Under the pieces are notes generated by a model. The model was not told the DNA's origin. It searched no databases and was given only the letters and a program-made list of their open reading frames with translations. 64,000 bases of DNA from Asparagopsis taxiformis (taxonomy: Eukaryota > Rhodophyta > Florideophyceae > Bonnemaisoniales > Bonnemaisoniaceae): positions 62,001 to 126,000 of the forward strand of contig JALQPE010000100.1 of the NCBI GenBank assembly GCA_030407315.1. The letters are read 5' to 3'. Position numbers and translations under genes: made by a program. Shown here in pieces: positions 1 through 64,000 of the stretch. Each line of letters begins with the position of its first letter. Positions within the stretch are counted from its first letter, which is position 1.

Positions 1-709
1 TCGGCTCCGCTCCGTTGTGATATCCATATAACCAGTTGACATGCCAACTCCAGTGTCTGCGCAGGCACAACGTTCTTTATAGTCTAACAGAAACAAACGA
101 TGCACAAGTGCATCTCCCATCACAATGGCCTCGGGCGTCCACCGGCACGGCATGCCCGTGGCAACGGCGCATCGCGACACGCCACGCGCGCGAGAGCAGC
201 AGTGACGCATGAACCGAAAACGGGCTCTGCTATCGCAACAGATGCGCAGCAGGCGGCGGGGGCCGTGGGTGCGTCCACGAATGCGTCGTCGTACAGTACG
301 ACTGACACCACGCACGTGTGGTGGCTCCCATGGGCGCCTGTTGTCGGCGGTGAATATCGCTGTGACGTGGTGTTCTGTGTATCATACACACCGAAACGAA
401 ACGTGTCGTGAGGGAAGGGCCGCGCTCGTCGGTGTCGGGTGGAGGGAAAGCACCGGATCGGGAAAAAGTGGAGGACATGGCGCCACGCGACTGGCATAGT
501 GCGAGTCGCACCGTGTTTTTTCAAACAACATCCAAGAGCGTTGAACCAGCACCACAACTGGTCCACACGGGCCTGTTCCAACAGAGCGGTCCTCATTGCA
601 CAGCGTTCTCATACCGAAACCTGATTTCGTACAGTATCCCGACTATTCTCTGGTATCCCTATCCCCGCCCTTGCACCGACACGTCTTGGCGAGCACATGC
701 TGTTCAACA
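1..709. other. Left-edge spacer without a supported gene
   Basis: Several overlapping ORFs of up to 158 codons are open here on both strands. None has a recognisable domain, signal peptide or partner, and their overlap in GC-rich sequence suggests chance. The segment ends where homology to the second Sel1 locus begins, at about 710. Confidence 0.4.
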
Positions 710-1023
710 CAACTAGCCAGCCACTTCTGTCTAATCGCTCTCGCACAGAACATATCCATACTTCAGCTGAACATGGATCTCAAAGTTTCTCGGCTGTTTC
801 AAATCAACACGACACAACGTCTTCACCACTCTCTCAAACTTTCCCATCGCTCCATCGCCTATACCCCCCTCGTCCCGTCCTACACCCCGCTAGATAAACA
901 TGTAGCCCGTTGTCCACACATCTAAACTACACAAATTGCGTCACATCACCAACAACAACGTTTCAAATTGATTTAGTTTTACACTTCCAGAGCTCTGCTA
1001 TATTCATATTACTCAACATCACC

Positions 1024-1943
1024 TCACTCCTCCGTGCTAGTTTTCACTGATATCACCAACTCGGCAAGCTCCTTGACCACATCCACATCCCCCTCTAGAT
1101 TCCGCTCTGCACACCTGCGCAATAGTCTTTCAGCCCGACCTCTATCCGCTTCTACACCGCGCGCCCCGTACGCTAGAATTCTTCCAAGATACACCTCGGC
1201 ATACGGATTGTCATACTCATCCACAACTCGCTCATATAGTGCCACTGCACGGATTGCATCTTGTTCGAAACCATCACCACCCTTTGCCAGGAGGGATGCC
1301 AAATTCATCATTGCACGAGCATTACTTTCCTCCTCGATGGCTCGCTCGTATAGCTTGATGGCGCGACGGATGTCTCTACCCACCCCGGAGCCACGCTCCA
1401 GCATCTCTCCGAGCTCAACCATGGCCCGACAATTATCCCATTCATCGATGGCACGCTGCAACAATGCCGCTGCACGACATACATCCATCTCGACACCATG
1501 TCCGCCATCCTGCAGTATAGTTACCAGGTTGTACATTGCTTCACAATTTGCATCATCCTCGATCGCTTGCTCATATAACAATACGGCTCGCTGTAAATCT
1601 TGTTCAACTCCTTCAGTGTCAAACTGAAATAATCGTCCCAGTTCATACATTGCATCACTATCTTCTCCTTCTGCTATCGCTCTCTCAAATAGCGACATTG
1701 CACGGTCGATGTCTCTCGCAACACCATCCGCACCATTTTTCAATATCATTCCGAGGCAATACATCGCTCCGCAATGATTCCCTTCTTCTATCGCTCGCTC
1801 GTATAACGATACTGCACGACACACATCTTTCTCGACTCCATCTCCGCCTTCTTCTAGTACCATCGCCAGATTGTACACGGCGTGAACGTTCGCATCCTTC
1901 TCGATCGCTCGCTCATATAACGATACTGCTCGCTGTAAATCTG
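1024..1943 (-). CDS. C-terminal part of the giant Sel1 gene, after the frameshift
   Basis: This is the in-phase continuation of the Sel1 gene after the single-base lesion at about 1942. It encodes about seven more Sel1 repeats and a final segment ending VKTSTEE. The last repeats (for example GRDIRRAIKLYERAIEEE and RGRAERLLRRCAERN) differ from the homogenised array and probably represent the ancestral C-terminus, because the second copy at 17.3 kb has the same end. An internal Met at 1878 could start a separate 284-aa protein, but a gene tail is simpler. Confidence 0.7.
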
Positions 1944-4900
1944 TTCAACTCCTTCAGTATCATACTGGAACAACAATCCCAGATCATTCATTGCATCACT
2001 ATGTTCTCCTTCTGCTATCGCTCTCTCGAGTAGCGACATTGCACGGTCGATGTCTCTCGCGACACCATCCGCTCCATCTTTCAATATCATTCCGAGATTG
2101 TACATCGCTCCGCAATGATTCCCTTCTTCTATCGCTCGCTCGTATAATGATACCGCACGACACACATCTTTCTCGACTCCATCTCCGCCTTCTTCTAGTA
2201 CCATCGCCAGATTGTACACGGCGTGAACGTTCGCATCCTTCTCGATCGCTCGCTCATATAACGATACGGCTCGCTGTAAATCTTGTTCAACTCCTTCAGT
2301 ATCATACTGGAACAACAATCCCAGATCATTCATTGCATCACTATCTTCTCCTTCTGTTATCGCCCTCTCAAATAGCGACACTGCACGGTCGATGTCTCTC
2401 GCGACACAATCCGCACCATTTGTCAATATCATTCCAAGGCAATACATCGCTCCGCAATGATTCCCTTCTTCTATCGCTCGCTCGTATAACGATACTGCAC
2501 GACACACATCTTTCTCGACTCCATCTCCGCCTTCTCGTAGTACCATCGCCAGATTGTACATCGCATAAACGTTCGCATCCTTCTCGATCGCTCGCTCATA
2601 TAACGATACTGCTCGCTGTATATCTTCTTCAACTCCTTCAGCACCAAGCTCAAACAAAAATCCCAGTGTGTTCATTGCAGGACTAACTTCTCCTTCTGTT
2701 ATCGCCCTCTCAAATAGCGACACTGCACGGTCGATGTCTCTCCCGACACCTTCCGCACCATCTTGCAGTATCATTCCGAGATTGTACATCGCTCCGCAAT
2801 GATTCCCTTCTTCTATCGCTCGCTCGTATAACGATATTGCACGACACACATCTTTCTCGACTCCATCTCCGCCTTCTCGTAGTATCATCGCCAGATTACA
2901 CATCGCATAAACGTTTCCATCCTTCTCGATCGCTCGCTCATATAACGATACTGCTCGCTGTAAATCTTGTTCAACTCCTTCAGTATCATACTGGAACAAC
3001 CATCCCAGTGCGTTCATTGCATCACTATCTTCTCCTTCTGCTATCGCTCTCTCAAATAGCGACACTGTACGGTCGATGTCTCGCTCGACAACATCCGCAC
3101 CATCTTCTAGTATCATTCCGAGCCGATACATCGCTCCGCAATGATTCCCTTCTTCTATCGCTCGCTCGTATAACGCTGCCGCACGACACACATCTTTCTC
3201 GACTCCATCTCCCCCTTCTTCTAGTACCATCGCCAGATTACACATCGCATAAACGTTCGCATCCTTCTCGATCGCTCGCTCATACAACGATACTGCTCGC
3301 TGTAAATCTTGTTCAACTCCTTCAGTATCAACCTGGAATAACACTCCCAGTGAGTTCATTGCACGACTATCTTCTCCTTCTGTTATCGCTCTCTCGAGTA
3401 GCGACACTGCACGGTCGATGTCTCTCGCGACACCATCCGCTCCATCTTCCAATATCATTCCGAGGCAATACATCGCTTCGCAATGATTCCCTTGTTCTAT
3501 CGCTCGCTCGTATAACGATACCGCACGACACATATCCTTCTCGACTCCATCTCCCCCTTTTCGTAGTACCATCGCCAGATTGTACATCGCATAAACGTTC
3601 CCATCCTTCTCGATCGCTCGCTCATATAACAATACTGCTCGCTGTAAATCTTGTTCAACTCCTTCAGTATCATACTGGAACAACCATCCCAGTGCGTTCA
3701 TTGCATCACTATCTTCTCCTTCTGCTATCGCTCTCTCGAGTAGCGACACTGCACGGTCGATGTCTCTCCCGACACCTTCCGCACCATCTTTCAATATCAT
3801 TCCGAGATAGTACATCGCTTCGCAATGATTCCCTTCTTCTATCGCTCGCTCGTATAACGATACCGCACGACACACATCCTTCTCGACTCCATCTCCGCCT
3901 TCTCGTAGTATCTTCGCCAGATTACACATCGCATAAACGTTCGCATCCTTCTCGATCGCTCGCTCATACAACGATACTGCTCGCTGTAAATCTTCTTCAA
4001 CTCCTTCAGCACCAAGCTCAAACAAAAATCCCAGTGTGTTCATTGCAGGACTAACTTCTCCTTCTGTTATCGCCCTCTCAAATAGCGACACTGCACGGTC
4101 GATGTCTCTACCGACACCTTCCGCACCATCTTCCAATATCATTCCGAGATAGTACATCGCTTCGCAATGATTCCCTTCTTCTATCGCTCGCTCGTATAAC
4201 GATACCGCACGACACACATCCTTCTCGACTCCATCTCCGCCTTCTCGTAGTATCTTCGCCAGATTACACATCGCATAAACGTTCGCATCCTTCTCGATCG
4301 CTCGCTCATACAACGATACTGCTCGCTGTAAATCTTGTTCAACTCCTTCAGTATCATACTGGAACAACCATCCCAGTGCGTTCATTGCATCACTATCTTC
4401 TCCTTCTGCTATCGCTCTCTCGAGTAGCGACACTGCACGGTCGATGTCTCTCGCGACACCTTCCGCACCATCTTCTAGTATCATTCCGAGCCAATACATC
4501 GCTTCGCAAACATTCCCTTCTTCTATCGCTCGCTCGTATAACGATACCGCACGACACACATCTTTCTCGACTCCATCTCCCCCTTCTTCTAGTACCATCG
4601 CCAGATTGTACATCGCATAAACGTTCCCATCCTTCTCGATCGCTCGCTCATACAACGATACTGCTCGCTGTAAATCTTGTTCAACTCCTTCAGTATCATA
4701 CTGCAACAACAATCCAAGTGAGTTCATTGCATCACTATCTTCTCCTTCTGTTATCGCTCTCTCAAATAGCGACACTGCACGGTCGATGTCTCTCCCGACA
4801 CCTTCCGCACCATCTTGCAGTATCATTCCGAGATAGTACATCGCTCCGCAATGATTCCCTTCTTCTATCGCTCGCTCGTACAACGATACCGCACGACACA

Positions 4901-6720
4901 CATCCTTCTCGACTCCATCTCCCCCTTCTCGTAGTATCATCGCCAGATTACACATCGCATAAACGTTCGCATCCTTCTCGATCGCTCGCTCATACAACGA
5001 TACTGCTCGCTGTAAATCTTGTTCAACTCCTTCAGTATCATACTGGAACAACACTCCCAGTGAGTTCATTGCACGACTATCTTCTCCTTCTGCTATCGCT
5101 CTCTCGAGTAGCGACACTGCACGGTCGATGTCTCTCCCGACACAATCCGCACCATCTTCCAATATCATTCCGAGGCAATACATCGCTTCGCAATGATTCC
5201 CTTGTTCTATCGCTCGCTCGTATAACGATACCGCACGACACACATCTTTCTCAACTCCATCTCCGCCTTCTCGTAGTATCTTCGCCAGATTACACATCGC
5301 ATAAACGTTCGCATCCTTCTCGATCGCTCGCTCATATAACGATACTGCTCGCTGTAAATCTTGTTCAACTCCTTCAGTATCAAACTGGAACAACAATCCC
5401 AGTGCGTTCATTGCACGACTATCTTCTCCTTCTGTTATCGCCCTCTCAAATAGCGACATTGCACGGTCGATGTCTCTCTCAACACCATCCGCTCCATCTT
5501 CTAGTATCATTCCGAGCCAATACATCGCTTCGCAAACATTCCCTTCTTCTATCGCTCGCTCGTATAACGCTGCCGCACGACACACATCCTTCTCGACTCC
5601 ATCTCCCCCTTCTCGTAGTATCTTCGCCAGATTACACATCGCATAAACGTTCGCATCCTTCTCGATCGCTTGCTCATATAATGATACTGCTTGCTGTAAA
5701 TCTTGTTCAACTCCTTCAGCATCAGAATGGAACAACACTCCCAGTGAGTTCATTGCACGACTATCTTCTCCTTCTGCTATCGCTCTCTCGAGTAGCGACA
5801 CTGCACGGTCGATGTCTCTCCCGACACAATCCGCACCATCTTCCAATATCATTCCGAGCCAATACATCGCTTCGCAATGATTCCCTTGTTCTATCGCTCG
5901 CTCGTATAACGATACCGCACGACACACATCTTTCTCAACTCCATCTCCGCCTTCTCGTAGTATCTTCGCCAGATTACACATCGCATAAACGTTCCCATCC
6001 TTCTCGATCGCTCGCTCATATAACGATACTGCTCGCTGTAAATCTTGTTCAACTCCTTCAGTATCAAACTGCAACAACAATCCAAGTGAGTTCATTGCAT
6101 CACTATCTTCTCCTTCTGTTATCGCTCTCTCAAATAGCGACACTGCACGGTCGATGTCTCTCTCAACACCATCCGCACCATCTCGCAATATCATTCCGAG
6201 ATTGTACATCGCTTCGCAATCATTCCCTTCTTCTATCGCTCGTTCGTATAACGGTACTGCACGGCATACATCCTTCTCGACACCTTCACCGCCATCCCGT
6301 AGTATCATCGCCAGATTGTACATCGCATAAACGTTCGCATCCTTCTTGATCGCTCGCTCATATAACGATACTGCTCGCTGTAAATCTTGTTCAACTCCTT
6401 CAGTATCAAACTGGAACAACAATCCCAGTGCGTTCATTGCACGACTATCTTCTCCTTCTGTTATCGCTCTCTCAAATAGCGACACTGCACGGTCGATGTC
6501 TCTCTCAACACCATCCGCACCATCTCGCAATACCAATCCGAGATAGTACATCGCTTCGCAATCATTCCCTTCTTCTATCGCTCGCTCGTATAACCCTACC
6601 GCACGACATACATCTTGCTCGACCCCTCTTGTATCTTCTTCTAGCATCCATCCAAGATGCACCATGGCCCCCACATGATTCCCCTCCCTGATAGCTCTCT
6701 CCAGTAATGCTACTCCACGA
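1590..6720 (-). repeat. 342-bp higher-order tandem repeat, 15 units
   Basis: A fixed landmark, tcttgttcaactcctt or a one- or two-base variant, occurs at 1598, 1940, 2281 and then every 342 bp to 6385. This gives fifteen units. Each unit encodes three Sel1 repeats of 39, 38 and 37 residues. The units share most bases and differ by scattered substitutions, many of them shared between non-neighbouring units (for example cagcaccaagctc at 2640 and 4009). That pattern suggests unequal exchange or gene conversion. The spacing shows no indel across 12 periods apart from the missing base at 1942. Confidence 0.9.
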
Positions 6721-7013
6721 TATACATCCATCTCCACTTCATCTCCACAATCACACTCACCTAATAGTCGCCCAAGCTCAAACATCGCACCGCAGTTCCC
6801 ATTCTCTTCTACAGCCCTCTCCAGAAACGCTATCGCTCGTCCCCTGTCTCTATCCACTCCATCCGCCCCACGCCCCAATATCCTCCCCAGTCTGTGCATC
6901 GCATCATAGTTCTCCTCCTCCGCAACGCACCGCTCGTACAGTTCTACTGCACCCGCAACATCTTTCGCAACACCACCGCTCCCCTCTTCAAGCGCTCTCG
7001 CAGCACTGTACAT
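1854..7013 (-). CDS. Giant Sel1-repeat (TPR-like) protein, frameshifted near 3' end
   Basis: The protein is a continuous array of Sel1-type repeats, which are alpha-helical TPR-like scaffolds that bind protein partners. Motifs such as GVEKDVCRAVSLYERAIEEG recur every 37-39 residues. Three consecutive Sel1 repeats form a 114-residue super-unit, tandemly copied. The first ATG is at 7013, and an in-frame TAG lies just upstream. No signal peptide or membrane segment is visible, so a cytosolic or nuclear place is likely. The array is very regular from 6385 back to 2281, exactly 12 periods of 342 bp. At about 1942 one T is missing compared with every sister unit (tctgttcaa instead of tcttgttcaa), so the frame leaves the array and stops at 1854. 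One added base would give an open frame of 1,996 codons to 1024. The gap may be a true mutation or an assembly error in a repeat. Confidence 0.85.
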   Translation of the reverse strand: MYSAARALEEGSGGVAKDVAGAVELYERCVAEEENYDAMHRLGRILGRGADGVDRDRGRAIAFLERAVEENGNCGAMFELGRLLGECDCGDEVEMDVYRGVALLERAIREGNHVGAMVHLGWMLEEDTRGVEQDVCRAVGLYERAIEEGNDCEAMYYLGLVLRDGADGVERDIDRAVSLFERAITEGEDSRAMNALGLLFQFDTEGVEQDLQRAVSLYERAIKKDANVYAMYNLAMILRDGGEGVEKDVCRAVPLYERAIEEGNDCEAMYNLGMILRDGADGVERDIDRAVSLFERAITEGEDSDAMNSLGLLLQFDTEGVEQDLQRAVSLYERAIEKDGNVYAMCNLAKILREGGDGVEKDVCRAVSLYERAIEQGNHCEAMYWLGMILEDGADCVGRDIDRAVSLLERAIAEGEDSRAMNSLGVLFHSDAEGVEQDLQQAVSLYEQAIEKDANVYAMCNLAKILREGGDGVEKDVCRAAALYERAIEEGNVCEAMYWLGMILEDGADGVERDIDRAMSLFERAITEGEDSRAMNALGLLFQFDTEGVEQDLQRAVSLYERAIEKDANVYAMCNLAKILREGGDGVEKDVCRAVSLYERAIEQGNHCEAMYCLGMILEDGADCVGRDIDRAVSLLERAIAEGEDSRAMNSLGVLFQYDTEGVEQDLQRAVSLYERAIEKDANVYAMCNLAMILREGGDGVEKDVCRAVSLYERAIEEGNHCGAMYYLGMILQDGAEGVGRDIDRAVSLFERAITEGEDSDAMNSLGLLLQYDTEGVEQDLQRAVSLYERAIEKDGNVYAMYNLAMVLEEGGDGVEKDVCRAVSLYERAIEEGNVCEAMYWLGMILEDGAEGVARDIDRAVSLLERAIAEGEDSDAMNALGWLFQYDTEGVEQDLQRAVSLYERAIEKDANVYAMCNLAKILREGGDGVEKDVCRAVSLYERAIEEGNHCEAMYYLGMILEDGAEGVGRDIDRAVSLFERAITEGEVSPAMNTLGFLFELGAEGVEEDLQRAVSLYERAIEKDANVYAMCNLAKILREGGDGVEKDVCRAVSLYERAIEEGNHCEAMYYLGMILKDGAEGVGRDIDRAVSLLERAIAEGEDSDAMNALGWLFQYDTEGVEQDLQRAVLLYERAIEKDGNVYAMYNLAMVLRKGGDGVEKDMCRAVSLYERAIEQGNHCEAMYCLGMILEDGADGVARDIDRAVSLLERAITEGEDSRAMNSLGVLFQVDTEGVEQDLQRAVSLYERAIEKDANVYAMCNLAMVLEEGGDGVEKDVCRAAALYERAIEEGNHCGAMYRLGMILEDGADVVERDIDRTVSLFERAIAEGEDSDAMNALGWLFQYDTEGVEQDLQRAVSLYERAIEKDGNVYAMCNLAMILREGGDGVEKDVCRAISLYERAIEEGNHCGAMYNLGMILQDGAEGVGRDIDRAVSLFERAITEGEVSPAMNTLGFLFELGAEGVEEDIQRAVSLYERAIEKDANVYAMYNLAMVLREGGDGVEKDVCRAVSLYERAIEEGNHCGAMYCLGMILTNGADCVARDIDRAVSLFERAITEGEDSDAMNDLGLLFQYDTEGVEQDLQRAVSLYERAIEKDANVHAVYNLAMVLEEGGDGVEKDVCRAVSLYERAIEEGNHCGAMYNLGMILKDGADGVARDIDRAMSLLERAIAEGEHSDAMNDLGLLFQYDTEGVEQIYSEQYRYMSERSRRMRTFTPCTIWRWY

Positions 7014-7020
7014 GCTTCTG

Positions 7021-7889
7021 TGCACCAGACTAAACGAAACGGATTTAACAAACTATCGCACGGAACGGGAAGTAGTGACGCTCGGGACACCTTCCGGTCT
7101 ATATGCGAGGCCGTCGTGAAACGCGGCGCGGCATATTGCAGCGCAGCGCAGCGCAGACGCGATTGTCCACGTCGACCTTGATGGAGCGTGCACGTGCATA
7201 GGCATAGGCATAGGCATGGGCACTTGCATGCGCGTGGACATGGCCATGCGTGCAGATGGACGATAATTGAGGGTGCATCGCATCACAGTTCCATCCTCCC
7301 CAATGCACAACGAATGCGTGCTTCATTCTACAGCTGTACATCTATAGTGCGACCACCACCTGTACACAGTTGGAGGTGTGTCATACCCCAAGTGCGGATT
7401 CAAATGATGTGATTGCATGTCATCAAGCAACAGACATGGACAATTGAACGGAAGAGATACGACGCGTTGGTCGCGACAGCGATTTGTGTCGACGAGGCGC
7501 GCTTCATGATCTGTGAATGGTCATCGACATACGGCTAGGAAGCTGTGCGCCGCAATCGCTGTGCCACATTGAACTAAACTGAACCAGTTTACAGTAGTAG
7601 GCCTCACCATTACAGTATATCTATCCATTGTATCGCTCGCCATTGGCACGTGTCCGACCTGGACAGCTGTGGTGTAGAATAAATCCAGCAGAGACAGGTA
7701 TGGAATCGAAAGAGCGGGTGTGAAGAGATCCGAGTTCCTTGGCTGTTTATTGAAGGAGTGGAGCGACGGCGAACGACTAAGTACTGGATAGGTGCAGTAA
7801 GTGGCTGTAAGTATAGAGTTATTTGTCAAGCAGCGAAGTGGCCACGGTGCGTAAAAGAAAAGTTACTTGTCAGTCGCCGCGCGCCGTGG
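7021..7889. other. Upstream flank of Sel1 gene
   Basis: This flank is shared with the second Sel1 locus (18526-19175) up to about 7720. It contains a short hexamer run (aggcat repeats at about 7196-7222). A plus-strand stretch of about 35 codons at 7459-7560 stays open in the second copy (18927-19058), but here it has a TAG. I see no supported gene. Confidence 0.4.
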
Positions 7890-8700
7890 GCGGAGTAAAG
7901 GTAGTTCGAGAGTGAATTGAGTCGGTTTCAGCGCCTTCGTTAAGAGATCAGCGGGATTGTCAGTAGAGGAGATACGCTGCGGTGCAATGAGCCCTTTTTG
8001 TACTTGCTCTTTGAGCCAGTGGTACTTGATGTCGATATGGCGCGCCTTGGGTGTCGGGTAAGAGGCTTTGGCGGTGACATTTGCGGCGGCGTTGTCGATG
8101 TACAGGGGAATTGGTGCGCGGGCAAGGTCGCGGGTCTCATAAAAGAAGTTGGAACCGCTTACATTTGTTGGGTCGAGTGGAACGTCGCGACATATTCAGC
8201 CGCGTGAGTCGATGGCGACACTGTGCGTTGACGTTTTGACTGCCACGCGACAGGAGACCCATTATAGAAAACTAGGCTGCCTGTTGTCGAACGACGGGTG
8301 TCAGGGCATGCAGCGTGGTCCGAGTCTGAGAATGCCATAAGGGAGTGGTAGAAATGGCGATTATATGTTACGCCAGTGTTGGGCGAGCCGCGGAGGTGTC
8401 GCAGGACGCGCAATGCAGCCAGCCAATGATAAGTGGTAGGGTTGTGAGAATAGCGGCCCAGTATGCCTACTATGAATGAGATGTCTGGGCGTGTACAGTC
8501 AGCGAGATATCACAGGGATCTGATGAGGCCTGTATAGTCGTATTTACATGTGTTGAGTGGTTTGGATTTCCAGTCAGTCGTGGAGAGAAGCTCAGAGGCA
8601 ATCGGGGAGGGGGATGGCTTTGTGTAGTGCACTGGATTGGTCGATTCGACAATTGGCAGCCTTGGCTGTAAGCCGAATCGGCGGGCCACCGCGAGATGTT
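7890..8700 (-). mobile_element. Ty1/copia retrotransposon remnant (end of RT, RNase H)
   Basis: On the minus strand, broken frames together spell the C-terminal part of a copia polyprotein. The order is YLADCTRPDISFIVG (thumb region, TRPDI motif), HWLAALRVLRHLRG, the RNase H stretch FSDSDHAACPDTRRSTTG with VAWQSKRQRTVSPSTHAAEY, then LYIDNAAANV, RHIDIKYHWLKEQV and STDNPADLLTKAL. These are the standard landmarks of copia RNase H in the correct order. A stop lies before YLADC at about 8510, and a frameshift at about 8155 splits the RNase H part, so the copy is dead. I could not delimit an LTR. Upstream of about 8700 the polyprotein can no longer be followed. Confidence 0.85.
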
Positions 8701-9615
8701 CGAGCCCTCCTGTCGCGATTGTCAGGCTCGGCTAGAGTGTGGTAGAGCAGAGACGAATCGCCTGCCTTAGTGTGGGTTGTAAGGCCACACAGACGATCCG
8801 TCTAGAATCCTGTGGGACCTTAGCCCTTAGCCCTTTTAGATAGATTGTACCTCCAAGGAGGGTTCGTAGATAGGGATAAGGCTTAGAACTCACGAGTGAG
8901 AGCGCCGATTCCACTAGGCGGATGCCTCGTGCGATCCTGGTAGCCCGAGAGCGGTGTCGGGTGGATCGATCCCTCGGAGCCCGGACACCTGTCTCCCAAC
9001 CCGGTAGCGGGTGGTAGAGCGGGGTCCGGGAGGGCTGGATCTAAACTACCGGAGGGATCTATCGGCTGTAGCCGTCCTCAACCCACTCAAGGGTTAACTA
9101 GGCACTTAGCGCGATGGATCCCCACGGGGAATTGTGGTCGCCTCCACGCGTACCTGTTCACACAGCGTATTCCACAACTGTGATACCGCCGGCGGCTGCA
9201 GTCGAGACCGATTGAGAAGCACACAGGCGTTGGCTCGGTTGACCGGCTGGGGGGCCGAACCAACATCGCTCCCAGTCGGTAGCCTTGTACTGGTGGGCGG
9301 AAGGCCACTTCCGGTCGCCTGGCGGTGTTGAAAGAAGCGGGAAGGTGGTCCACTACCGTGGAGAAGAAATGCCGTAGGGGAATCCACGTGCACTCCCGCC
9401 GGAGGAGGCTCGCGGTGGGCAATTGGGGACGAAGGCGAGCGGTCCCCAATAGGAGATAGAAACGGAGCGGCTGATATCCTGTGAATGAATTGCCGCCGCC
9501 GTTTAGTTGTAAGTTAAACGACCACGGTCGAATGATTTGGAACCGAAACGATCTGCCTTTATTGTGCCTTAGTGGTCAGTCCATTGACCTTAAATGGTCA
9601 ACGAGACTGCCGGGA

Positions 9616-9644
9616 CCGGACCAGGACCAATGGTCCTGGTCCGG
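9616..9644. repeat. Perfect 14-bp inverted repeat (hairpin)
   Basis: ccggaccaggacca at 9616-9629 is followed after one base by its exact reverse complement at 9631-9644. The preceding bases also hold ggtca/tgacc inversions. It could form a stable hairpin. Helitron 3' ends carry such palindromes, but no CTRR terminus follows within about 15 bases on either strand. Confidence 0.8.
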
Positions 9645-10340
9645 CGTCCAATAGACCTTTTGGGGTGTTTATGCGGCCCAGAGGCCTTACAGAGTAGGCT
9701 GCTATGCTGCTACGTGTAAACTAATAGAAACGGCCGGGTATATCGTACACGTGCGCCACTGTAATGGACGGATCGGCCCTCACGTACACCTGTGCAACTA
9801 AGCGCGCTTAACGAATACACTTTGCAATTACGCGGGAGGATCCAGCGCAAGCCATCGGGACCGGTGCCAATGAAAGGCGGCACGCGCCCATTCCCCCTTG
9901 GGCGACAATTACTCTGCCACGCCACCGCTGCGAGCGGGTTGGCGACGCGGCTCTGCGCGGCTGATTATTTGCAGAATAACCATTCACGCTCGCGAGCGTC
10001 ATCTGCACACGACCCTTCTCTTGCGTCCTTTCTGTCCTCCTGAGAGGCATCCCTTCACGACCCTTCACTGCATCATACGGGACAAGTCCCACACCCTGTT
10101 TCCGACAACCTGGCGACAATCAAGTGGTTTCACCATTTTTTGTGATTTCGGTGTCGGATGATCATACATACATTACACATACACAATTACAGTACACGTA
10201 TAGATTAGTATTTAAGCTCGACGACGAAGCCATCACAAGGACAATAAACACGTGAGCACGGTTCGACGCAGTGAATCGACTCAACTCATGACATTACCTG
10301 AAACTCGCACCGCAACAAAAATAAAGTTAAGTTAGTAAAG

Positions 10341-10404
10341 CTGTCACGCAGTCGCGGAGGGTGCATTTTGGACGGTGTGAACACCCACCGCTGCAGCGTG
10401 ACAG
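10341..10404. repeat. Imperfect 23-bp stem, 18-nt loop
   Basis: The arm at 10341-10363 (starting ctgtcacgc) pairs with 10382-10404 (ending gcgtgacag) in about 19 of 23 positions, leaving an 18-nt loop. It sits in AT-rich sequence upstream of the recombinase element. It may be an element terminus, a small folded RNA or a MITE remnant; the sequence does not decide. Confidence 0.65.
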
Positions 10405-11547
10405 TAGATTTCTCGCACCCGCCGCCGGCGAGCCGACAGCAATGCTATAAATTAGGTTTTTAGTGGAAAATAGAAAAAAGGAAAGTTTAGATAAAATTGT
10501 ACCGGTGCATTAGTGCGTCGCTCCAGCGAATATGCACGGCAGCACCAATGTAATTTAGTTTAGTTCAATTTCTTCGCCCAGTATAAAATTGTAATTGCGA
10601 TCAACCCAAATATGATAACTTAAGGTAAGTAGAAAAGGTGTTCTACTAGGGCCAAACATACAGCAATGCATCCCGAGCTACAGCAATGAAATAAATTAGT
10701 CTGGGACAATTACGGAAACTAGTATGTAATTTAGGGTTATTCACGAACTGAATGGCTATTGGCCAACGTATGATAACTTCGGGTAACTAAAAATTGGCCG
10801 CCACAAGTGAAGCACAATGGGGGATCCTGTGGGGCTGATACTGTAAGCAAATTTGTCTAAGTGTAGCACAGTGCTAATTGGAGAGCTAAACAAGCTGCAA
10901 TGTACATCACGCAATGGCACATTTTCTCTAGTAGCACCATCTATCACAGTAGGTCATATTGTCCCAGAAATGCATACAAATAATACGTTGTAGCACCAGT
11001 TTTTTATTGACCCTCTTGAAGGCACTAAGAAAGGGGGTTCTAGCTCTCCATCTTCACTGAGAAAAACGCAAAAGAAGAAATCGAGTCCATCGCCACATCG
11101 AAATCTGCAACTGATACTGTAAGGAGGGATACTGTAGGGATACCCTAAAATATAAAAAAATATGTTTTCGTAGCCAATGATGACCGAGAAAAAGGGGGTG
11201 CGAATATGGGCTCTGCAACGTTACCACATCAAATTATTCAAAAAATTAGGGTAGGAAGGTGCGACAAAGGGTGCGAAAATGGTATAATATTAGTAGGGTC
11301 ATTATCAAGGCATTTCGCACCGTCAAGCCTAACGACTATTCATTCATCCAAACATACAATAAATGATGAAATGGTAGAACTTACGGACTGAGTACGATAG
11401 AATGTAAATTTTCTAGAGCTTTGAATGTAGAATGCCGGTTGCTGTGAACTATCCGCAATTACTTTGTATACTATCCATCAGTAAGAACTAGCAATGGGAA
11501 AAATGTAACCTTCTAGAAATCTTGGTTTAGTTTGCGTTCATTTTGGT

Positions 11548-12914
11548 ATGGAATTGTCTAGATCTATGAATGGATGGAAGCATATGATAAAAAAGGGGTA
11601 CTGGAGTAGAGCTAAAGAGGGATCTTCTATCAGAAATTTGTACACAACCCGAGCACTTGGCTCAATCAGCAATTTCACTACTAACAAACATTTGAATGTG
11701 GGTTCAACTCTCTTCTTTATTGCAATGGAATCTATGAATATAATAGGGAGTGGAAATGCATCTGCTAGTAGCAGATTTCAAGAAGTTTCAGTTACCAATT
11801 TACTACCGGAAACGGCCCTCATCGGAATTGCGTCTTCCAAGTCGTCTATCAAGAACAAAAACCTAGCTGCAAAGCTACTGAAGGAGTTTACCGAGAAAAT
11901 TGGATCAGAAGACCCAGGGAGAGTGACAATTGATTCACCCAAAATAGTTCTAAATTTAATATCTACGTATTGCAGGATAGGGAAGCCTGACGCTCTGACG
12001 GATGAATCTGTAGGGGCTCTCGTGCAAGGATTACGAGTCGTATACGAAGAAGCAGGTCACCGTGGGCCGTGGAGTATGAGTATGAGCAAAGGTTCAGCAA
12101 GTGGGAACCCTCTGATAGGAAATGAGGATATCAAGAAGCTACGAGCATCGCATAGAGTACACTTGTCACAATCTGATACAGCTAAGGTAAGGGCAAGGCC
12201 TCTTATAATGGGTCTAGTGTGCGCACACGCGTCTCGATTCTGGTTGGGCTGTGGATCAGAGATAGATATGCGAGATATACTGCTACACGCAATCATGATA
12301 GTAGGACTGAATCTGGGCCTCAGGTATGATGAGGTTCGAAAGTTCAAAGTATCGCATGTAACTATAGATCCGGTCCATACAGGTACAGGGAGTGTGCTAC
12401 TTACAATTACTGAGTCAATTAAAAACTCTACGAAGCCCCGAGAGTATAGGCTGGAGGAGTGGCCCGGAAACTCTGGAATGCGAAGCGCTGTCGTCGCTGA
12501 TCCATTCATGGCCCTTCTATCTTGGCTGGGTATACGTGGAAACAGGCCCGGGTACATGTTCTGTACAGTAGACAAAAAATTTGATAAGGCCGGAAGAAGC
12601 ATGTCCCGTGAAGAGGTTCAGAGTTCATGCGAGAGCGTCTACGCATGTGTGGAGTCGGCCCGGGAGATCTGACTATGTACTCGGGCCACTCAATCAAACG
12701 GGGAGCGGTTCAGCTGTACAGATCGCTTGGGCTACGCGATGAACAAGTCATGGAAAAAATACACATGACAGGGGCCAATGTATATGCAAACTACTGTGCA
12801 GCGTACAACGACTGCAGTGCACCAGATCTCCCCAGGTTCACAAATATAGAAGATTTCCTGAGACATGCTGATACGGTCCAATTGGAACGGACAGAACAGG
12901 AGAGTGACAACTAG
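11548..12914 (+). pseudogene. Tyrosine recombinase (Crypton/DIRS-like), frameshifted
   Basis: Two overlapping frames encode a tyrosine recombinase. Frame one (11548-12672) has the catalytic Arg at residue 259 in NLGLRYDEVRKF and a hairpin Lys candidate near residue 292 (ESIKNSTKPREYRL). The other frame, up to 12914, carries the second motif GHSIKRGAVQLYRSLG and the nucleophile context GANVYANYCAAYND. The frame changes at about 12618-12625 with no intron-sized gap, so this is a one-base-class lesion. At the HxxR position the residue is Lys (HSIK) followed by Arg, unlike the usual Arg. Such enzymes cut and join DNA through a phosphotyrosine and mobilise Crypton and DIRS elements. No reverse transcriptase is near, and a Ulp1-like ORF follows, so a Crypton-type DNA element is favoured. 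Confidence 0.8.
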
Positions 12915-13681
12915 AGAAACAAAATAAACAAGTCGTTACATGTGCCGCACAGGGAGTGAGTGACCACAATTAGATTCCAATCTATTGTTATCAGTGCTAT
13001 TGCAGTGTACCAAACTAGTGTCAGTTTATGGATCCTGAAATACAGGCTGTCTAATGGTATGATAAGTTGAGGTAAACTAAATCGGCCTCAGTTATAATGT
13101 GCAGAATTTGGATTGACGATCGGAGTGGAATGACAGCCTGTTGTAACTCCACGCACTTGTTTTCGAAGCACACATTGCCAAAAACTGAACCTGCCCTGGA
13201 AGCCCTCAGTGGCTCAGTAGCGTGAACATGGGACTCCAAACCGTACCCTGAAGGCATGCTCGAGACAGCACCTGTGAATAATTTCAGTCTTATTCTAAGA
13301 TGAAAAAATTAGTATATATATTCTTAATATGTTATTATAGCGCAATCAGAAATACATTCCTAGTAGTTAGTTGATAATCTAACTGAAGAAAACGGATAGT
13401 TTGCTTGCTACCTTTCAACTATCCATTACTAGATCTATCTCTGCTGTTGCGATTCTATTCTAAGCGTTCATTGTTACGGGTTCATACTTTCGCGATAAAT
13501 ACCACTCATGAGTTTCTATTGAAGTGATTTATTCTTGTTCGCTACTCAACTAAAGCGTTTACAACTACATCCGGGATATGGAGCAAAGGAATGAAGTAAG
13601 CGAATTCAAGGAGGAGGCAGTGGAGAAGGATTCATTGAACCAGTACAAGTAAGGGCCGAGTCACTATCAGATCAGTTGTCT

Positions 13682-14513
13682 ATGGAGGAAGACACCCAGA
13701 AGCTGATCAACCAGTCTCTACACATGTACAAGGGGGAGGGCAACAACGACGCAGAAATATGGACCAACCAGCTACTCTCTAGATTTGAGCTACTCCGGGA
13801 CAGAAAAACCAAAAATAGTGGAAGAACAAGTGGAGGAGGTGTACCAACTTTGGCAAGGTCCGTTGGGTTGCCCGCAAGAACAGGCCACGATACATCTGAT
13901 GCGATAGGTCAGACTACGACACACTTTGGATCAGGGAGTGCGGATCAGGCCACAGTGGATACTCCTGGGACATCTAATACACTTAAATCTGTGGACCGAG
14001 TATTGGAAGCAACATATTCCAAAAGCACCGAAGGATGCATCAAGCCTCGTGTCATTATGGCGCCACGGAAGCGCTGCAGACGGGTTCCACCCAGTGCGTG
14101 TTTTCAACGACATAGACATGCGAAAAGTGATCGTTGATCAGTATACTGAGTCAAAATGGACTAAAACGGGCCACAAACGCAATTTCCAGCGATACAAGCG
14201 GCTAATGCGTGAAATTTGTTCGTTCAATGATGATATACCAGATATATTTAGTGGATTGGATGTCCAGTGGGGCACAGCAGTGGAGGCTTTTGAGGCCCGT
14301 TGGGAAGTCCTGGGTGGAAAGAGAAGAAAGACACTCAGTACTATTCAGAAGCAGTTATCAAAAATAAAAAAATCGAGATGTATACTCATTTTGATGAGTA
14401 TACTGACTATTTTGCTAGCGAGCTGTTCAAATTACTGCCAAAATGTACATGATATAAATAGCAATAGGATGACTCCTTGTCCAATGAGAATTAAGTACTA
14501 TTTTTGTACATGA
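13682..14513 (+). pseudogene. Possible GCR1_C-like DNA-binding ORF of the recombinase element, frameshifted
   Basis: The first frame starts at ATG 13682 (MEEDTQKLINQSLHMYKG) and runs to 14137. The second frame is open to 14513 and carries the more protein-like stretch SLWRHGSAADGFHPVRVF followed by W, GHKRNFQRYKRLMREI. The spacing LW...G...W...R...R..I resembles the GCR1_C DNA-binding domain that accompanies tyrosine recombinases in Cryptons, but this is my reading by eye and tentative. No splice signals join the two frames, so a frameshift near 13990 is likely. A further ORF in another frame starts at 13578 and stops at about 13652. The gene lies 770 bp after the recombinase on the same strand. 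Confidence 0.45.
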
Positions 14514-14714
14514 CATCAATTATTGTTGGATATGTTCATATCCAATGAGAATTCAGTATTTGTATTTCTACGGTAATGAGGAAGATTAACAGCTCGATAG
14601 ACTTTCCAAGATTATGCAGGGAGTGAGCAGGTCCGATAGAAGAACAACATAAAAGGGGCAGCTGAGAGAGCGTAACATCTACTATCGCGTCCTATCTATT
14701 ACTGCCGCACCACG

Positions 14715-15923
14715 ATGTCCCTAACTCCATCGCTGTCGCCCACTACACGACGACTCCAGTCGCTTGGGGTCGACACGGATAACGAATATATCTGTCAATA
14801 CGTGGAGAAAATCTTCAAGAGTAGTGACAGCGCACGGAGCGCAAACGATCTCGTTCCTAATTGGCTACTTCAAGTCAGGAATGATCACATGATGGATGAC
14901 CACATTCTATTGGGTGCCCTGTCACAAATGGACTTTCCATTAGGCACTGTGGTCGTCCCGCCGTCGACATCTGTCAAGTTCATCAGTGCTGCTACGCAGG
15001 CAGAGAAGACGTTAAGAGAAAACATATTATCTGGCCTTGTGGACCGTATCAGTCCACTTCTACGTTGCAGTGATACTCGTACCGTACTCATTCGAATGGC
15101 CCATAAACGTCATTGGTGCCTCGTTGTTTCGAGTAACGACTCGTCGCTCCGAGGTTTCAGTTCTGCAAGAATCTATTGGGCCGTTAGCCTTGGTCAACAG
15201 TCGCCACAAGGTTTCGGAGACATGTTGTCAGTCGTGAAGTCCGTTTTAGATGCCATCACTGGTTCTACGTGGCAAATTATGAACTAGAACTACATGAACG
15301 ACGTTCTCCATTATAGGACCCAAGTGGGCGTTAATAGCTGTGTTTATTACGTTATTTCAACTATCATTCATTTTGCACTGACCGTTGGTGGCCTAACTAC
15401 ATTCACATATATCGAGGACAAGAAATATCTAGAAGAAAATGACATGTCGTTCATGGACTGAGCTAAGAAGCAGACAGCTGATTTACGCCGTGATGCTGTT
15501 TTGGCATTCTTCAAGTGTGTTGTGCCAACGTACGAGACGCAAACTCGGAATTTGGCCCCGAATCGCGTCCTTCGTGTCTCTGATTTGGATGTTATACATC
15601 TAGTCACTCTCAAAATACGTTTCCCTATACCCCGTGACACTACCGACGGTGGCCGGAACAATCTACGTTTCGACTCGGATATTTCTTATATTCTCGCATT
15701 TGGAGAACAAGTTGTTTCGATGGAAGCTTTTCAGGCAGGTTGTGCGTCCAAAGGGGAGTACATCTAAATCCAAGCGAAATATGAGTACAAAAGGGGACCG
15801 TTTGTGAAGCGTGTGGAGCTAAAATTCTTCAGACGCCTTGCAAATAGAAATAGGGCCGCGCGTAAGGTGAAAGCCAACCTCCATTTTTTGATCAATACGA
15901 CACCAGAAGTCCCGGAAACTTAG
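14715..15923 (+). pseudogene. Ulp1/C48-like cysteine protease with three in-frame stops
   Basis: One frame runs from ATG 14715 to TAG at about 15923, interrupted by TAG (15285), TGA (15459) and TAA (15765). Read across these, it has the order of a Ulp1/SENP peptidase: an early W segment (VPNWLLQVRND), the catalytic His in RMAHKRHWCLVVSS, and after the first stop the Gln/Cys motif RTQVGVNSCVYYVIST, matching Q-x4-(D/N)-x-C. A basic tail follows. Ulp1 enzymes cleave SUMO-like modifiers, and transposons often carry homologues. All three stop types occur, so codon reassignment is unlikely and the gene is probably dead. A TATA-like cataaaagg lies at about 14650. It follows the recombinase and the possible DNA-binding ORF on the same strand. 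Confidence 0.7.
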
Positions 15924-17020
15924 GTTAGTGTGCGACAGGGGTGCCACAACCATGGAAAGGTCGTGCCCCGCGCCAATCGCCGCTCAACGACTACAGGAGC
16001 TGGCCCTAGTGGAAGCCAGAATTGATAGTTTGCTTTTGGCCCGTTTGAATGCATTGAATTACGCATAGTTTGAGTATCATGTTAGCTGCTTGATTAAATG
16101 TCTTTGATTTTTTCTCAAATTTTTTCTGGTAAAAATAGATATAACAGACTAGGAACAACAGTTGCCATACATTCGTACAACAATGCGATTTGATTCACTG
16201 TGAACGTCCGGAAATAGCGTAAACTAGTATTGGCCCGATCTAGTTTGCAAGAACGGCACCGTACAGTACGACATCTCCAGTTTTCTAGGGACACGCTGTC
16301 CCTCAACCCGGCCATCACTCAGCGGGTCTGTCGCGCGCTGGCCGGCGGCGGCGGGCCGAAGGACAGCGTGTCTTTCGACCCCCCCTATTCAGCCTCAATT
16401 TTAGTTACCCGAACTTTGCATACTTCGTGCGACAGGCTGTCACTCGCATACCCCTAGCGACACGCTGTCCCTCAACCCGGCCATCACTCAGCGGGCCTGT
16501 CGCGCGCTGGCCGGTGGCGGCGAGCCGAATGACAGCGTGTCTTTCGACCCCCCTATTCAGCCTCAATTTTAGTTACCCGAACTTTGCATACTTATAATTC
16601 TAACTGTAATTATTCCAAGTTACGAGTAATCCAAACCTACTTTAATTTATCTAAACTGTCTGTAATTGAAAATTACATGTTCTGGCTGGCACTGGTGCTT
16701 TGATTAACTTTAGGTTGTGGTCTGAAAAAACATCAGAGAACCAATATTAGTGTGGCCACCTTTCACGCTACCTAAAACACTGTGGGTATGGGAAGGTGCG
16801 AATCCGAGGATAATCTAACATTATCAACATTCTGGATTGCAATGGAGTTGTGGTTTGCTGACGTGAGAATTAAAATTTAAGCATTCACTCTGCCTTGCCA
16901 CACCATCCATCTCGCCGGCGAGTCTTCTACTGGCAAAATTGGAGCTAATCGTTTATTTTTTCAATTTAAACTAGGGTGGTAAAATGTGGCCTCATATGAG
17001 GCCACTTGTCCGATAGACAC
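15924..17020. other. AT-rich spacer with a tandem duplication
   Basis: No ORF is supported. The segment holds the duplicated 139-bp unit listed separately and ends at the breakpoint of the second Sel1 locus copy at about 17021. Confidence 0.5.
16286..16593. repeat. Two 139-bp tandem units, period 169 bp, each with inverted repeats
   Basis: Units at 16286-16424 and 16455-16593 are nearly identical. Unit 1 contains gacacgctgtcc (16290-16301) and its exact inverse at 16361-16372. Unit 2 has the same pair at 16459-16470 and 16531-16541 with 11 matching bases. The linker also holds gacaggctgtc. The paired arms suggest a small folded or MITE-like unit that was duplicated in tandem. Confidence 0.8.
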
Positions 17021-19175
17021 TAGCCAGCCACTTCTGTCCAATCGCTCTCGCACAGAACATATCCATACTTCAGCTGAACATGGATCTCAAAATTTCTCGG
17101 CTGTTTCGAATCAACACGACACAACGTCTTCACCACTCTCTCAAACTTTCCCATCGCTCCATCGCCTATACCCTCCTCGTCCCGTCCTACACCCCGCTAG
17201 ATAAACATGTAGCCCGTTGTCCACACATCTAAACTACACAAATTGCGTCACATCACCAACAACAACGTTTCAAATTGATTTAGTTTTACACTTCCAGAGC
17301 TCTGCTATATTCATATTACTCAACACTCAACATTACCTCACTCCTCCGTGCTAGTTTTCACTGATATCACCAACTCGGCAAGCTCCTTGACCACATCCAC
17401 ATCCCCCTCTAGATTCCGCTCTGCACACCTGCGCAATAGTCTTTCAGCCCGACCTCTATCTGCTTCTACACCGCGCGCCCCGTACGCTAGAATTCTTCCA
17501 AGATACACCTCGGCGTACGGATTGTCATACTCATCCACAACTCGCTCATATAGTGCCACTGCACGGATTACATCTTGTTCGAAACCATCACCACCCTTTG
17601 CCAGGAGGGATGCCAAATTCATCATTGCACGAGCATTACTTTCCTCCTCGATGGCTCGCTCGTATAGCTGGATGGCGCAACAGATGTCTCTACCCACCCC
17701 GGAGCCACGCTTCAGCATCTCTCCGAGCTCAACCATGGCCCGACAATTATCCCATTCATCGATGGCACGCTACAACAATGCCGCTGCACGACATACATCC
17801 ATCTCGACACCATGTCCGCCATCCTGCAGTATAGTTACCAGGTTGTACATTGCATCACAATTTGCATCATCCTCGATCGCTTGCTCATATAACGATACTG
17901 CTCGCTGTAAATCTTGTTCAACTCCTTCAGTATCAAACTGGAATAATCGTCCCAGTTCATACATTGCATCACTATGTTCTCCTTCTGTTATCGCTCTCTC
18001 GAGTAGCGACACTGCACGGTCGATGTCTCTCGCAACACCATCCGCACCATCTTCCAATATCCTTGCGAGATAATACATCACTTTGCTTCTATCGCTCGCT
18101 CGTACAACCCTACCGCACGACATATATCTTGTTCAACAGCACTACTACCACTTGATAGCATCTCTCCAGGATTCACCATGGCCCCCACATGATTCCCCTC
18201 GCTGATAGCTCTCTCCAGTAATGCTACTGCACGATATACATCCATCTGCACTTCATCTCCACAATCACACTCACCTAGTAGTCGCCCAAGCTCAAACATC
18301 GCACCGCAGTTTGCATCTTCTTCCACAGCCCTCTCCAACAACTCTATCGCTCGTCCCCTGTCTCTATCCACTCCATCCGCCGCACGCCTGAATATCCCCC
18401 AATCTGTACATCGCATCATAGTTGTCCTCCTCCGCAACGCACCGCTCGTACAGTTCTACTGCACCCGCAACATCTTTCGCAACACCGCCGCTCCCCTCTT
18501 CAAGCGCTCTCGCAGCACTGCACATGCTTCTGATCACCGGACTAAACGAAACTGATTTGACAAACAATGTCACAGAAGGGGCAGTGGTGACGCTCGGGAC
18601 ACCCTCTGGTCAATATGGGAGGCGGTCGTGAAACGCGACGCAGCATAGTGCAGGGCAGGGCAGGGCAATTGTCCACGTCGACCTTGATGGAGCGTGCATG
18701 GACATGGGCGTTGGTGTGGGTATGCGTGGAGATGGATGATGGTTGAGGGTGCATCGGATGACAGTTGCATCGTTTGAAATGCACAACGAACGCGTGATTC
18801 ATACTACAGGTGTACATGTACGATGTGATGAATTGCCGACAGTTGGAGGTGGATCATGCCCTAAATGGGGGTTTGAAGGGTGTGATTGCATACTGTCAAG
18901 CAACGGACATGGACAATTGAAGGGATGAGACACGACACGTTGGTCGCGACGGCGATTTGTGTCGATGAGGCGCGTTTGGTGATGTACGAATGGTTTTCGA
19001 AAGAGGGCTATGAAGCTGTGCGGCGCGATGGCTATGGCACATTAGACGCGTTGGCCTGAGGATTGCATGCATGCATTGTATCGCTCGCCAATGGCTCGCT
19101 TCCGACCTGGATAGCTGTAGTACCGAGTAGATACAGCGGAGATGGATATGGAATCGACGGAGCGGGTGGCTGCAT
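17021..19175. repeat. Segmental duplication, copy 2 (Sel1 locus)
   Basis: This is the second copy of the 710-7720 locus in the same orientation. Flanks match on both sides, but the internal 342-bp array is reduced to one unit (landmark at about 17917). Small substitutions and indels are spread throughout, so the duplication is not very recent. Confidence 0.85.
17338..18525 (-). pseudogene. Sel1-repeat pseudogene (paralogue of the giant gene)
   Basis: The start ATG at 18525 gives MCSAARALEEGSGG, matching the start of the giant gene. The terminal VKTSTEE also matches, so both gene ends are kept. Three lesions break it: a frameshift at about 18390 in a CCCCC run, a frameshift with loss of several codons at about 18085, and a Gln-to-TAG change ending the frame at 17770. 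Only about a dozen Sel1 repeats remain. The C-terminal frame from Met 17736 is open for 132 codons. The single 342-bp unit suggests either the state before array expansion or a later contraction. Confidence 0.85.
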
Positions 19176-20525
19176 GTGTGACGGAAGAGGTGGTACTCAG
19201 TGTATGCGCGACGGGCACAGTAAATGATGAGCACGAGTGGGAAGACGCTTGTCGAGAAGTACTTTACCCAGTCGAAATAAAGCGCAATGCATGTTTTGCT
19301 GGCGTTGGGAAGCCTACACTGGATGGTGACGCATATGAGGAAGCACGCTCAGTTGATGCATACCAGCTGGACGCGGACGATGGATCGGGGGCACGGGGCT
19401 GGAAAGCATGCATGTGCGACACATACGTCGTTAGTGCGCTATACACAGAATGGTCTATTTGGAGCGGGGCGTCGTGCAGCACAACGACACGGGACGGAGA
19501 GAGTATGCGCTGGACGCATACAAACCTGACTTGCAAATTGCAACACGCAACGACTCGGCCGCTGTGTCGGACATGGGTAAGCTGGGAAACAAACGACAAA
19601 GCGTGCATGCATTGAAATTACACACAGAGACGGAAGACGGTCGCAGTACCACGTCGATACAGAAGCATTGCGTCAGTTGCGGCGCGGAATGAAACCGACG
19701 CAACAGGGCGGAAACAGTAACCGCTACGCCAAGCATCCTTCACACGACATGCGGTTGCAACGGCGCATGGTACAGCATCGCGCACGCGCCCGGGAAGCAA
19801 GCGCGAATGCAAGCGATGGGCAGCGAGCGCAGCGGTAATCACACGGCAACAGGCGTCGCGATGGGGTAAATGCATGCGTGGACGACGTCGGACAGTAAGT
19901 TGTCTGGTTGCCGTACGTGCCGATGTGGATTGGAGTTATGACGCGCCTTGTCCGGAGATTGAGGTGAAACGGGTGTCGTGTAAGTATCCAGCGCAGGAAG
20001 CGGATGCATTTGGACGGTGTGGAAGCGTCTGTGCAAACGACAGGTGGCGGACTATGTACGGGTATGCGCCAACGCCGTACGAAAACAGGGGGAACAAACG
20101 CGAATGACAGCGCGTTGGCACGGGTGTGTGCGTGTATGCCGTACACGTAGCATAAGTTGCAAGCGCCATCACGCAATGCGCGGATACATCCTTGTTTCAC
20201 GACTGTAAACCGCCGCACCGCTGTTTCACGCCGGATGGGATCGAAACAGACCGGAAAACGAAACGCGACGTATCTCTGTGTGGTCATTCCACGTCCGATG
20301 CGCATGCGGCATACACAAACGCCCGCTCGGTTACGCAATACGCGGAGCGAAGGGTGCATACATGTCTTCGCGCTCCGTCTTGATTCCGCGTTTGCGGTGG
20401 ACGACTTGTCATAGCAAGATGGTAAATCGGCGCGAGGATACGGTTTCACATGGCTGATGTACTGCGGCGCATAAAAGGCGTGCGGGCGAACGGGCGCAAT
20501 GGCGCGTGGTTGGTAGTTGGCAGAG
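18574..20525. other. GC-rich spacer, no clear gene
   Basis: Up to about 19175 this is the duplicated flank of the Sel1 locus. Beyond it, long ORFs exist on both strands, for example 157 codons on plus (19142-19615) and 241 codons on minus (19724-20449). They lack domains, signal peptides and sensible composition, and overlap other frames, so I treat them as unproven. A short plus-strand stretch at 18927-19058 encodes a peptide beginning MRHDTLVATAICVDEARL that is also readable in copy 1. Confidence 0.4.
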
Positions 20526-22450
20526 ATGGTCTGGCGGAAATTGCTCTTTGTTCAGGCGATACTTGCCGTTGTGCTGGCGCAGACCCCGCGTGCACGCCCG
20601 TTGGACGGCGTGCAGTTGCGCTGTTGCACGTTGCTGGAGAGCCCGATTGTGTATCGGGAGCGGTCGAAGACGGATCGTTATGAGTTTTCGGGGCTGGCGA
20701 TTAGTTATCTCAAGTTGTTGGAGGACGCTTTGGGGTTTACGTGCGCGTCGTTGCGGTTGTTCAATGCGTCGGATGTGCGCAATCAGGGCTTTTCGGGGTT
20801 TATTTATGAGATGGAGAAATGTACGTTGGATGGACGTGTTAGGGATAGTCCGCAATGTCAATGTGATATTGGTACGGGTGGGTGGATTCAAAATTCAGAG
20901 AGACTTGGTCGTGTGGATTTTGTGTCGCCGTATTTCGTGGATGATTTCGGTATGTTGATTCATGTGGATAATATCTTCCCCGCCGGTGATGGTACCTTTC
21001 TGTTTCGCGCATTCTCCCCCGCCGTGTGGGCGCTCATTGGAGGCTTGATGGTCTGTTTTATCACCTTGAAGATGATCGACGGTCGCTTCGCGCCTGTCAA
21101 ACATGCGTTTGAACCGCTGCAGCGTGAGGAAAACTTGTATCAACGCGCAAAACATTTTGCGTTGAAATACCCCCCGTTGTATCGTATTCGCAAAGCGACT
21201 AAGAGTGTCTGTACGTTTTTGTCCGCTGTCGCGCGTCTTTGTCATTCCGCTTGTTGCTCACCGTGTTTTCGTGTTTTGTCTAGTGAAATGGACTATTGGT
21301 CAGTCTTCTACTGGAGAGATTATCGGTGATGCCAAATCGACCAGACAATGGGTCGTCAATTATATCATTCTTCTCAGTGGCCTCTTCCTCGTTCTCGCCT
21401 ATGAAGCTGTCATGACGTATGTTGTCCAGCTGCATTGCTTTCTCACTCATGATCGTCAACTCATCGCTAACCGACTGCTATTTGTTTCACATCAGTGCCT
21501 CCCTCGTTCAGGAAGATGCCATCTCCGATTTTCGATCCATCGACGACGTCAAATCATGCCGTCTTCACAACAGCAAGGTATGCATACCCCGCGGCGGTGC
21601 CGTGGAGAGTCTCTGGCGAAACGTGCTCACACAACCGTACGTCATCCCATCCCATACCATACCATCCAAACCTCCCCCAACCCATCCATCTAACCGCCTC
21701 ATCTCGTCTCCCCGCGCAACCACCAGTGACTGCCACCGATCCCCCGGCGCACCGCAGGCCGTCTTCGTCGACGACTACACCACCGGCCATGCGATGGTCG
21801 CCAACAAGAGCTGCGACTACTTCCTGGCGTCGAGCGCGACGATAAAAAACGCCGCAAACGGCCGTTATTGCGGCACCGTACTCCCGACCGGCGAGCCCTT
21901 CTTCCCCGGCGGCATCTCCTTCGTCCTTCCAAAAGGCTCCAATCTCACGCGCCATTTCAATCGCGCCACACTCGACCTCGGCGCCGAGGAAAAGCTCCCC
22001 ACCGTGCGCAAATATCTCCAGCAAACAGGCCAATGTCACGTCCCGAGACAAGTCTCCCTCTCCGCCCGTCGTCTACGCGTCTTCTTCATCGCCGCCTATG
22101 TCGCCTGCGCAGCCCTGTTTGTCATCATGCTTGCAGACCCGCACGGGCTCCGAAAGGAAGATGCTGAACGCGCCGATCGCGACGAGCAGAAATTGAAAGC
22201 CGCTAAATACGACCTCGAAAGCGCATTTGCAGAACCAGAGCCCCTCACGTTTTCGGACAGCAGTTGGCGTACCTTTAGCTCTATCGGTGTCCCTGCGCGC
22301 AAAGATGACGCCCCAAGTTCCGATCGCGATGAGGCTAGAGAGCCCGGCAAATATGATCTGGAAATCGCCCCGACCGAACCAGACCCCTTGAGTCTTTCCG
22401 AGTGTAGTTGGCAGAACTTTAGCGGCGTCGGCTATGCTCAGCGTCGTTGA
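20526..22450 (+). CDS. Ionotropic glutamate-receptor-like channel, four exons
   Basis: I join exons 20526-21210, 21284-21416, 21496-21636 and 21727-22450, which gives exactly 560 codons plus stop. ATG 20526 follows an in-frame TAG and starts a signal peptide (MVWRKLLFVQAILAVVLAQ). The order is that of an ionotropic receptor without an amino-terminal domain: ligand lobe S1 (about 45-160, RYEFSGLAISYLKLLEDALG), M1 (163-183), pore loop (LKWTIGQSSTGEIIGDAKS), M3 (RQWVVNYIILLSGLFLVLAY then EAVMTASLVQ, the place of SYTANL), lobe S2 (276-425) and M4 (437-455). Such proteins are ligand-gated cation channels of the plasma membrane. The cytosolic tail has a duplicated motif, KYDLE...EPxPL...SSW...FS. 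Introns of 73, 79 and 90 nt start with GTACGT or GTATGT, and two have CTAAC before the acceptor. The ligand is not evident. Confidence 0.8.
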
Positions 22451-25105
22451 TGGTTGCGGTCGGGTGTGTTCTAGATGCGCCAATGCGTTTCTCAGCTTCC
22501 TTTGGCGGCTCTGGGGGAGGAAATTTTGATGTGTGGATTGGTGTTGGATATAGTAATTTATCGCGAGATATTTGTGTGCTTTGCTCGAGGTTTCCATCGC
22601 CTTGCATGTAAAGATGACGAATAGCTTTTATGTTGTGCGGCTGGACTTGCGGTTCGATTCGATTCGGTTCGGCTCGGCTCGGCTCGGCTGGTTTGCGTTT
22701 GTGTGATGGTTTATGAAAATGCAAGAGTTGAGCTTGTGTTTGATACCGGCATGTGGTTGGCCGGCTACTTGTTCAATGCGCTTGCTGGGTCGAGAATCTT
22801 TGCTTGCAACCTCCGGACGCGAAAAGTGAAACTGCTCGAGTCGCGGGTAGACCGTCGGGTGTGTGGCGTCGTGTAGAGCATCTATCCGCAATTCGTGTCA
22901 CCCGTATGGACGGGTAGGTGTAGCTTTTCTGCAACTTTCATACGGGCGGGGGACATGGAAGCTGGATCGTTTATTGCATCACAGGCTTGTGCAATGTAGA
23001 TGCGCTGTGAGATCTCGCCTTGGTCGGTGCAGTAATCGGTATGGATGCAATTCTTCGAGGGGTTGATAACGTCGTTTGTTACCGAGCTGCCTGGGGGCGT
23101 TAACTGGTATGTCGAATGATAATGAAATGGTTTAATATCTGCTACATGTACTAAATTTAATAAGCAACGCTTTGCGCGTGATATTCTGCAGCGGATCGGT
23201 GCACTTCAAATACCATTGTCCAACAAGATTGATGTGAATCGGTCAAACTTGCGCTCGCTCTCGTCTCGGAGATTGGCATTCCCAAGTCGTTATTCCCTCT
23301 CTGGATACACATGCAAACTTTGTGGGACCGCAGACGATTTCCGCTCCATCGCGATGGTTCATCTAATGTTATTCACAGCCACATCTGTCACAATATCGCA
23401 TCCAAGCAGTAGTCAGTCCCCAACTCGATTCCCGTGACAGCAGTCAACAACTCCAGTCCGACTACATCTGCCCGCCCCGCCATGTCTCCAATCAACACAT
23501 CTGTCATTCCGAGCTATCCTCGATCACACAACCGTTAATCGTACAACGTCGTACAAGAACCCAACCTTTTACCATTTCCATCAACTCGAGCCCATAAAGC
23601 CAGTCGTGGTGTTTGGAAACCAAACGACATCCTCTTCTCAATCACCAGCTCGGGTAACCTTCTCTGACGCGCCAATTGCTTCATTAACAATAGTAACAGT
23701 TTTCGTCTAAGCGAATGCATCGGCCATCTTACGCGTCTGAATTTTTCCGCAACCACCATGACCAACACGCAAGATAGCATTCTGTTATGGAATGTCTCCC
23801 GGTAATTTCGCGCGGACTTGAAGCGGTGCAATTTACGAATGATCAAAGTGAGACATAGACGCCTTTGGCGATTCGGGTCATTTTCGTGCTGCGGCTTCAT
23901 TTTGCTCCCTTGCGGCTGTGGAGAACTCATATGTCAATGGATTTTGCGCAGCGCGGTATTTATACACTGAATTATGCGGGCTTTCGCACTGGTAGTCGTC
24001 GCCATTTTCGAGGCACTGGATCGATTTCCGCGACGCAATTTGTCGAGATGGTGTTGCGGCCCGGCGTTGTATTCTGCAACGTCGTTATGCAGATGAGTTG
24101 CTTTGGTATAGGACATGCGGTTGTGAGATAATGTCGCCGTTTCGCTGGAGGATTGTTGAATTTTGTCTGGAGATGATGGTGTATTGTATTGGGTTTGAAA
24201 GAGTCATCGAGATGCGCAGTGGTTCTCAAGCGATATGATTGGATGCGGCATGGCATGTTTTAGATTTATCATGTCACACAGAGCATGCATAGGTGCGAAG
24301 CGAGAGAATTATAGCGCTGTTGTATAATATGGAACACGTATGAATAATCTCCATGTGGCACTGAGGTGGTATAGAGATCGAGATCGAGGAAACAGGGGCG
24401 GGGGGAAACACGTCTCAGAAACTGGTTTGGTGACAGAAACGCTGCAGATTACCGAGTCGCTATGGCCCTAGAATTCTCGCTGTTACACAGAGAATGAGTG
24501 CCTGTCATGTGCTTCTCACTGATTCATTAAGTCTGGAAATGTAAGCTTCCGGACCTGAGGACTTGCAGTGTGCGACAGGTTCATCGAGGACACGTGAGTG
24601 ATCGTAACGCGTGGGCCATCTCCCAATGAACTGGACAGCTGCCAATCGGTTCGCAAAGGTTGCGTCGAAGAATGCCAGCCTGGAATTGGATAGAGAGAAA
24701 GCACTCTTAGCGCATATTCGACAGTTGATTTAGAGAGGGATGACTGTTATCCTTTAAGGGTGATAGTTGCAATAAAAGTTTCCTTCTCTCTCATAGTCAA
24801 CAGATAGGTAACCGCATCGTTCCGTATGGTGGCAGAGCCACATACTGCTCATGTCCTTGGTTATGGCACAAATATCGTGCGAAATAATGAACGCCTCCCG
24901 GTAAGATTTGGTCGTTCCTGACTAGAACGCGGAGTGTTGCGAAAATTGAGGATCTCTCCACGCAGTTGACGGCTCAGCAATGCCAATAAACAACGCCGCG
25001 AGTATCGAACGGGTCTTTATCCATATGCAGTATTTTACGCAACATCCTGACAGTTTCTAAACACTCACAATAACTCTCGAAATCTCTACACAAATATTCA
25101 TAAAC
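22451..25105. other. Intergenic, no supported gene
   Basis: Only short or overlapping ORFs occur, the longest a 131-codon minus-strand frame at 23535-23930 without a recognisable domain. A pentanucleotide repeat lies near the left end. Confidence 0.4.
22651..22690. repeat. Pentanucleotide microsatellite (ttcgg/ctcgg)
   Basis: About eight imperfect 5-bp units (ggttc, gattc, ggctc) follow each other 200 bp downstream of the receptor gene. Confidence 0.75.
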
Positions 25106-26782
25106 TTATTCAATCTTGTCATCATATCCATCCGGACCATTCCATCTACTATGTCCACCTTGACCCCAGCTATCCATATCTCTCGACCGCTCTGCCAATT
25201 CTCTCTCACGACCCGTAATTCTCCTCGTTCCTCTCTCCGAAACATCTATAGCGCCAATACCCGCCGACCCTCCACTGCCCCATCGACTGGTATGAACAGC
25301 GCGTCTCTGCGTCTCTTCCGCAATGTTCTGACCGCTTCTCGCGAGGATAAGCCCTGCGGCTTGCGGGGAACCAAGCTGCGGACCGCCACTAGACGGGCCT
25401 GATAGGCCACCTGCGCTGCCATTGCCCAGTTCGGAATCGGAGCCTTCCCAGCCGTCCTCGCTGACGACCTTGGTTCCGAACCGCTTGCGTCGTACCCATG
25501 CCTTGGCCCAGTACTCGGCTGCCACGCCGCCAACCATGAAGAGCAGCGCGACAACTAGGAAGGTTATACCGATCGGTTTCAGATTCTGCGTGGCCTGACA
25601 TTCGGCTATCAAGATTTCTGCGGCTTTGGTTGTGTTGGGTTCGAATACCTCTCCAAGGGCTTCCAAGTTTCCACCGGATATGCGCGTGATTAGGGCACGT
25701 TCACGCTGGAAACCGATCAGTAGTACTTCAATGCCCTTGATGGCGAGTGGAACTGCGGTTAGAACATCTGTGAGTAGCGCGTAGATCAGCATGCCGATCG
25801 TGTTCACATCGGCGATCAGTGCAACGGGTACGAGGTTCATTGCTAGAGGAAGCGCCAGAATTGCAATGTTACTTGGTGTAGTGGCGTCGGCCGCTTGTTG
25901 GACTTGATGTTCGCCATCTCGAAGCGCTTTCATGATGGCAGGGTTATTTTCAGGTAGGATGTCTTCGAAAACTGCAGTTGCTGCTACACCAGTCGACAGA
26001 AGTTTCATGGTAGTTCCGATCGTTGAGACCGTCTCCCGTTCCACTTTTTTTGAGATATTCAAATTGACAAACTGGAGTCGTCCGTTTCCATTGAGGCGTG
26101 CATATTCGTAGATTGTCTCTCGTTCTCTAGTCGGCAAAGAAGCCTCTCGTGGGGCATTGGTGATTCTATTGACAAGATGCCAGTTGCCTTGCACAAAAAT
26201 CGCGCCGGCAAAGTCGAATGTGCAAGCTTGCTGACGAATGTCATACTCAAATCCTGTTCCGCGTGTTGCGTTCACAGCCCATGGCTGGTTCAACTCGCGG
26301 GCAGCCCGGGGAGCAACTTGTTTAAGCTGTTCGGAGCGCTGCAGCACTGCTTCGAATATATCACTTTGGCTTGCAGTCACACTGTCTGGCAGGAAATCCA
26401 AGTCGGTAACACAACCCAAGTTGGGCTTCGGCAACCCACGCGTACAGAAATGGAACTCAACATCGACATGCCAATTTTGACTGTTTCGGTTGACTTGGCA
26501 GGTTGTGAACTTCACTTCATCTCCCCCAGTAGACTCGCTGACCTGGTTTGTGACGATACCGTCAACCTGTGAAATGTAGTTGAGGAGGGTCGTGGCGGTT
26601 TCACGTTGTTCGCTTGTACTTAGAGACAGGCGGGAAAGGGCAGGGTCGGTACCGACTGCACACGTTCGGTCTGGAAGGTTGTCGAGACGGTTTGGAACGT
26701 TATTGGGGCATTTGACTTCCGCAAATGAAACGGAAGAGACGAGGAGTAGGAGACAAGCAACAGATATGGGGGAAATCATCAT
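25106..26782 (-). CDS. Predicted secreted/membrane protein, unknown family
   Basis: The chosen start is ATG 26782, giving MMISPISVACLLLLVSSVSFA, a clear signal peptide; the upstream open frame lacks any ATG. The 558-aa product has a Cys-containing ectodomain (about 25-250), then a hydrophobic region (about 290-360, including NIAILALPLAMNLVPVALIA) and a strong transmembrane helix (about 425-445, IGITFLVVALLFMVGGVAA). After the last helix comes RRKR and a hydrophilic Gly/Ser-rich tail with RERELAERSRD, probably cytosolic. I do not recognise the family. It is the first of a run of genes with signal peptides. Confidence 0.75.
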   Translation of the reverse strand: MMISPISVACLLLLVSSVSFAEVKCPNNVPNRLDNLPDRTCAVGTDPALSRLSLSTSEQRETATTLLNYISQVDGIVTNQVSESTGGDEVKFTTCQVNRNSQNWHVDVEFHFCTRGLPKPNLGCVTDLDFLPDSVTASQSDIFEAVLQRSEQLKQVAPRAARELNQPWAVNATRGTGFEYDIRQQACTFDFAGAIFVQGNWHLVNRITNAPREASLPTRERETIYEYARLNGNGRLQFVNLNISKKVERETVSTIGTTMKLLSTGVAATAVFEDILPENNPAIMKALRDGEHQVQQAADATTPSNIAILALPLAMNLVPVALIADVNTIGMLIYALLTDVLTAVPLAIKGIEVLLIGFQRERALITRISGGNLEALGEVFEPNTTKAAEILIAECQATQNLKPIGITFLVVALLFMVGGVAAEYWAKAWVRRKRFGTKVVSEDGWEGSDSELGNGSAGGLSGPSSGGPQLGSPQAAGLILARSGQNIAEETQRRAVHTSRWGSGGSAGIGAIDVSERGTRRITGRERELAERSRDMDSWGQGGHSRWNGPDGYDDKIE

Positions 26783-27401
26783 GTGTCTGGCTGTCGGGGA
26801 GTTGCAGCTGGCCAGGTTCAAGCTATGACCTGCATGGTTAGGGTATCTATGTACGTTGTTTGCGCGTGGAAAACACAAATGTTGGATTCAACGCGCGTCG
26901 AGCGACGAGGCGTCATCTTAGTGGTGGGTGGTTGGTTCGTAAGGCGCGCAGTGTAACATAATCGTTGTGCCCACGTTGTAAAAATTGCTTCACCTTGCAT
27001 CTGTAAGCTCTTTGACGAATCACAACTATTGACTCGTAGGCAATCCGTGCATCATTGTTGCCTTGAAATGAGTGCAATTTTTCGAAACCAATTGGCCCCG
27101 CAATTACTTCAAGCTTCCTCTCGTCATCTTTGTTCAAAGATGCAATCGTCGTCTCTCATCAATCTCTCTATCTTGCACACACTCAGCATGCCGAGACAGA
27201 TATATCTGACTGATCACTGTACCGTTTCCCCAATTCCCGCATCTCGGAAGTCGCGCTGACCGCGAGCTTCTCTCCACCACCAGATGCATCTTCTCTATCG
27301 AATCGCTTTCCTCTATCCCCTCGATATAAATACCATTCATTCCAGTCTGTGCTCCAGACCATCATGCCTTCCCATCATTCACAACACTTCCTCAGCTCGC
27401 A
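26783..27401. promoter_or_regulatory. Divergent intergenic region with TATA box for the Asp/Cys-rich gene
   Basis: The two flanking genes point away from each other. A TATA-like gatataaata lies at 27323-27332, 70-80 nt before ATG 27402. An earlier out-of-frame ATG at 27364 overlaps the main start, so leaky scanning or a transcription start downstream of 27364 would be needed. Confidence 0.5.
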
Positions 27402-29357
27402 ATGTTTCGATATGTCTTACTCGTTTTGCTCTCCATTATCTGTCAAACTGCCAGTTCTGATGGTGATCTTCCAAACGGCACTCCCTTTAATACCCCACTC
27501 GAGCTTCTGTCTGGTTCTCCAGACCAGCTGACTTACGTCTCTCAAACGGATACCGTTCCAAATGTCTCGGATAAACTGGTGGAGGATGCCTCGGAATTGC
27601 CACAGGATCTCGCAGATGATTCAAATTTCTCTGATGACTTTTCGGACGAAACTGCCGAACACTGGGAAGACGACTTGGACGCTGATATCGAGTCTTCAGA
27701 CGGCCTCGATGATGATGATGAATCGGACGACGAATTCATTGATGATGATGAAAGTCTGGACAAAGTTTTAGATCATGCCGAGGACCTAGACGACGACCTG
27801 GACGAAAGCTCTGACGATCTGGATGATCTCAATGAATCTTCCGACGATTTGGTTGACCTAGATGAAACTTCTGTTGATATAATGGACTTCGATGATTCTT
27901 CTGAAGATTTGGAAGACGAAAGCGATCCCACTGACGACCTTGACGAATCTCTGACCGAACTTGACGATGACAACGACGACGGTGCCGAAGAAGAAGAAAC
28001 AGTTCGCACAGGCCATCCAACATCCCGTCGTCGAAACTGTGTACGTTGCAATGCCGGCAGACAATGTCGCTCGGGAATCTGCCGTGGAATTGTTCACAAA
28101 TTTGCTCGAGTCTGTGTTCCGAGGAACACCGACGGCGCAGTTCGTGCTTGCAATAGGCGTCGTGGTGTTTGTGGATCCTGCCGATCTAATTCTCGCTGCC
28201 GCCCTGGTCTTATCTGTCGTCACAAGCGTTGCGTACCGGGACGAGTTAGAAATGTACAATCGTTCTGTCGTAACCGTTCGGGTCGCCCTGAGTGCAGGTC
28301 CTGCAACAGAAACACGCGGTGTCGCAATGGCCTTATTTGCCGTGGTGGCAGATGTCTCCGTCGTGCAAACCTGGGGCGCAGTCGTCGTCGATGCAATACG
28401 GAGTGCTCCTTCTGTGGTAGCAATCGACGTTGTGTAGTCGGAAGGTGCCAAAGAGCCCGCTGTGTCGTCCCAGGTCGTGCAGCAATTTGCTTTAGTCCCA
28501 ATCGCAGACGTCAGTGTGCTAGATGCTCGCGCCCTGCTCACTGCCGCAGCGGCGCATGTGTCAATAGACGATGCACAGGTCCGCGCGGGAAATTCACTCA
28601 AAGCTGTCGAACGGTCTCTCACATGCTGCACAAACGTCGTGAATGCTCTCGTTGCCGCAGATCTTCTCAATGCGCATCCAAAAGATGTTACCACCGTCGT
28701 TGCATCATTCCGACGCCCTCTCGGTTTGGTCGCTGCTTCCCCAAACGCCGCAACTGCGATGAATGTCGCTTCAAATCTCAATGCCGATCCGGTATATGCC
28801 GAAGCGGCCTGTGCATCACGAAGCACCGCAATGCTCTGGCGCGCTGTGCCACCAGGCCTGAGTGCAGTAAATGTGGCAACAACTTCCAATGCAAGTCCCG
28901 TCATTGCAGGAAGGGAGTTTGTGCGGTCCGCAACCGCAGGGGCTTCTGCTTTGGGCGTCGTCGACAGTGCGCGGGATGTGCTTCAGGTCGCCAATGTCGT
29001 AGCGGTAGATGTCTTGTTGGACGATGCGTCACATCTTCACCCACGTCTATTAACAGATGTTTCCGTAGGTGTCGTCGCTGCAGGAGCAGCCGCCATTGCA
29101 GGAATGGCACCATTTGTCGAAGGACTGGACGTTTCGGCCTTGGCCGTTGTGTGAGACTTGCTAGGCTGCACCAAAGATGTGCTCCGCCCTGTCGCCCGTG
29201 CTCCGTCAATTCGAGGTGTGTTCATGGCGTTTGCAAGCGCAGGAAGAGGCCTGTCGTTAAGAAACTGCTGAACGCATTTGATAGTGATGGTACGAGAGGC
29301 CCACAGGAAAGGAAGGAGTTCAAGGAAGCTGTTGAGGCACTTGAAATTTCCATCTGA
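27402..29357 (+). CDS. Secreted bipartite protein: Asp-rich N-half, Arg/Cys-rich repeat C-half
   Basis: The 651-aa protein starts with a signal peptide (MFRYVLLVLLSIICQTASS). Residues of about 45-200 are extremely acidic, with tandem ESSDDLDDL-type units. From about 210 to 625 it becomes strongly basic and Cys-rich, with repeated blocks of the type C-x2-C-x4-QCRSGxC and RCVxxR. The Cys spacing resembles Dickkopf-N or similar disulfide-knot repeats, but I assign no family firmly. The two halves carry opposite charge and could interact within the molecule, like an acidic pro-region masking a basic part; this is inference. An RR-rich junction (TSRRRNC at about 208) is a possible processing site. 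The gene is a single exon and lies next to another Cys-rich repeat gene on the same strand. Confidence 0.8.
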   Translation: MFRYVLLVLLSIICQTASSDGDLPNGTPFNTPLELLSGSPDQLTYVSQTDTVPNVSDKLVEDASELPQDLADDSNFSDDFSDETAEHWEDDLDADIESSDGLDDDDESDDEFIDDDESLDKVLDHAEDLDDDLDESSDDLDDLNESSDDLVDLDETSVDIMDFDDSSEDLEDESDPTDDLDESLTELDDDNDDGAEEEETVRTGHPTSRRRNCVRCNAGRQCRSGICRGIVHKFARVCVPRNTDGAVRACNRRRGVCGSCRSNSRCRPGLICRHKRCVPGRVRNVQSFCRNRSGRPECRSCNRNTRCRNGLICRGGRCLRRANLGRSRRRCNTECSFCGSNRRCVVGRCQRARCVVPGRAAICFSPNRRRQCARCSRPAHCRSGACVNRRCTGPRGKFTQSCRTVSHMLHKRRECSRCRRSSQCASKRCYHRRCIIPTPSRFGRCFPKRRNCDECRFKSQCRSGICRSGLCITKHRNALARCATRPECSKCGNNFQCKSRHCRKGVCAVRNRRGFCFGRRRQCAGCASGRQCRSGRCLVGRCVTSSPTSINRCFRRCRRCRSSRHCRNGTICRRTGRFGLGRCVRLARLHQRCAPPCRPCSVNSRCVHGVCKRRKRPVVKKLLNAFDSDGTRGPQERKEFKEAVEALEISI

Positions 29358-30033
29358 GTTTGGTTAGCCAGATTTTGGGCTTAGTTGTACCCCACTTTGT
29401 CAGGTAATACTTTGAAGTAAACTAGAACATCTTTTAGGAGCTGGTGTGTATTTTGTTTGCGTCCGTTGCGAAGCTCTCGCTGGTGTCAAGTTGATTTCCA
29501 GTAGGAAACAAAAAAGTTAACGGTGATTGTGTGGAAGGTACAAATTCTGGAAGTACATTTCGCGACATGATCACGCATGACATTGGTCGTAGTCTGCGGC
29601 TGCTATAATGAATATGGACAATGTATCACGTGCGCAATTCAGCGACGAGGATAATCAGCACGCGTTCGTTCGGGCATAGACTTCGAGCCACTTCATCCAA
29701 CAAACTATACGAGCCAAAATATTTCAGCAGACACCCGTTCACTCAATACACGGTCTCCGCGTCCATGATTCCTCAAACAGACTAAGCGCAGTCATCAGCC
29801 TGTCAGTGTGGTGGTCGATGATCACTCAAAATACCAATTCACACTAATCGTAACACAAATGAATTGCACAGCTATGCTCGTAATATCACAAGCATTGCAC
29901 GCTGACAAGTGCGCTCACTCCCATGATTCCCTTTCCACAATCGCAAACCGTGTCATCCTGCATCGTGAACAATTGAAAGCCTCCGGAGCCACGCAGCACA
30001 GATTCTATTCATCGAGGTCCATCTTCTTCTGCC
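29358..30033. other. Intergenic between the two Cys-rich genes
   Basis: No ORF with support. It presumably holds the 3' end of the first gene and the promoter of the second. I see no clear TATA box in the last 100 nt. Confidence 0.4.
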
Positions 30034-33000
30034 ATGGCGAACGCTGGCTTTCGCCTATGTCAGGTTTTCATTATAGCGTTCCTCCTGATTGCCTGCGGTT
30101 CTGCACAGGCGGTACGTACGCCTCCGATTGTAAAGTCCCTCCTGGAGTTTTCGAGGCGCAGACAGGCTGATAACTTCTGGTTTGGAAAATCACAGGAAAC
30201 TTCCAGACTGGTCTTGTGTAAAGGTGACGATGATTGCGATTCCAGTTCCTGCGTCAGCGGTACGTGTGTTGAACTACATGGAGATGAGTTGCAGGTTTTG
30301 CACAGAAATTTCAAGAAACGAGAGGAATGTATGTATTGTGAATATGCGTGGCAATGCTACTCGAATGTTTGCTGGCAGAATAAATGTTTCAAGCAGACGT
30401 ATTCTTCCAAGCGCAAATGCTACGGTGCCAAGGAATGTGAGCAATGTCAAGGAGATGGAGACTGTCAACAGGGCCGTTGCTGGAATGGAAAATGTATTTT
30501 CAGTGATGTTAATGCATGCTTCTATAAGAAGACTGAGTGCCAGAACTGCACAGCGGACAACCAATGCGCTCACGGTCTGCTCTGTAAAACTGACAAACCG
30601 GGCGGCACTTCCCTCTGTGCGACAGTAGTGGGTGTGGGCGAAAGTTGCTTGAACCCTTGCCGCATCTGTGAGCCGGGGTTGAAATGTCAAGATGGCGCAT
30701 GCGCAAAAGCGAAGAATGACATATGCGGACCGTGCCATTCAAACGAACATTGTGAGACGGGGCTCGTATGTAAGGACATGGACAATACGGGCATTTGCGC
30801 AGAACCCAGGGAAGCGGGTAAGCGCTGCGATGATCGCTGTTGGACGTGCCAGGAAAATCTGAATTGCGAAAAGGGAAAGATGTGCAAGGCAAGACATTGC
30901 GGACAATGTAGAGGAAACTACCAGTGCAAGGATTATGGTGGCTTTGTGTGCATCTCTGGAAGGTGCGCAAAGATTTCAGGTGTGAATGGTCTTTGCGGAG
31001 ACCCTTGTTGGACGTGTGATAAGGGCTTGACCTGTAAAGGTGCAGATGGGAAGACGTGTGAAAAGCTTTTATCAACGCGATGTGAACATTGTGTATCAAC
31101 TGAAGATTGCGTTACAGGAATGGAATGCAAGGCGGGTAAGTGTGCAACGCCAGTTGATGTTGGGGGTAATTGCTTGGACGCGTGCAATATTTGCAAGAAC
31201 AATTTGTTGTGTAAGAACGGCTCCTGCATTGAAGATCCTAATCTGCAGTGTGGCAAATGCTCGGCTGATGATGACTGTGAAGGGGACTCGGTTTGCATAA
31301 GCGGTGTGTGCCGAAAGACTGTGAAACTTGGAGGAAAATGCTCGGATCCATGTTCAATATGCAGCAGTAACCTTGTGTGTCACGATGGAAAAACATGCGA
31401 GATGCCTCCTGAGAAAGAATGTGCCGCATGTACTGACGATGGAAAATGTAACGAAGGATACACATGCAAGTCCGGTAAATGCGTTGTGGATATGGGACCG
31501 GGCAGGCCATGTTCGGAAGCATGTTGGAGTTGTCAGGCTGGGTTGATTTGTGCCGAGGACAAAGTGTGTCGGAAGCACGTCTCTCAGCAATGCGAGGCGT
31601 GTTCAACAGATGACGATTGTGCAGATGATCTGAGCTGTTCTTTTGGAAAATGCGCAAGAACTATCGGTATTGGCACAAAATGTTCAGACCCGTGCTGGAT
31701 TTGTGCTGATGGTCTTGTTTGCAACGGCGATGTATGCGAGAAAGCACCTGCAGAAATGTGCGAGCAATGCACAGAAGAATATGATTGTGCAACTGGTCTT
31801 ACATGCGTTTCCGGAAAATGTATCAAAACCAGAAAGGTCGGTGGCACATGTAAGGCCCCATGCGAGAGTTGCGATGAAAAGACTGTTTGCGACGGGGAGA
31901 CATGTCAATATCATCAGACGGCTCGATGTGGAAATTGTAGCGAGGACATTCAATGCAAGGGGGATCTGAAATGCGAATCTGGAAAATGTGTGAAGTTGGT
32001 CGAGTTGAACAAGGGTAGCTGTTCTCAAGAATGCCACATATGTGCCATTGGAATGTCATGCAAGAACAACAAATGTCGTAAGGATCAAAACGACGCTTGT
32101 GAGTCTTGTCAAAAGGATGCAGATTGCGCGGAAGGGCTCCGATGCAAAGAAGGAATATGTGCGGAACAGCGAGCGCTTGGCGAAAGATGCGATGAAAAAT
32201 GTGCGTCTTGCGAATACGGTCTGGAATGCAAGGACGGTAAGCAATGTGCAGCCACGCTCTGTGGAGAATGTATCAAAGACGAGGATTGCGTGGACGGGAC
32301 GGTCTGCAAGAGAAACACATGCACCACTGCTGTTGGCCTTGGAGAAAAATGCACACATCCATGCATCTCGTGTCAATCGGGACTGTTCTGCAAGGATGGG
32401 CTACGATGCGAGAAGGAGCGATCCGAAAAATGTGGCGAGTGTGCAACAGACGATGAGTGCATGGACGGTTTGAAATGCGATGCGGGTATCTGTGTGAAAA
32501 TTGTCGGAGTCGACCAGTTTTGTGCCGGGTCTTGCCAGAAGTGTAGCAAGGATCTGATTTGTGAAAATGGAAAAATATGTCGAAACCCGCGCGAGAAGAA
32601 ATGCGGTGTCTGTAACCACGATGAAGACTGCGAACACAATCTAAGATGTGCGCACGGAAAATGTCACAAGATCGTCTGGTCGCGTCAGCAATGTGGGGAT
32701 AACTGTACCAAATGTGGCGACGGCTTTGTCTGTATCGATTCGAATTGCCGACTGCGGCCGACAAAATCTAAACAATGCGGCGAATGCAGTACCAGACAGG
32801 ACTGCGAATGGCCATTAGATTGTCTTTCGGAAGTTTGCGTCCGCATCGGCCAGATCGGCGATGCATGTTCGGCGGAATGTTCCGAATGCGCGACAGGCCT
32901 CATCTGCAAGGGTGGGAAGTGTGCGAGGCATTTGTCGGAACAATGCGGTGTATGCGCGAAAGACGAAGATTGCGAAACGGGTTTGTCATGCTCGAATAGG

Positions 33001-33852
33001 CGTTGCATGAAACGAATGGGCATGGATGGCGATTGTTCGCAAAGATGTGTGACATGTGAAGACGGGCTCATCTGCCGATATGGAAGGACGTGCATGAAGC
33101 AGCCTGTAAAACCGTGTGGTATTTGCGACCAAACCAAGGATTGTATGACGGGGACAGTCTGCAGTGGGAACAAGTGCACACAATTGCTGGATGTAGGCGA
33201 CGCGTGTCCCGGGCAATGCAGCAAATGTGATTTCGGACTGTCATGTAACAACGGGGTGTGTGAAATCCCGAAATCGCCGGTATGCGCGCTGTGCTGGCAG
33301 GACGAAGACTGCAAACCGCCGCTGAAATGCCGGATAAAAGCAGATCTGGATGTCGGCAAATGCGCAACGGAAACGGGCAAAGGCGGCGATTGCTCGGACG
33401 AATGTTCTATTTGCGGGGCGGGACTTACGTGCGCTGACGGGACTACATGTACGGAGAAATCGGACAGATGCGGTCCGTGTTCGCGCGATGACAATTGTTT
33501 GGGTGATATGGTCTGTAAGCAAATCAGCACCGCGGACGGTTCGACGGGGAAATGTGCGACGACGGGCGCACTGGATGAAGATTGTCAAGATGAATGTTCG
33601 GCGTGTCATCGGGACAATCTGGCTTGTAAGGATGGCCGGAAATGTGCTGTGAAGAGCGGCAAATGTGGACATTGTACGAGTGATGATCACTGTGCGACCG
33701 GATTGAAATGTAGAATTGCTCCGGGCGCAAATAGAATCGGGCGGTGCGCTGTGCCTGTTGGTATGGGGGATTCGTGTGAGGATGCGTGCAGGATTTGCGA
33801 TGAAGGACTTGTTTGTAAAGATGGCACCACATGTACGTTGCCTGGCATGTGA
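30034..33852 (+). CDS. Large secreted Cys-rich repeat protein
   Basis: A single 1272-codon exon starts with a signal peptide (MANAGFRLCQVFIIAFLLIACGSAQA). The rest is about two dozen tandem modules of roughly 47 residues. Each joins a half of the type CGECATDDECMDGLKC to one of the type CSDPCSICSSNLVCHDGKTC. Cys, Gly and acidic residues are fixed and the linkers vary. The pattern suggests small disulfide-bonded modules like Dickkopf-N or EB domains and an extended extracellular rod, but the family assignment is only by resemblance. No membrane anchor is seen at the C-terminus, which ends within a module (CTLPGM). It shares a signal peptide and Cys-rich design with the gene 680 bp upstream, though without the acidic half. 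Confidence 0.85.
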   Translation: MANAGFRLCQVFIIAFLLIACGSAQAVRTPPIVKSLLEFSRRRQADNFWFGKSQETSRLVLCKGDDDCDSSSCVSGTCVELHGDELQVLHRNFKKREECMYCEYAWQCYSNVCWQNKCFKQTYSSKRKCYGAKECEQCQGDGDCQQGRCWNGKCIFSDVNACFYKKTECQNCTADNQCAHGLLCKTDKPGGTSLCATVVGVGESCLNPCRICEPGLKCQDGACAKAKNDICGPCHSNEHCETGLVCKDMDNTGICAEPREAGKRCDDRCWTCQENLNCEKGKMCKARHCGQCRGNYQCKDYGGFVCISGRCAKISGVNGLCGDPCWTCDKGLTCKGADGKTCEKLLSTRCEHCVSTEDCVTGMECKAGKCATPVDVGGNCLDACNICKNNLLCKNGSCIEDPNLQCGKCSADDDCEGDSVCISGVCRKTVKLGGKCSDPCSICSSNLVCHDGKTCEMPPEKECAACTDDGKCNEGYTCKSGKCVVDMGPGRPCSEACWSCQAGLICAEDKVCRKHVSQQCEACSTDDDCADDLSCSFGKCARTIGIGTKCSDPCWICADGLVCNGDVCEKAPAEMCEQCTEEYDCATGLTCVSGKCIKTRKVGGTCKAPCESCDEKTVCDGETCQYHQTARCGNCSEDIQCKGDLKCESGKCVKLVELNKGSCSQECHICAIGMSCKNNKCRKDQNDACESCQKDADCAEGLRCKEGICAEQRALGERCDEKCASCEYGLECKDGKQCAATLCGECIKDEDCVDGTVCKRNTCTTAVGLGEKCTHPCISCQSGLFCKDGLRCEKERSEKCGECATDDECMDGLKCDAGICVKIVGVDQFCAGSCQKCSKDLICENGKICRNPREKKCGVCNHDEDCEHNLRCAHGKCHKIVWSRQQCGDNCTKCGDGFVCIDSNCRLRPTKSKQCGECSTRQDCEWPLDCLSEVCVRIGQIGDACSAECSECATGLICKGGKCARHLSEQCGVCAKDEDCETGLSCSNRRCMKRMGMDGDCSQRCVTCEDGLICRYGRTCMKQPVKPCGICDQTKDCMTGTVCSGNKCTQLLDVGDACPGQCSKCDFGLSCNNGVCEIPKSPVCALCWQDEDCKPPLKCRIKADLDVGKCATETGKGGDCSDECSICGAGLTCADGTTCTEKSDRCGPCSRDDNCLGDMVCKQISTADGSTGKCATTGALDEDCQDECSACHRDNLACKDGRKCAVKSGKCGHCTSDDHCATGLKCRIAPGANRIGRCAVPVGMGDSCEDACRICDEGLVCKDGTTCTLPGM

Positions 33853-34317
33853 CAGGATGGATTGAAGACGGGCAGTGATTATACAATTGGGTAGATATTG
33901 GAAATGGTGTACGCATGGATTATAGAGAAAACGTAGAAGAGATTAAAGGTAGCGTTGGTAATTTGTTGTTACAGTCCGTATATTGCGAAACGATTCGCCA
34001 CGTTATCGATGATCCATTGCTTGCCATACGCGCTTGAATTTGCAACAATTGTCCCGTGCGTGCATCTGATCCCCGCGATGCGGAACTAATGACGTACACA
34101 GGCGGTGCGAGTGATGCAGATAACTCATATTTGTTGGCACAAGATGATTTCTGCAACTGGTGGAAACAAACACGTTTTTTCGTGTTTGTGTGCATGAATC
34201 TCAAGGGGGTAGTCAACACCAAAACTGCCAAATGCCATGGATCTAATGAATTTTATCATATGCAGCTTGAAATCTCATCATCCCAGCGTCCACGAACAAC
34301 TGTAAGAACTCATCTGA
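33853..34317. other. Intergenic before tRNA-Gln
   Basis: No supported ORF is present. ORFs reading across the tRNA are artefacts. Confidence 0.4.
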
Positions 34318-34390
34318 GTACCTGTGGTGTAGTGGTTATCACGCCAGACTTTGAATCTGGAGATCGAGGGTTCAAACCCCTCCTGGTACT
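34318..34390 (+). tRNA. tRNA-Gln (anticodon TTG)
   Basis: A 73-nt cloverleaf can be drawn. The acceptor gtacctg pairs with ctggtac (one T-T mismatch), the D arm is gtgt-agtggtta-tcac, the anticodon stem ccaga/tctgg holds loop CTTTGAA (anticodon TTG), and the T arm is gaggg-ttcaaac-ccctc. Box A and box B match the polymerase III pattern. A TTTTT terminator follows at 34399-34403. No intron. Confidence 0.9.
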
Positions 34391-35529
34391 AGAATTCCTT
34401 TTTACATATATACTCTTGCTTTCCTCCAAGCACTCCAATCTTTCTCCTACTGGGGAGGGCTGGTTGTAGATTTCTTTTTAGTCCGAGCCGCAGTGGACCG
34501 TAGACTACTCGCACCTGTTGATTTTTCATTCCGATGCGTCCTGGAGAGTATGCAATACATAAGCCTCTCCCTGATAATCATTGCGATAGACTTACGGCAC
34601 GTAACGTCCTTTCCTGCCCACAGAGTTTGCCCGAATTTCATCATCCGTTGTACGCGACAATTATTGTATCGCCTCATATCTACGGATGAAAGTACCCCAA
34701 GTACACTGTTTCGCCTTTCATGTACTCGACTTATGATTCGCTGTATCATAGTGGCGGCGATTTCTTGTCTTCAACGAACCGCGTTGCTACAATAAGCAGC
34801 AGAATAGTTTTATCTTCAGCTGTTTCCAGTTTCTTGGAAACTGTTTCTATCATTGATGAAACAGCAAATGGTTATAGCTTTAATTCTCATCTATCTATAC
34901 TTGTCATTGACTTATCTACGATAGTGCAACCAGTATAGTCAAACTTCTGCGCCTGGAAGAAGGTAGTACCTAATAGAACGTTTTACTATTAAGTTCCATA
35001 CAATTAGCTTTGCCTGTACTGACGACTATTCACATCAAATTTCAGGTTGTAATCGTCCATTGCGAAATTAGCTCTTTGCTTCTTTCATCCTCGATGCTTT
35101 GGGCGAGGCACAACATCTATTGAAAAGCATAACCAAAGCCTGCAATTCAGACACTTTAAAATCAGATATCGTGACCTTTATGACGCAAAGCCTAATCCAT
35201 ACAAGTTCATTTACATGGTCAATATAGAGACGTGCAAACGCCTTGTCTTTTGATATACTGCACAAAATTCAGACTATCCAATCGATCATGGAGCTTTGAA
35301 ATCCTAAAGTCTGGATCAAATCATAGCAGATGTGGACCAATAAAAAACCTGACAATCGCCTCCCTCCGCGCGCTATTCTACATCTTGATGCGACATTATC
35401 CCCAATCCGTCTCTCTATCCGAAAGTATTATTCCGATGACGCATCGGACATACATTCAAGTGTCTTGTCAGACTGAAGTTCCTGCTAAACTTCCTCTTGC
35501 AAGCTCTACACTCGTACGGTTGCGCAAGT
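34391..35529. other. Intergenic, no supported gene
   Basis: After the Pol III terminator only short ORFs occur; none shows a signal peptide or domain. Confidence 0.4.
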
Positions 35530-36021
35530 TCATGGACAGCCTAAAAAACGCATGTAAACCGTTAGAAACGAACGAAACACCACGCGCGAAACGGCATGGC
35601 TATGAAAGCTCCGGCTCGTTCGATGCGCTTCGCAACAACTTTCCCTCACCTTTTCGTGCCGGTCCCTGTCATTGTTTCGAGCAAAATCCATGTCACATAA
35701 GCGACACCGATATGTTCTTCGTGGTTTACGCTTCCCCTTTCGCTTCTCATTTTCCTTTCCACTCGACGCGCATTCTCCTCTCCGATTTCCGCTCGAGCTT
35801 GGAAAATGGACTGTGTTCTGTCGACTTAGAGACGAAAACCCGTCATTAGTTGCAATGAGAGGCGGGAGTTGGATGGGGGAAACTGCTGAAGATGCTGATG
35901 TCTCCCTTTTTCCATTTCTGAGAAAGTACTTTAGGGACGACCCATGTCCTGCACCTGTTATATTTTTCTCTGGCAACCAAGTAGAATTTGTCGAGAGAGA
36001 GCGATGCAATTTGTTCGACAT
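35530..36021 (-). CDS. Possible C2H2/C2HC zinc-finger protein
   Basis: The 163-codon ORF from ATG 36021 contains one finger-like segment: a basic linker (KRKGKRKPRR, 93-102) followed by YRCRLCDMDFARNNDRDRHE. Cys106 and Cys109 and His122 have the standard C-x2-C-x12-H spacing with the hydrophobic Phe in place. The fourth ligand would be Cys129 or His133. Such fingers bind nucleic acid in the nucleus. The N-terminal 90 residues are Ser-rich without features. It overlaps longer ORFs on the other strand that have no recognisable domain. The single finger could be chance or a remnant, so confidence is moderate. Confidence 0.45.
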   Translation of the reverse strand: MSNKLHRSLSTNSTWLPEKNITGAGHGSSLKYFLRNGKRETSASSAVSPIQLPPLIATNDGFSSLSRQNTVHFPSSSGNRRGECASSGKENEKRKGKRKPRRTYRCRLCDMDFARNNDRDRHEKVRESCCEAHRTSRSFHSHAVSRVVFRSFLTVYMRFLGCP

Positions 36022-37766
36022 GCTCTATATGAAAGCCAACCCCAGTAGACCTGACGAACACGCCCGATCGCACCCCGCATACAACTCGGATTACGTTTTT
36101 CTACGTCTTGCCCAAATGCGATACTGAGTCGCGTCGCGTTTTATACAATGCATACTTTCCTTGGAAGTTATTGGTCCCAAAAGGTATATAGTCGCTCGTT
36201 GAAGTACTGATGAATTTACGTTTCTATATCCCTGGACCGTCGCTCGTGTCTTTCCATATTGTGTCTCTCCATTTATGCATACGATGATCCAAAGTAAGTA
36301 CACCTTCAATTGGCTCTTCTTAAACAACGCACTGTACCTAACATCACGAGTGTAGCGTTATACTTGTGCAAATTACTGTACCGAATTGTAAACAACTTAC
36401 TACTGAAATTTATCTCTTGTCGCTTCAGTTTGGAGGGTATGATCAAATTCAGAAAGCTGATGCTACCGTTGTTCTGATTGAAGTACGCTGTCTCATATCG
36501 AACAAAGGTCAAGTGAAGGTTAAAGCTACCAAGCATGTAAAATGATAGTCACTATGGGGGCCAATCGTTAAAATCCTTACAGAATTGGGAAACAGTCTTA
36601 ATCACGAGATGTCCTGTGAAGGAAAGCTTTGACATACCCGTTCTTCACTTTGGTTCGGATGGAGATATAATGATCATATAGCAAATTAAAGCATTAGTTG
36701 CAGTGGATGATACAAGCTGAAGATTCTGCTGGACATTGACCCTTATACAACCGAAATTTTTTCTCAATTGCAACAAATTATGGACAGTCGCTATTATACC
36801 ACAAGAGGGAAGATGGGATGGAGGAAACGGGCTGTGTGTTCTGGCTTCGAATCGGCATTCTGGCACACAGATATTTCACAGTGCGTTGGAAGAAATTGTG
36901 CGTTCAAGTCTTCTTCGAAGGATTTCGAGTAGAAGTCAGGCCCACATCACGGCATCTATTTCTAGAAGACATGCTGGAAGTAATCACAACTGTTGGGGTC
37001 GGCGACACTTCACGAAAGAAGTGGATTTTGCCATTCTCGACGAGTTGTACTCATGTATCGGTTTTTTTCGAGATTGTTAAAACTGACTTGCTTGAGCCAG
37101 ATGATGCCCCGATGGTTTTGAGATGTTATGGGAGGCAAAGAACAAGATGGGCATGCAATTATAGAGAAGTATGAATGTTTGAATTTTTGGCTGTTGAAGC
37201 GTGCACTACTATCGATATGCAGACAATGTGTAATTGAAAACTGAATATGAGAACGGTTTGGCAGAATCAGAAAGGGAACTTCTCCGTAGTCGTTTTCAAA
37301 CGATAGTGTATAAGAGTGAGTACTTGGATGATTGGACGCAATGGACTAGATCACCAAACGCTTATTCTGCTGTTTTCTGTGGACACTTAAACGAGCACGT
37401 GGTTGTCGAATTGTACTGAAGCTATATTCAGGCGGAAATGACAAGTATTCATATGAACAACTCACTACTTTTCACAGCTGCTCAAATCAGGAGGTCTTGG
37501 AAAAGAGGAATAGATATGTGACATTCATCATTTGTACGATGGAACTATGCAGAGAGTTTGAGAGATCTACATTCAAGCATAGATATTGTTCGCAAAAAAA
37601 CAGTTGTTCGTGTTGGTCTCCACTGCGGGTATGCCAAGCCGAAATGAGAACCTGAACAAGTCTCAGAAGAGGCGGATGTAGAATAACACGAGGCATGCTG
37701 CATGAGTCGGATCTGATACTTGGCCGGCTGAGACCACTGACCCCGCCCGGTCGGCGTTCTGAGCGC
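36022..37766. other. Intergenic with short unassigned ORFs
   Basis: A 118-codon plus-strand ORF (36818-37174) and a 61-codon ORF (37234-37419) start at ATG and have protein-like composition but no recognised domain. They might be remnants of one gene. Confidence 0.3.
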
Positions 37767-37852
37767 GCGGCTATAGGTCAGTTGGCCAGAGCGCTTGACT
37801 AGTAACAATAACAAGCCGTCACGAGGTCCTGAGTTTGACTCTCCATGATGGT
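37767..37852 (+). pseudogene. tRNA-Thr pseudogene
   Basis: The sequence aligns with the intact tRNA-Thr at 38068-38154: it keeps gagcgcttgactagta and a degraded T arm, and has a similar intron-sized insert after the anticodon. The 3' anticodon stem (tcacg instead of tcaag), the acceptor and the T arm are mispaired. It lies in opposite orientation about 215 bp from the intact gene, and both are preceded by a gagcgcgc motif. Confidence 0.75.
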
Positions 37853-38067
37853 TTACCATGCTTCATAGCGTCTAGTTATGCCCAGGAGATTGACTAGATG
37901 CTTGGCAAGGGACTGAACAGAAGCAGTGAATACAAGGTGCGTTGAAGCAGTCGAAAAGGTGGAGTCAGCTCTCAATTTCTATTGGTCCAATCTATATCTT
38001 GTAAATCAAAATATTGTGAGTGGTAACAATCTGCAGAAAAAATTCAATCGCATCCCGGCGTTTCAAA

Positions 38068-38154
38068 AGCCACCACCGAGAGTCGAACTCGGGACCTCTT
38101 GATATCCTATCTGCGGTACTAGTCAAGCGCTCTAACCAACTGAGCTATGGCGGC
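38068..38154 (-). tRNA. tRNA-Thr (anticodon AGT) with 13-nt intron
   Basis: On the minus strand the acceptor gccgcca pairs with tggtggc, the D arm is gctc-agttggtta-gagc, and the anticodon stem cttga/tcaag encloses 20 nt. Seven are the loop beginning CTAGTA (anticodon AGT) and 13 are an intron in the canonical place after position 37. The T arm is ccgag-ttcgact-ctcgg. A short T run follows the 3' end. Confidence 0.9.
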
Positions 38155-38780
38155 GCGCTCGGGATGTGCTGTCCGCCGCTCAGTGAGAGAGTATTTATAG
38201 GTTTTTTGCTAGCTATGAATAATATTATTTTCACGTACGACCCAGTTTCATAATACGTTTTGAAAATTCTGGAAAGGCGGAATCCCAAATCTAAAGCTCG
38301 CCCAGATGAAATGTGAAGGATCCATGGTACTGGTAATTGATAAGCTTTTCCCGTCGTAAAGGTTGTCGGTGCCGAAAACCATTGGTGCCACCATCGAAAC
38401 TGAGCAAACGAGTCCAATAGCATAATGGCGAAATGATTAACCAAATACATTCAAGGCGACAGCACCTATTGAAATGTATGGCACAGTTTGAGCACTTGCG
38501 AAATGCATGAAGAGCAGAACAAGTCAATTTAAAACAATGTGTGTTACTTAAAACTAGACTAGCAATATCCTCTGTCATCGCACAAGGCAAAATTGAATGA
38601 AAGGCACCATCAGCATCATTCCCCAAATCTGCACGCACATCATCCAAGCACAAGTCTGCACCACGACCAATGTCCCAAACCGGCCACCTTCCAAAACTGT
38701 ACCTCTAAAATCCCCAGCAATTCTAGAAGACCTCTCCAACGCAGCAACGACGGCACGGGGAGTTGAACGAAGTGAATGAG

Positions 38781-39242
38781 TTATTGGTTTCGAGCCAAGA
38801 GGCCTTGTCGGATTGTGTTGACCATAACGGCGGGGATGTACGGCGGGCACATGGAGAAAAAGGTGGAGACGGAATCGGCAACGGTCTGGAAGCTCATTAC
38901 ATTTGGCAGATTGAACTGTGCGCAAATGAGCAGTTGCTGAACCGGGTTTGCGTTGGCGTCATTGCACAAAAGGTCGATGATAGAGCCGGGGAATTGGGTA
39001 CCGGCAGGCGTCTGCACTTCGAAGCCGCCGAAAACGAGTACGCATCCGCAACGCACAAATTCGACCGGAAATTCACAGATTTCCGGGATGCGCTGCGAGG
39101 CTTCCGTCTCCGTCTGCCTTGCCGAAGTCACCTGCAGCGCATGCGTCGCGCTCACGCCGTGCTGCGAGCTATGTTTCGGGATCGCGCCATGCGCGACCTG
39201 CGACAAAAGTAGAGCCAGGCAGATGGAAAGTGCGAATTTCAT
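38781..39242 (-). CDS. Small secreted six-Cys family protein A
   Basis: The start at ATG 39242 gives MKFALSICLALLLSQVAHGA, a typical signal peptide, so the 153-aa product is extracellular or in the secretory path. After a short linker come six cysteines in the family pattern: C-EFPVEFVR-C-G-C, then gaps of 25, 13 and 24 residues to the last three. Hydrophobic stretches GSIIDLLC and QLLIC are shared with relatives. A TATA-like aatatata lies about 60 nt upstream (39300-39308). It is the first of seven paralogues in 11 kb. Function unknown; three disulfides and a compact helical fold are likely. Confidence 0.8.
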   Translation of the reverse strand: MKFALSICLALLLSQVAHGAIPKHSSQHGVSATHALQVTSARQTETEASQRIPEICEFPVEFVRCGCVLVFGGFEVQTPAGTQFPGSIIDLLCNDANANPVQQLLICAQFNLPNVMSFQTVADSVSTFFSMCPPYIPAVMVNTIRQGLLARNQ

Positions 39243-40387
39243 TTTGTGGCGGGCTGCTAATTCAATGCAACGACGGTTGCGGCAGGTTGTATGCAAGCTT
39301 CTATATATTGGGTTGTGTGTTGCAGTGCGAATGGTTGATGCTATAATTGTTTGGAAAACTTTCCGCAGATGTCATTGTACATGGCGGCGGTGTTGGCGCG
39401 GATAGGCTGGTTTGGTCGTTGGGCGGTTATTTATGTCTGACTATGGTGGAAAGCTGTTATGGTGAACATGGGGTACAATGTGAATGGTGCCGTATACACG
39501 TCTTTGGTATTCACGCTTGTGCGGTTGATGAGTGATGAAGCCATTACTCGGCGGAGCTGTCATGGAGAAACGCATGTCATGTAAATATATTTTGTACATA
39601 AATGACGGTCAAATTCCATTGGTGCAGTTCTGTGACGTGAACATTGGTTGGTGAACATTGCGAGCTTGTTTATTGGGGGAAGGCGTGGTGTTTTGCTCAA
39701 GGCGCTATTCCCGAAGAAATGAAAACGTGGCAGAGATATATGGCGGCAGTTTTGTCCATAGTTTATTCCAGGGCGTGCGTCGATGAACTTGCAACGATGA
39801 TGGAGAAGAGTGCGCGTGACGTTTGGAAGGGTTTGTGTCCCGCAACCCATGTCATGTATATTTTTTATCTTTTGAAACCTTTCAAAATCATCAATTTTGA
39901 ATAATTAATAGATGACAGGTAGATCGAGGTGTCCCATTACGGCTTCCAGTAAACGGAAGACAACTTGCACGGCCTCGATCATGTTTTTCGCGACAGTGGC
40001 GAGTAGAAATGTCATTCACGCGTCAAATGTGAATTAGCCGTAATGTTAATCAACTTGTAAGTTCTCCAAACAAAATGATCTACGGTTGATTCAAATGGCG
40101 TCCACGGTTCCGTTCTGAGATACGTGATTTTCTCTTCTGATATACCAAGTCCGGAAGCAATACTTACGATGCGTATATGATACAGGGAACAACTGTCAAG
40201 AACACTATTCCGATTGGAATTGTAAAACACTTAGAATGCCTCTTTGGGCGAATCCGTTTCCTGTAACATCCCGTTCCTACAATACAACAAAACCATGTAT
40301 AAAAACCCCTTTCCCGAGAGTAAATTTATTTTGTGGATGTAGCTAGCATCAGCCACTTATTCTTTCTACCTCAACTGCCGAAGCGCA
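39243..40387. other. Intergenic between family members A and B
   Basis: Contains the promoter of A at its left end. The short ORFs inside show neither signal peptides nor the six-Cys pattern. Confidence 0.4.
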
Positions 40388-40981
40388 CTAGGCGGCTGCA
40401 ACCGGCTCAACGCTGGCCTCTGGCGTGGGCGTGACAGAAGCCATTTGAGGTGGCGCTACCTCTTCGGCCATCTCACCAGCACACATAGTTACATACTGAG
40501 TAGCGAGATTTGTGAAAAACGTATCATCAGCATTGTTATCCTCGATAAACGTCGAACAATCAAGTTCCGAATCCGTATCGGCACATCTCGACTCGATGAA
40601 CATACCACCAAAAGGACCGAGCGCACTCTCCTGAATCTCTCCATCGGCGACCAGGACGCACGTGCAGTCGAACAACGGCTCCGAATCCTCACAGGACTGG
40701 TCGCCTCCGAAGGGATTGATGAAGGCTGGCAGGGAGGGAAATGCTGGCAGCTGCGGGAGTCCAGGGAACGCCGGTAGACCCGGCAACTGGGGGAAGCCGG
40801 GGATCTGCGGGAAGGCAGGAAGCTGAGGAAGGCCGGGTAATTGCGGAAACTGAGGAGCAGCGACTGTGGGCGTTGGGGTGGGGTCATTCGACTCTTCTTG
40901 TCGCATGGTACCACGGGCCACTGCTGCGTGTGAGCATTGTGAGAGAACAAGAAGTCCGAAGAAGATGAAAGCGGTTTTCAT
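40388..40981 (-). CDS. Small secreted six-Cys family protein B with Pro-rich spacer
   Basis: ATG 40981 gives the signal peptide MKTAFIFFGLLVLSQCSHAA. Unlike its relatives, the 197-aa product has a Pro/Leu/Phe-rich spacer (about 44-90) of LPxFP and LPGLPQ units between the signal peptide and the Cys domain, encoded by imperfect DNA repeats at about 40730-40860. The domain keeps C-EDSEPLFD-C-T-C and the x24 gap before the last Cys, but the fourth-to-fifth Cys distance is 8, not 13. An acidic segment and a Pro/Glu/Ala tail end the protein. TATAAAG lies at 41077-41083, about 97 nt upstream. It is the most diverged member; the spacer may act as a rigid linker or wall-binding part (inference). Confidence 0.75.
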   Translation of the reverse strand: MKTAFIFFGLLVLSQCSHAAVARGTMRQEESNDPTPTPTVAAPQFPQLPGLPQLPAFPQIPGFPQLPGLPAFPGLPQLPAFPSLPAFINPFGGDQSCEDSEPLFDCTCVLVADGEIQESALGPFGGMFIESRCADTDSELDCSTFIEDNNADDTFFTNLATQYVTMCAGEMAEEVAPPQMASVTPTPEASVEPVAAA

Positions 40982-42480
40982 ATCGGTGGTTGAGATGGAT
41001 GGTTAGAGTGATGGGTGTTGAGAGAGCTGTAGTGTGTGTTGTGATAAATCTTGTGTCGAGGGGCGATAGCTCCGGGCTTTATATTGAAAATAATCGTGGT
41101 GTGATGCGCCCGATCCGGCCTGCTGAGTACGTGTAGTGACGAAGTGAATCTAATTTGGCTAACGGCCCACGCCGAGCTGGCAGGTTTAGTGAAACGTGTT
41201 GATTTCACCAGGACATATGTAAAGTTTATCCTTTCTGGAAACCTGGGTGTGTTTCTGGACATTTGTAGCCTACCAGGGTGCTGATGTACCGGTAATGGGA
41301 CTGCCGCAGATATTTTCGCAGAGGGGGGAGTGAAAGACTGAAAATGGGTCCAATACCCACGTTGCAAGATAACATAAATCTTAAATCTGATCAGAGGGGC
41401 CATGAGATGCGGATATCAAAGTTGTTCAGGAGTGAATCTACGAGTGTTTGACGTGCTTTCTGTGGTTTGAAGGGTGTCGTTTACGAAGATCGATTAAAAC
41501 TACAAGGATTATGTTTAAAGGACTGTTAGCAGCATTGATTTTTTCGTTCCGGTATGTATGCCAGAAAGATGGCATAGGGATGTGTAATACTGTCCCAATT
41601 TGGTTTTCGCTAGCTGTCTAACAGTGCTTATCGGTAGCGGCTAGTTGGAGTCGATGAATATGCTAAATAAGTTGACAGCTAAACGTCTTGTTCCCGCATA
41701 GCATTCTAATAATATAAAAATATCTATTTTTACCCGTGTTTGGAATATCAAGTCAATATTATTGACTTGAAAGGAAGAACAGTGCAGAGGGAAAGCTCTA
41801 TAGGGGTAGGACCTGTTCTTCTTCTCTCATCAGTCTCCTCTGTGTACGATACGTATATTCTTGTCTGTACTCTCAATTTATATGGCTAATGCATAGATAA
41901 AGGAGCCACCCGACGCACTATTTCTTCCATCGGGGTTTGTCCTCGCAAGGTGTCCTGTCAATCTCAAACATCTATGCTGATACAATCTTCTCGTCCACGC
42001 ATGCCTACCGAGTGACACCAGAAGATCCCGTATCATACCATTAATATATTTCCCTCCATCGTGTCCAACTTGGACAGACAGAGAGCACATAAACACAATC
42101 CTCAACGACAAGAGTGTCTTTTCAAGCGAAGAAAATGACACGCTCCGCGGCTCTTGAAACCTTTTCCGGACAGTCTTCGGGCGTCCAAAATTCAACCAAT
42201 TTTTAATTTTCCCCGGAACTTGCCATACTCAGACGGCGATGTCGCATGCTACGCCGTGCGACATCTTCCTCGAGAAAATAATCAAACTTGCAAACCACTC
42301 ACTGCCAACGCAACATGTTCAAAGCGCGGCACAAAGTTGACTCGAAAGTTGTCACTGTTCTAAAATAATCGCAGTCCATGCGCGCATGATCTGCAAATTT
42401 CCTTCATCTATATATGCGACTACGCACAAACCAGCTGAACAAGTGCTCATACGCACCAGAACCAAGTAATCGCACCCAAA
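40982..42480. other. Divergent intergenic region between B and C
   Basis: It holds TATA-like boxes for both neighbours (minus at 41077-41083, plus at 42409-42415). A 105-codon minus ORF at 41878-42195 lacks the family cysteines. No gene supported. Confidence 0.4.
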
Positions 42481-42906
42481 ATGAGGCTCGCTTTCGTTGT
42501 ATGTGCCCTCCTTCTTCTTTCGTCCGCAGCATTCGCGACGCAAGAACACAATAATGGAGTATTTGGCTTGCTGCGCGTGGTGAGTAGAGCACTCATCAAA
42601 CAATCTTCGCTCAAGCAAGAGACAATGGATGACTCTATCGACGTTTGTACAACAACGCAAAATCTCTTCCGTTGCCTTTGCATTGGCGTGTTTGACGGCC
42701 TTCAAATTCCGCAATTTTCAGAAAACGCTCCCGTTGGTTCCATTATTAATGACCAATGCGCACCAGCTCTTGCAAATCCCATCGATCAACTCAACGTCTG
42801 TCTCGACTTTTTGACGACAACTCTTATCACTCCTCAAGTGATCGTCGATCTTTCAACATCGTTTTTGGCAGAGTGTCTTCCGACTATCGTGACTGGAATT
42901 CTGTAG
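42481..42906 (+). CDS. Small secreted six-Cys family protein C
   Basis: The 141-aa product starts with the signal peptide MRLAFVVCALLLLSSAAFA and has the domain C-TTTQNLFR-C-L-C with gaps 25, 13 and 24 to the later cysteines. It shares GSIIND, ANP and the hydrophobic helix-like end with member A and is probably its closest relative. It is the only member on the plus strand. TATATAT lies at 42409-42415, about 70 nt before the ATG. Role unknown, presumably extracellular. Confidence 0.8.
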   Translation: MRLAFVVCALLLLSSAAFATQEHNNGVFGLLRVVSRALIKQSSLKQETMDDSIDVCTTTQNLFRCLCIGVFDGLQIPQFSENAPVGSIINDQCAPALANPIDQLNVCLDFLTTTLITPQVIVDLSTSFLAECLPTIVTGIL

Positions 42907-43463
42907 GTAGCTTGTTCTGACAATGATCAACTGCTCGCGCAACTCTTAGGGAATAATTAAGACATTTCATTCATTTTGAAGAATTTTGCTCTATGTAAAC
43001 AACGTTTGGACGTTTTCTCATGCCAAATTCCAGTTGAATGCTGCGCTACCAATACTGCGACTTTGAAATTTTTTTCAGTTTATGTGGCAATTGTTCAGAT
43101 ACGACTGAAATTGTCAGAGTAGTAAAATCATCCGCCTACATTTCTGGAGTGACTTGTATGGTCACAGCTTCAATCTGAATATATCCGGGCATAAACTATG
43201 CGGTGAAGTACGTTGACACTTTCAAAGCGTAAGACTCGATTTCATTCCTTCTCAAGCGATCTGGTTTAAAGAATAAAATTGTTCAAGACTTTACATGAAA
43301 ATAGAATCCCCAATTTTAGTTTACATTATGAATCGTAGCATAGAAGAAATTCCTGAAATACCCGCCAATCATCAATTCATCGGCATGAATTTAAACAGTA
43401 GAAGAGCTCTCAGATCGATATACTCGAAACAAAGATAGAGTATCGGAAGAAGAAAAGAAAAGA
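42907..43463. other. Convergent 3' region of members C and D
   Basis: AT-rich with no ORF of note; the flanking genes converge here. Confidence 0.4.
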
Positions 43464-43952
43464 TTACAAGAAGACTCCGGCGGCTTCTATGAGCGTGACA
43501 ACCGGAAGTACAGGGAGGCATTGATCATTGAACTCATTTAAAAGCTCCCCAACTCTTTCAATTGATATTTCAGATCCGGTGATCGTAGTCGTACAAAATG
43601 CAAACTCCGTAAAAGGACTTGAAAGTGCGTCGTCGCACAAAATTCCTACTGCTTTATCCAACGCCCCCTCGGGACGTGCCACATCTAGTGTTTCAAATAC
43701 CAAGATGCAAACACATCCGATAAATCGCTTCACATTTTGACAAAACTGAGGTAAAAGTGCCATGCTTAACTCATCCAAATCTTGTTGTGTGAACGCATCC
43801 GGAAGATTGTCAAACCCATCTTCCTGTCGGACGGTCGATCGTTTCCCAAATTGAAATCTTTTTAAACTTTGAGCTTCAAAGCTTATCGGGAACGAGTGAA
43901 CTGCGGTTAGAGAACACACTAGTAACAGGAGGAAGGAGAAAATGGTTTTCAT
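43464..43952 (-). CDS. Small secreted six-Cys family protein D
   Basis: ATG 43952 starts the signal peptide MKTIFSFLLLLVCSLTAVHS. The 162-aa protein has a longer polar region (22-68, with a KRS site) before the domain C-QNVKRFIG-C-V-C, with gaps of 23, 13 and 24 to the last three cysteines. The end is hydrophobic (PVVTLIEAAGVFL). A TATA-like box lies at 44030-44037, about 80 nt upstream. Function unknown. Confidence 0.8.
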   Translation of the reverse strand: MKTIFSFLLLLVCSLTAVHSFPISFEAQSLKRFQFGKRSTVRQEDGFDNLPDAFTQQDLDELSMALLPQFCQNVKRFIGCVCILVFETLDVARPEGALDKAVGILCDDALSSPFTEFAFCTTTITGSEISIERVGELLNEFNDQCLPVLPVVTLIEAAGVFL

Positions 43953-44860
43953 TTCGATGTGCGTCAGACGAAAACAAAACGGCGAGTATCAAAATTCTTG
44001 CAGCAATTATTCTTGTGGTTCAAGATAACATTTATATGGTGTAGTAATGAGTTATGGGTAAGGGTGAGCAAACTTTCTTGTATCCCAAGGTGCCAGCTAC
44101 AGCAATTATGAAAATTTACGCGTAGCATTGCAATGGATGAATAAAAGGAGACTTAGTGTCACGGGCCATTTCGGATTGTATGTGCATAGATTAGTCTCTC
44201 AGAAATTAGCTACGGACAACGTTGCCATGATAGTGGCTCCAAAAATTTTCTAAGCAGTTTGTTAGTGGTAATGTGTGGTTGTGCTTCAGGAAATATGTGA
44301 AAGTGCGGAAGAAATAAAGAGTGATACTGGGATTACTGGAAGCCATCAGCGAAATGCAAAACATGGTTGAGAATTTGACATCACTGTAAAAAGATGGAAG
44401 CCAAAGTTGCAGGCACTCACCAACAGTTATGGAATGGCGCTGTATTCTAGCTTGCCCGTTGCTTCGCCATAGTACACTAACATGTGTCATTTTTCTCAGA
44501 TTTCACATTGTGCAAGATGACGAACTTCTGCCATACAGATGCTGGGCAACTTGATGTCCAATAAGTTGCCGAGTAGAAAATCCAGTACTGAAAGATGTCT
44601 TACTCGTGGTGAAGCCCCAAGGGATTACTACTTATCAAGATATGGTTTAACATTTCGCGAAAGAGTAGAAATATTACTCATCCGAATTCATCATCGATAA
44701 ACCCATGCTGCGACATCAAAGTTCAAACACTAATTCGAAATTCATCCCAACTTCTTGTGCACTTGAGCAGCAGACAAGCGGAAAAATATCATTTTGATGT
44801 GAATGCTGTGACTGAAGGCTGTGGAGGAATTATAATTGACCTCTCTGAAAACAATGGATA
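43953..44860. other. Intergenic upstream of member D
   Basis: Holds the promoter of D. A 94-codon minus ORF (44206-44490) shows no family features. Confidence 0.4.
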
Positions 44861-45052
44861 TCAGAAAATGGAATAAACTGATAGATCAGGGAAGTTGTCG
44901 AAGCGGACCATAGTTTGAGAGGCATATACGGCGCAAAATTGAGAGTTTTCACCACATTCTGACAGATTGTCATAGATCATTGCCAGTAGTTCTAAACTTG
45001 TCGTGTAATCGTGCATGATGAGCAGTTGTCCAGAAGTTGTGACTGAATTCAT
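44861..45052 (-). pseudogene. Decayed six-Cys family member
   Basis: The 63-codon ORF aligns without gaps over 31 residues to member E just upstream. MIYDNLSE corresponds to MIDDVLPP, and YASQTMVRFDNFP to CACQTIFRFLNLP, with about half the positions identical. The C-x8-C-x-C cysteines have been replaced. No signal peptide is attached, and the frame stops after the domain start, so this is the remnant of a tandem duplicate of member E. Confidence 0.65.
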
Positions 45053-45230
45053 TAGTGATCTATTTTAGTTTCTAAGGATATAGCGATGACAAAAAGTGAA
45101 ATGCTTCTAGCACAAAACGGAACACCCTCCGGTAAACAATAATGTTCAACTCGGTTCGTCAGCATCTTCAACCTAAGTGATAATCCCATTGTTACCAAAA
45201 CAATTTTGTGGTGGATGTTTCTTATTTATG

Positions 45231-45743
45231 TTACTTCTGTCCAGAGTAAATCCTAGCGGGTGAACTTTCAAAATCCACCGCAAAGTTCTGAGCGAATTCC
45301 AGTACGCTAGAGCTTGCAAACAGCGGGAAACAATTTGCGATAAAGGTCGATGCAGCGGTTGTGAAAACATCGACAGAGACAGGGTTGTTTGTCGTGATAC
45401 GTATGCAGCTATTGAGCACCAATTCGGGTTCGTTGAAGCCCTCCCTGCAGAGGAGGCGCATAGGCAAACCGAGTGGACCAGTTGGTGCGGGAAGGTTGAG
45501 GAATCTGAAAATAGTTTGGCAGGCGCATGCCGTAAAGAATTGGAAATCTTCGCAGAAGGGCGGCAGGACGTCGTCGATCATGCCCTGCAGGTCCGTGACG
45601 GTAAAATCCTGCTCCGGGAATCGACTCTGTCTTTCTGTCACAAGGTTACGAAGTGTGGGGACCTCGGATATCATTGCGCCGCTTCTCGCGGACGCTGACG
45701 TGACGCCCAGGAAGAGGAGGGAGAGAAGAAGTGCGAAATTCAT
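45231..45743 (-). CDS. Small secreted six-Cys family protein E
   Basis: ATG 45743 gives the signal peptide MNFALLLSLLFLGVTSASA. The 170-aa product has the domain C-EDFQFFTA-C-A-C with gaps 23, 13 and 24, preceded by a helix-like acidic stretch (DLQGMIDDVLPP) also recognisable in member D. The C-terminal extension of about 35 residues is longer than in the relatives. A weak TATA-like ttgtatat lies about 85 nt upstream. A decayed copy lies 180 bp downstream. Function unknown. Confidence 0.8.
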   Translation of the reverse strand: MNFALLLSLLFLGVTSASARSGAMISEVPTLRNLVTERQSRFPEQDFTVTDLQGMIDDVLPPFCEDFQFFTACACQTIFRFLNLPAPTGPLGLPMRLLCREGFNEPELVLNSCIRITTNNPVSVDVFTTAASTFIANCFPLFASSSVLEFAQNFAVDFESSPARIYSGQK

Positions 45744-47414
45744 CTTTGCCGATGGATGTTGGGCGGCGTTTTCTGAATGTGTTCGGAGTGCTTTAACGAG
45801 ACGGACGCATGATTGATGGGGCTTTTGTATATGTTGAGGTTATGGAAAACTTTCCAGTGTTGGGGGTTTTTAGAGAAACATATTACAGGTGTGGACAGGG
45901 TGGTGATTGGGATTGGAGGAAGGATGGACAGATGCTGATAGATGGTGAAAGTTGTGGCTGATTGAGATGTTTGACCTCGAATTTGTACGATTTGTGATGT
46001 TTTTTAGTCTGTGGTTCTTTATCTGGGTGTGTATCGGACAATGCTCGGACGCTGGCAGTGATGCGTGAGGTTGAGCTTTATGTTCACCGGATAGAAATAT
46101 GTTTATGTTCAGACATGGATGGCATCGTCATGTGCTGGCACAGTGGCTAGTTGGCAAACATTTTACAGCTGTCCTCCTCTTTCTGTAAACTGCAAAAACT
46201 GTACACTACTGACATGTCATATAGTTCTCAGTGTACGGCATACGTACACAAGTGTCGCAACCGTCGAAGAATGCGAATGCTTGCACTGTAAATCAACGCT
46301 CCGGGTCTCCACTTATTTTAGCGACAACGGGTGCGTCGCGTACCGGCCCTGACCTCATCCTCTTCTTCGGCCGCCAGGTCATTTCAACGGTTTCGCATGT
46401 CACGTGCTACAGTCTACATCATCACAGGGTATCCGTCATGCACATGGTCTTTGTGCTGAAATAGCCTTCAAAACCAAGTATGGTTCAAGGCGTGTCTCAG
46501 CGACATTTTGTTCGCATGGTGGAGAAATGCATGAAATGACAAGATTCAACTCGTGTCTGGCGTCGTCGGATTCATTTTTGGTCGATACTGGACTAGAAGA
46601 GTGACGTTCTACCTATGCACATTCCACACAACAGCACTGCTGATATGGAGTACACGCAGTGCGATTGTGAGGATTGTGCATCTATAGATAGTCAATTCTT
46701 CAAGAGCAGCTCGCGTTCGAGGACATCGATCGTGCCTGCAATTATTCGAGAGGTTCATCGATAGTAGGTTTCAACAAGTGAAACAATTCTGTAGCTTTGA
46801 TATGGTTAGAAATGTAGTACTTGCAGTACGACTACGCGATACGCATCTGTGGATCGGATGCCTCGCAGCGGTAACTACACTGCCTAATAGATGTTTAGGC
46901 GCGGTAAACGAACAATTGTTCGGCAAGCAGGTCTTGTAATGACTTTGTGCTTCCCTATGTAGTAAACTTCTCCGAATTACAATCTCGTCGCGAATACAAA
47001 GAGTGGGAGCCAAATGTTAACTTGCATGACGAGAAGCGGCTCTGGTAAATTGATCAGTAAAACCTGAAATAAATTGATTTTAAATGCAAATCTTGTACTC
47101 ATACACGACAGCAGCAGCAATAATGTTGAAATTGAAACACCATCATGACAAGGCTAAAAGCTGTTGGTTGATGAAGATCGAATCTCTTCAAAACCACCAA
47201 CGAAGCGCACACACACTACAACAGCAGCAATTCGATACACCGATACGTCATTCCAGCATGAAACCTAAGCCCGAAAGACTTTACGACGACAATCACCCGA
47301 CCGAACAATGCAACATTCTAAACCAACACAACAAAACTGTTAACAAAAACAACCTACAACGCAGCACAGCCAATCCAAGCAAGCACGCGCATCTGAAACC
47401 AGCCACCATTCGCG
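45744..47414. other. Intergenic between members E and F
   Basis: Only short ORFs, none with a signal peptide or the Cys pattern. Confidence 0.4.
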
Positions 47415-47927
47415 TCACACGAGAGGCGTAGGCGATTCCGCGTGGGGTGCATTTTCCGAAACAAGCGTGCCTGTGCACGTCGAAATAAACTGTTGAACAA
47501 AATGCTCGATACCAGCCGGAGTCAAATCATGCTCCCGCGAATACTCAGTGCATGCCACAAGTGCCATGACACGGTCCGTGTAAGCATCAGCGCATTGCAG
47601 CATGAAAAAAGTCGCGCCGACGCCGGTGCGTCCCGAATTGGAAGACATTAAATTGTGCGTACGTAGCAAACAACCGCACCCGACCAGTTTCTTCAGCCCG
47701 GTGCACATCGCGGGTACATCGGACTTTCCGCGACACTCGGAGTCGCCGATGGAGTTTTGGCACGGACGCGGGTCGATCGTTATGCTTGGTTGACTCGGAT
47801 TTGTTGGTAGATACAAGTTGATTTCGTGAGGTGGAGCTTCACGTACGACTATCGCGCATATTGTGCGCTGGCATAGGAGCACTGCGACCGTTAGGAGTAG
47901 GAGAGGACGCGTCTTGGAAGCAGTCAT
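47415..47927 (-). CDS. Small secreted six-Cys family protein F
   Basis: ATG 47927 opens a 170-aa protein with the signal peptide TRPLLLLTVAVLLCQRTICA. The domain is C-TGLKKLVG-C-G-C with gaps 25, 13 and 24. Two further cysteines (about residues 56 and 65, PCQN and ECRG) occur before the core and are not shared. It is closest to member G, with the common patterns C(G)C-L(I)L, GVGATFFMLQC and ALVAC. A TATAAAC-type box lies about 100 nt upstream. Function unknown. Confidence 0.8.
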   Translation of the reverse strand: MTASKTRPLLLLTVAVLLCQRTICAIVVREAPPHEINLYLPTNPSQPSITIDPRPCQNSIGDSECRGKSDVPAMCTGLKKLVGCGCLLRTHNLMSSNSGRTGVGATFFMLQCADAYTDRVMALVACTEYSREHDLTPAGIEHFVQQFISTCTGTLVSENAPHAESPTPLV

Positions 47928-49025
47928 GTTGGATAATTTAGAAAGTTAGTGGGATGCTGAAGGGCGTTGTTGGTGTGGTTGTTAGTTGTGATCATAGAGG
48001 TTTGTGTTGCTGCTTTGGCTTTGGTTTATATTGTTTCGTCGTCGTCAGTGATTTATGCAAGCTTGCAAACTAGGTGATTTTGCCAGCGTGAAGCGACATA
48101 TATATTCAGAGTAGCGCTGTTTTACAGGAGGTAACTGTTCGGGCCGAGAATTGATCTCGTTTCACCTTCAATCTCCGATTTTCCTGTGCACATAAGCTAG
48201 CCCTAGAAACCATGAGGGCTTTTGTACAGCGGTTTGTTTGTGGAACATGATCTTCTGTAATCATAGAGATGATGGTGTTTCCTATTTTGAATGGACTATG
48301 ACGTGCCTTGGCTTCGCAACGCAAACCACTGTCCCCTGCTGACGCACGTTGATATCCTATCCACGAATCCATTGATTTTCATTTCCTGAATAGTACAACC
48401 TTTACAAAAGAGTAGCACCAGAGCGCTTGGAGTTGCAAGGTAATCTAGTCACTATTCTCTGACGAGTTTGGACAACATGAGCCTCTGTCGCGGGCTGTGA
48501 TAATTTTGAAATTGTTTGGTTTGCTCCAAACAAAGCTGGGCAACTCAAAACTTTGTTTGGTACTTTCTGGAGGGATACACGAGGTGGAAACTGGTGTGCA
48601 GTCACGGAATGTCGCAAAAGAAGTTATAGGAATAATATGTTGTAAATGAGAGTGCAAAATAAGCAGCAGTGTTTAGGATCGAAAATAGGTCATTGCTTGT
48701 TGGGACGACGACATGGCTGCCACTAGGGCGATATAAAAAAGTTTGCATATGCACTGTAAACAAACATTTTGGTGTGAGGTGGCCAATGCAGGAGGCAAGC
48801 GTCAAAGTGGAGGGAGAACTGGACACTGGTTGGAGATACCTTTGGGTACCTTTGGGCAGCTCTGAAGACAGCGTTGAGCGACCAAGATTCAGTGGCAACA
48901 TGGATCACAGCGCTCTGCCGCAAAAAGCACTGGAAAAATATGAAAAATAAACGCCGCAAAGTAGGGTATTACACAAATCATAGACAAAGCTTTACCATAT
49001 CATATTACGACCAAATACACCCATG
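47928..49025. other. Intergenic between members F and G
   Basis: No supported gene. ORFs below 100 codons overlap on both strands. Confidence 0.4.
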
Positions 49026-49547
49026 CTAATCCAACAACCTGCTCACTCCGAGCACCAGCCGCTGCCCGGGCGGCAAGTCAATACACCGACGCACATAATT
49101 ATTCATACTATTCACAACGCGGCGTGCATTAAACAATCGCACCGTCGAGAACTGCGCGCATGCGATCAACGGCATGAACGGCGACGCAAGTGCGTCCGGG
49201 CATTGCAGCAGAAAAAACGCCGTCACACGTCCGATATTCGACGCCTCTGTCGGCGCCATGAGCCCCTGTGTGATAAGGATGCAACCACAACTAACGAGCG
49301 GTTGAATATTCCTGCAAAACCGTCCGTTTCTCCGAAACGCGCCCGACGGCGCTGGTAGTGTGATAATTTTATCTTGCACATCCGGCGTGGGCGTGATCGC
49401 AATATCGACCTGTTGACGCCCCGTTTGAACCACTTGTCCCCAATAACGCGCCCATTGCGCGTCCCGGTCTATCGGAGTGCCGCGTGCCGGCTGGACGCAC
49501 AACACGACCCCGAGGAGGAGGAGGAGGGAGAGCTTCGAGACGCGCAT
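49026..49547 (-). CDS. Small secreted six-Cys family protein G
   Basis: I start the gene at ATG 49547 (MRVSKLSLLLLLGVVLCVQPARG, signal peptide) rather than at an earlier Met that would put 15 polar residues in front. The 173-aa product has the domain C-RNIQPLVS-C-G-C with gaps 26, 13 and 24. It resembles member F in the core (FFLLQC, LIAC) but is more basic. The GC content is higher than in members C and D. TATAAAG lies at 49632-49638, 85 nt upstream. It is the last member of the cluster. Confidence 0.8.
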   Translation of the reverse strand: MRVSKLSLLLLLGVVLCVQPARGTPIDRDAQWARYWGQVVQTGRQQVDIAITPTPDVQDKIITLPAPSGAFRRNGRFCRNIQPLVSCGCILITQGLMAPTEASNIGRVTAFFLLQCPDALASPFMPLIACAQFSTVRLFNARRVVNSMNNYVRRCIDLPPGQRLVLGVSRLLD

Positions 49548-51316
49548 GATGAGTTTGGTGGCGTGCGGATTTGGAGAATGTATGGTGTGCAATTTCTGTC
49601 ACGCCCGTGGAATCTTTCGCGTTTGATGAAGCTTTATATCATCGTTGCGCGCTGACTTGCCCGCGTCGAGGCGGGAAAGGTTTCTCAGCTCGCCGAGCTG
49701 GACATGGGCCTGCGCACTGGAGGCTGGCAATACTGCACTGGGACGCGTCGGGCGCGGGCACAATGCGCAGTGCTGAGCTGAGGCTGCATGTTCTTGGCCG
49801 TGAGATTTGGTATAGCCTTGGATTTTTTCGGGGGAGTGGAAGGATTCAGGAGTGATGGGCGACAGAAAACATACAGTAGGATGGACGATTGGGAGGTTGC
49901 GATTATATTTAATTTTGGTTTTTGGGTATGATGATTTTATTTTGGAAGCAATTATAAAAAATATTATTTCTGTGTTTTGCGTTTTCTGCAAATTCGCCCT
50001 CGCAGAATTGCGCGAGTTGTGCACGGCTGTACCCTACGGCCTCGACCTTTATTACGTTCGATACGGCCAAAACTGCTCGTCAACGCGGGAGAGTGCTCAT
50101 ATCCTTGCATGAGCTGTTCATCGTGCCAATTTGTGTGATGTGCGTCAATATGTCACGGCCTGTAAGCGTTAGTAATGAACTGCATTAGTTACATAGGTGG
50201 TCGAAGGGTTTACTAAAAAAGCTGATGTCGGCATATCGGCACTCATTTCACCCGTGCCTAATACTGCACATGCCACGCGTATATCTACACCTTCGAAAGA
50301 AATGACGACGGTTAAATTTTGCATGAGGAATTTTACACGTGCATCTTAGTTATTGTTGTCTTGCCTCCGTCGATGAGAGCATTCCGGTTAAGACGTAGAA
50401 ATAAACCCCGCATACTCTCGCAGTGCGTCGCAATTATTGGCAAAAAGTTGTTGCCCACTCTTGCACAGGAGAACCGCCGACAATTGCTTAGAGATGATGT
50501 GACGCCACGCCTGAGATCCATGTGTAGTAAGGTTAGTCTGTATAGAATGCTCACTATTCGAACATTATCTCCTGACGACTTTTCTCGCCGACGATCAAAC
50601 CCCGCCTCGCGCTCCCATCGCACTGCACTGCACAGCAGCAGCTCAACTTACAGTCCAATTGAATGTCTACTCCCCCTGAAAGAGGCTGAACTTACCAACT
50701 TAGCCTTATTGGCACTTCACACTTGTATGACGCTTGTTCGGCCAGCAGAGAAGCGCTTTCAATGCATCCCCTTTTCATACTATGCAGCACAGAAATCGAT
50801 GCAGATTTCCCCGCCGTGCTCTCCACAGAACATAACAGTTGCTTGATCACATTTCATCCATGTTTCCCCTGCAAACCATAATTAAAGTTGTCATTCAATT
50901 CTGATTCGTCGTCATACGCACACGTCACGCTCTTTTCGACTCATTTCCCACATCTGCAATAAGGGCTACCAATGCCCAGCAAAGAGAGTACAACAGACAT
51001 CACGCTATCATATAAGTAGGACAACTAAATCATGCTACCAGCTCTGTGGATCATTGCTGGTTCACCACTCCTCAATAACCCCTCCCACCACTTCCCTGCT
51101 ATCGATGCAAATCTTAGCCAATCGTCGAATCTCTTCCGCTCTTCTACTCCTCGTTGTCTCTCACCATGCCCTACGCGTGCCCCCTTTACGCCCTCCATCG
51201 CCAGCGTCTCTCAGCTTGTAACTCTTGCGTAACCTTTCCATCTCGCTCTATAAAACACCACCACCTATCCCTTCCCACCAGTCCATTCGCCATCACAACA
51301 TCAACACATCCCGATC
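49548..51316. promoter_or_regulatory. Intergenic with TATA box of the haem peroxidase gene
   Basis: TATAAAA lies at 51249-51255, 62 nt before ATG 51317. The rest holds only unassigned ORFs, the longest 175 codons at 50319-50846 on plus with no domain I recognise. Confidence 0.5.
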
Positions 51317-52993
51317 ATGGCTCCTAAACTCCTCTTCATCTCAGCCATTCTGGCTCTTGTCGCCTCTATCAATGCCCAGTCTTTCGAGGCTCCCCCAGGC
51401 TCCAATGAATTCAACCCCATTGTTCCTGGTTCCCCGGCCTTCGAGGAAATCATCAGAACTAACTGCGAAATCTCTGCCAGATTCTTCGATGGAACCTGCA
51501 CCAACCCCGCTAACCCGATCTACGGTCGTTCCAACACTGCCGTCTTCAGCTACGTCGAAAACCTCTCTTCGGAAGTATTCAACGCCCGTGGACGCCCCAA
51601 CCCTCGTCTTATTTCTAACGCAATCTCCGACCAGGAAGGTCTCATTTTCAACGACAGAGACATTAATGAATTCTTCGTCTTCTTCGGCCAGTTCCTCGAC
51701 CACAACCTCGTCCTCTCCCTTGTTGATTCACCGGATGATTTCGTAAATATCGACGTCCCAGCCGGAGATCCTGACACAAACGTACCACGTTTCGAATTCC
51801 GTCGTAACGCCCGTGCTCCAGCTCCTGGAGAGCGCTCCGGCACTGAACGCGCGCAAAACATCATCTCCCAGATTGTCGATCTTTCTGCAGTCTATGGCTC
51901 TGATGACGAGCGTGCAAAAGCACTCCGCACCATGTCAGAGGGCCGCATGAAGGTCAGCAGCGGAAACCTTCTCCCTCTCAACACTGAGGAACTCGAAAAT
52001 GACCCCAACGACGACGATACCTTTTTCGTCGCTGGTGATCCTCGATCAAATGAAACCCCTATGCTTTCCGTCTTGCATACTATCTGGCTTCGTGAGCATA
52101 ACAGCATCATTGATGAACTTCTCTCCTCTAGCACATTCAGCAGCTTGAGCGATGACGGTCTGTATGAACTTGCTCGTAGGATCAACATTGCTCAGTTCCA
52201 AAAGGTCGTCTTCGAGGAGTTCTTCCCCGCCATCATTGGACGATCTCTTCCTGCCTACAGTGGCTTCGACGATAGCGTAAACCCCACGGTCAGTAACATC
52301 TTCTCCACGGCCGCCTACCGTATTGGTCACACTATGGTTGGCAACGGTGTGCAGATTCTCGAAGGCTCCCGACGCCGTGTGATTCCCATCACTGAAATGT
52401 TCTTCCAGAGAGCTTCATTCATCCAAGGACTCGGCGGAATTGATTCTTTGCTTCGTGGTGCCCTTACAACGCGTGCTCAGGAAGTCGATGGAAAGGTTGT
52501 GGATGCTCTTCGCAACAACCTGTTTATTAATGTTCCTGAAAATGGCGATGACTTTGATCTGATTTCCATCAACATCCAGCGTGGCCGTGACCACAATGTT
52601 CCTTCGTACAACGAAATTCGTGAAATCTTCGGCATTCCGCGTGCACGATCCTTCAGTGACATCAGCACCGACCCCGATACCATTGCTAGATTCGAGTCTG
52701 TCTATGACAACGTCGACCAGGTTGACGCCTGGCCTGGTCTGGTCTCTGAGGATCACGTTGCTGGAAGCTCTGTCGGTCGTACGATGAGGGCCGTCTGGAT
52801 TGCCGAGTTCACTCGCCTCAGGGATGGTGATCAGTTCTACTTCAGGAGGAACGGTCTGTTCAGCCCGCCGCTCCGAAGCCAAGTTGGCCGCATCAGGGCT
52901 GCTCTCAGCTCCCGCCCGATCTTCCGTGATATTGTTGTCAGAAACTCTGGCTTGAGGCGAAGCCAGGTGCCGAACAACCCGTTTTTCATTTAA
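51317..52993 (+). CDS. Secreted animal-type haem peroxidase
   Basis: The 558-aa single-exon product has a signal peptide (MAPKLLFISAILALVASINA) and a full peroxidase-cyclooxygenase superfamily domain. Seen are the distal His129 in FFGQFLDHN, VDLSAVYGSDDERAKALR (188-204), catalytic Arg259 with Glu260 in WLREHNSIIDEL, the proximal His338 in FSTAAYRIGHTMV, and IQRGRDHNVPSYNEIRE. Such enzymes use hydrogen peroxide to oxidise halides or organic substrates, here outside the cell. The residue after the distal His is Asn130, where animal enzymes usually have the calcium-binding Asp. Asp128 and Glu260 match the residues that can bond haem covalently in mammals. Codon use is smooth and no lesion is seen. 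In an alga it would suit oxidative defence or halogenation (inference). Confidence 0.92.
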   Translation: MAPKLLFISAILALVASINAQSFEAPPGSNEFNPIVPGSPAFEEIIRTNCEISARFFDGTCTNPANPIYGRSNTAVFSYVENLSSEVFNARGRPNPRLISNAISDQEGLIFNDRDINEFFVFFGQFLDHNLVLSLVDSPDDFVNIDVPAGDPDTNVPRFEFRRNARAPAPGERSGTERAQNIISQIVDLSAVYGSDDERAKALRTMSEGRMKVSSGNLLPLNTEELENDPNDDDTFFVAGDPRSNETPMLSVLHTIWLREHNSIIDELLSSSTFSSLSDDGLYELARRINIAQFQKVVFEEFFPAIIGRSLPAYSGFDDSVNPTVSNIFSTAAYRIGHTMVGNGVQILEGSRRRVIPITEMFFQRASFIQGLGGIDSLLRGALTTRAQEVDGKVVDALRNNLFINVPENGDDFDLISINIQRGRDHNVPSYNEIREIFGIPRARSFSDISTDPDTIARFESVYDNVDQVDAWPGLVSEDHVAGSSVGRTMRAVWIAEFTRLRDGDQFYFRRNGLFSPPLRSQVGRIRAALSSRPIFRDIVVRNSGLRRSQVPNNPFFI

Positions 52994-55900
52994 GCGCGTA
53001 AGCGAGCGCCTGCCTTCACTTAATTCTATCACAACTGCTCATATGGACAGAAACGGAATAGCAACATTCATTGCTGGGCATATGAATGGATAACAATACT
53101 TTAGAATTTTGCAGCTACGATTTGATTACTCGACTTGCCTCACAAATAAAATCTGACAGCGCAGTGTGTCGCACGGGATGTGTGCAGTTGCTGCATCACA
53201 TTTTTTACCAAGTACATTGGGGCATCTTCAAACATTTCGATAGGGGGTTTATTGGCCAAGCGACTAAGTATCTCCATCGGCAATTTTGCAAGAGCCATAT
53301 AAAGGTACTGTACTTTATCAGCAATGTCGTACTACAAATGCATATATGCGCGTGATTCACCCAACGACGTGGACCGCAGAGAAGAGTCCGTATTGGAGGA
53401 GCACTCGAACAGGCACCCAAACTTGCAGACACGTGTACCACGCGGCGTTGGAAGCAGTCACAATCAGCGGCCCTGTGTCGGACGTATTTAAGCGGACCAG
53501 CGCCGCTCGTTGAGGATACCAGCTTTTTCCGCTGGTATCCGAACATCCAACAAAACCAAGCAGCGATGACGAATTGTAGCACAGCATTTGTGTAGCTTCC
53601 CTAGCGGCTTGGCGGTACCATCGATCGGCAAGCACCAAGTTATCCGTAACGCTTTTGGAATTCATGTTTGCGCAAACTCGGAAGACGGGTATAGATCATG
53701 TGTGTGTGCGGGTGCAATGAACAGCTGCAACGGTGTAATTCCAGTTACAGCCGCACAAAGCTGGTTTATGAAGCGTACCATCATGGTTCTACTGCTGGCG
53801 TACGCACTGTCAGACATTGGGCCATTTCGGAGTTGAAAACAGAGCTGCAGCAGTTACAGTCGCAGAACAGGTGGTAACCTGTGGCGCCCGACAAAATATC
53901 AAGATTTGTTGCTGACCAAACATCGAGTCGAGATGGCATGTAATATGTCTGGTACTATCGCCAGATCTACCTCTTCATACTACCTCTAAGCGCACGGCTC
54001 TTACTCAACCCAATTCCAATGACCAGCAGGTGAGAACATATTTCATGTGTACATGGATTGGTCACACACTCGGGGAGTTATTATTTCCACACAGCTAGCC
54101 CATGCCCGATTCGTACTAGACCTAATCCCCACCAAATCTGAAACTCAAATTCGCATTCAATCCCTCTCCCCGCGTCACTTGAACACGAATACATTGCACC
54201 TGTATGCATGCAAAACACCCACACGCTCTTTCGTTACTTCCAGGCCGCTAAGGATTCTCACCTGCACAATACGCATCCGATGTTGAACATTCAGCACATG
54301 TACGGGCGGTGCACGTGCCACGGGCGCGTAGCTCATTGTCTGGAGTGATGCCTCGTTTTTACTTCTCAATTACAACTACACATTACACATCTCCCTCTTC
54401 TAGACTCTGCCTCATTTGCAACGACCAAGGCTGGATTGAACATTGGCATCAGCTTGTTTTCAGTAACGGCGAGTTTGAGCAAGTGTACTGCACGCTGCAC
54501 ATGCTTATATTCCTGGGTTATTCGGCAGGAGCCAGGCGAAATTGCCCATTACACGACGAATATTCTCGGTGACAGCACATTCACAGAGTTCACCGCCTTT
54601 CACTTCATGCAATGCCAGTCAGCCAGATTGCAAGCCTGAATAACAACAATTGGTGTATTTGTATCTTCGAAGCTTGCGCCTTTTCAATCACCACAGTTAT
54701 CCACAAGATTACGGCCATTGCGTGCACGATTAAGTTTGCACAAAAGTCAACTAACTTGTACTACTGCTTTCGCTATTCTTTGTACATGCTGTTCCCATTC
54801 CTCCCCACCGTCCTCCATCACTAATGTCCTCAACTGCACCGTGCATACGTCATCCGCTCATTCCTGGATGCCGACAACTATGCGGTTTGGTGTCAAGTTT
54901 GGACGTTGAGAGAATATTTGCTTGCATATTACAATGGATTCACTTTGGTACCAGAAAAGACACCAACGTGGTGAGCTTATCTGTTACCAATGAGTAGCCC
55001 TCAGCGCGCTCGTACAGTGTGATTGTGAGCCCCATTGTGACTAACTGTCGGACTGTTCGAACGCGCTGAGAGCTGCTGAATCACACATCGCAGTGTGGGA
55101 GACGCCGGCTGGGTAGTGACTTGCAGAGTCGCTCACCGCAGGTACCGGGTCAGCTGCGAGGTCTAATTGTTGTACTGTTCTCGGGAGATGTACTCTTTCC
55201 TTGCTTATTTCATTTTCCATGATCATCTCTCGACTTCATTTACATGAGCACATCGCGCCGGAAGGACAAACCCAAGAACAGCGCAGTGCCGTTTTGCAGT
55301 ATGGACAAACATGATTGATATCATTATGCAACGAACGCACGACTTGCAGCGATTGCGAGACGTGGATCTGCACTTGCATACTATCTGGTACGCCGTGGAA
55401 GGGGTCAGTTTTTCCTTTTGTCAGAGTACAACAGGTTGCTGGCAGTAATGTTAATTGCTTTCTCCAAGTTCTTGGTCCCCGTGAATGTCGCCATTATTCT
55501 GCACACCTACATCATGTCGCAACAGAATGCTCAGTTTGCTGCATACATAAACGCCGTTTACAGAAACGGTGCTGTCGTACAGCTGTATGGCACGCTGCAC
55601 ATCCCTGCGCACAGCTGCAGCACAGCTGGCCAGTGCTATCGTGATATTAAACACCTGATGGTTTGGTTGGATGACAGACACATGATGGGGGTTTCACTGC
55701 GAATCTCCAAGAGAGGTTGGTGTATACGTATGAGATTGCTGCCGGCAGCGATGAGACATGGGAATGACGAGGGTACAAATGTATGGTATTCGGAAATTGA
55801 GAACTGCACGCCGACATTGGTGCTCGTCATCGCACTTGGCGGGTTCAGTGTTCATATCGCAGGCTTGCGACTCGTGTCACACAGACAGTATCGGAAATGA

Positions 55901-56847
55901 CGATGTGGGTTGTGTTGCGGCGACGACACACTGTTGTTCGTGCGTATGGGAGGCTGAGTCACGCGGTCTGGATGATGGAATGATGTGATCCTTCCGAGAT
56001 ACGATGGCACACTGTCGGAAAGATAACATCGCAACTGGACCAATGGCGTGCTAGCCGTTCTCGATGCAACGCCAAACTGCATTTGCTGTGTGACACGCCA
56101 TTGTGCTACTCCCAGTATGGCCAAGGGTACCCCTCGACCTTGAGGAGCACCTTTGGGTACTCAATATCTACAATTGGCATAATCCTTCCACAGAATTTAC
56201 TTATTAGAATAAACGTGTACAGTTGCATCCATTATGCATTGTGCATACTGAGCTCTCTTTTCGCCTCATCCCTCTCCCAATTCGTGGCTACCTATTTTCT
56301 AATTCCCGTGAGCGTTGCAAGCCGCCCCATCGCGTCATTGATCTCCTTCAACGAATATCCACCATACTTAATCCGCTCGTATCTACCTCCGCTTTCGAAT
56401 AGTGTTACCCATTCATTTCGTGCACACATCAGTTCTCTGACTGTCCACTTGCGAGCGGTAAATACCCGCGATGCAATATGCACGAATATAGTCGCTTCTT
56501 CCCCACAGCGCAGCTCCTTCTAGTCCAGGAATGCAGAAATGCGCAATCATTCCAGATGCGCCTGTTTCTTCACGGCGAGGGCGTGTTTATCAAGTCCTGC
56601 ATGGCTGACGAATATAGTGAATGGTGTCGAGCTCGTGATAACACGCCCAAGTCTTCTGACATTCTTGGCAACGTCTCAATCTTCCCGCCGAATTGTCCCA
56701 TCCCTCGTGATTTTCTGTGTTCTGTGATGGTCCAGGTTGAGGTTGTGCTGAGGCAATTTGGGGAGTAGTATTAGATTGGAAGCTTGCGCAATTGTCTCTT
56801 ATCTGTCTACATGGTTCGGAAGAGTTGAATCCTGACATCTTCTGCGA
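52994..56847. other. Gene-poor repeat-like region
   Basis: Many short ORFs are open, the longest 160 codons (55418-55900) with no assigned domain. A perfect 10-bp hairpin (ggataccagc, 53514-53523, with its inverse at 53531-53540) is present. Short similar segments recur, such as gcacgctgcacat at about 54488 and 55590, which suggests old repeats. Confidence 0.4.
53514..53540. repeat. Perfect 10-bp hairpin, 7-nt loop
   Basis: ggataccagc is followed by tttttcc and its exact reverse complement gctggtatcc. No context links it to a gene, and it could mark a repeat end. Confidence 0.75.
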
Positions 56848-57640
56848 TCAGTGGGGGGAAGAGTTTCCTTGTTGTCCCATCAAAATGGGGCCATCCACAC
56901 CAGATTTGCGAAGAGCTTTTAGACGTCGTATTGACTTCGAGTTGCCCATTGCAATGGAACGTTCATACAGCGATTCTGCCCGTTTCCGGTCTCTCGGCAC
57001 CCCATATCTTCCTTTCTCCAGCACATTAGCAAGCCGGTACAGGGAATAAGGTTCGCCCGCGGCAGCGGCACGCTCGTACAACGATACTGCCCGTATCGGG
57101 TCCATCTGCACCCCGTATCCATACTCCAGCAGCTGGGCGAGATTGAACATTGCATCAGGACGGTTTGCAGCAATGGCACGTTCGTAAAGCGATGCTGCCC
57201 GTTCCACGTTCCTCTGCACCCCAAGTAGTCCATTCTTCAACAGTACAGCTAATCTGATCATTGCGTCAGGATGGTTTGCAGCAGCCGCATGTTCATACAG
57301 CGACACTGCCCGTTTAGTGTCCTTTCGCACGTCGTATCGTCCCCTTCTCCAGCAGCAACGCCAGATTGAACATTGCATTAGAATTGTTTGCAGCGATGGC
57401 ATGTTTGTACAGCGACACTGCCCGTTTCACGTTCTTCTTTACCCCATTTCCTCCATCCTGAAGTAGTAATGCTAGACTGTTCATTGCATTAGAATTGTTT
57501 TCAGCAATAGCACGTTCAAGCCGCAACACTTGAAGTCTCACATCCTCGTGCCCCTGCATGCCAGACCCCAAGATGCGCTCTCGAAAGTTCTTGATCATTT
57601 TTAACCGTGCTGTCCTACAAGTGGGCAGATGGGAACTCAA
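56848..57640 (-). pseudogene. Sel1-repeat gene fragment, frameshifted
   Basis: Two frames (57640-57314, then to 56848) encode about seven Sel1 repeats such as NVKRAVSLYKHAIAANNSNAM and DPIRAVSLYERAAAAGEPYS. They are related to, but clearly distinct from, the big array at the left end. The frame changes in a GGGG run at about 57345: dropping one G restores EKGRYDVRKD, the form seen in a sister repeat as EKGRYGVPRD. The start codon is uncertain (Met at 57640 or further in). This is either a pseudogene or a gene with one sequence error. Without the lesion the ORF would be about 264 codons. Confidence 0.7.
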
Positions 57641-58337
57641 ACTTTGTTGGAATCAACTTGTAGCCAACCGATATTCTCAGACTGTTGCAGTTATCGTTAC
57701 CAAACTTAAAGCGTCTGTGCAGGGATATGAGCCGACCTCAGGGGGACAGCAGCTGTGAGGCACGGAATGGCGCAGCTTGACACATTACAGTCGTAGAAGA
57801 ATTGATGGCATCGACATGTGCCGGTCGAGCGACATGTTGCCGGAAGAAAAGCAACCGACGAAGCAGCGGCAGCCGTACTCATCCGACCAATTGTTCCCCT
57901 TGAGCATCAATTATCTATCCAATTAATGCCTCGTCATCATTGTCAAATTATTGTTATGAGCTCGACGGCGCTGAATAGCTATTACTGTCACTGTCTAAAT
58001 GCACAATAGTAGTGTGCACGACCTACAACATAGGTGTTCACGCAAACTCAATGCATGACCAACTCAGGTTTCCACTAGTTTGCAATGAAACATCACTCGG
58101 GAAAGTGTTGCAGAGAACCACTTGAAAATTATGGATGTCTATGATCCATGACGACCAGATAGGTGCCCATCGATGCCGGAGCGACACTTCGCCCACACAG
58201 TAGCGTACACTCTACATCATGTCCACTCTGCGTGTGCAACGGCTGGTGAAGGTGCATCGTGTCGGCAGCAGTGTGATCGCTCAAAGTGCACGTAATGCAA
58301 GCTCGAAATCGCCTCCTGATGCTGCGCTGAATAAAGT
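57641..58337. other. Left flank of the Harbinger element
   Basis: No gene seen. Because a copia primer-binding site lies just right of the Harbinger element, this flank may hold the first part of a split LTR. The target duplication agt is at 58335-58337. Confidence 0.35.
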
Positions 58338-58376
58338 GGGTGCATCCGAAAATCGCCACTCCACCACTTTGCCACT
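58338..58376. repeat. Left TIR of Harbinger element
   Basis: The first 33 bases match the right end perfectly as an inverted repeat, followed by one mismatch and five more matches. Confidence 0.95.
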
Positions 58377-58533
58377 CAAGTGACCAACCAAAACACGAGA
58401 AAAGTGGCGGAAATTCGCTACTTTAGATGATGTGATCAGGGGATGCCAAGGTCGGTTCACTCCGCCACTTTACTTCCAGTCCCATAGATAGTATGGATAT
58501 TATCCACGTGTAGGTAAGAATCAGGTATTTGAA

Positions 58534-59748
58534 ATGAACCGGCTCTCGAAACAACACCGCCTGATAACAGCAGCTTCTGCCGTTGCAGTCTGCTCAGCGG
58601 CACTCGCAGTTATGCTCATTGTCATGAAAAAACATCACCAAGGCATCAGGAGAAGACAGTGCAGGAGTAGGAAACCTGCAAAGTACCGCCGTTTGGCACT
58701 GTTGCGGCCATTGCAAACTAGCTTGACTACACCTTGGAATCAGATCTTGTCGTGTGGAACAGACGAGGACTTTCTGGTATCAACTAATTTTACGAAGGAT
58801 ATATTGTTACACAGACTGTTACCAATATTTGAGGAGAAAAGACAGCTTTATCGCTTCGGGAGTCCGTTCCGAAGGACCAAAGAAAACAAGTCGGAATCCG
58901 CTGCTGAAAACGGTAGACCTTCTCGGTTTGTCACTATGGTACATCAAGACAAAGCAGACTGTATACAGTCTGTGTCCCTTATTCGGTGTCGTAGATAGCA
59001 CTATTGGAATCTGACTCGACTACAGCCTGGAAGTGCTATGTAAGGCCGTGCAAACAGTTACAAACTGTGAAATACGTTGGCCAAGTGTTGAAGAAACGAA
59101 ACGGTCGGAAAAGCTATTGACTAAGAATAGGAAGTATGGGTCACTATTAAAAGGTGTATTTGGAGTGAAAGATGTAGGGAGAATGCCTTGTGCTGTGTTT
59201 TCGGACCCAAAAATGCAGAATGCTTACTTTGAAGGTTTCACACAGTCTGTGGAAGTGACAAACTTGTTCGTGTTCAATTTCTTCGGTGAGGTAATTCACG
59301 CCGCTTTCAATTACCTGGCAGCTGGCATGACACGAAACTTGCTACTGTATCTGGGTTGTACTATCCAAAGCTATCAGATGACATGACTCATCCGGGCATG
59401 GCAATATTGGGAGACTCCGCCTTTGTCAATAACAGCCGGATTAAGAACGGTAAAATAATTAGAGGTCGAAAGGCGGGTGAAAGGTGGGATATTCCGGAGT
59501 CTGCAGCACTATCAGAAGTTGATTTTTTGTTGTAGCGCGTCATGCCTAGCGAGCTCCAGAGCGCTGAATGGGGAATCAGAGCTATCAAAGCCCCTTTCTC
59601 ACGACTGAAAGTTTCACTTCCTCCCAACCCATCTAAAAGGCGTAGGTTGTTAACAATATGTTGTCACCTATTTAATTTGCGGACCAGAACAGTTGGATTG
59701 AATCAAATCCGTTCGACGTATAGTAGACCAAACCATGCTGAACAGTAG
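58534..59748 (+). pseudogene. PIF/Harbinger DDE_Tnp_4 transposase, decayed
   Basis: The N-terminal part from ATG 58534 has a basic region (KPAKYRRLALLRPLQ). A helix-turn-helix-like part (LGLSLWYIKTKQ, SLCPLFGVVDSTIGI) follows in another frame. The catalytic core is readable: first Asp in GVKDVGRMPC, then QNAYFEGFTQSVEVTNL; second Asp in PGSWHDTKLA, followed by LSDDMTHPGMAILGDSAFV; and the Glu in SAEWGIRAIKAPFSRL. Lesions are frameshifts at about 58880 and 59310, a TGA at about 58992 and a TAG before RVMPSELQ at about 59535. The enzyme would cut at the TIRs but is inactive here. Confidence 0.85.
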
Positions 59749-59775
59749 TGCATAAATCCAATAAATGCATCTGCT

Positions 59776-60633
59776 TTACTCTTTTATTGATTCGTCCATA
59801 TCCGCATGAACATTTGTCTCCTTACTTCCCATGCGCTTTATCATTTCGGACATCTGATGCAGCAATTTATTTGTTGGTTGGAGGTTGCGCGCTATTTCTT
59901 CTTTAACAACCTTTTTTATGTCCTCTTCTGTCAAGGTTGATGAGACATTGACAATACCGACAACTGCTTGGGAAAGCTGGCCAACGTTTTCTGCCATCTC
60001 ACCAACACTATCAAGCAAAACATTATCGGACTTAGAGCTTTTCGAAGATGTATGCAGTCCAGTGCTTCCCATTCTGAGCTTCTTTTTATGTCTTTCATTG
60101 TGCTCCATGGCAGTTCCTTCCAGTAAATCATAACCATCCCGCCCGACCGCCCCATCATTGTCTTCTTCTGAAGTTCCATCGTCACTACCGAGTACTTTTG
60201 CTGGGCATTTATTCTGAATGTCTCTGGAAATTTTCTTAGCTCTTCGAACATGCGGAGGACAAGACGGGTCACCTGTCTTCTTCTTACAGTTTGCGAGTTT
60301 GTCAAACTTGTTCTTAATCGAATCTTGATCTCTAAATGTGTTGTCCTGGTCTTCAGACCACTTCGCGAATTTATTTGCCACTAGTGCCCAGTGGTTTGAG
60401 CCAAGCGGAAGAACTTCGGACACAATGTCAAGAAGGTGGTCCAATTCGTCATTAGAGTAGTTCGGAACCCCAGCTCTGGTCTGACGTCGCTTTCGCGCGT
60501 TTGGCGTCACAGCCAAAACAGAGTGCTGAGCGCCTTCCTCAATCGGAGTTAAGGTTACTGTTGTATCTTCACCTTGTGTCACTACGTCATCAGATGCTAC
60601 AGGAATTGTTGTGGATGGGGGAAGTGAACTCAT
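59776..60633 (-). CDS. Harbinger-associated Myb/SANT-like DNA-binding protein
   Basis: The 285-aa ORF starts at ATG 60633. After a basic stretch (ARKRRQTRAG, 46-55) comes a Myb/SANT-like domain (about 56-135): NYSNDELDHLLDIVSEVLPLG, HWALVANKFAKW, then SIKNKFDKLANCKKKTGDPS with HVRRAKKI. This pattern resembles the DUF6818 type known from transposon partners in protists; the name is from memory and tentative. An acidic linker and a C-terminal helical region (225-275, possible coiled coil) follow. In Harbinger elements this second protein binds the transposon ends and helps the transposase enter the nucleus. It is intact although the transposase is broken. Confidence 0.8.
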   Translation of the reverse strand: MSSLPPSTTIPVASDDVVTQGEDTTVTLTPIEEGAQHSVLAVTPNARKRRQTRAGVPNYSNDELDHLLDIVSEVLPLGSNHWALVANKFAKWSEDQDNTFRDQDSIKNKFDKLANCKKKTGDPSCPPHVRRAKKISRDIQNKCPAKVLGSDDGTSEEDNDGAVGRDGYDLLEGTAMEHNERHKKKLRMGSTGLHTSSKSSKSDNVLLDSVGEMAENVGQLSQAVVGIVNVSSTLTEEDIKKVVKEEIARNLQPTNKLLHQMSEMIKRMGSKETNVHADMDESIKE

Positions 60634-60822
60634 GTCTGCTGCCCGTGTATCTGCAGAAGGAGCACAATGGGCTTGGAAATCTGCCCTATTGAACGAATGT
60701 GAAAAACCGTCAAACGTAACTTATGGGTCAGAAACAAAACAAGAAAGGATATGCCACTGTAATAACTTGAGTGGAGGAGTGGTGGAGTGGCACTAAATTT
60801 TGTTTTCGCAGAGTTATCATAC

Positions 60823-60861
60823 AGTGGAAAAGTGGTGGAGTGGCGATTTTCGGATGCACCC
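60823..60861. repeat. Right TIR of Harbinger element
   Basis: Inverted copy of 58338-58376, followed by the agt target duplication at 60862-60864. Confidence 0.95.
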
Positions 60862-61014
60862 AGTGTTATACAGACAAAAGTTTCACCGAGTGACGCGGTC
60901 GCCAGAATAAAATGACGAATAAATTACATACTTACAGTACCACATCCAGAATAAATTGACGGCCGGCGCCGCCTCAACAAATAAAGTGAGTTAGATCTCG
61001 CGATTCTCATCACA
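60862..61014 (+). repeat. Putative 3' part of a copia 5' LTR
   Basis: The sequence ends tctcatcaca immediately before a copia-type primer-binding site, as an LTR should (terminal CA). It contains two aataaa motifs. Its 5' part would be on the other side of the Harbinger insertion, where I cannot mark the start. Confidence 0.4.
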
Positions 61015-61028
61015 GGTTATCGGCCCAG
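61015..61028 (+). promoter_or_regulatory. Primer-binding site, initiator-tRNA-Met half-molecule type
   Basis: ggttatcggcccag differs by one base from the complement of the initiator tRNA-Met anticodon-arm region, which primes Drosophila copia-type elements. It is in the correct place, directly after the LTR end and before the gag-like ORF. Confidence 0.55.
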
Positions 61029-61352
61029 CACACTCCGAACGCGCTCCTCTTCCCTCCCTCCACCCAAACTCTTTTCCTCCTGACTTCACATTCCGGCGAC
61101 GCTCACCCCGCCGACACACTCATACTGGCGACGCATATTCCGCCAATATGAATCAACATTTCATTTCCAACCCAGTGACGAAACTTCCACTGACGCGAAT
61201 CATCCGGCGGCGTCAATCCCGCCGACCCAATTGCTCCAGCAACGCATCTTTCGCTATTCCATACCACTACTGCTCAGTTCATTTTCACACACTCCGCTGA
61301 AGCACACCTTCCTGCGCCTAATTACTGAATCTCCAACCTTCTCAACATCCCC

Positions 61353-61783
61353 ATGGCAGACATTCCAAACCAACCGACTCTGCTAGTGATCCACCAAGTG
61401 GAAATACCCTCTCTTTCGTCCACCAATTACATTGCTTGGAAGTTAAGTGTAGAACATGTCGCCAGAGCTCAGGCAATTCTGCAAGACCTATATGCCCCTC
61501 TACCCCCACTCCATCCCAGTCCGATACTGATAAGCACCTGTCCAAACATGCCCAAGCGCAACTCCTAGTCGTTCCCTTCATTGGACCCGAAGTCACTTCT
61601 CTCTTTACCGATACCGAACTCCAAGGGCCTGTACATCTCTTATTTGAAAAGATACGAGTTAAAATCACTGCTCAAAACCCTGAACACATACCTCGCCTCA
61701 AACGAAAATCACAGTCCTCAAATGGTCCACTGGTCACTCAGTCACTGAATATGTCCGCCAGCACACGGAAGTTCTCCTTATAG
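61353..61783 (+). pseudogene. Ty1/copia gag-like remnant
   Basis: ATG 61353 starts MADIPNQPTLLVIHQVEIPS followed by LSSTNYIAWKLSVEHVARAQ, the N-terminal gag pattern of copia elements (a ligand segment, NYxxWK, a helix). The frame ends at 61568, while another frame continues with LVVPFIGPEVTSLF and more until 61783. After that no polyprotein can be followed, so only the 5' end of the element is left. It lies 325 bp after the primer-binding site. Confidence 0.6.
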
Positions 61784-62868
61784 TAACGATTTACCTAGAA
61801 TCACCCTTAAATTTCTACTTTATTTCATGGTCGCTGAAAGTCTTTCCTAGCCAATAGACCCGTTTTTCTTCATAATTACATCCAAAAATCAAGCCCCAAT
61901 TACCCAATAAAAAAATTCAGCAGCAGCGAATCTCATAATCTACTCCCCCACTTGGCACAGTACAGTACGCTACTTTACGAAATACTCTAACCCTACTGGC
62001 TCCTGTGGCCACACGTTGCACACATGGCACGCTTAGTTATACTCTGCCGTGTGCAGTGCAACTGGCCTGCCATCTGGCCTGGAAACCACTGCACATGGCC
62101 GGCACAGTAGTGTACAGTGCAGCTTCAGCCAGGGTAGTGTATCCACTGAGTGCACTGTACGCTAGTGCAACACTATTATACTGTACAATAAAAGTGTATC
62201 CTATGCATGGTAGATTAGTGAATACAGTACGTATAGGGGCATACTACACTAGAAAATTATGTGAAGGTGTATCGCACCATGCAACGCTCCATGCAATGTT
62301 GGTTGTGTTGCACACTGTACTAAACGGTAGGCTGCACGGTCGTTTCGAGACCTCCACGTCTCTGTTGCGAGCGCGTTGCGAGCGAAGCGAACATCTTTCC
62401 GAGAAGGAAATTCAGTGCACGAGCAAGTCGGTCCGTTGCTGTGGCTCTCTGGCGTGCCGGCGGGTGGGAAACGCCTTCCGTGGATCAGCACGCGGTTGCT
62501 GTAGGAAGATACGACCCCCTCGAACTCCCGACAATACCCGAGTACTGTGCCGAGTCACACGCTACTCGGGGAAGGAGCAGCTCAACGGGTGACCCCGTTT
62601 GACACGTACAAGTACAGTAGAGGACCGTGACTGTGGACCACTGGGGAAAGTTTCTTTAAATTAGTACCCGACCCACAGTCGTGGTCCAAACCCGCTCCTG
62701 AGAAGGGAAACTGGAGGAGCACAAGTCCTGGTCTACTTACAGGCAAAACCGGGGGTTACTCGTACCCCCAGAGTGCAAACTCAAAGTGTTGAACTGGGTT
62801 GCAAGACCCCCACTGGCCGTAAGAAGGAGTAACATCCTGAGGCACAAAGCGAACGAACATTGATCAAA
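61784..62868. other. Spacer, possible Helitron 5' region
   Basis: At 62.0-62.3 kb short motifs such as cagtgca and tgcactgta recur. From 62.3 kb GC rises, and the stretch to 62868 may be the leader of the following Helitron gene. No gene supported. Confidence 0.35.
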
Positions 62869-64000
62869 ATGCCCAACCCGACAACAACACCAGAGAGGGC
62901 TTCACGGGGCGGAGCACAGGCAAACAGCGGCGGGCGGAGGCGAAACAGCGGTGGTACGAGGGAAGGAAGCGGAGGTGCAAGAAGAGGAGCTGGGCGTCCC
63001 CGTTCTGTGAATCGCCAGGATGGTTCATCGGCGCAACAACCGAGCAGCAGAAATGGGCAGCGACGGAGGGGATCAGCAGTCACCGTGCCTGAGCCGGACG
63101 AAGGGAATATGCATGCTGAGGGTGATCATGTATCTGTGGGTCCTGCCGTAGAGGCCGTTGAAAACGAAGGAGCTGGAGGAGTAGATGAGATCCAGCCGTC
63201 AGGGAGGCCCGAAGTCGATCGCGTGAGACTCACTGGAGTAGCTGAACCTAGAAGCGGATCCTTTCCAGTTCATTACGTATGGGATTCTGGAGCGCCTAGG
63301 TCGACTGGAAGTACTAGAGAACGTTGCTGTGGACGATGTGGCAGTCGTTCGCATACCGTTTCGAGATGTCCATTGACTGATTGGACTCTACGCGTCCTGT
63401 ACTGCAAGTTCTGTGGGTCAATCCTGTTCGGAAAAGAGTCGGAAGGTGTATGCTGTGGCGGAAGCAGTAGATTTTCTGGGATCTCATTCCGACGACGCCA
63501 CACGAATGAGTCACTCAAAGAGCTGTACTCATTGCGATCTATGCGCAAGAGCTCCGTGCAGATTAATTCTCTTTTTGCTACTGTCTTGACATTCATGGAC
63601 ATGAAGTATGTAAGAGGCGGAGGTCCATCATTCCTCCATCTCCACGGAAATGCCGCAGTAGCTCTCCCACTGAAGGACAACAACCGTTACACCTTTCTGT
63701 GGTCAAGCGAATCAGGGCCCAGCTTGCGGCAAAATGACTATAGGTCCTCACTGATTAGGAATGCAGTCGTTGACGGAAGTGTTATGCACGCTGTACGAGT
63801 TCTCCAGCGGCATATGGACCCGAGGCCTTCTATAATGCGTGAATATTATCGTTCACTGTTTCAACGAGGCAGTTCCTCCAATGAATTGCAGACAAACGTG
63901 CAAGGAAGCGATGTTGAAATATCTCCTGACTCTGTCGGAAGTGGTGGCATCTCCGTGCGGAACTTCACAGGGAGACACGTTGGAAGCGTAGAGACCGAAA
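62869..64000 (+). CDS. Helitron-type Rep/helicase protein, N-terminal part (runs off window)
   Basis: From ATG 62869 the frame is open for 377 codons to the window end. A basic, Gly/Arg-rich disordered N-terminus (1-75) is followed by a CCHC zinc knuckle, C154-x2-C157-x4-H162-x4-C167 (CGRCGSRSHTVSRC), and a second Cys group (C179, C182, C195, C196). From about 225 to 330 comes a segment of the kind seen before the Rep domain in Helitrons: SSVQINSLFATVLTF, GGGPSFLHLHG, LPLKDNNRYTFLW, then VVDGSVMHAVRVLQRHMDP. Helitrons move by rolling-circle replication through a HUH Rep nuclease and a PIF1-like helicase, which would lie beyond the edge. No lesion occurs in this part, so the copy may be young. 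Confidence 0.7.
   Translation, partial: MPNPTTTPERASRGGAQANSGGRRRNSGGTREGSGGARRGAGRPRSVNRQDGSSAQQPSSRNGQRRRGSAVTVPEPDEGNMHAEGDHVSVGPAVEAVENEGAGGVDEIQPSGRPEVDRVRLTGVAEPRSGSFPVHYVWDSGAPRSTGSTRERCCGRCGSRSHTVSRCPLTDWTLRVLYCKFCGSILFGKESEGVCCGGSSRFSGISFRRRHTNESLKELYSLRSMRKSSVQINSLFATVLTFMDMKYVRGGGPSFLHLHGNAAVALPLKDNNRYTFLWSSESGPSLRQNDYRSSLIRNAVVDGSVMHAVRVLQRHMDPRPSIMREYYRSLFQRGSSSNELQTNVQGSDVEISPDSVGSGGISVRNFTGRHVGSVETE

Follow-up and report, generated by a model that had tools for sequence, protein, structure and literature searches.

A family of at least 14 six-cysteine proteins, predicted to be secreted and helical, in the red alga Asparagopsis taxiformis

The genome of Asparagopsis taxiformis encodes a family of at least 14 small, mostly hydrophobic proteins, each with a hydrophobic N-terminus and a domain built on one frame of six cysteines. 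The family is genuine. Seven of the genes are clustered in the stretch of 64,000 nucleotides analysed here (the window), and seven further non-allelic members were found by single-sequence searches of the same 141.5 Mb genome. The family is an orphan and appears lineage-restricted as far as the database searches reach. Tentatively, its members are explained best as prepro-proteins that would mature into helical proteins, held together by disulfides, which would carry hydrophobic molecules or coat them.

The Gene Cluster

All seven ORFs of the cluster are intact, running from ATG to stop without interruption. Member A (38,781–39,242, minus strand, 153 aa) has its domain cysteines at residues 56, 65, 67, 93, 107, and 132, and an RQ element with Arg 42. 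Member B (40,388–40,981, minus strand, 197 aa) has a shortened fourth gap, an RQE element, and a proline-rich, LPxFP-like linker. Member C (42,481–42,906, 141 aa) is the only one on the plus strand; its domain cysteines occupy the same residues as those of A, and its pro-region contains KQS and KQE. Members D (43,464–43,952, 162 aa) and E (45,231–45,743, 170 aa), both on the minus strand, contain RQE and RQS, respectively. Member F (47,415–47,927, minus strand, 170 aa) has an extra C-x8-C pair (Cys 56 and 65) ahead of the domain and is without [RK]Q. Member G (49,026–49,547, minus strand, 173 aa) is the sole basic member (pI 9.5) and has an RQQ element. G and F form a pair in the tree (94/95).

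The gaps between the six cysteines are 8, 1, 25, 13, and 24 residues in A, C, and F; 8, 1, 24, 8, and 24 in B; 8, 1, 23, 13, and 24 in D and E; and 8, 1, 26, 13, and 24 in G. The translated ORFs bear out the frame described in the first-pass annotation, C-x8-C-x-C-x(23–26)-C-x13-C-x24-C with x8 in place of x13 in B. Its single-exon genes (uninterrupted in 7/7) and its strand mix of one plus and six minus agree with the ORFs as well. The last gap, described as identical in the seven, is indeed x24 in all genes of the window; outside it, one member has 23 and another 22. Signal peptides had been proposed for all seven; the best 11-residue Kyte-Doolittle mean at the N-terminus is 2.65–3.41 across A–G, and the leaders are hydrophobic and secretion-like, from which secretion is predicted.

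A TATA-like box precedes each gene, 65–103 nt upstream of the ATG (60–100 nt in the first-pass annotation). The word is TATATA at 39,302–39,307 (minus strand, −65, A) and 42,409–42,414 (plus strand, −72, C). On the minus strand it is TATAAA at 41,078–41,083 (−102, B), 44,031–44,036 (−84, D), 48,025–48,030 (−103, F), and 49,633–49,638 (−91, G). Six genes thus have TATAAA or TATATA, while E has TATACA (45,826–45,831, minus strand, −88). The probability of TATAW in a random 60-nt stretch is 0.08. Since a TATA-like word is also seen within 300 nt in 7 of 15 other ORFs, the box is not special to the family. The sequence GGAAAGTTTTCC has two copies in the window, both on the minus strand, one upstream of the TATA box of A (39,353–39,364) and the other upstream of that of E (45,844–45,855). 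The motif GAAAGTT is seen upstream of 8 of the 14 members.

Family Membership and Chance Controls

The seven members outside the cluster are distributed on contigs C2529 (three), C4 (two), and C1764 (two). The family is thereby spread over four contigs; haplotig copies on C1677 and C1034 were left out of the count, and 14 is a lower bound for the gene number. The full signature, a hydrophobic N-terminus followed by C-x8-C-x-C-x(23–26)-C-x(8 or 13)-C-x(22–24)-C, is present in 14/14.

Hold-one-out profiles recovered all 14 members with 25.4–84.5 bits. In the window, the held-out scores are 65.2 (A), 25.4 (B), 77.3 (C), 57.9 (D), 44.2 (E), 46.8 (F), and 52.5 (G). The best non-member among the 484 open frames of the window scored at most 10.5 bits, with frames whose coordinates begin like those of a member left out. 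B is the weakest by held-out profile and, among eight single-sequence genome queries, is found only by its own. It is the least certain member.

The cysteine spacing was also counted against random sequences. The window contains six strict and seven loose matches. In 100 first-order Markov sequences there are 0 strict and 1 loose matches all together, and 200 rounds of residue shuffling inside real open frames (≥80 residues) gave 18 strict and 282 loose ones all together. Because this amounts to 1.4 loose matches per round versus seven in the window, the loose spacing is by itself not exceedingly rare, and the held-out profile test is more telling for the reality of the family. That the ORFs are unrelated and share their spacing by accident or assembly artefact is hardly credible: loose spacing does arise in shuffled frames and B is reached from the other members by profile only, but the recovery of 14/14 contradicts this reading, near-identical relatives exist on other contigs, and two relatives are listed with the same longest contig (4106 bases), as would be the case if a single contig carried both C1764 genes.

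Conservation outside the Cysteines

Between leader and domain lies a pro-segment of about 22–76 residues (leader taken as 20). [RK]-Q is found in this region in 12/14 members, against a mean of 3.1 and a maximum of 8 in 2000 shuffles; the motif was picked after looking at the sequences. Proline is located three residues ahead of C1 in 10/14 members, and C-x-P follows at C6 in 10/14. The strong divergence outside the cysteines claimed earlier holds among paralogues, but not at these three positions. The domain spans about 70–80 residues from C1 to C6 and is followed by a short tail, hydrophobic in several members. The segments after the last RQ are 96–170 residues long. [RK]-Q could be a processing site; cleavage there would expose an N-terminal Gln, cyclising to pyroglutamate.

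Five database proteins (P0001–P0005) are 94.6–97.4% identical to five of the 14 members. Among them, P0002 is the relative of B (97.0% identity), and P0001 is a partial relative of F (97.4% identity). They retain every domain cysteine within their covered part, and 21 of 27 changes from their counterparts are conservative (BLOSUM62 ≥ 0). The family had been described as fast-evolving, which these relatives do not support. Two allelic genes show 0 SNPs per 897 coding nt versus 8 per 1200 flanking nt, together with five coding indels of one base each, which resemble assembly errors.

The family has no family-wide match in Pfam, NCBIfam, PDB sequence, or PDB fold comparison, consistent with the earlier remark that no named family has this spacing. 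For the 14 members, hmmscan listed four Pfam families, with HMMER filters dropping most matches above about 0.1. Lineage restriction, a check proposed earlier, is answered in part: the protein-database searches returned the five near-identical relatives, at limited sensitivity (the 14-row query missed three relatives that a 4-row query found).

Composition and Predicted Fold

Domain plus tail is hydrophobic in 13/14 members (GRAVY +0.11 to +0.96; −0.06 in B). Eight ORFs of the same genome that lie outside the family but also begin with a leader-like stretch (haem peroxidases in five cases, Cys-repeat ORFs in two, and an ORF of 558 aa) range from −0.23 to −0.90. The net charge of domain plus tail is negative in 13/14 members, with 0–6 Lys/Arg in these 13, and Trp is absent in 14/14. 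The outliers are B (GRAVY −0.06, net −21), F (GRAVY +0.11), and G (pI 9.5).

AlphaFold2 models of C (pTM 0.46, mean pLDDT 66) and A (pTM 0.62, mean pLDDT 69) are all-helical, at moderate confidence. They were made from nine-row alignments of the same nine proteins with a different query. Helices lie at 37/39–51, 53–63/66, 71–84, and from 86 onward. In 22 of 26 windows, the family-mean hydrophobic moment is larger at 100 degrees than at 165 degrees. The predicted domain is a bundle of some five helices that three disulfides would presumably hold together. As to the common fold raised for checking earlier, the models of A and C agree on most helix borders, a result whose scope is these two models of moderate confidence.

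Comparison with Known Cysteine-Stapled Proteins

Among the closest known systems are the nonspecific lipid transfer proteins (nsLTPs) of plants and green algae, whose eight-cysteine motif (8CM) is given in the available excerpt of PMC9832785 as C-Xn-C-Xn-CC-Xn-CXC-Xn-C-Xn-C. Both are small, secreted (here by prediction), Cys-stapled (here presumably) multigene families with CxC and a helical bundle (here predicted). C-x-C-x(23–26)-C-x13-C resembles the 8CM end (cysteine order from the same excerpt; exact nsLTP gaps from general knowledge). The family differs in having six domain cysteines instead of eight and no CC pair (14/14), an extra C-x8 in front and x24-C behind, and a mostly acidic composition where nsLTPs are basic. 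The 8CM motif is absent from 14/14, so the proteins are not nsLTPs. No LTP family is among the four Pfam families listed for the 14 members, and no carrier fold is among the PDB matches listed for the models, which are of modest confidence.

Elicitins, the sterol carriers of oomycetes, are secreted helical proteins of about 100 residues with three disulfides, ending roughly C-x14-C-x23-C. This ending is near the C-x13-C-x24-C found here, while the first half of the cysteine pattern is unlike. Elicitin is missing among the four Pfam families listed, and the PDB sequence search gave no relative. The elicitin fold is not among the PDB fold matches listed, and such a listing cannot exclude that fold.

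Saposin-like proteins are also helical with six cysteines, paired C1-C6, C2-C5, and C3-C4. Their middle gaps are about x25, x10–11, and x23, compared with x23–26, x13, and x24 here. They have two cysteines before the long gap and two at the domain end, whereas this family has three and one. Saposin is missing among the four Pfam families listed for the 14 members.

Fungal hydrophobins are small, secreted, very hydrophobic, Cys-stapled, beta-rich proteins with eight cysteines and two CC pairs. The family resembles them in size, hydrophobicity, presumed cysteine stapling, and predicted secretion. It does not belong to them, having a six-cysteine domain without CC in 14/14 and a predicted helical fold.

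Possible Functions

Carrying or coating hydrophobic molecules is the function we lean towards, with less than even confidence. The leader would direct export of the prepro-protein, and the mature domain would act outside the cell, carrying or coating molecules such as lipids of the wall or cuticle, or metabolites that are secreted. Ligands or settings would vary from one paralogue to another. The proteins would then act like plant nsLTPs without being nsLTPs.

A surface coat or a protein active on membranes would account for the hydrophobicity equally well. Structural proteins of the cuticle or wall surface, hydrophobin-like in action and assembling on the thallus exterior, are a rather unlikely alternative. 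The positive GRAVY in 13/14 members and the proline-rich linker of B are consistent with it, as is a protein content of 37.6–44.4 wt% in the cuticular region, given in the available excerpt of PMC8701067 (citing Craigie 1992). The predicted helices argue against it, hydrophobins being beta-rich with eight cysteines, and paralogues so strongly different are unexpected in a single coat.

Secreted defence or anti-epibiont proteins, their diversity kept by duplication, had been suggested earlier. Clustered, divergent paralogues on a fixed cysteine frame, the short hydrophobic tails of several members, and the presence, 1.8 kb from the cluster, of a gene for a haem peroxidase that starts leader-like point in this direction. 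The acidic composition, unlike that of cationic antimicrobial peptides, weakens the antimicrobial sense of the suggestion, and the mostly conservative changes in close relatives and the SNP-free coding sequence of the two allelic genes also argue against it. We retain it as an alternative of low probability.

Ligands of extracellular signalling or recognition, freed at [RK]-Q and serving, for instance, in development or in the recognition of gametes, are less probable still. The pro-region element, the paralogue divergence, and the shared GAAAGTT would suit them. The parts that cleavage after the last RQ would release are large for peptide hormones, however, and the close relatives lack the fast evolution often seen in recognition proteins.

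Implications

To our knowledge, few secreted scaffolds have been described in red algae. New here are the pro-region [RK]-Q, the upstream GAAAGTT, the hydrophobic acidic composition, and the two all-helical models. Because the available excerpt of PMC9832785 reports that nsLTPs were not found in seven red-algal genomes, how lipids and hydrophobic metabolites move through the wall and cuticle of red seaweeds looks open. It can be speculated, at low confidence, that in (some) red algae a six-cysteine helical family stands in the place of nsLTPs as an unrecognised system of carriers outside the cell, and that in Asparagopsis it may transport or sequester secreted compounds of hydrophobic nature, halogenated metabolites for example. 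If the proteins serve defence or recognition instead, their scaffold would nonetheless be new among secreted ones. With its recognisable anatomy, the family of 14 genes makes the question of lipid movement testable and supplies a profile for other red algae.

Members and Extent of the Family

The seven ORFs in the window (A–G) are intact, and their spacing, C-x8-C-x-C-x(23-26)-C-x13-C-x24-C with x8 instead of x13 in member B, matches the first-pass annotation exactly. The window spans positions 62001–126000 of contig C100, which is 281,219 bases long. Single-sequence searches of the whole genome (141,494,207 bases, 3156 contigs) revealed seven additional non-allelic members: three on contig C2529, two on C4, and two on C1764. 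Four later single-sequence genome queries yielded no further members; genome-wide counts are lower bounds. Copies on C1677 (99.8–99.9% DNA identity to C4) and C1034 (99.1–99.2% to C1764) look like haplotigs of these loci and were left out of the family set. The last gap is constant at 24 in the window. Of the seven members outside it, five also have 24, one has 23, and one has 22; all seven share a third gap of 25.

No family-wide match is seen in Pfam, NCBIfam, or PDB, and no description of such a six-Cys family was found in the papers surveyed. We regard it as a new family within a known class, the small secreted Cys-rich proteins. PMC12115072, on Asparagopsis taxiformis, predicts 332 secreted proteins and names a VWA family; the genes described here may be listed among them without a name.

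Protein Features and Predicted Fold

The pro-region motifs were chosen after inspection. In the segment that links the leader to the first domain cysteine (C1), [RK]-Q, a putative cleavage site, is seen in 12 of 14 members (not in F and C2529_1), while 2000 shuffles of the same segments gave a mean of 3.1 and a maximum of 8. Its longer variants are [RK]-Q-[EDA] (eight members) and [ST]-[LVAIM]-[RK]-Q (seven). By alignment counts, Pro lies three residues before C1 in 10 of 14 members, and C-x-P follows the sixth cysteine (C6) also in 10. From the Cys domain to the end of the tail, GRAVY is positive in 13 of 14 and net charge negative in 13 of 14, and Trp is absent. Eight non-family ORFs from this genome do not share this composition; the set is small, and judging by the leaders two of them are close paralogues. 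Within the family, B, F, and G each depart from the pattern in some respect, and F contains an additional C-x8-C pair. Member B (40388–40981, minus strand) is the least certain of the family. An LPxFP-like proline-rich linker joins its RQ element to the Cys domain, and its tail contains PTP; possibly these serve wall anchoring.

AlphaFold2 was run twice on the same nine proteins (the seven window proteins and two database relatives, P0001 and P0002), with C and A as queries. Mean pLDDT is 66.2 for C and 68.9 for A, and pTM is 0.46 and 0.62, respectively. Both models are all-helical, and their helix borders agree closely beyond the first helix, which is broken in the A model. By position, the first helix contains or adjoins C1–C3, C4 and C5 fall within the second and third long helices, and C6 sits at the junction preceding the last helix. 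Structure-library comparisons of the predicted models (for C, the PDB by the VIA second look alone, plus BFVD) gave no convincing match.

Relatives and Divergence

Five relatives (P0001–P0005) were found among ~5.8 billion proteins, by searches of limited sensitivity: P0003–P0005 were found by a 4-row query and missed by a 14-row query. Their counterparts, with the percent identity, are F (97.4%, partial), B (97.0%), C1764_2 (96.5%), C1764_1 (96.1%), and C4_2 (94.6%), of which they are putative orthologues. Leaving out the longer C-terminus of P0005, 27 positions differ over the compared stretches, and 21 of these changes are conservative. The whole stretch from C1 to C6 is unchanged in the relatives of B and F (F from residue 94). 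Between the C1764 and C1034 haplotigs, the two genes show no SNPs in 897 coding nt, versus eight in 1200 flanking nt; five single-base indels fall within the coding parts.

Paralogues are 20–46% identical to C4_1. The first-pass annotation saw this divergence as expected for a fast-evolving family, a view that the close relatives do not support. Because the relatives differ mostly conservatively and coding SNPs are absent between haplotigs, the divergence among paralogues looks old and not currently driven. In the family tree, one inner branch of 11 is starred (C4_1 + C1764_1); F and G are grouped at 94/95, and the four C4 and C1764 genes at 89/95. The branch pattern fits old duplications.

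Upstream Sequences

A TATA-like box is indeed present 65–103 nt upstream of all seven window genes, but one is also seen within 300 nt of 7 of 15 other ORFs. Within 300 nt upstream, 12 of 14 family genes have it, the exceptions being C2529_1 and C2529_2. The word GAAAGTT, selected after inspection, occurs in sense orientation in the 300 nt upstream of eight of 14 genes (A, C, D, E, C4_1, C2529_3, C1764_1, and C1764_2), always upstream of the TATA box. On either strand, it is absent from 15 other ORFs (11 from the window and loci, four haem-peroxidase loci). Within 200 nt, it is found in six of 14 genes versus 0.42 expected (uncorrected binomial P 1.7e-6; ~0.03 once all 7-mers are allowed for). 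The sequence GGAAAGTTTTCC has two copies in the window, one upstream of A and one upstream of E. Both elements suggest, without proving it, common regulation of the family genes.

Genomic Surroundings

An animal haem peroxidase gene with a leader-like start (51317–52993, plus strand; PF03098, E 6.1e-121) sits 1.8 kb off the six-Cys cluster. PF03098 stretches number 55 genome-wide, four of them on C100. Two large plus-strand ORFs of 651 and 1272 aa (27402–29357 and 30034–33852) each begin with a leader-like segment and contain numerous short Cys repeats; neither has a Pfam match at E <= 0.001. A ~2 kb repeat (10288–12352) is 95.3% identical to C2529:30001–32056, where the compared piece begins at 30001; the C2529 copy lies some 2.4 kb from the family cluster there. 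The repeat contains a 374-aa ORF (11548–12672) without a Pfam match, which by eye we take to be tyrosine recombinase-like, and is probably a mobile element. The Pfam scan also identified a 1719-aa Sel1-repeat ORF (1024–7013, minus strand), overlapping a similar-looking 279-aa ORF, and a DUF6818 protein (59776–60633, minus strand; E 1.2e-12). Two consecutive plus-strand ORFs (20526–22450) resemble an ionotropic-receptor-like channel by eye; the first is without a Pfam match. As for the bromoform locus, no contig of this genome has both PAP2 and NAD_binding_6 matches. Single-exon genes make up 64.32% in the lineage-6 assembly of Asparagopsis taxiformis (PMC12115072). That high share and the animal haem peroxidases of the present genome are consistent with a red seaweed as the probable source.

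Possible Functions

The domain is hydrophobic, usually acidic, Cys-framed, and predicted to be helical, and several old gene lineages have retained it; this points to putatively exported proteins that would bind or cover hydrophobic molecules. The nearest rival is a coat of the cuticle; red-algal cuticles are described as protein-rich (PMC8701067). This role is rather unlikely. Defence proteins are slightly less probable still, and signalling proteins are improbable. A classical cationic antimicrobial peptide is disfavoured by the hydrophobic, usually acidic domain.

According to PMC9832785, a motif search of seven red-algal genomes found no nsLTPs. It is thus plausible that the six-Cys family may be a functional substitute for nsLTPs in red algae.
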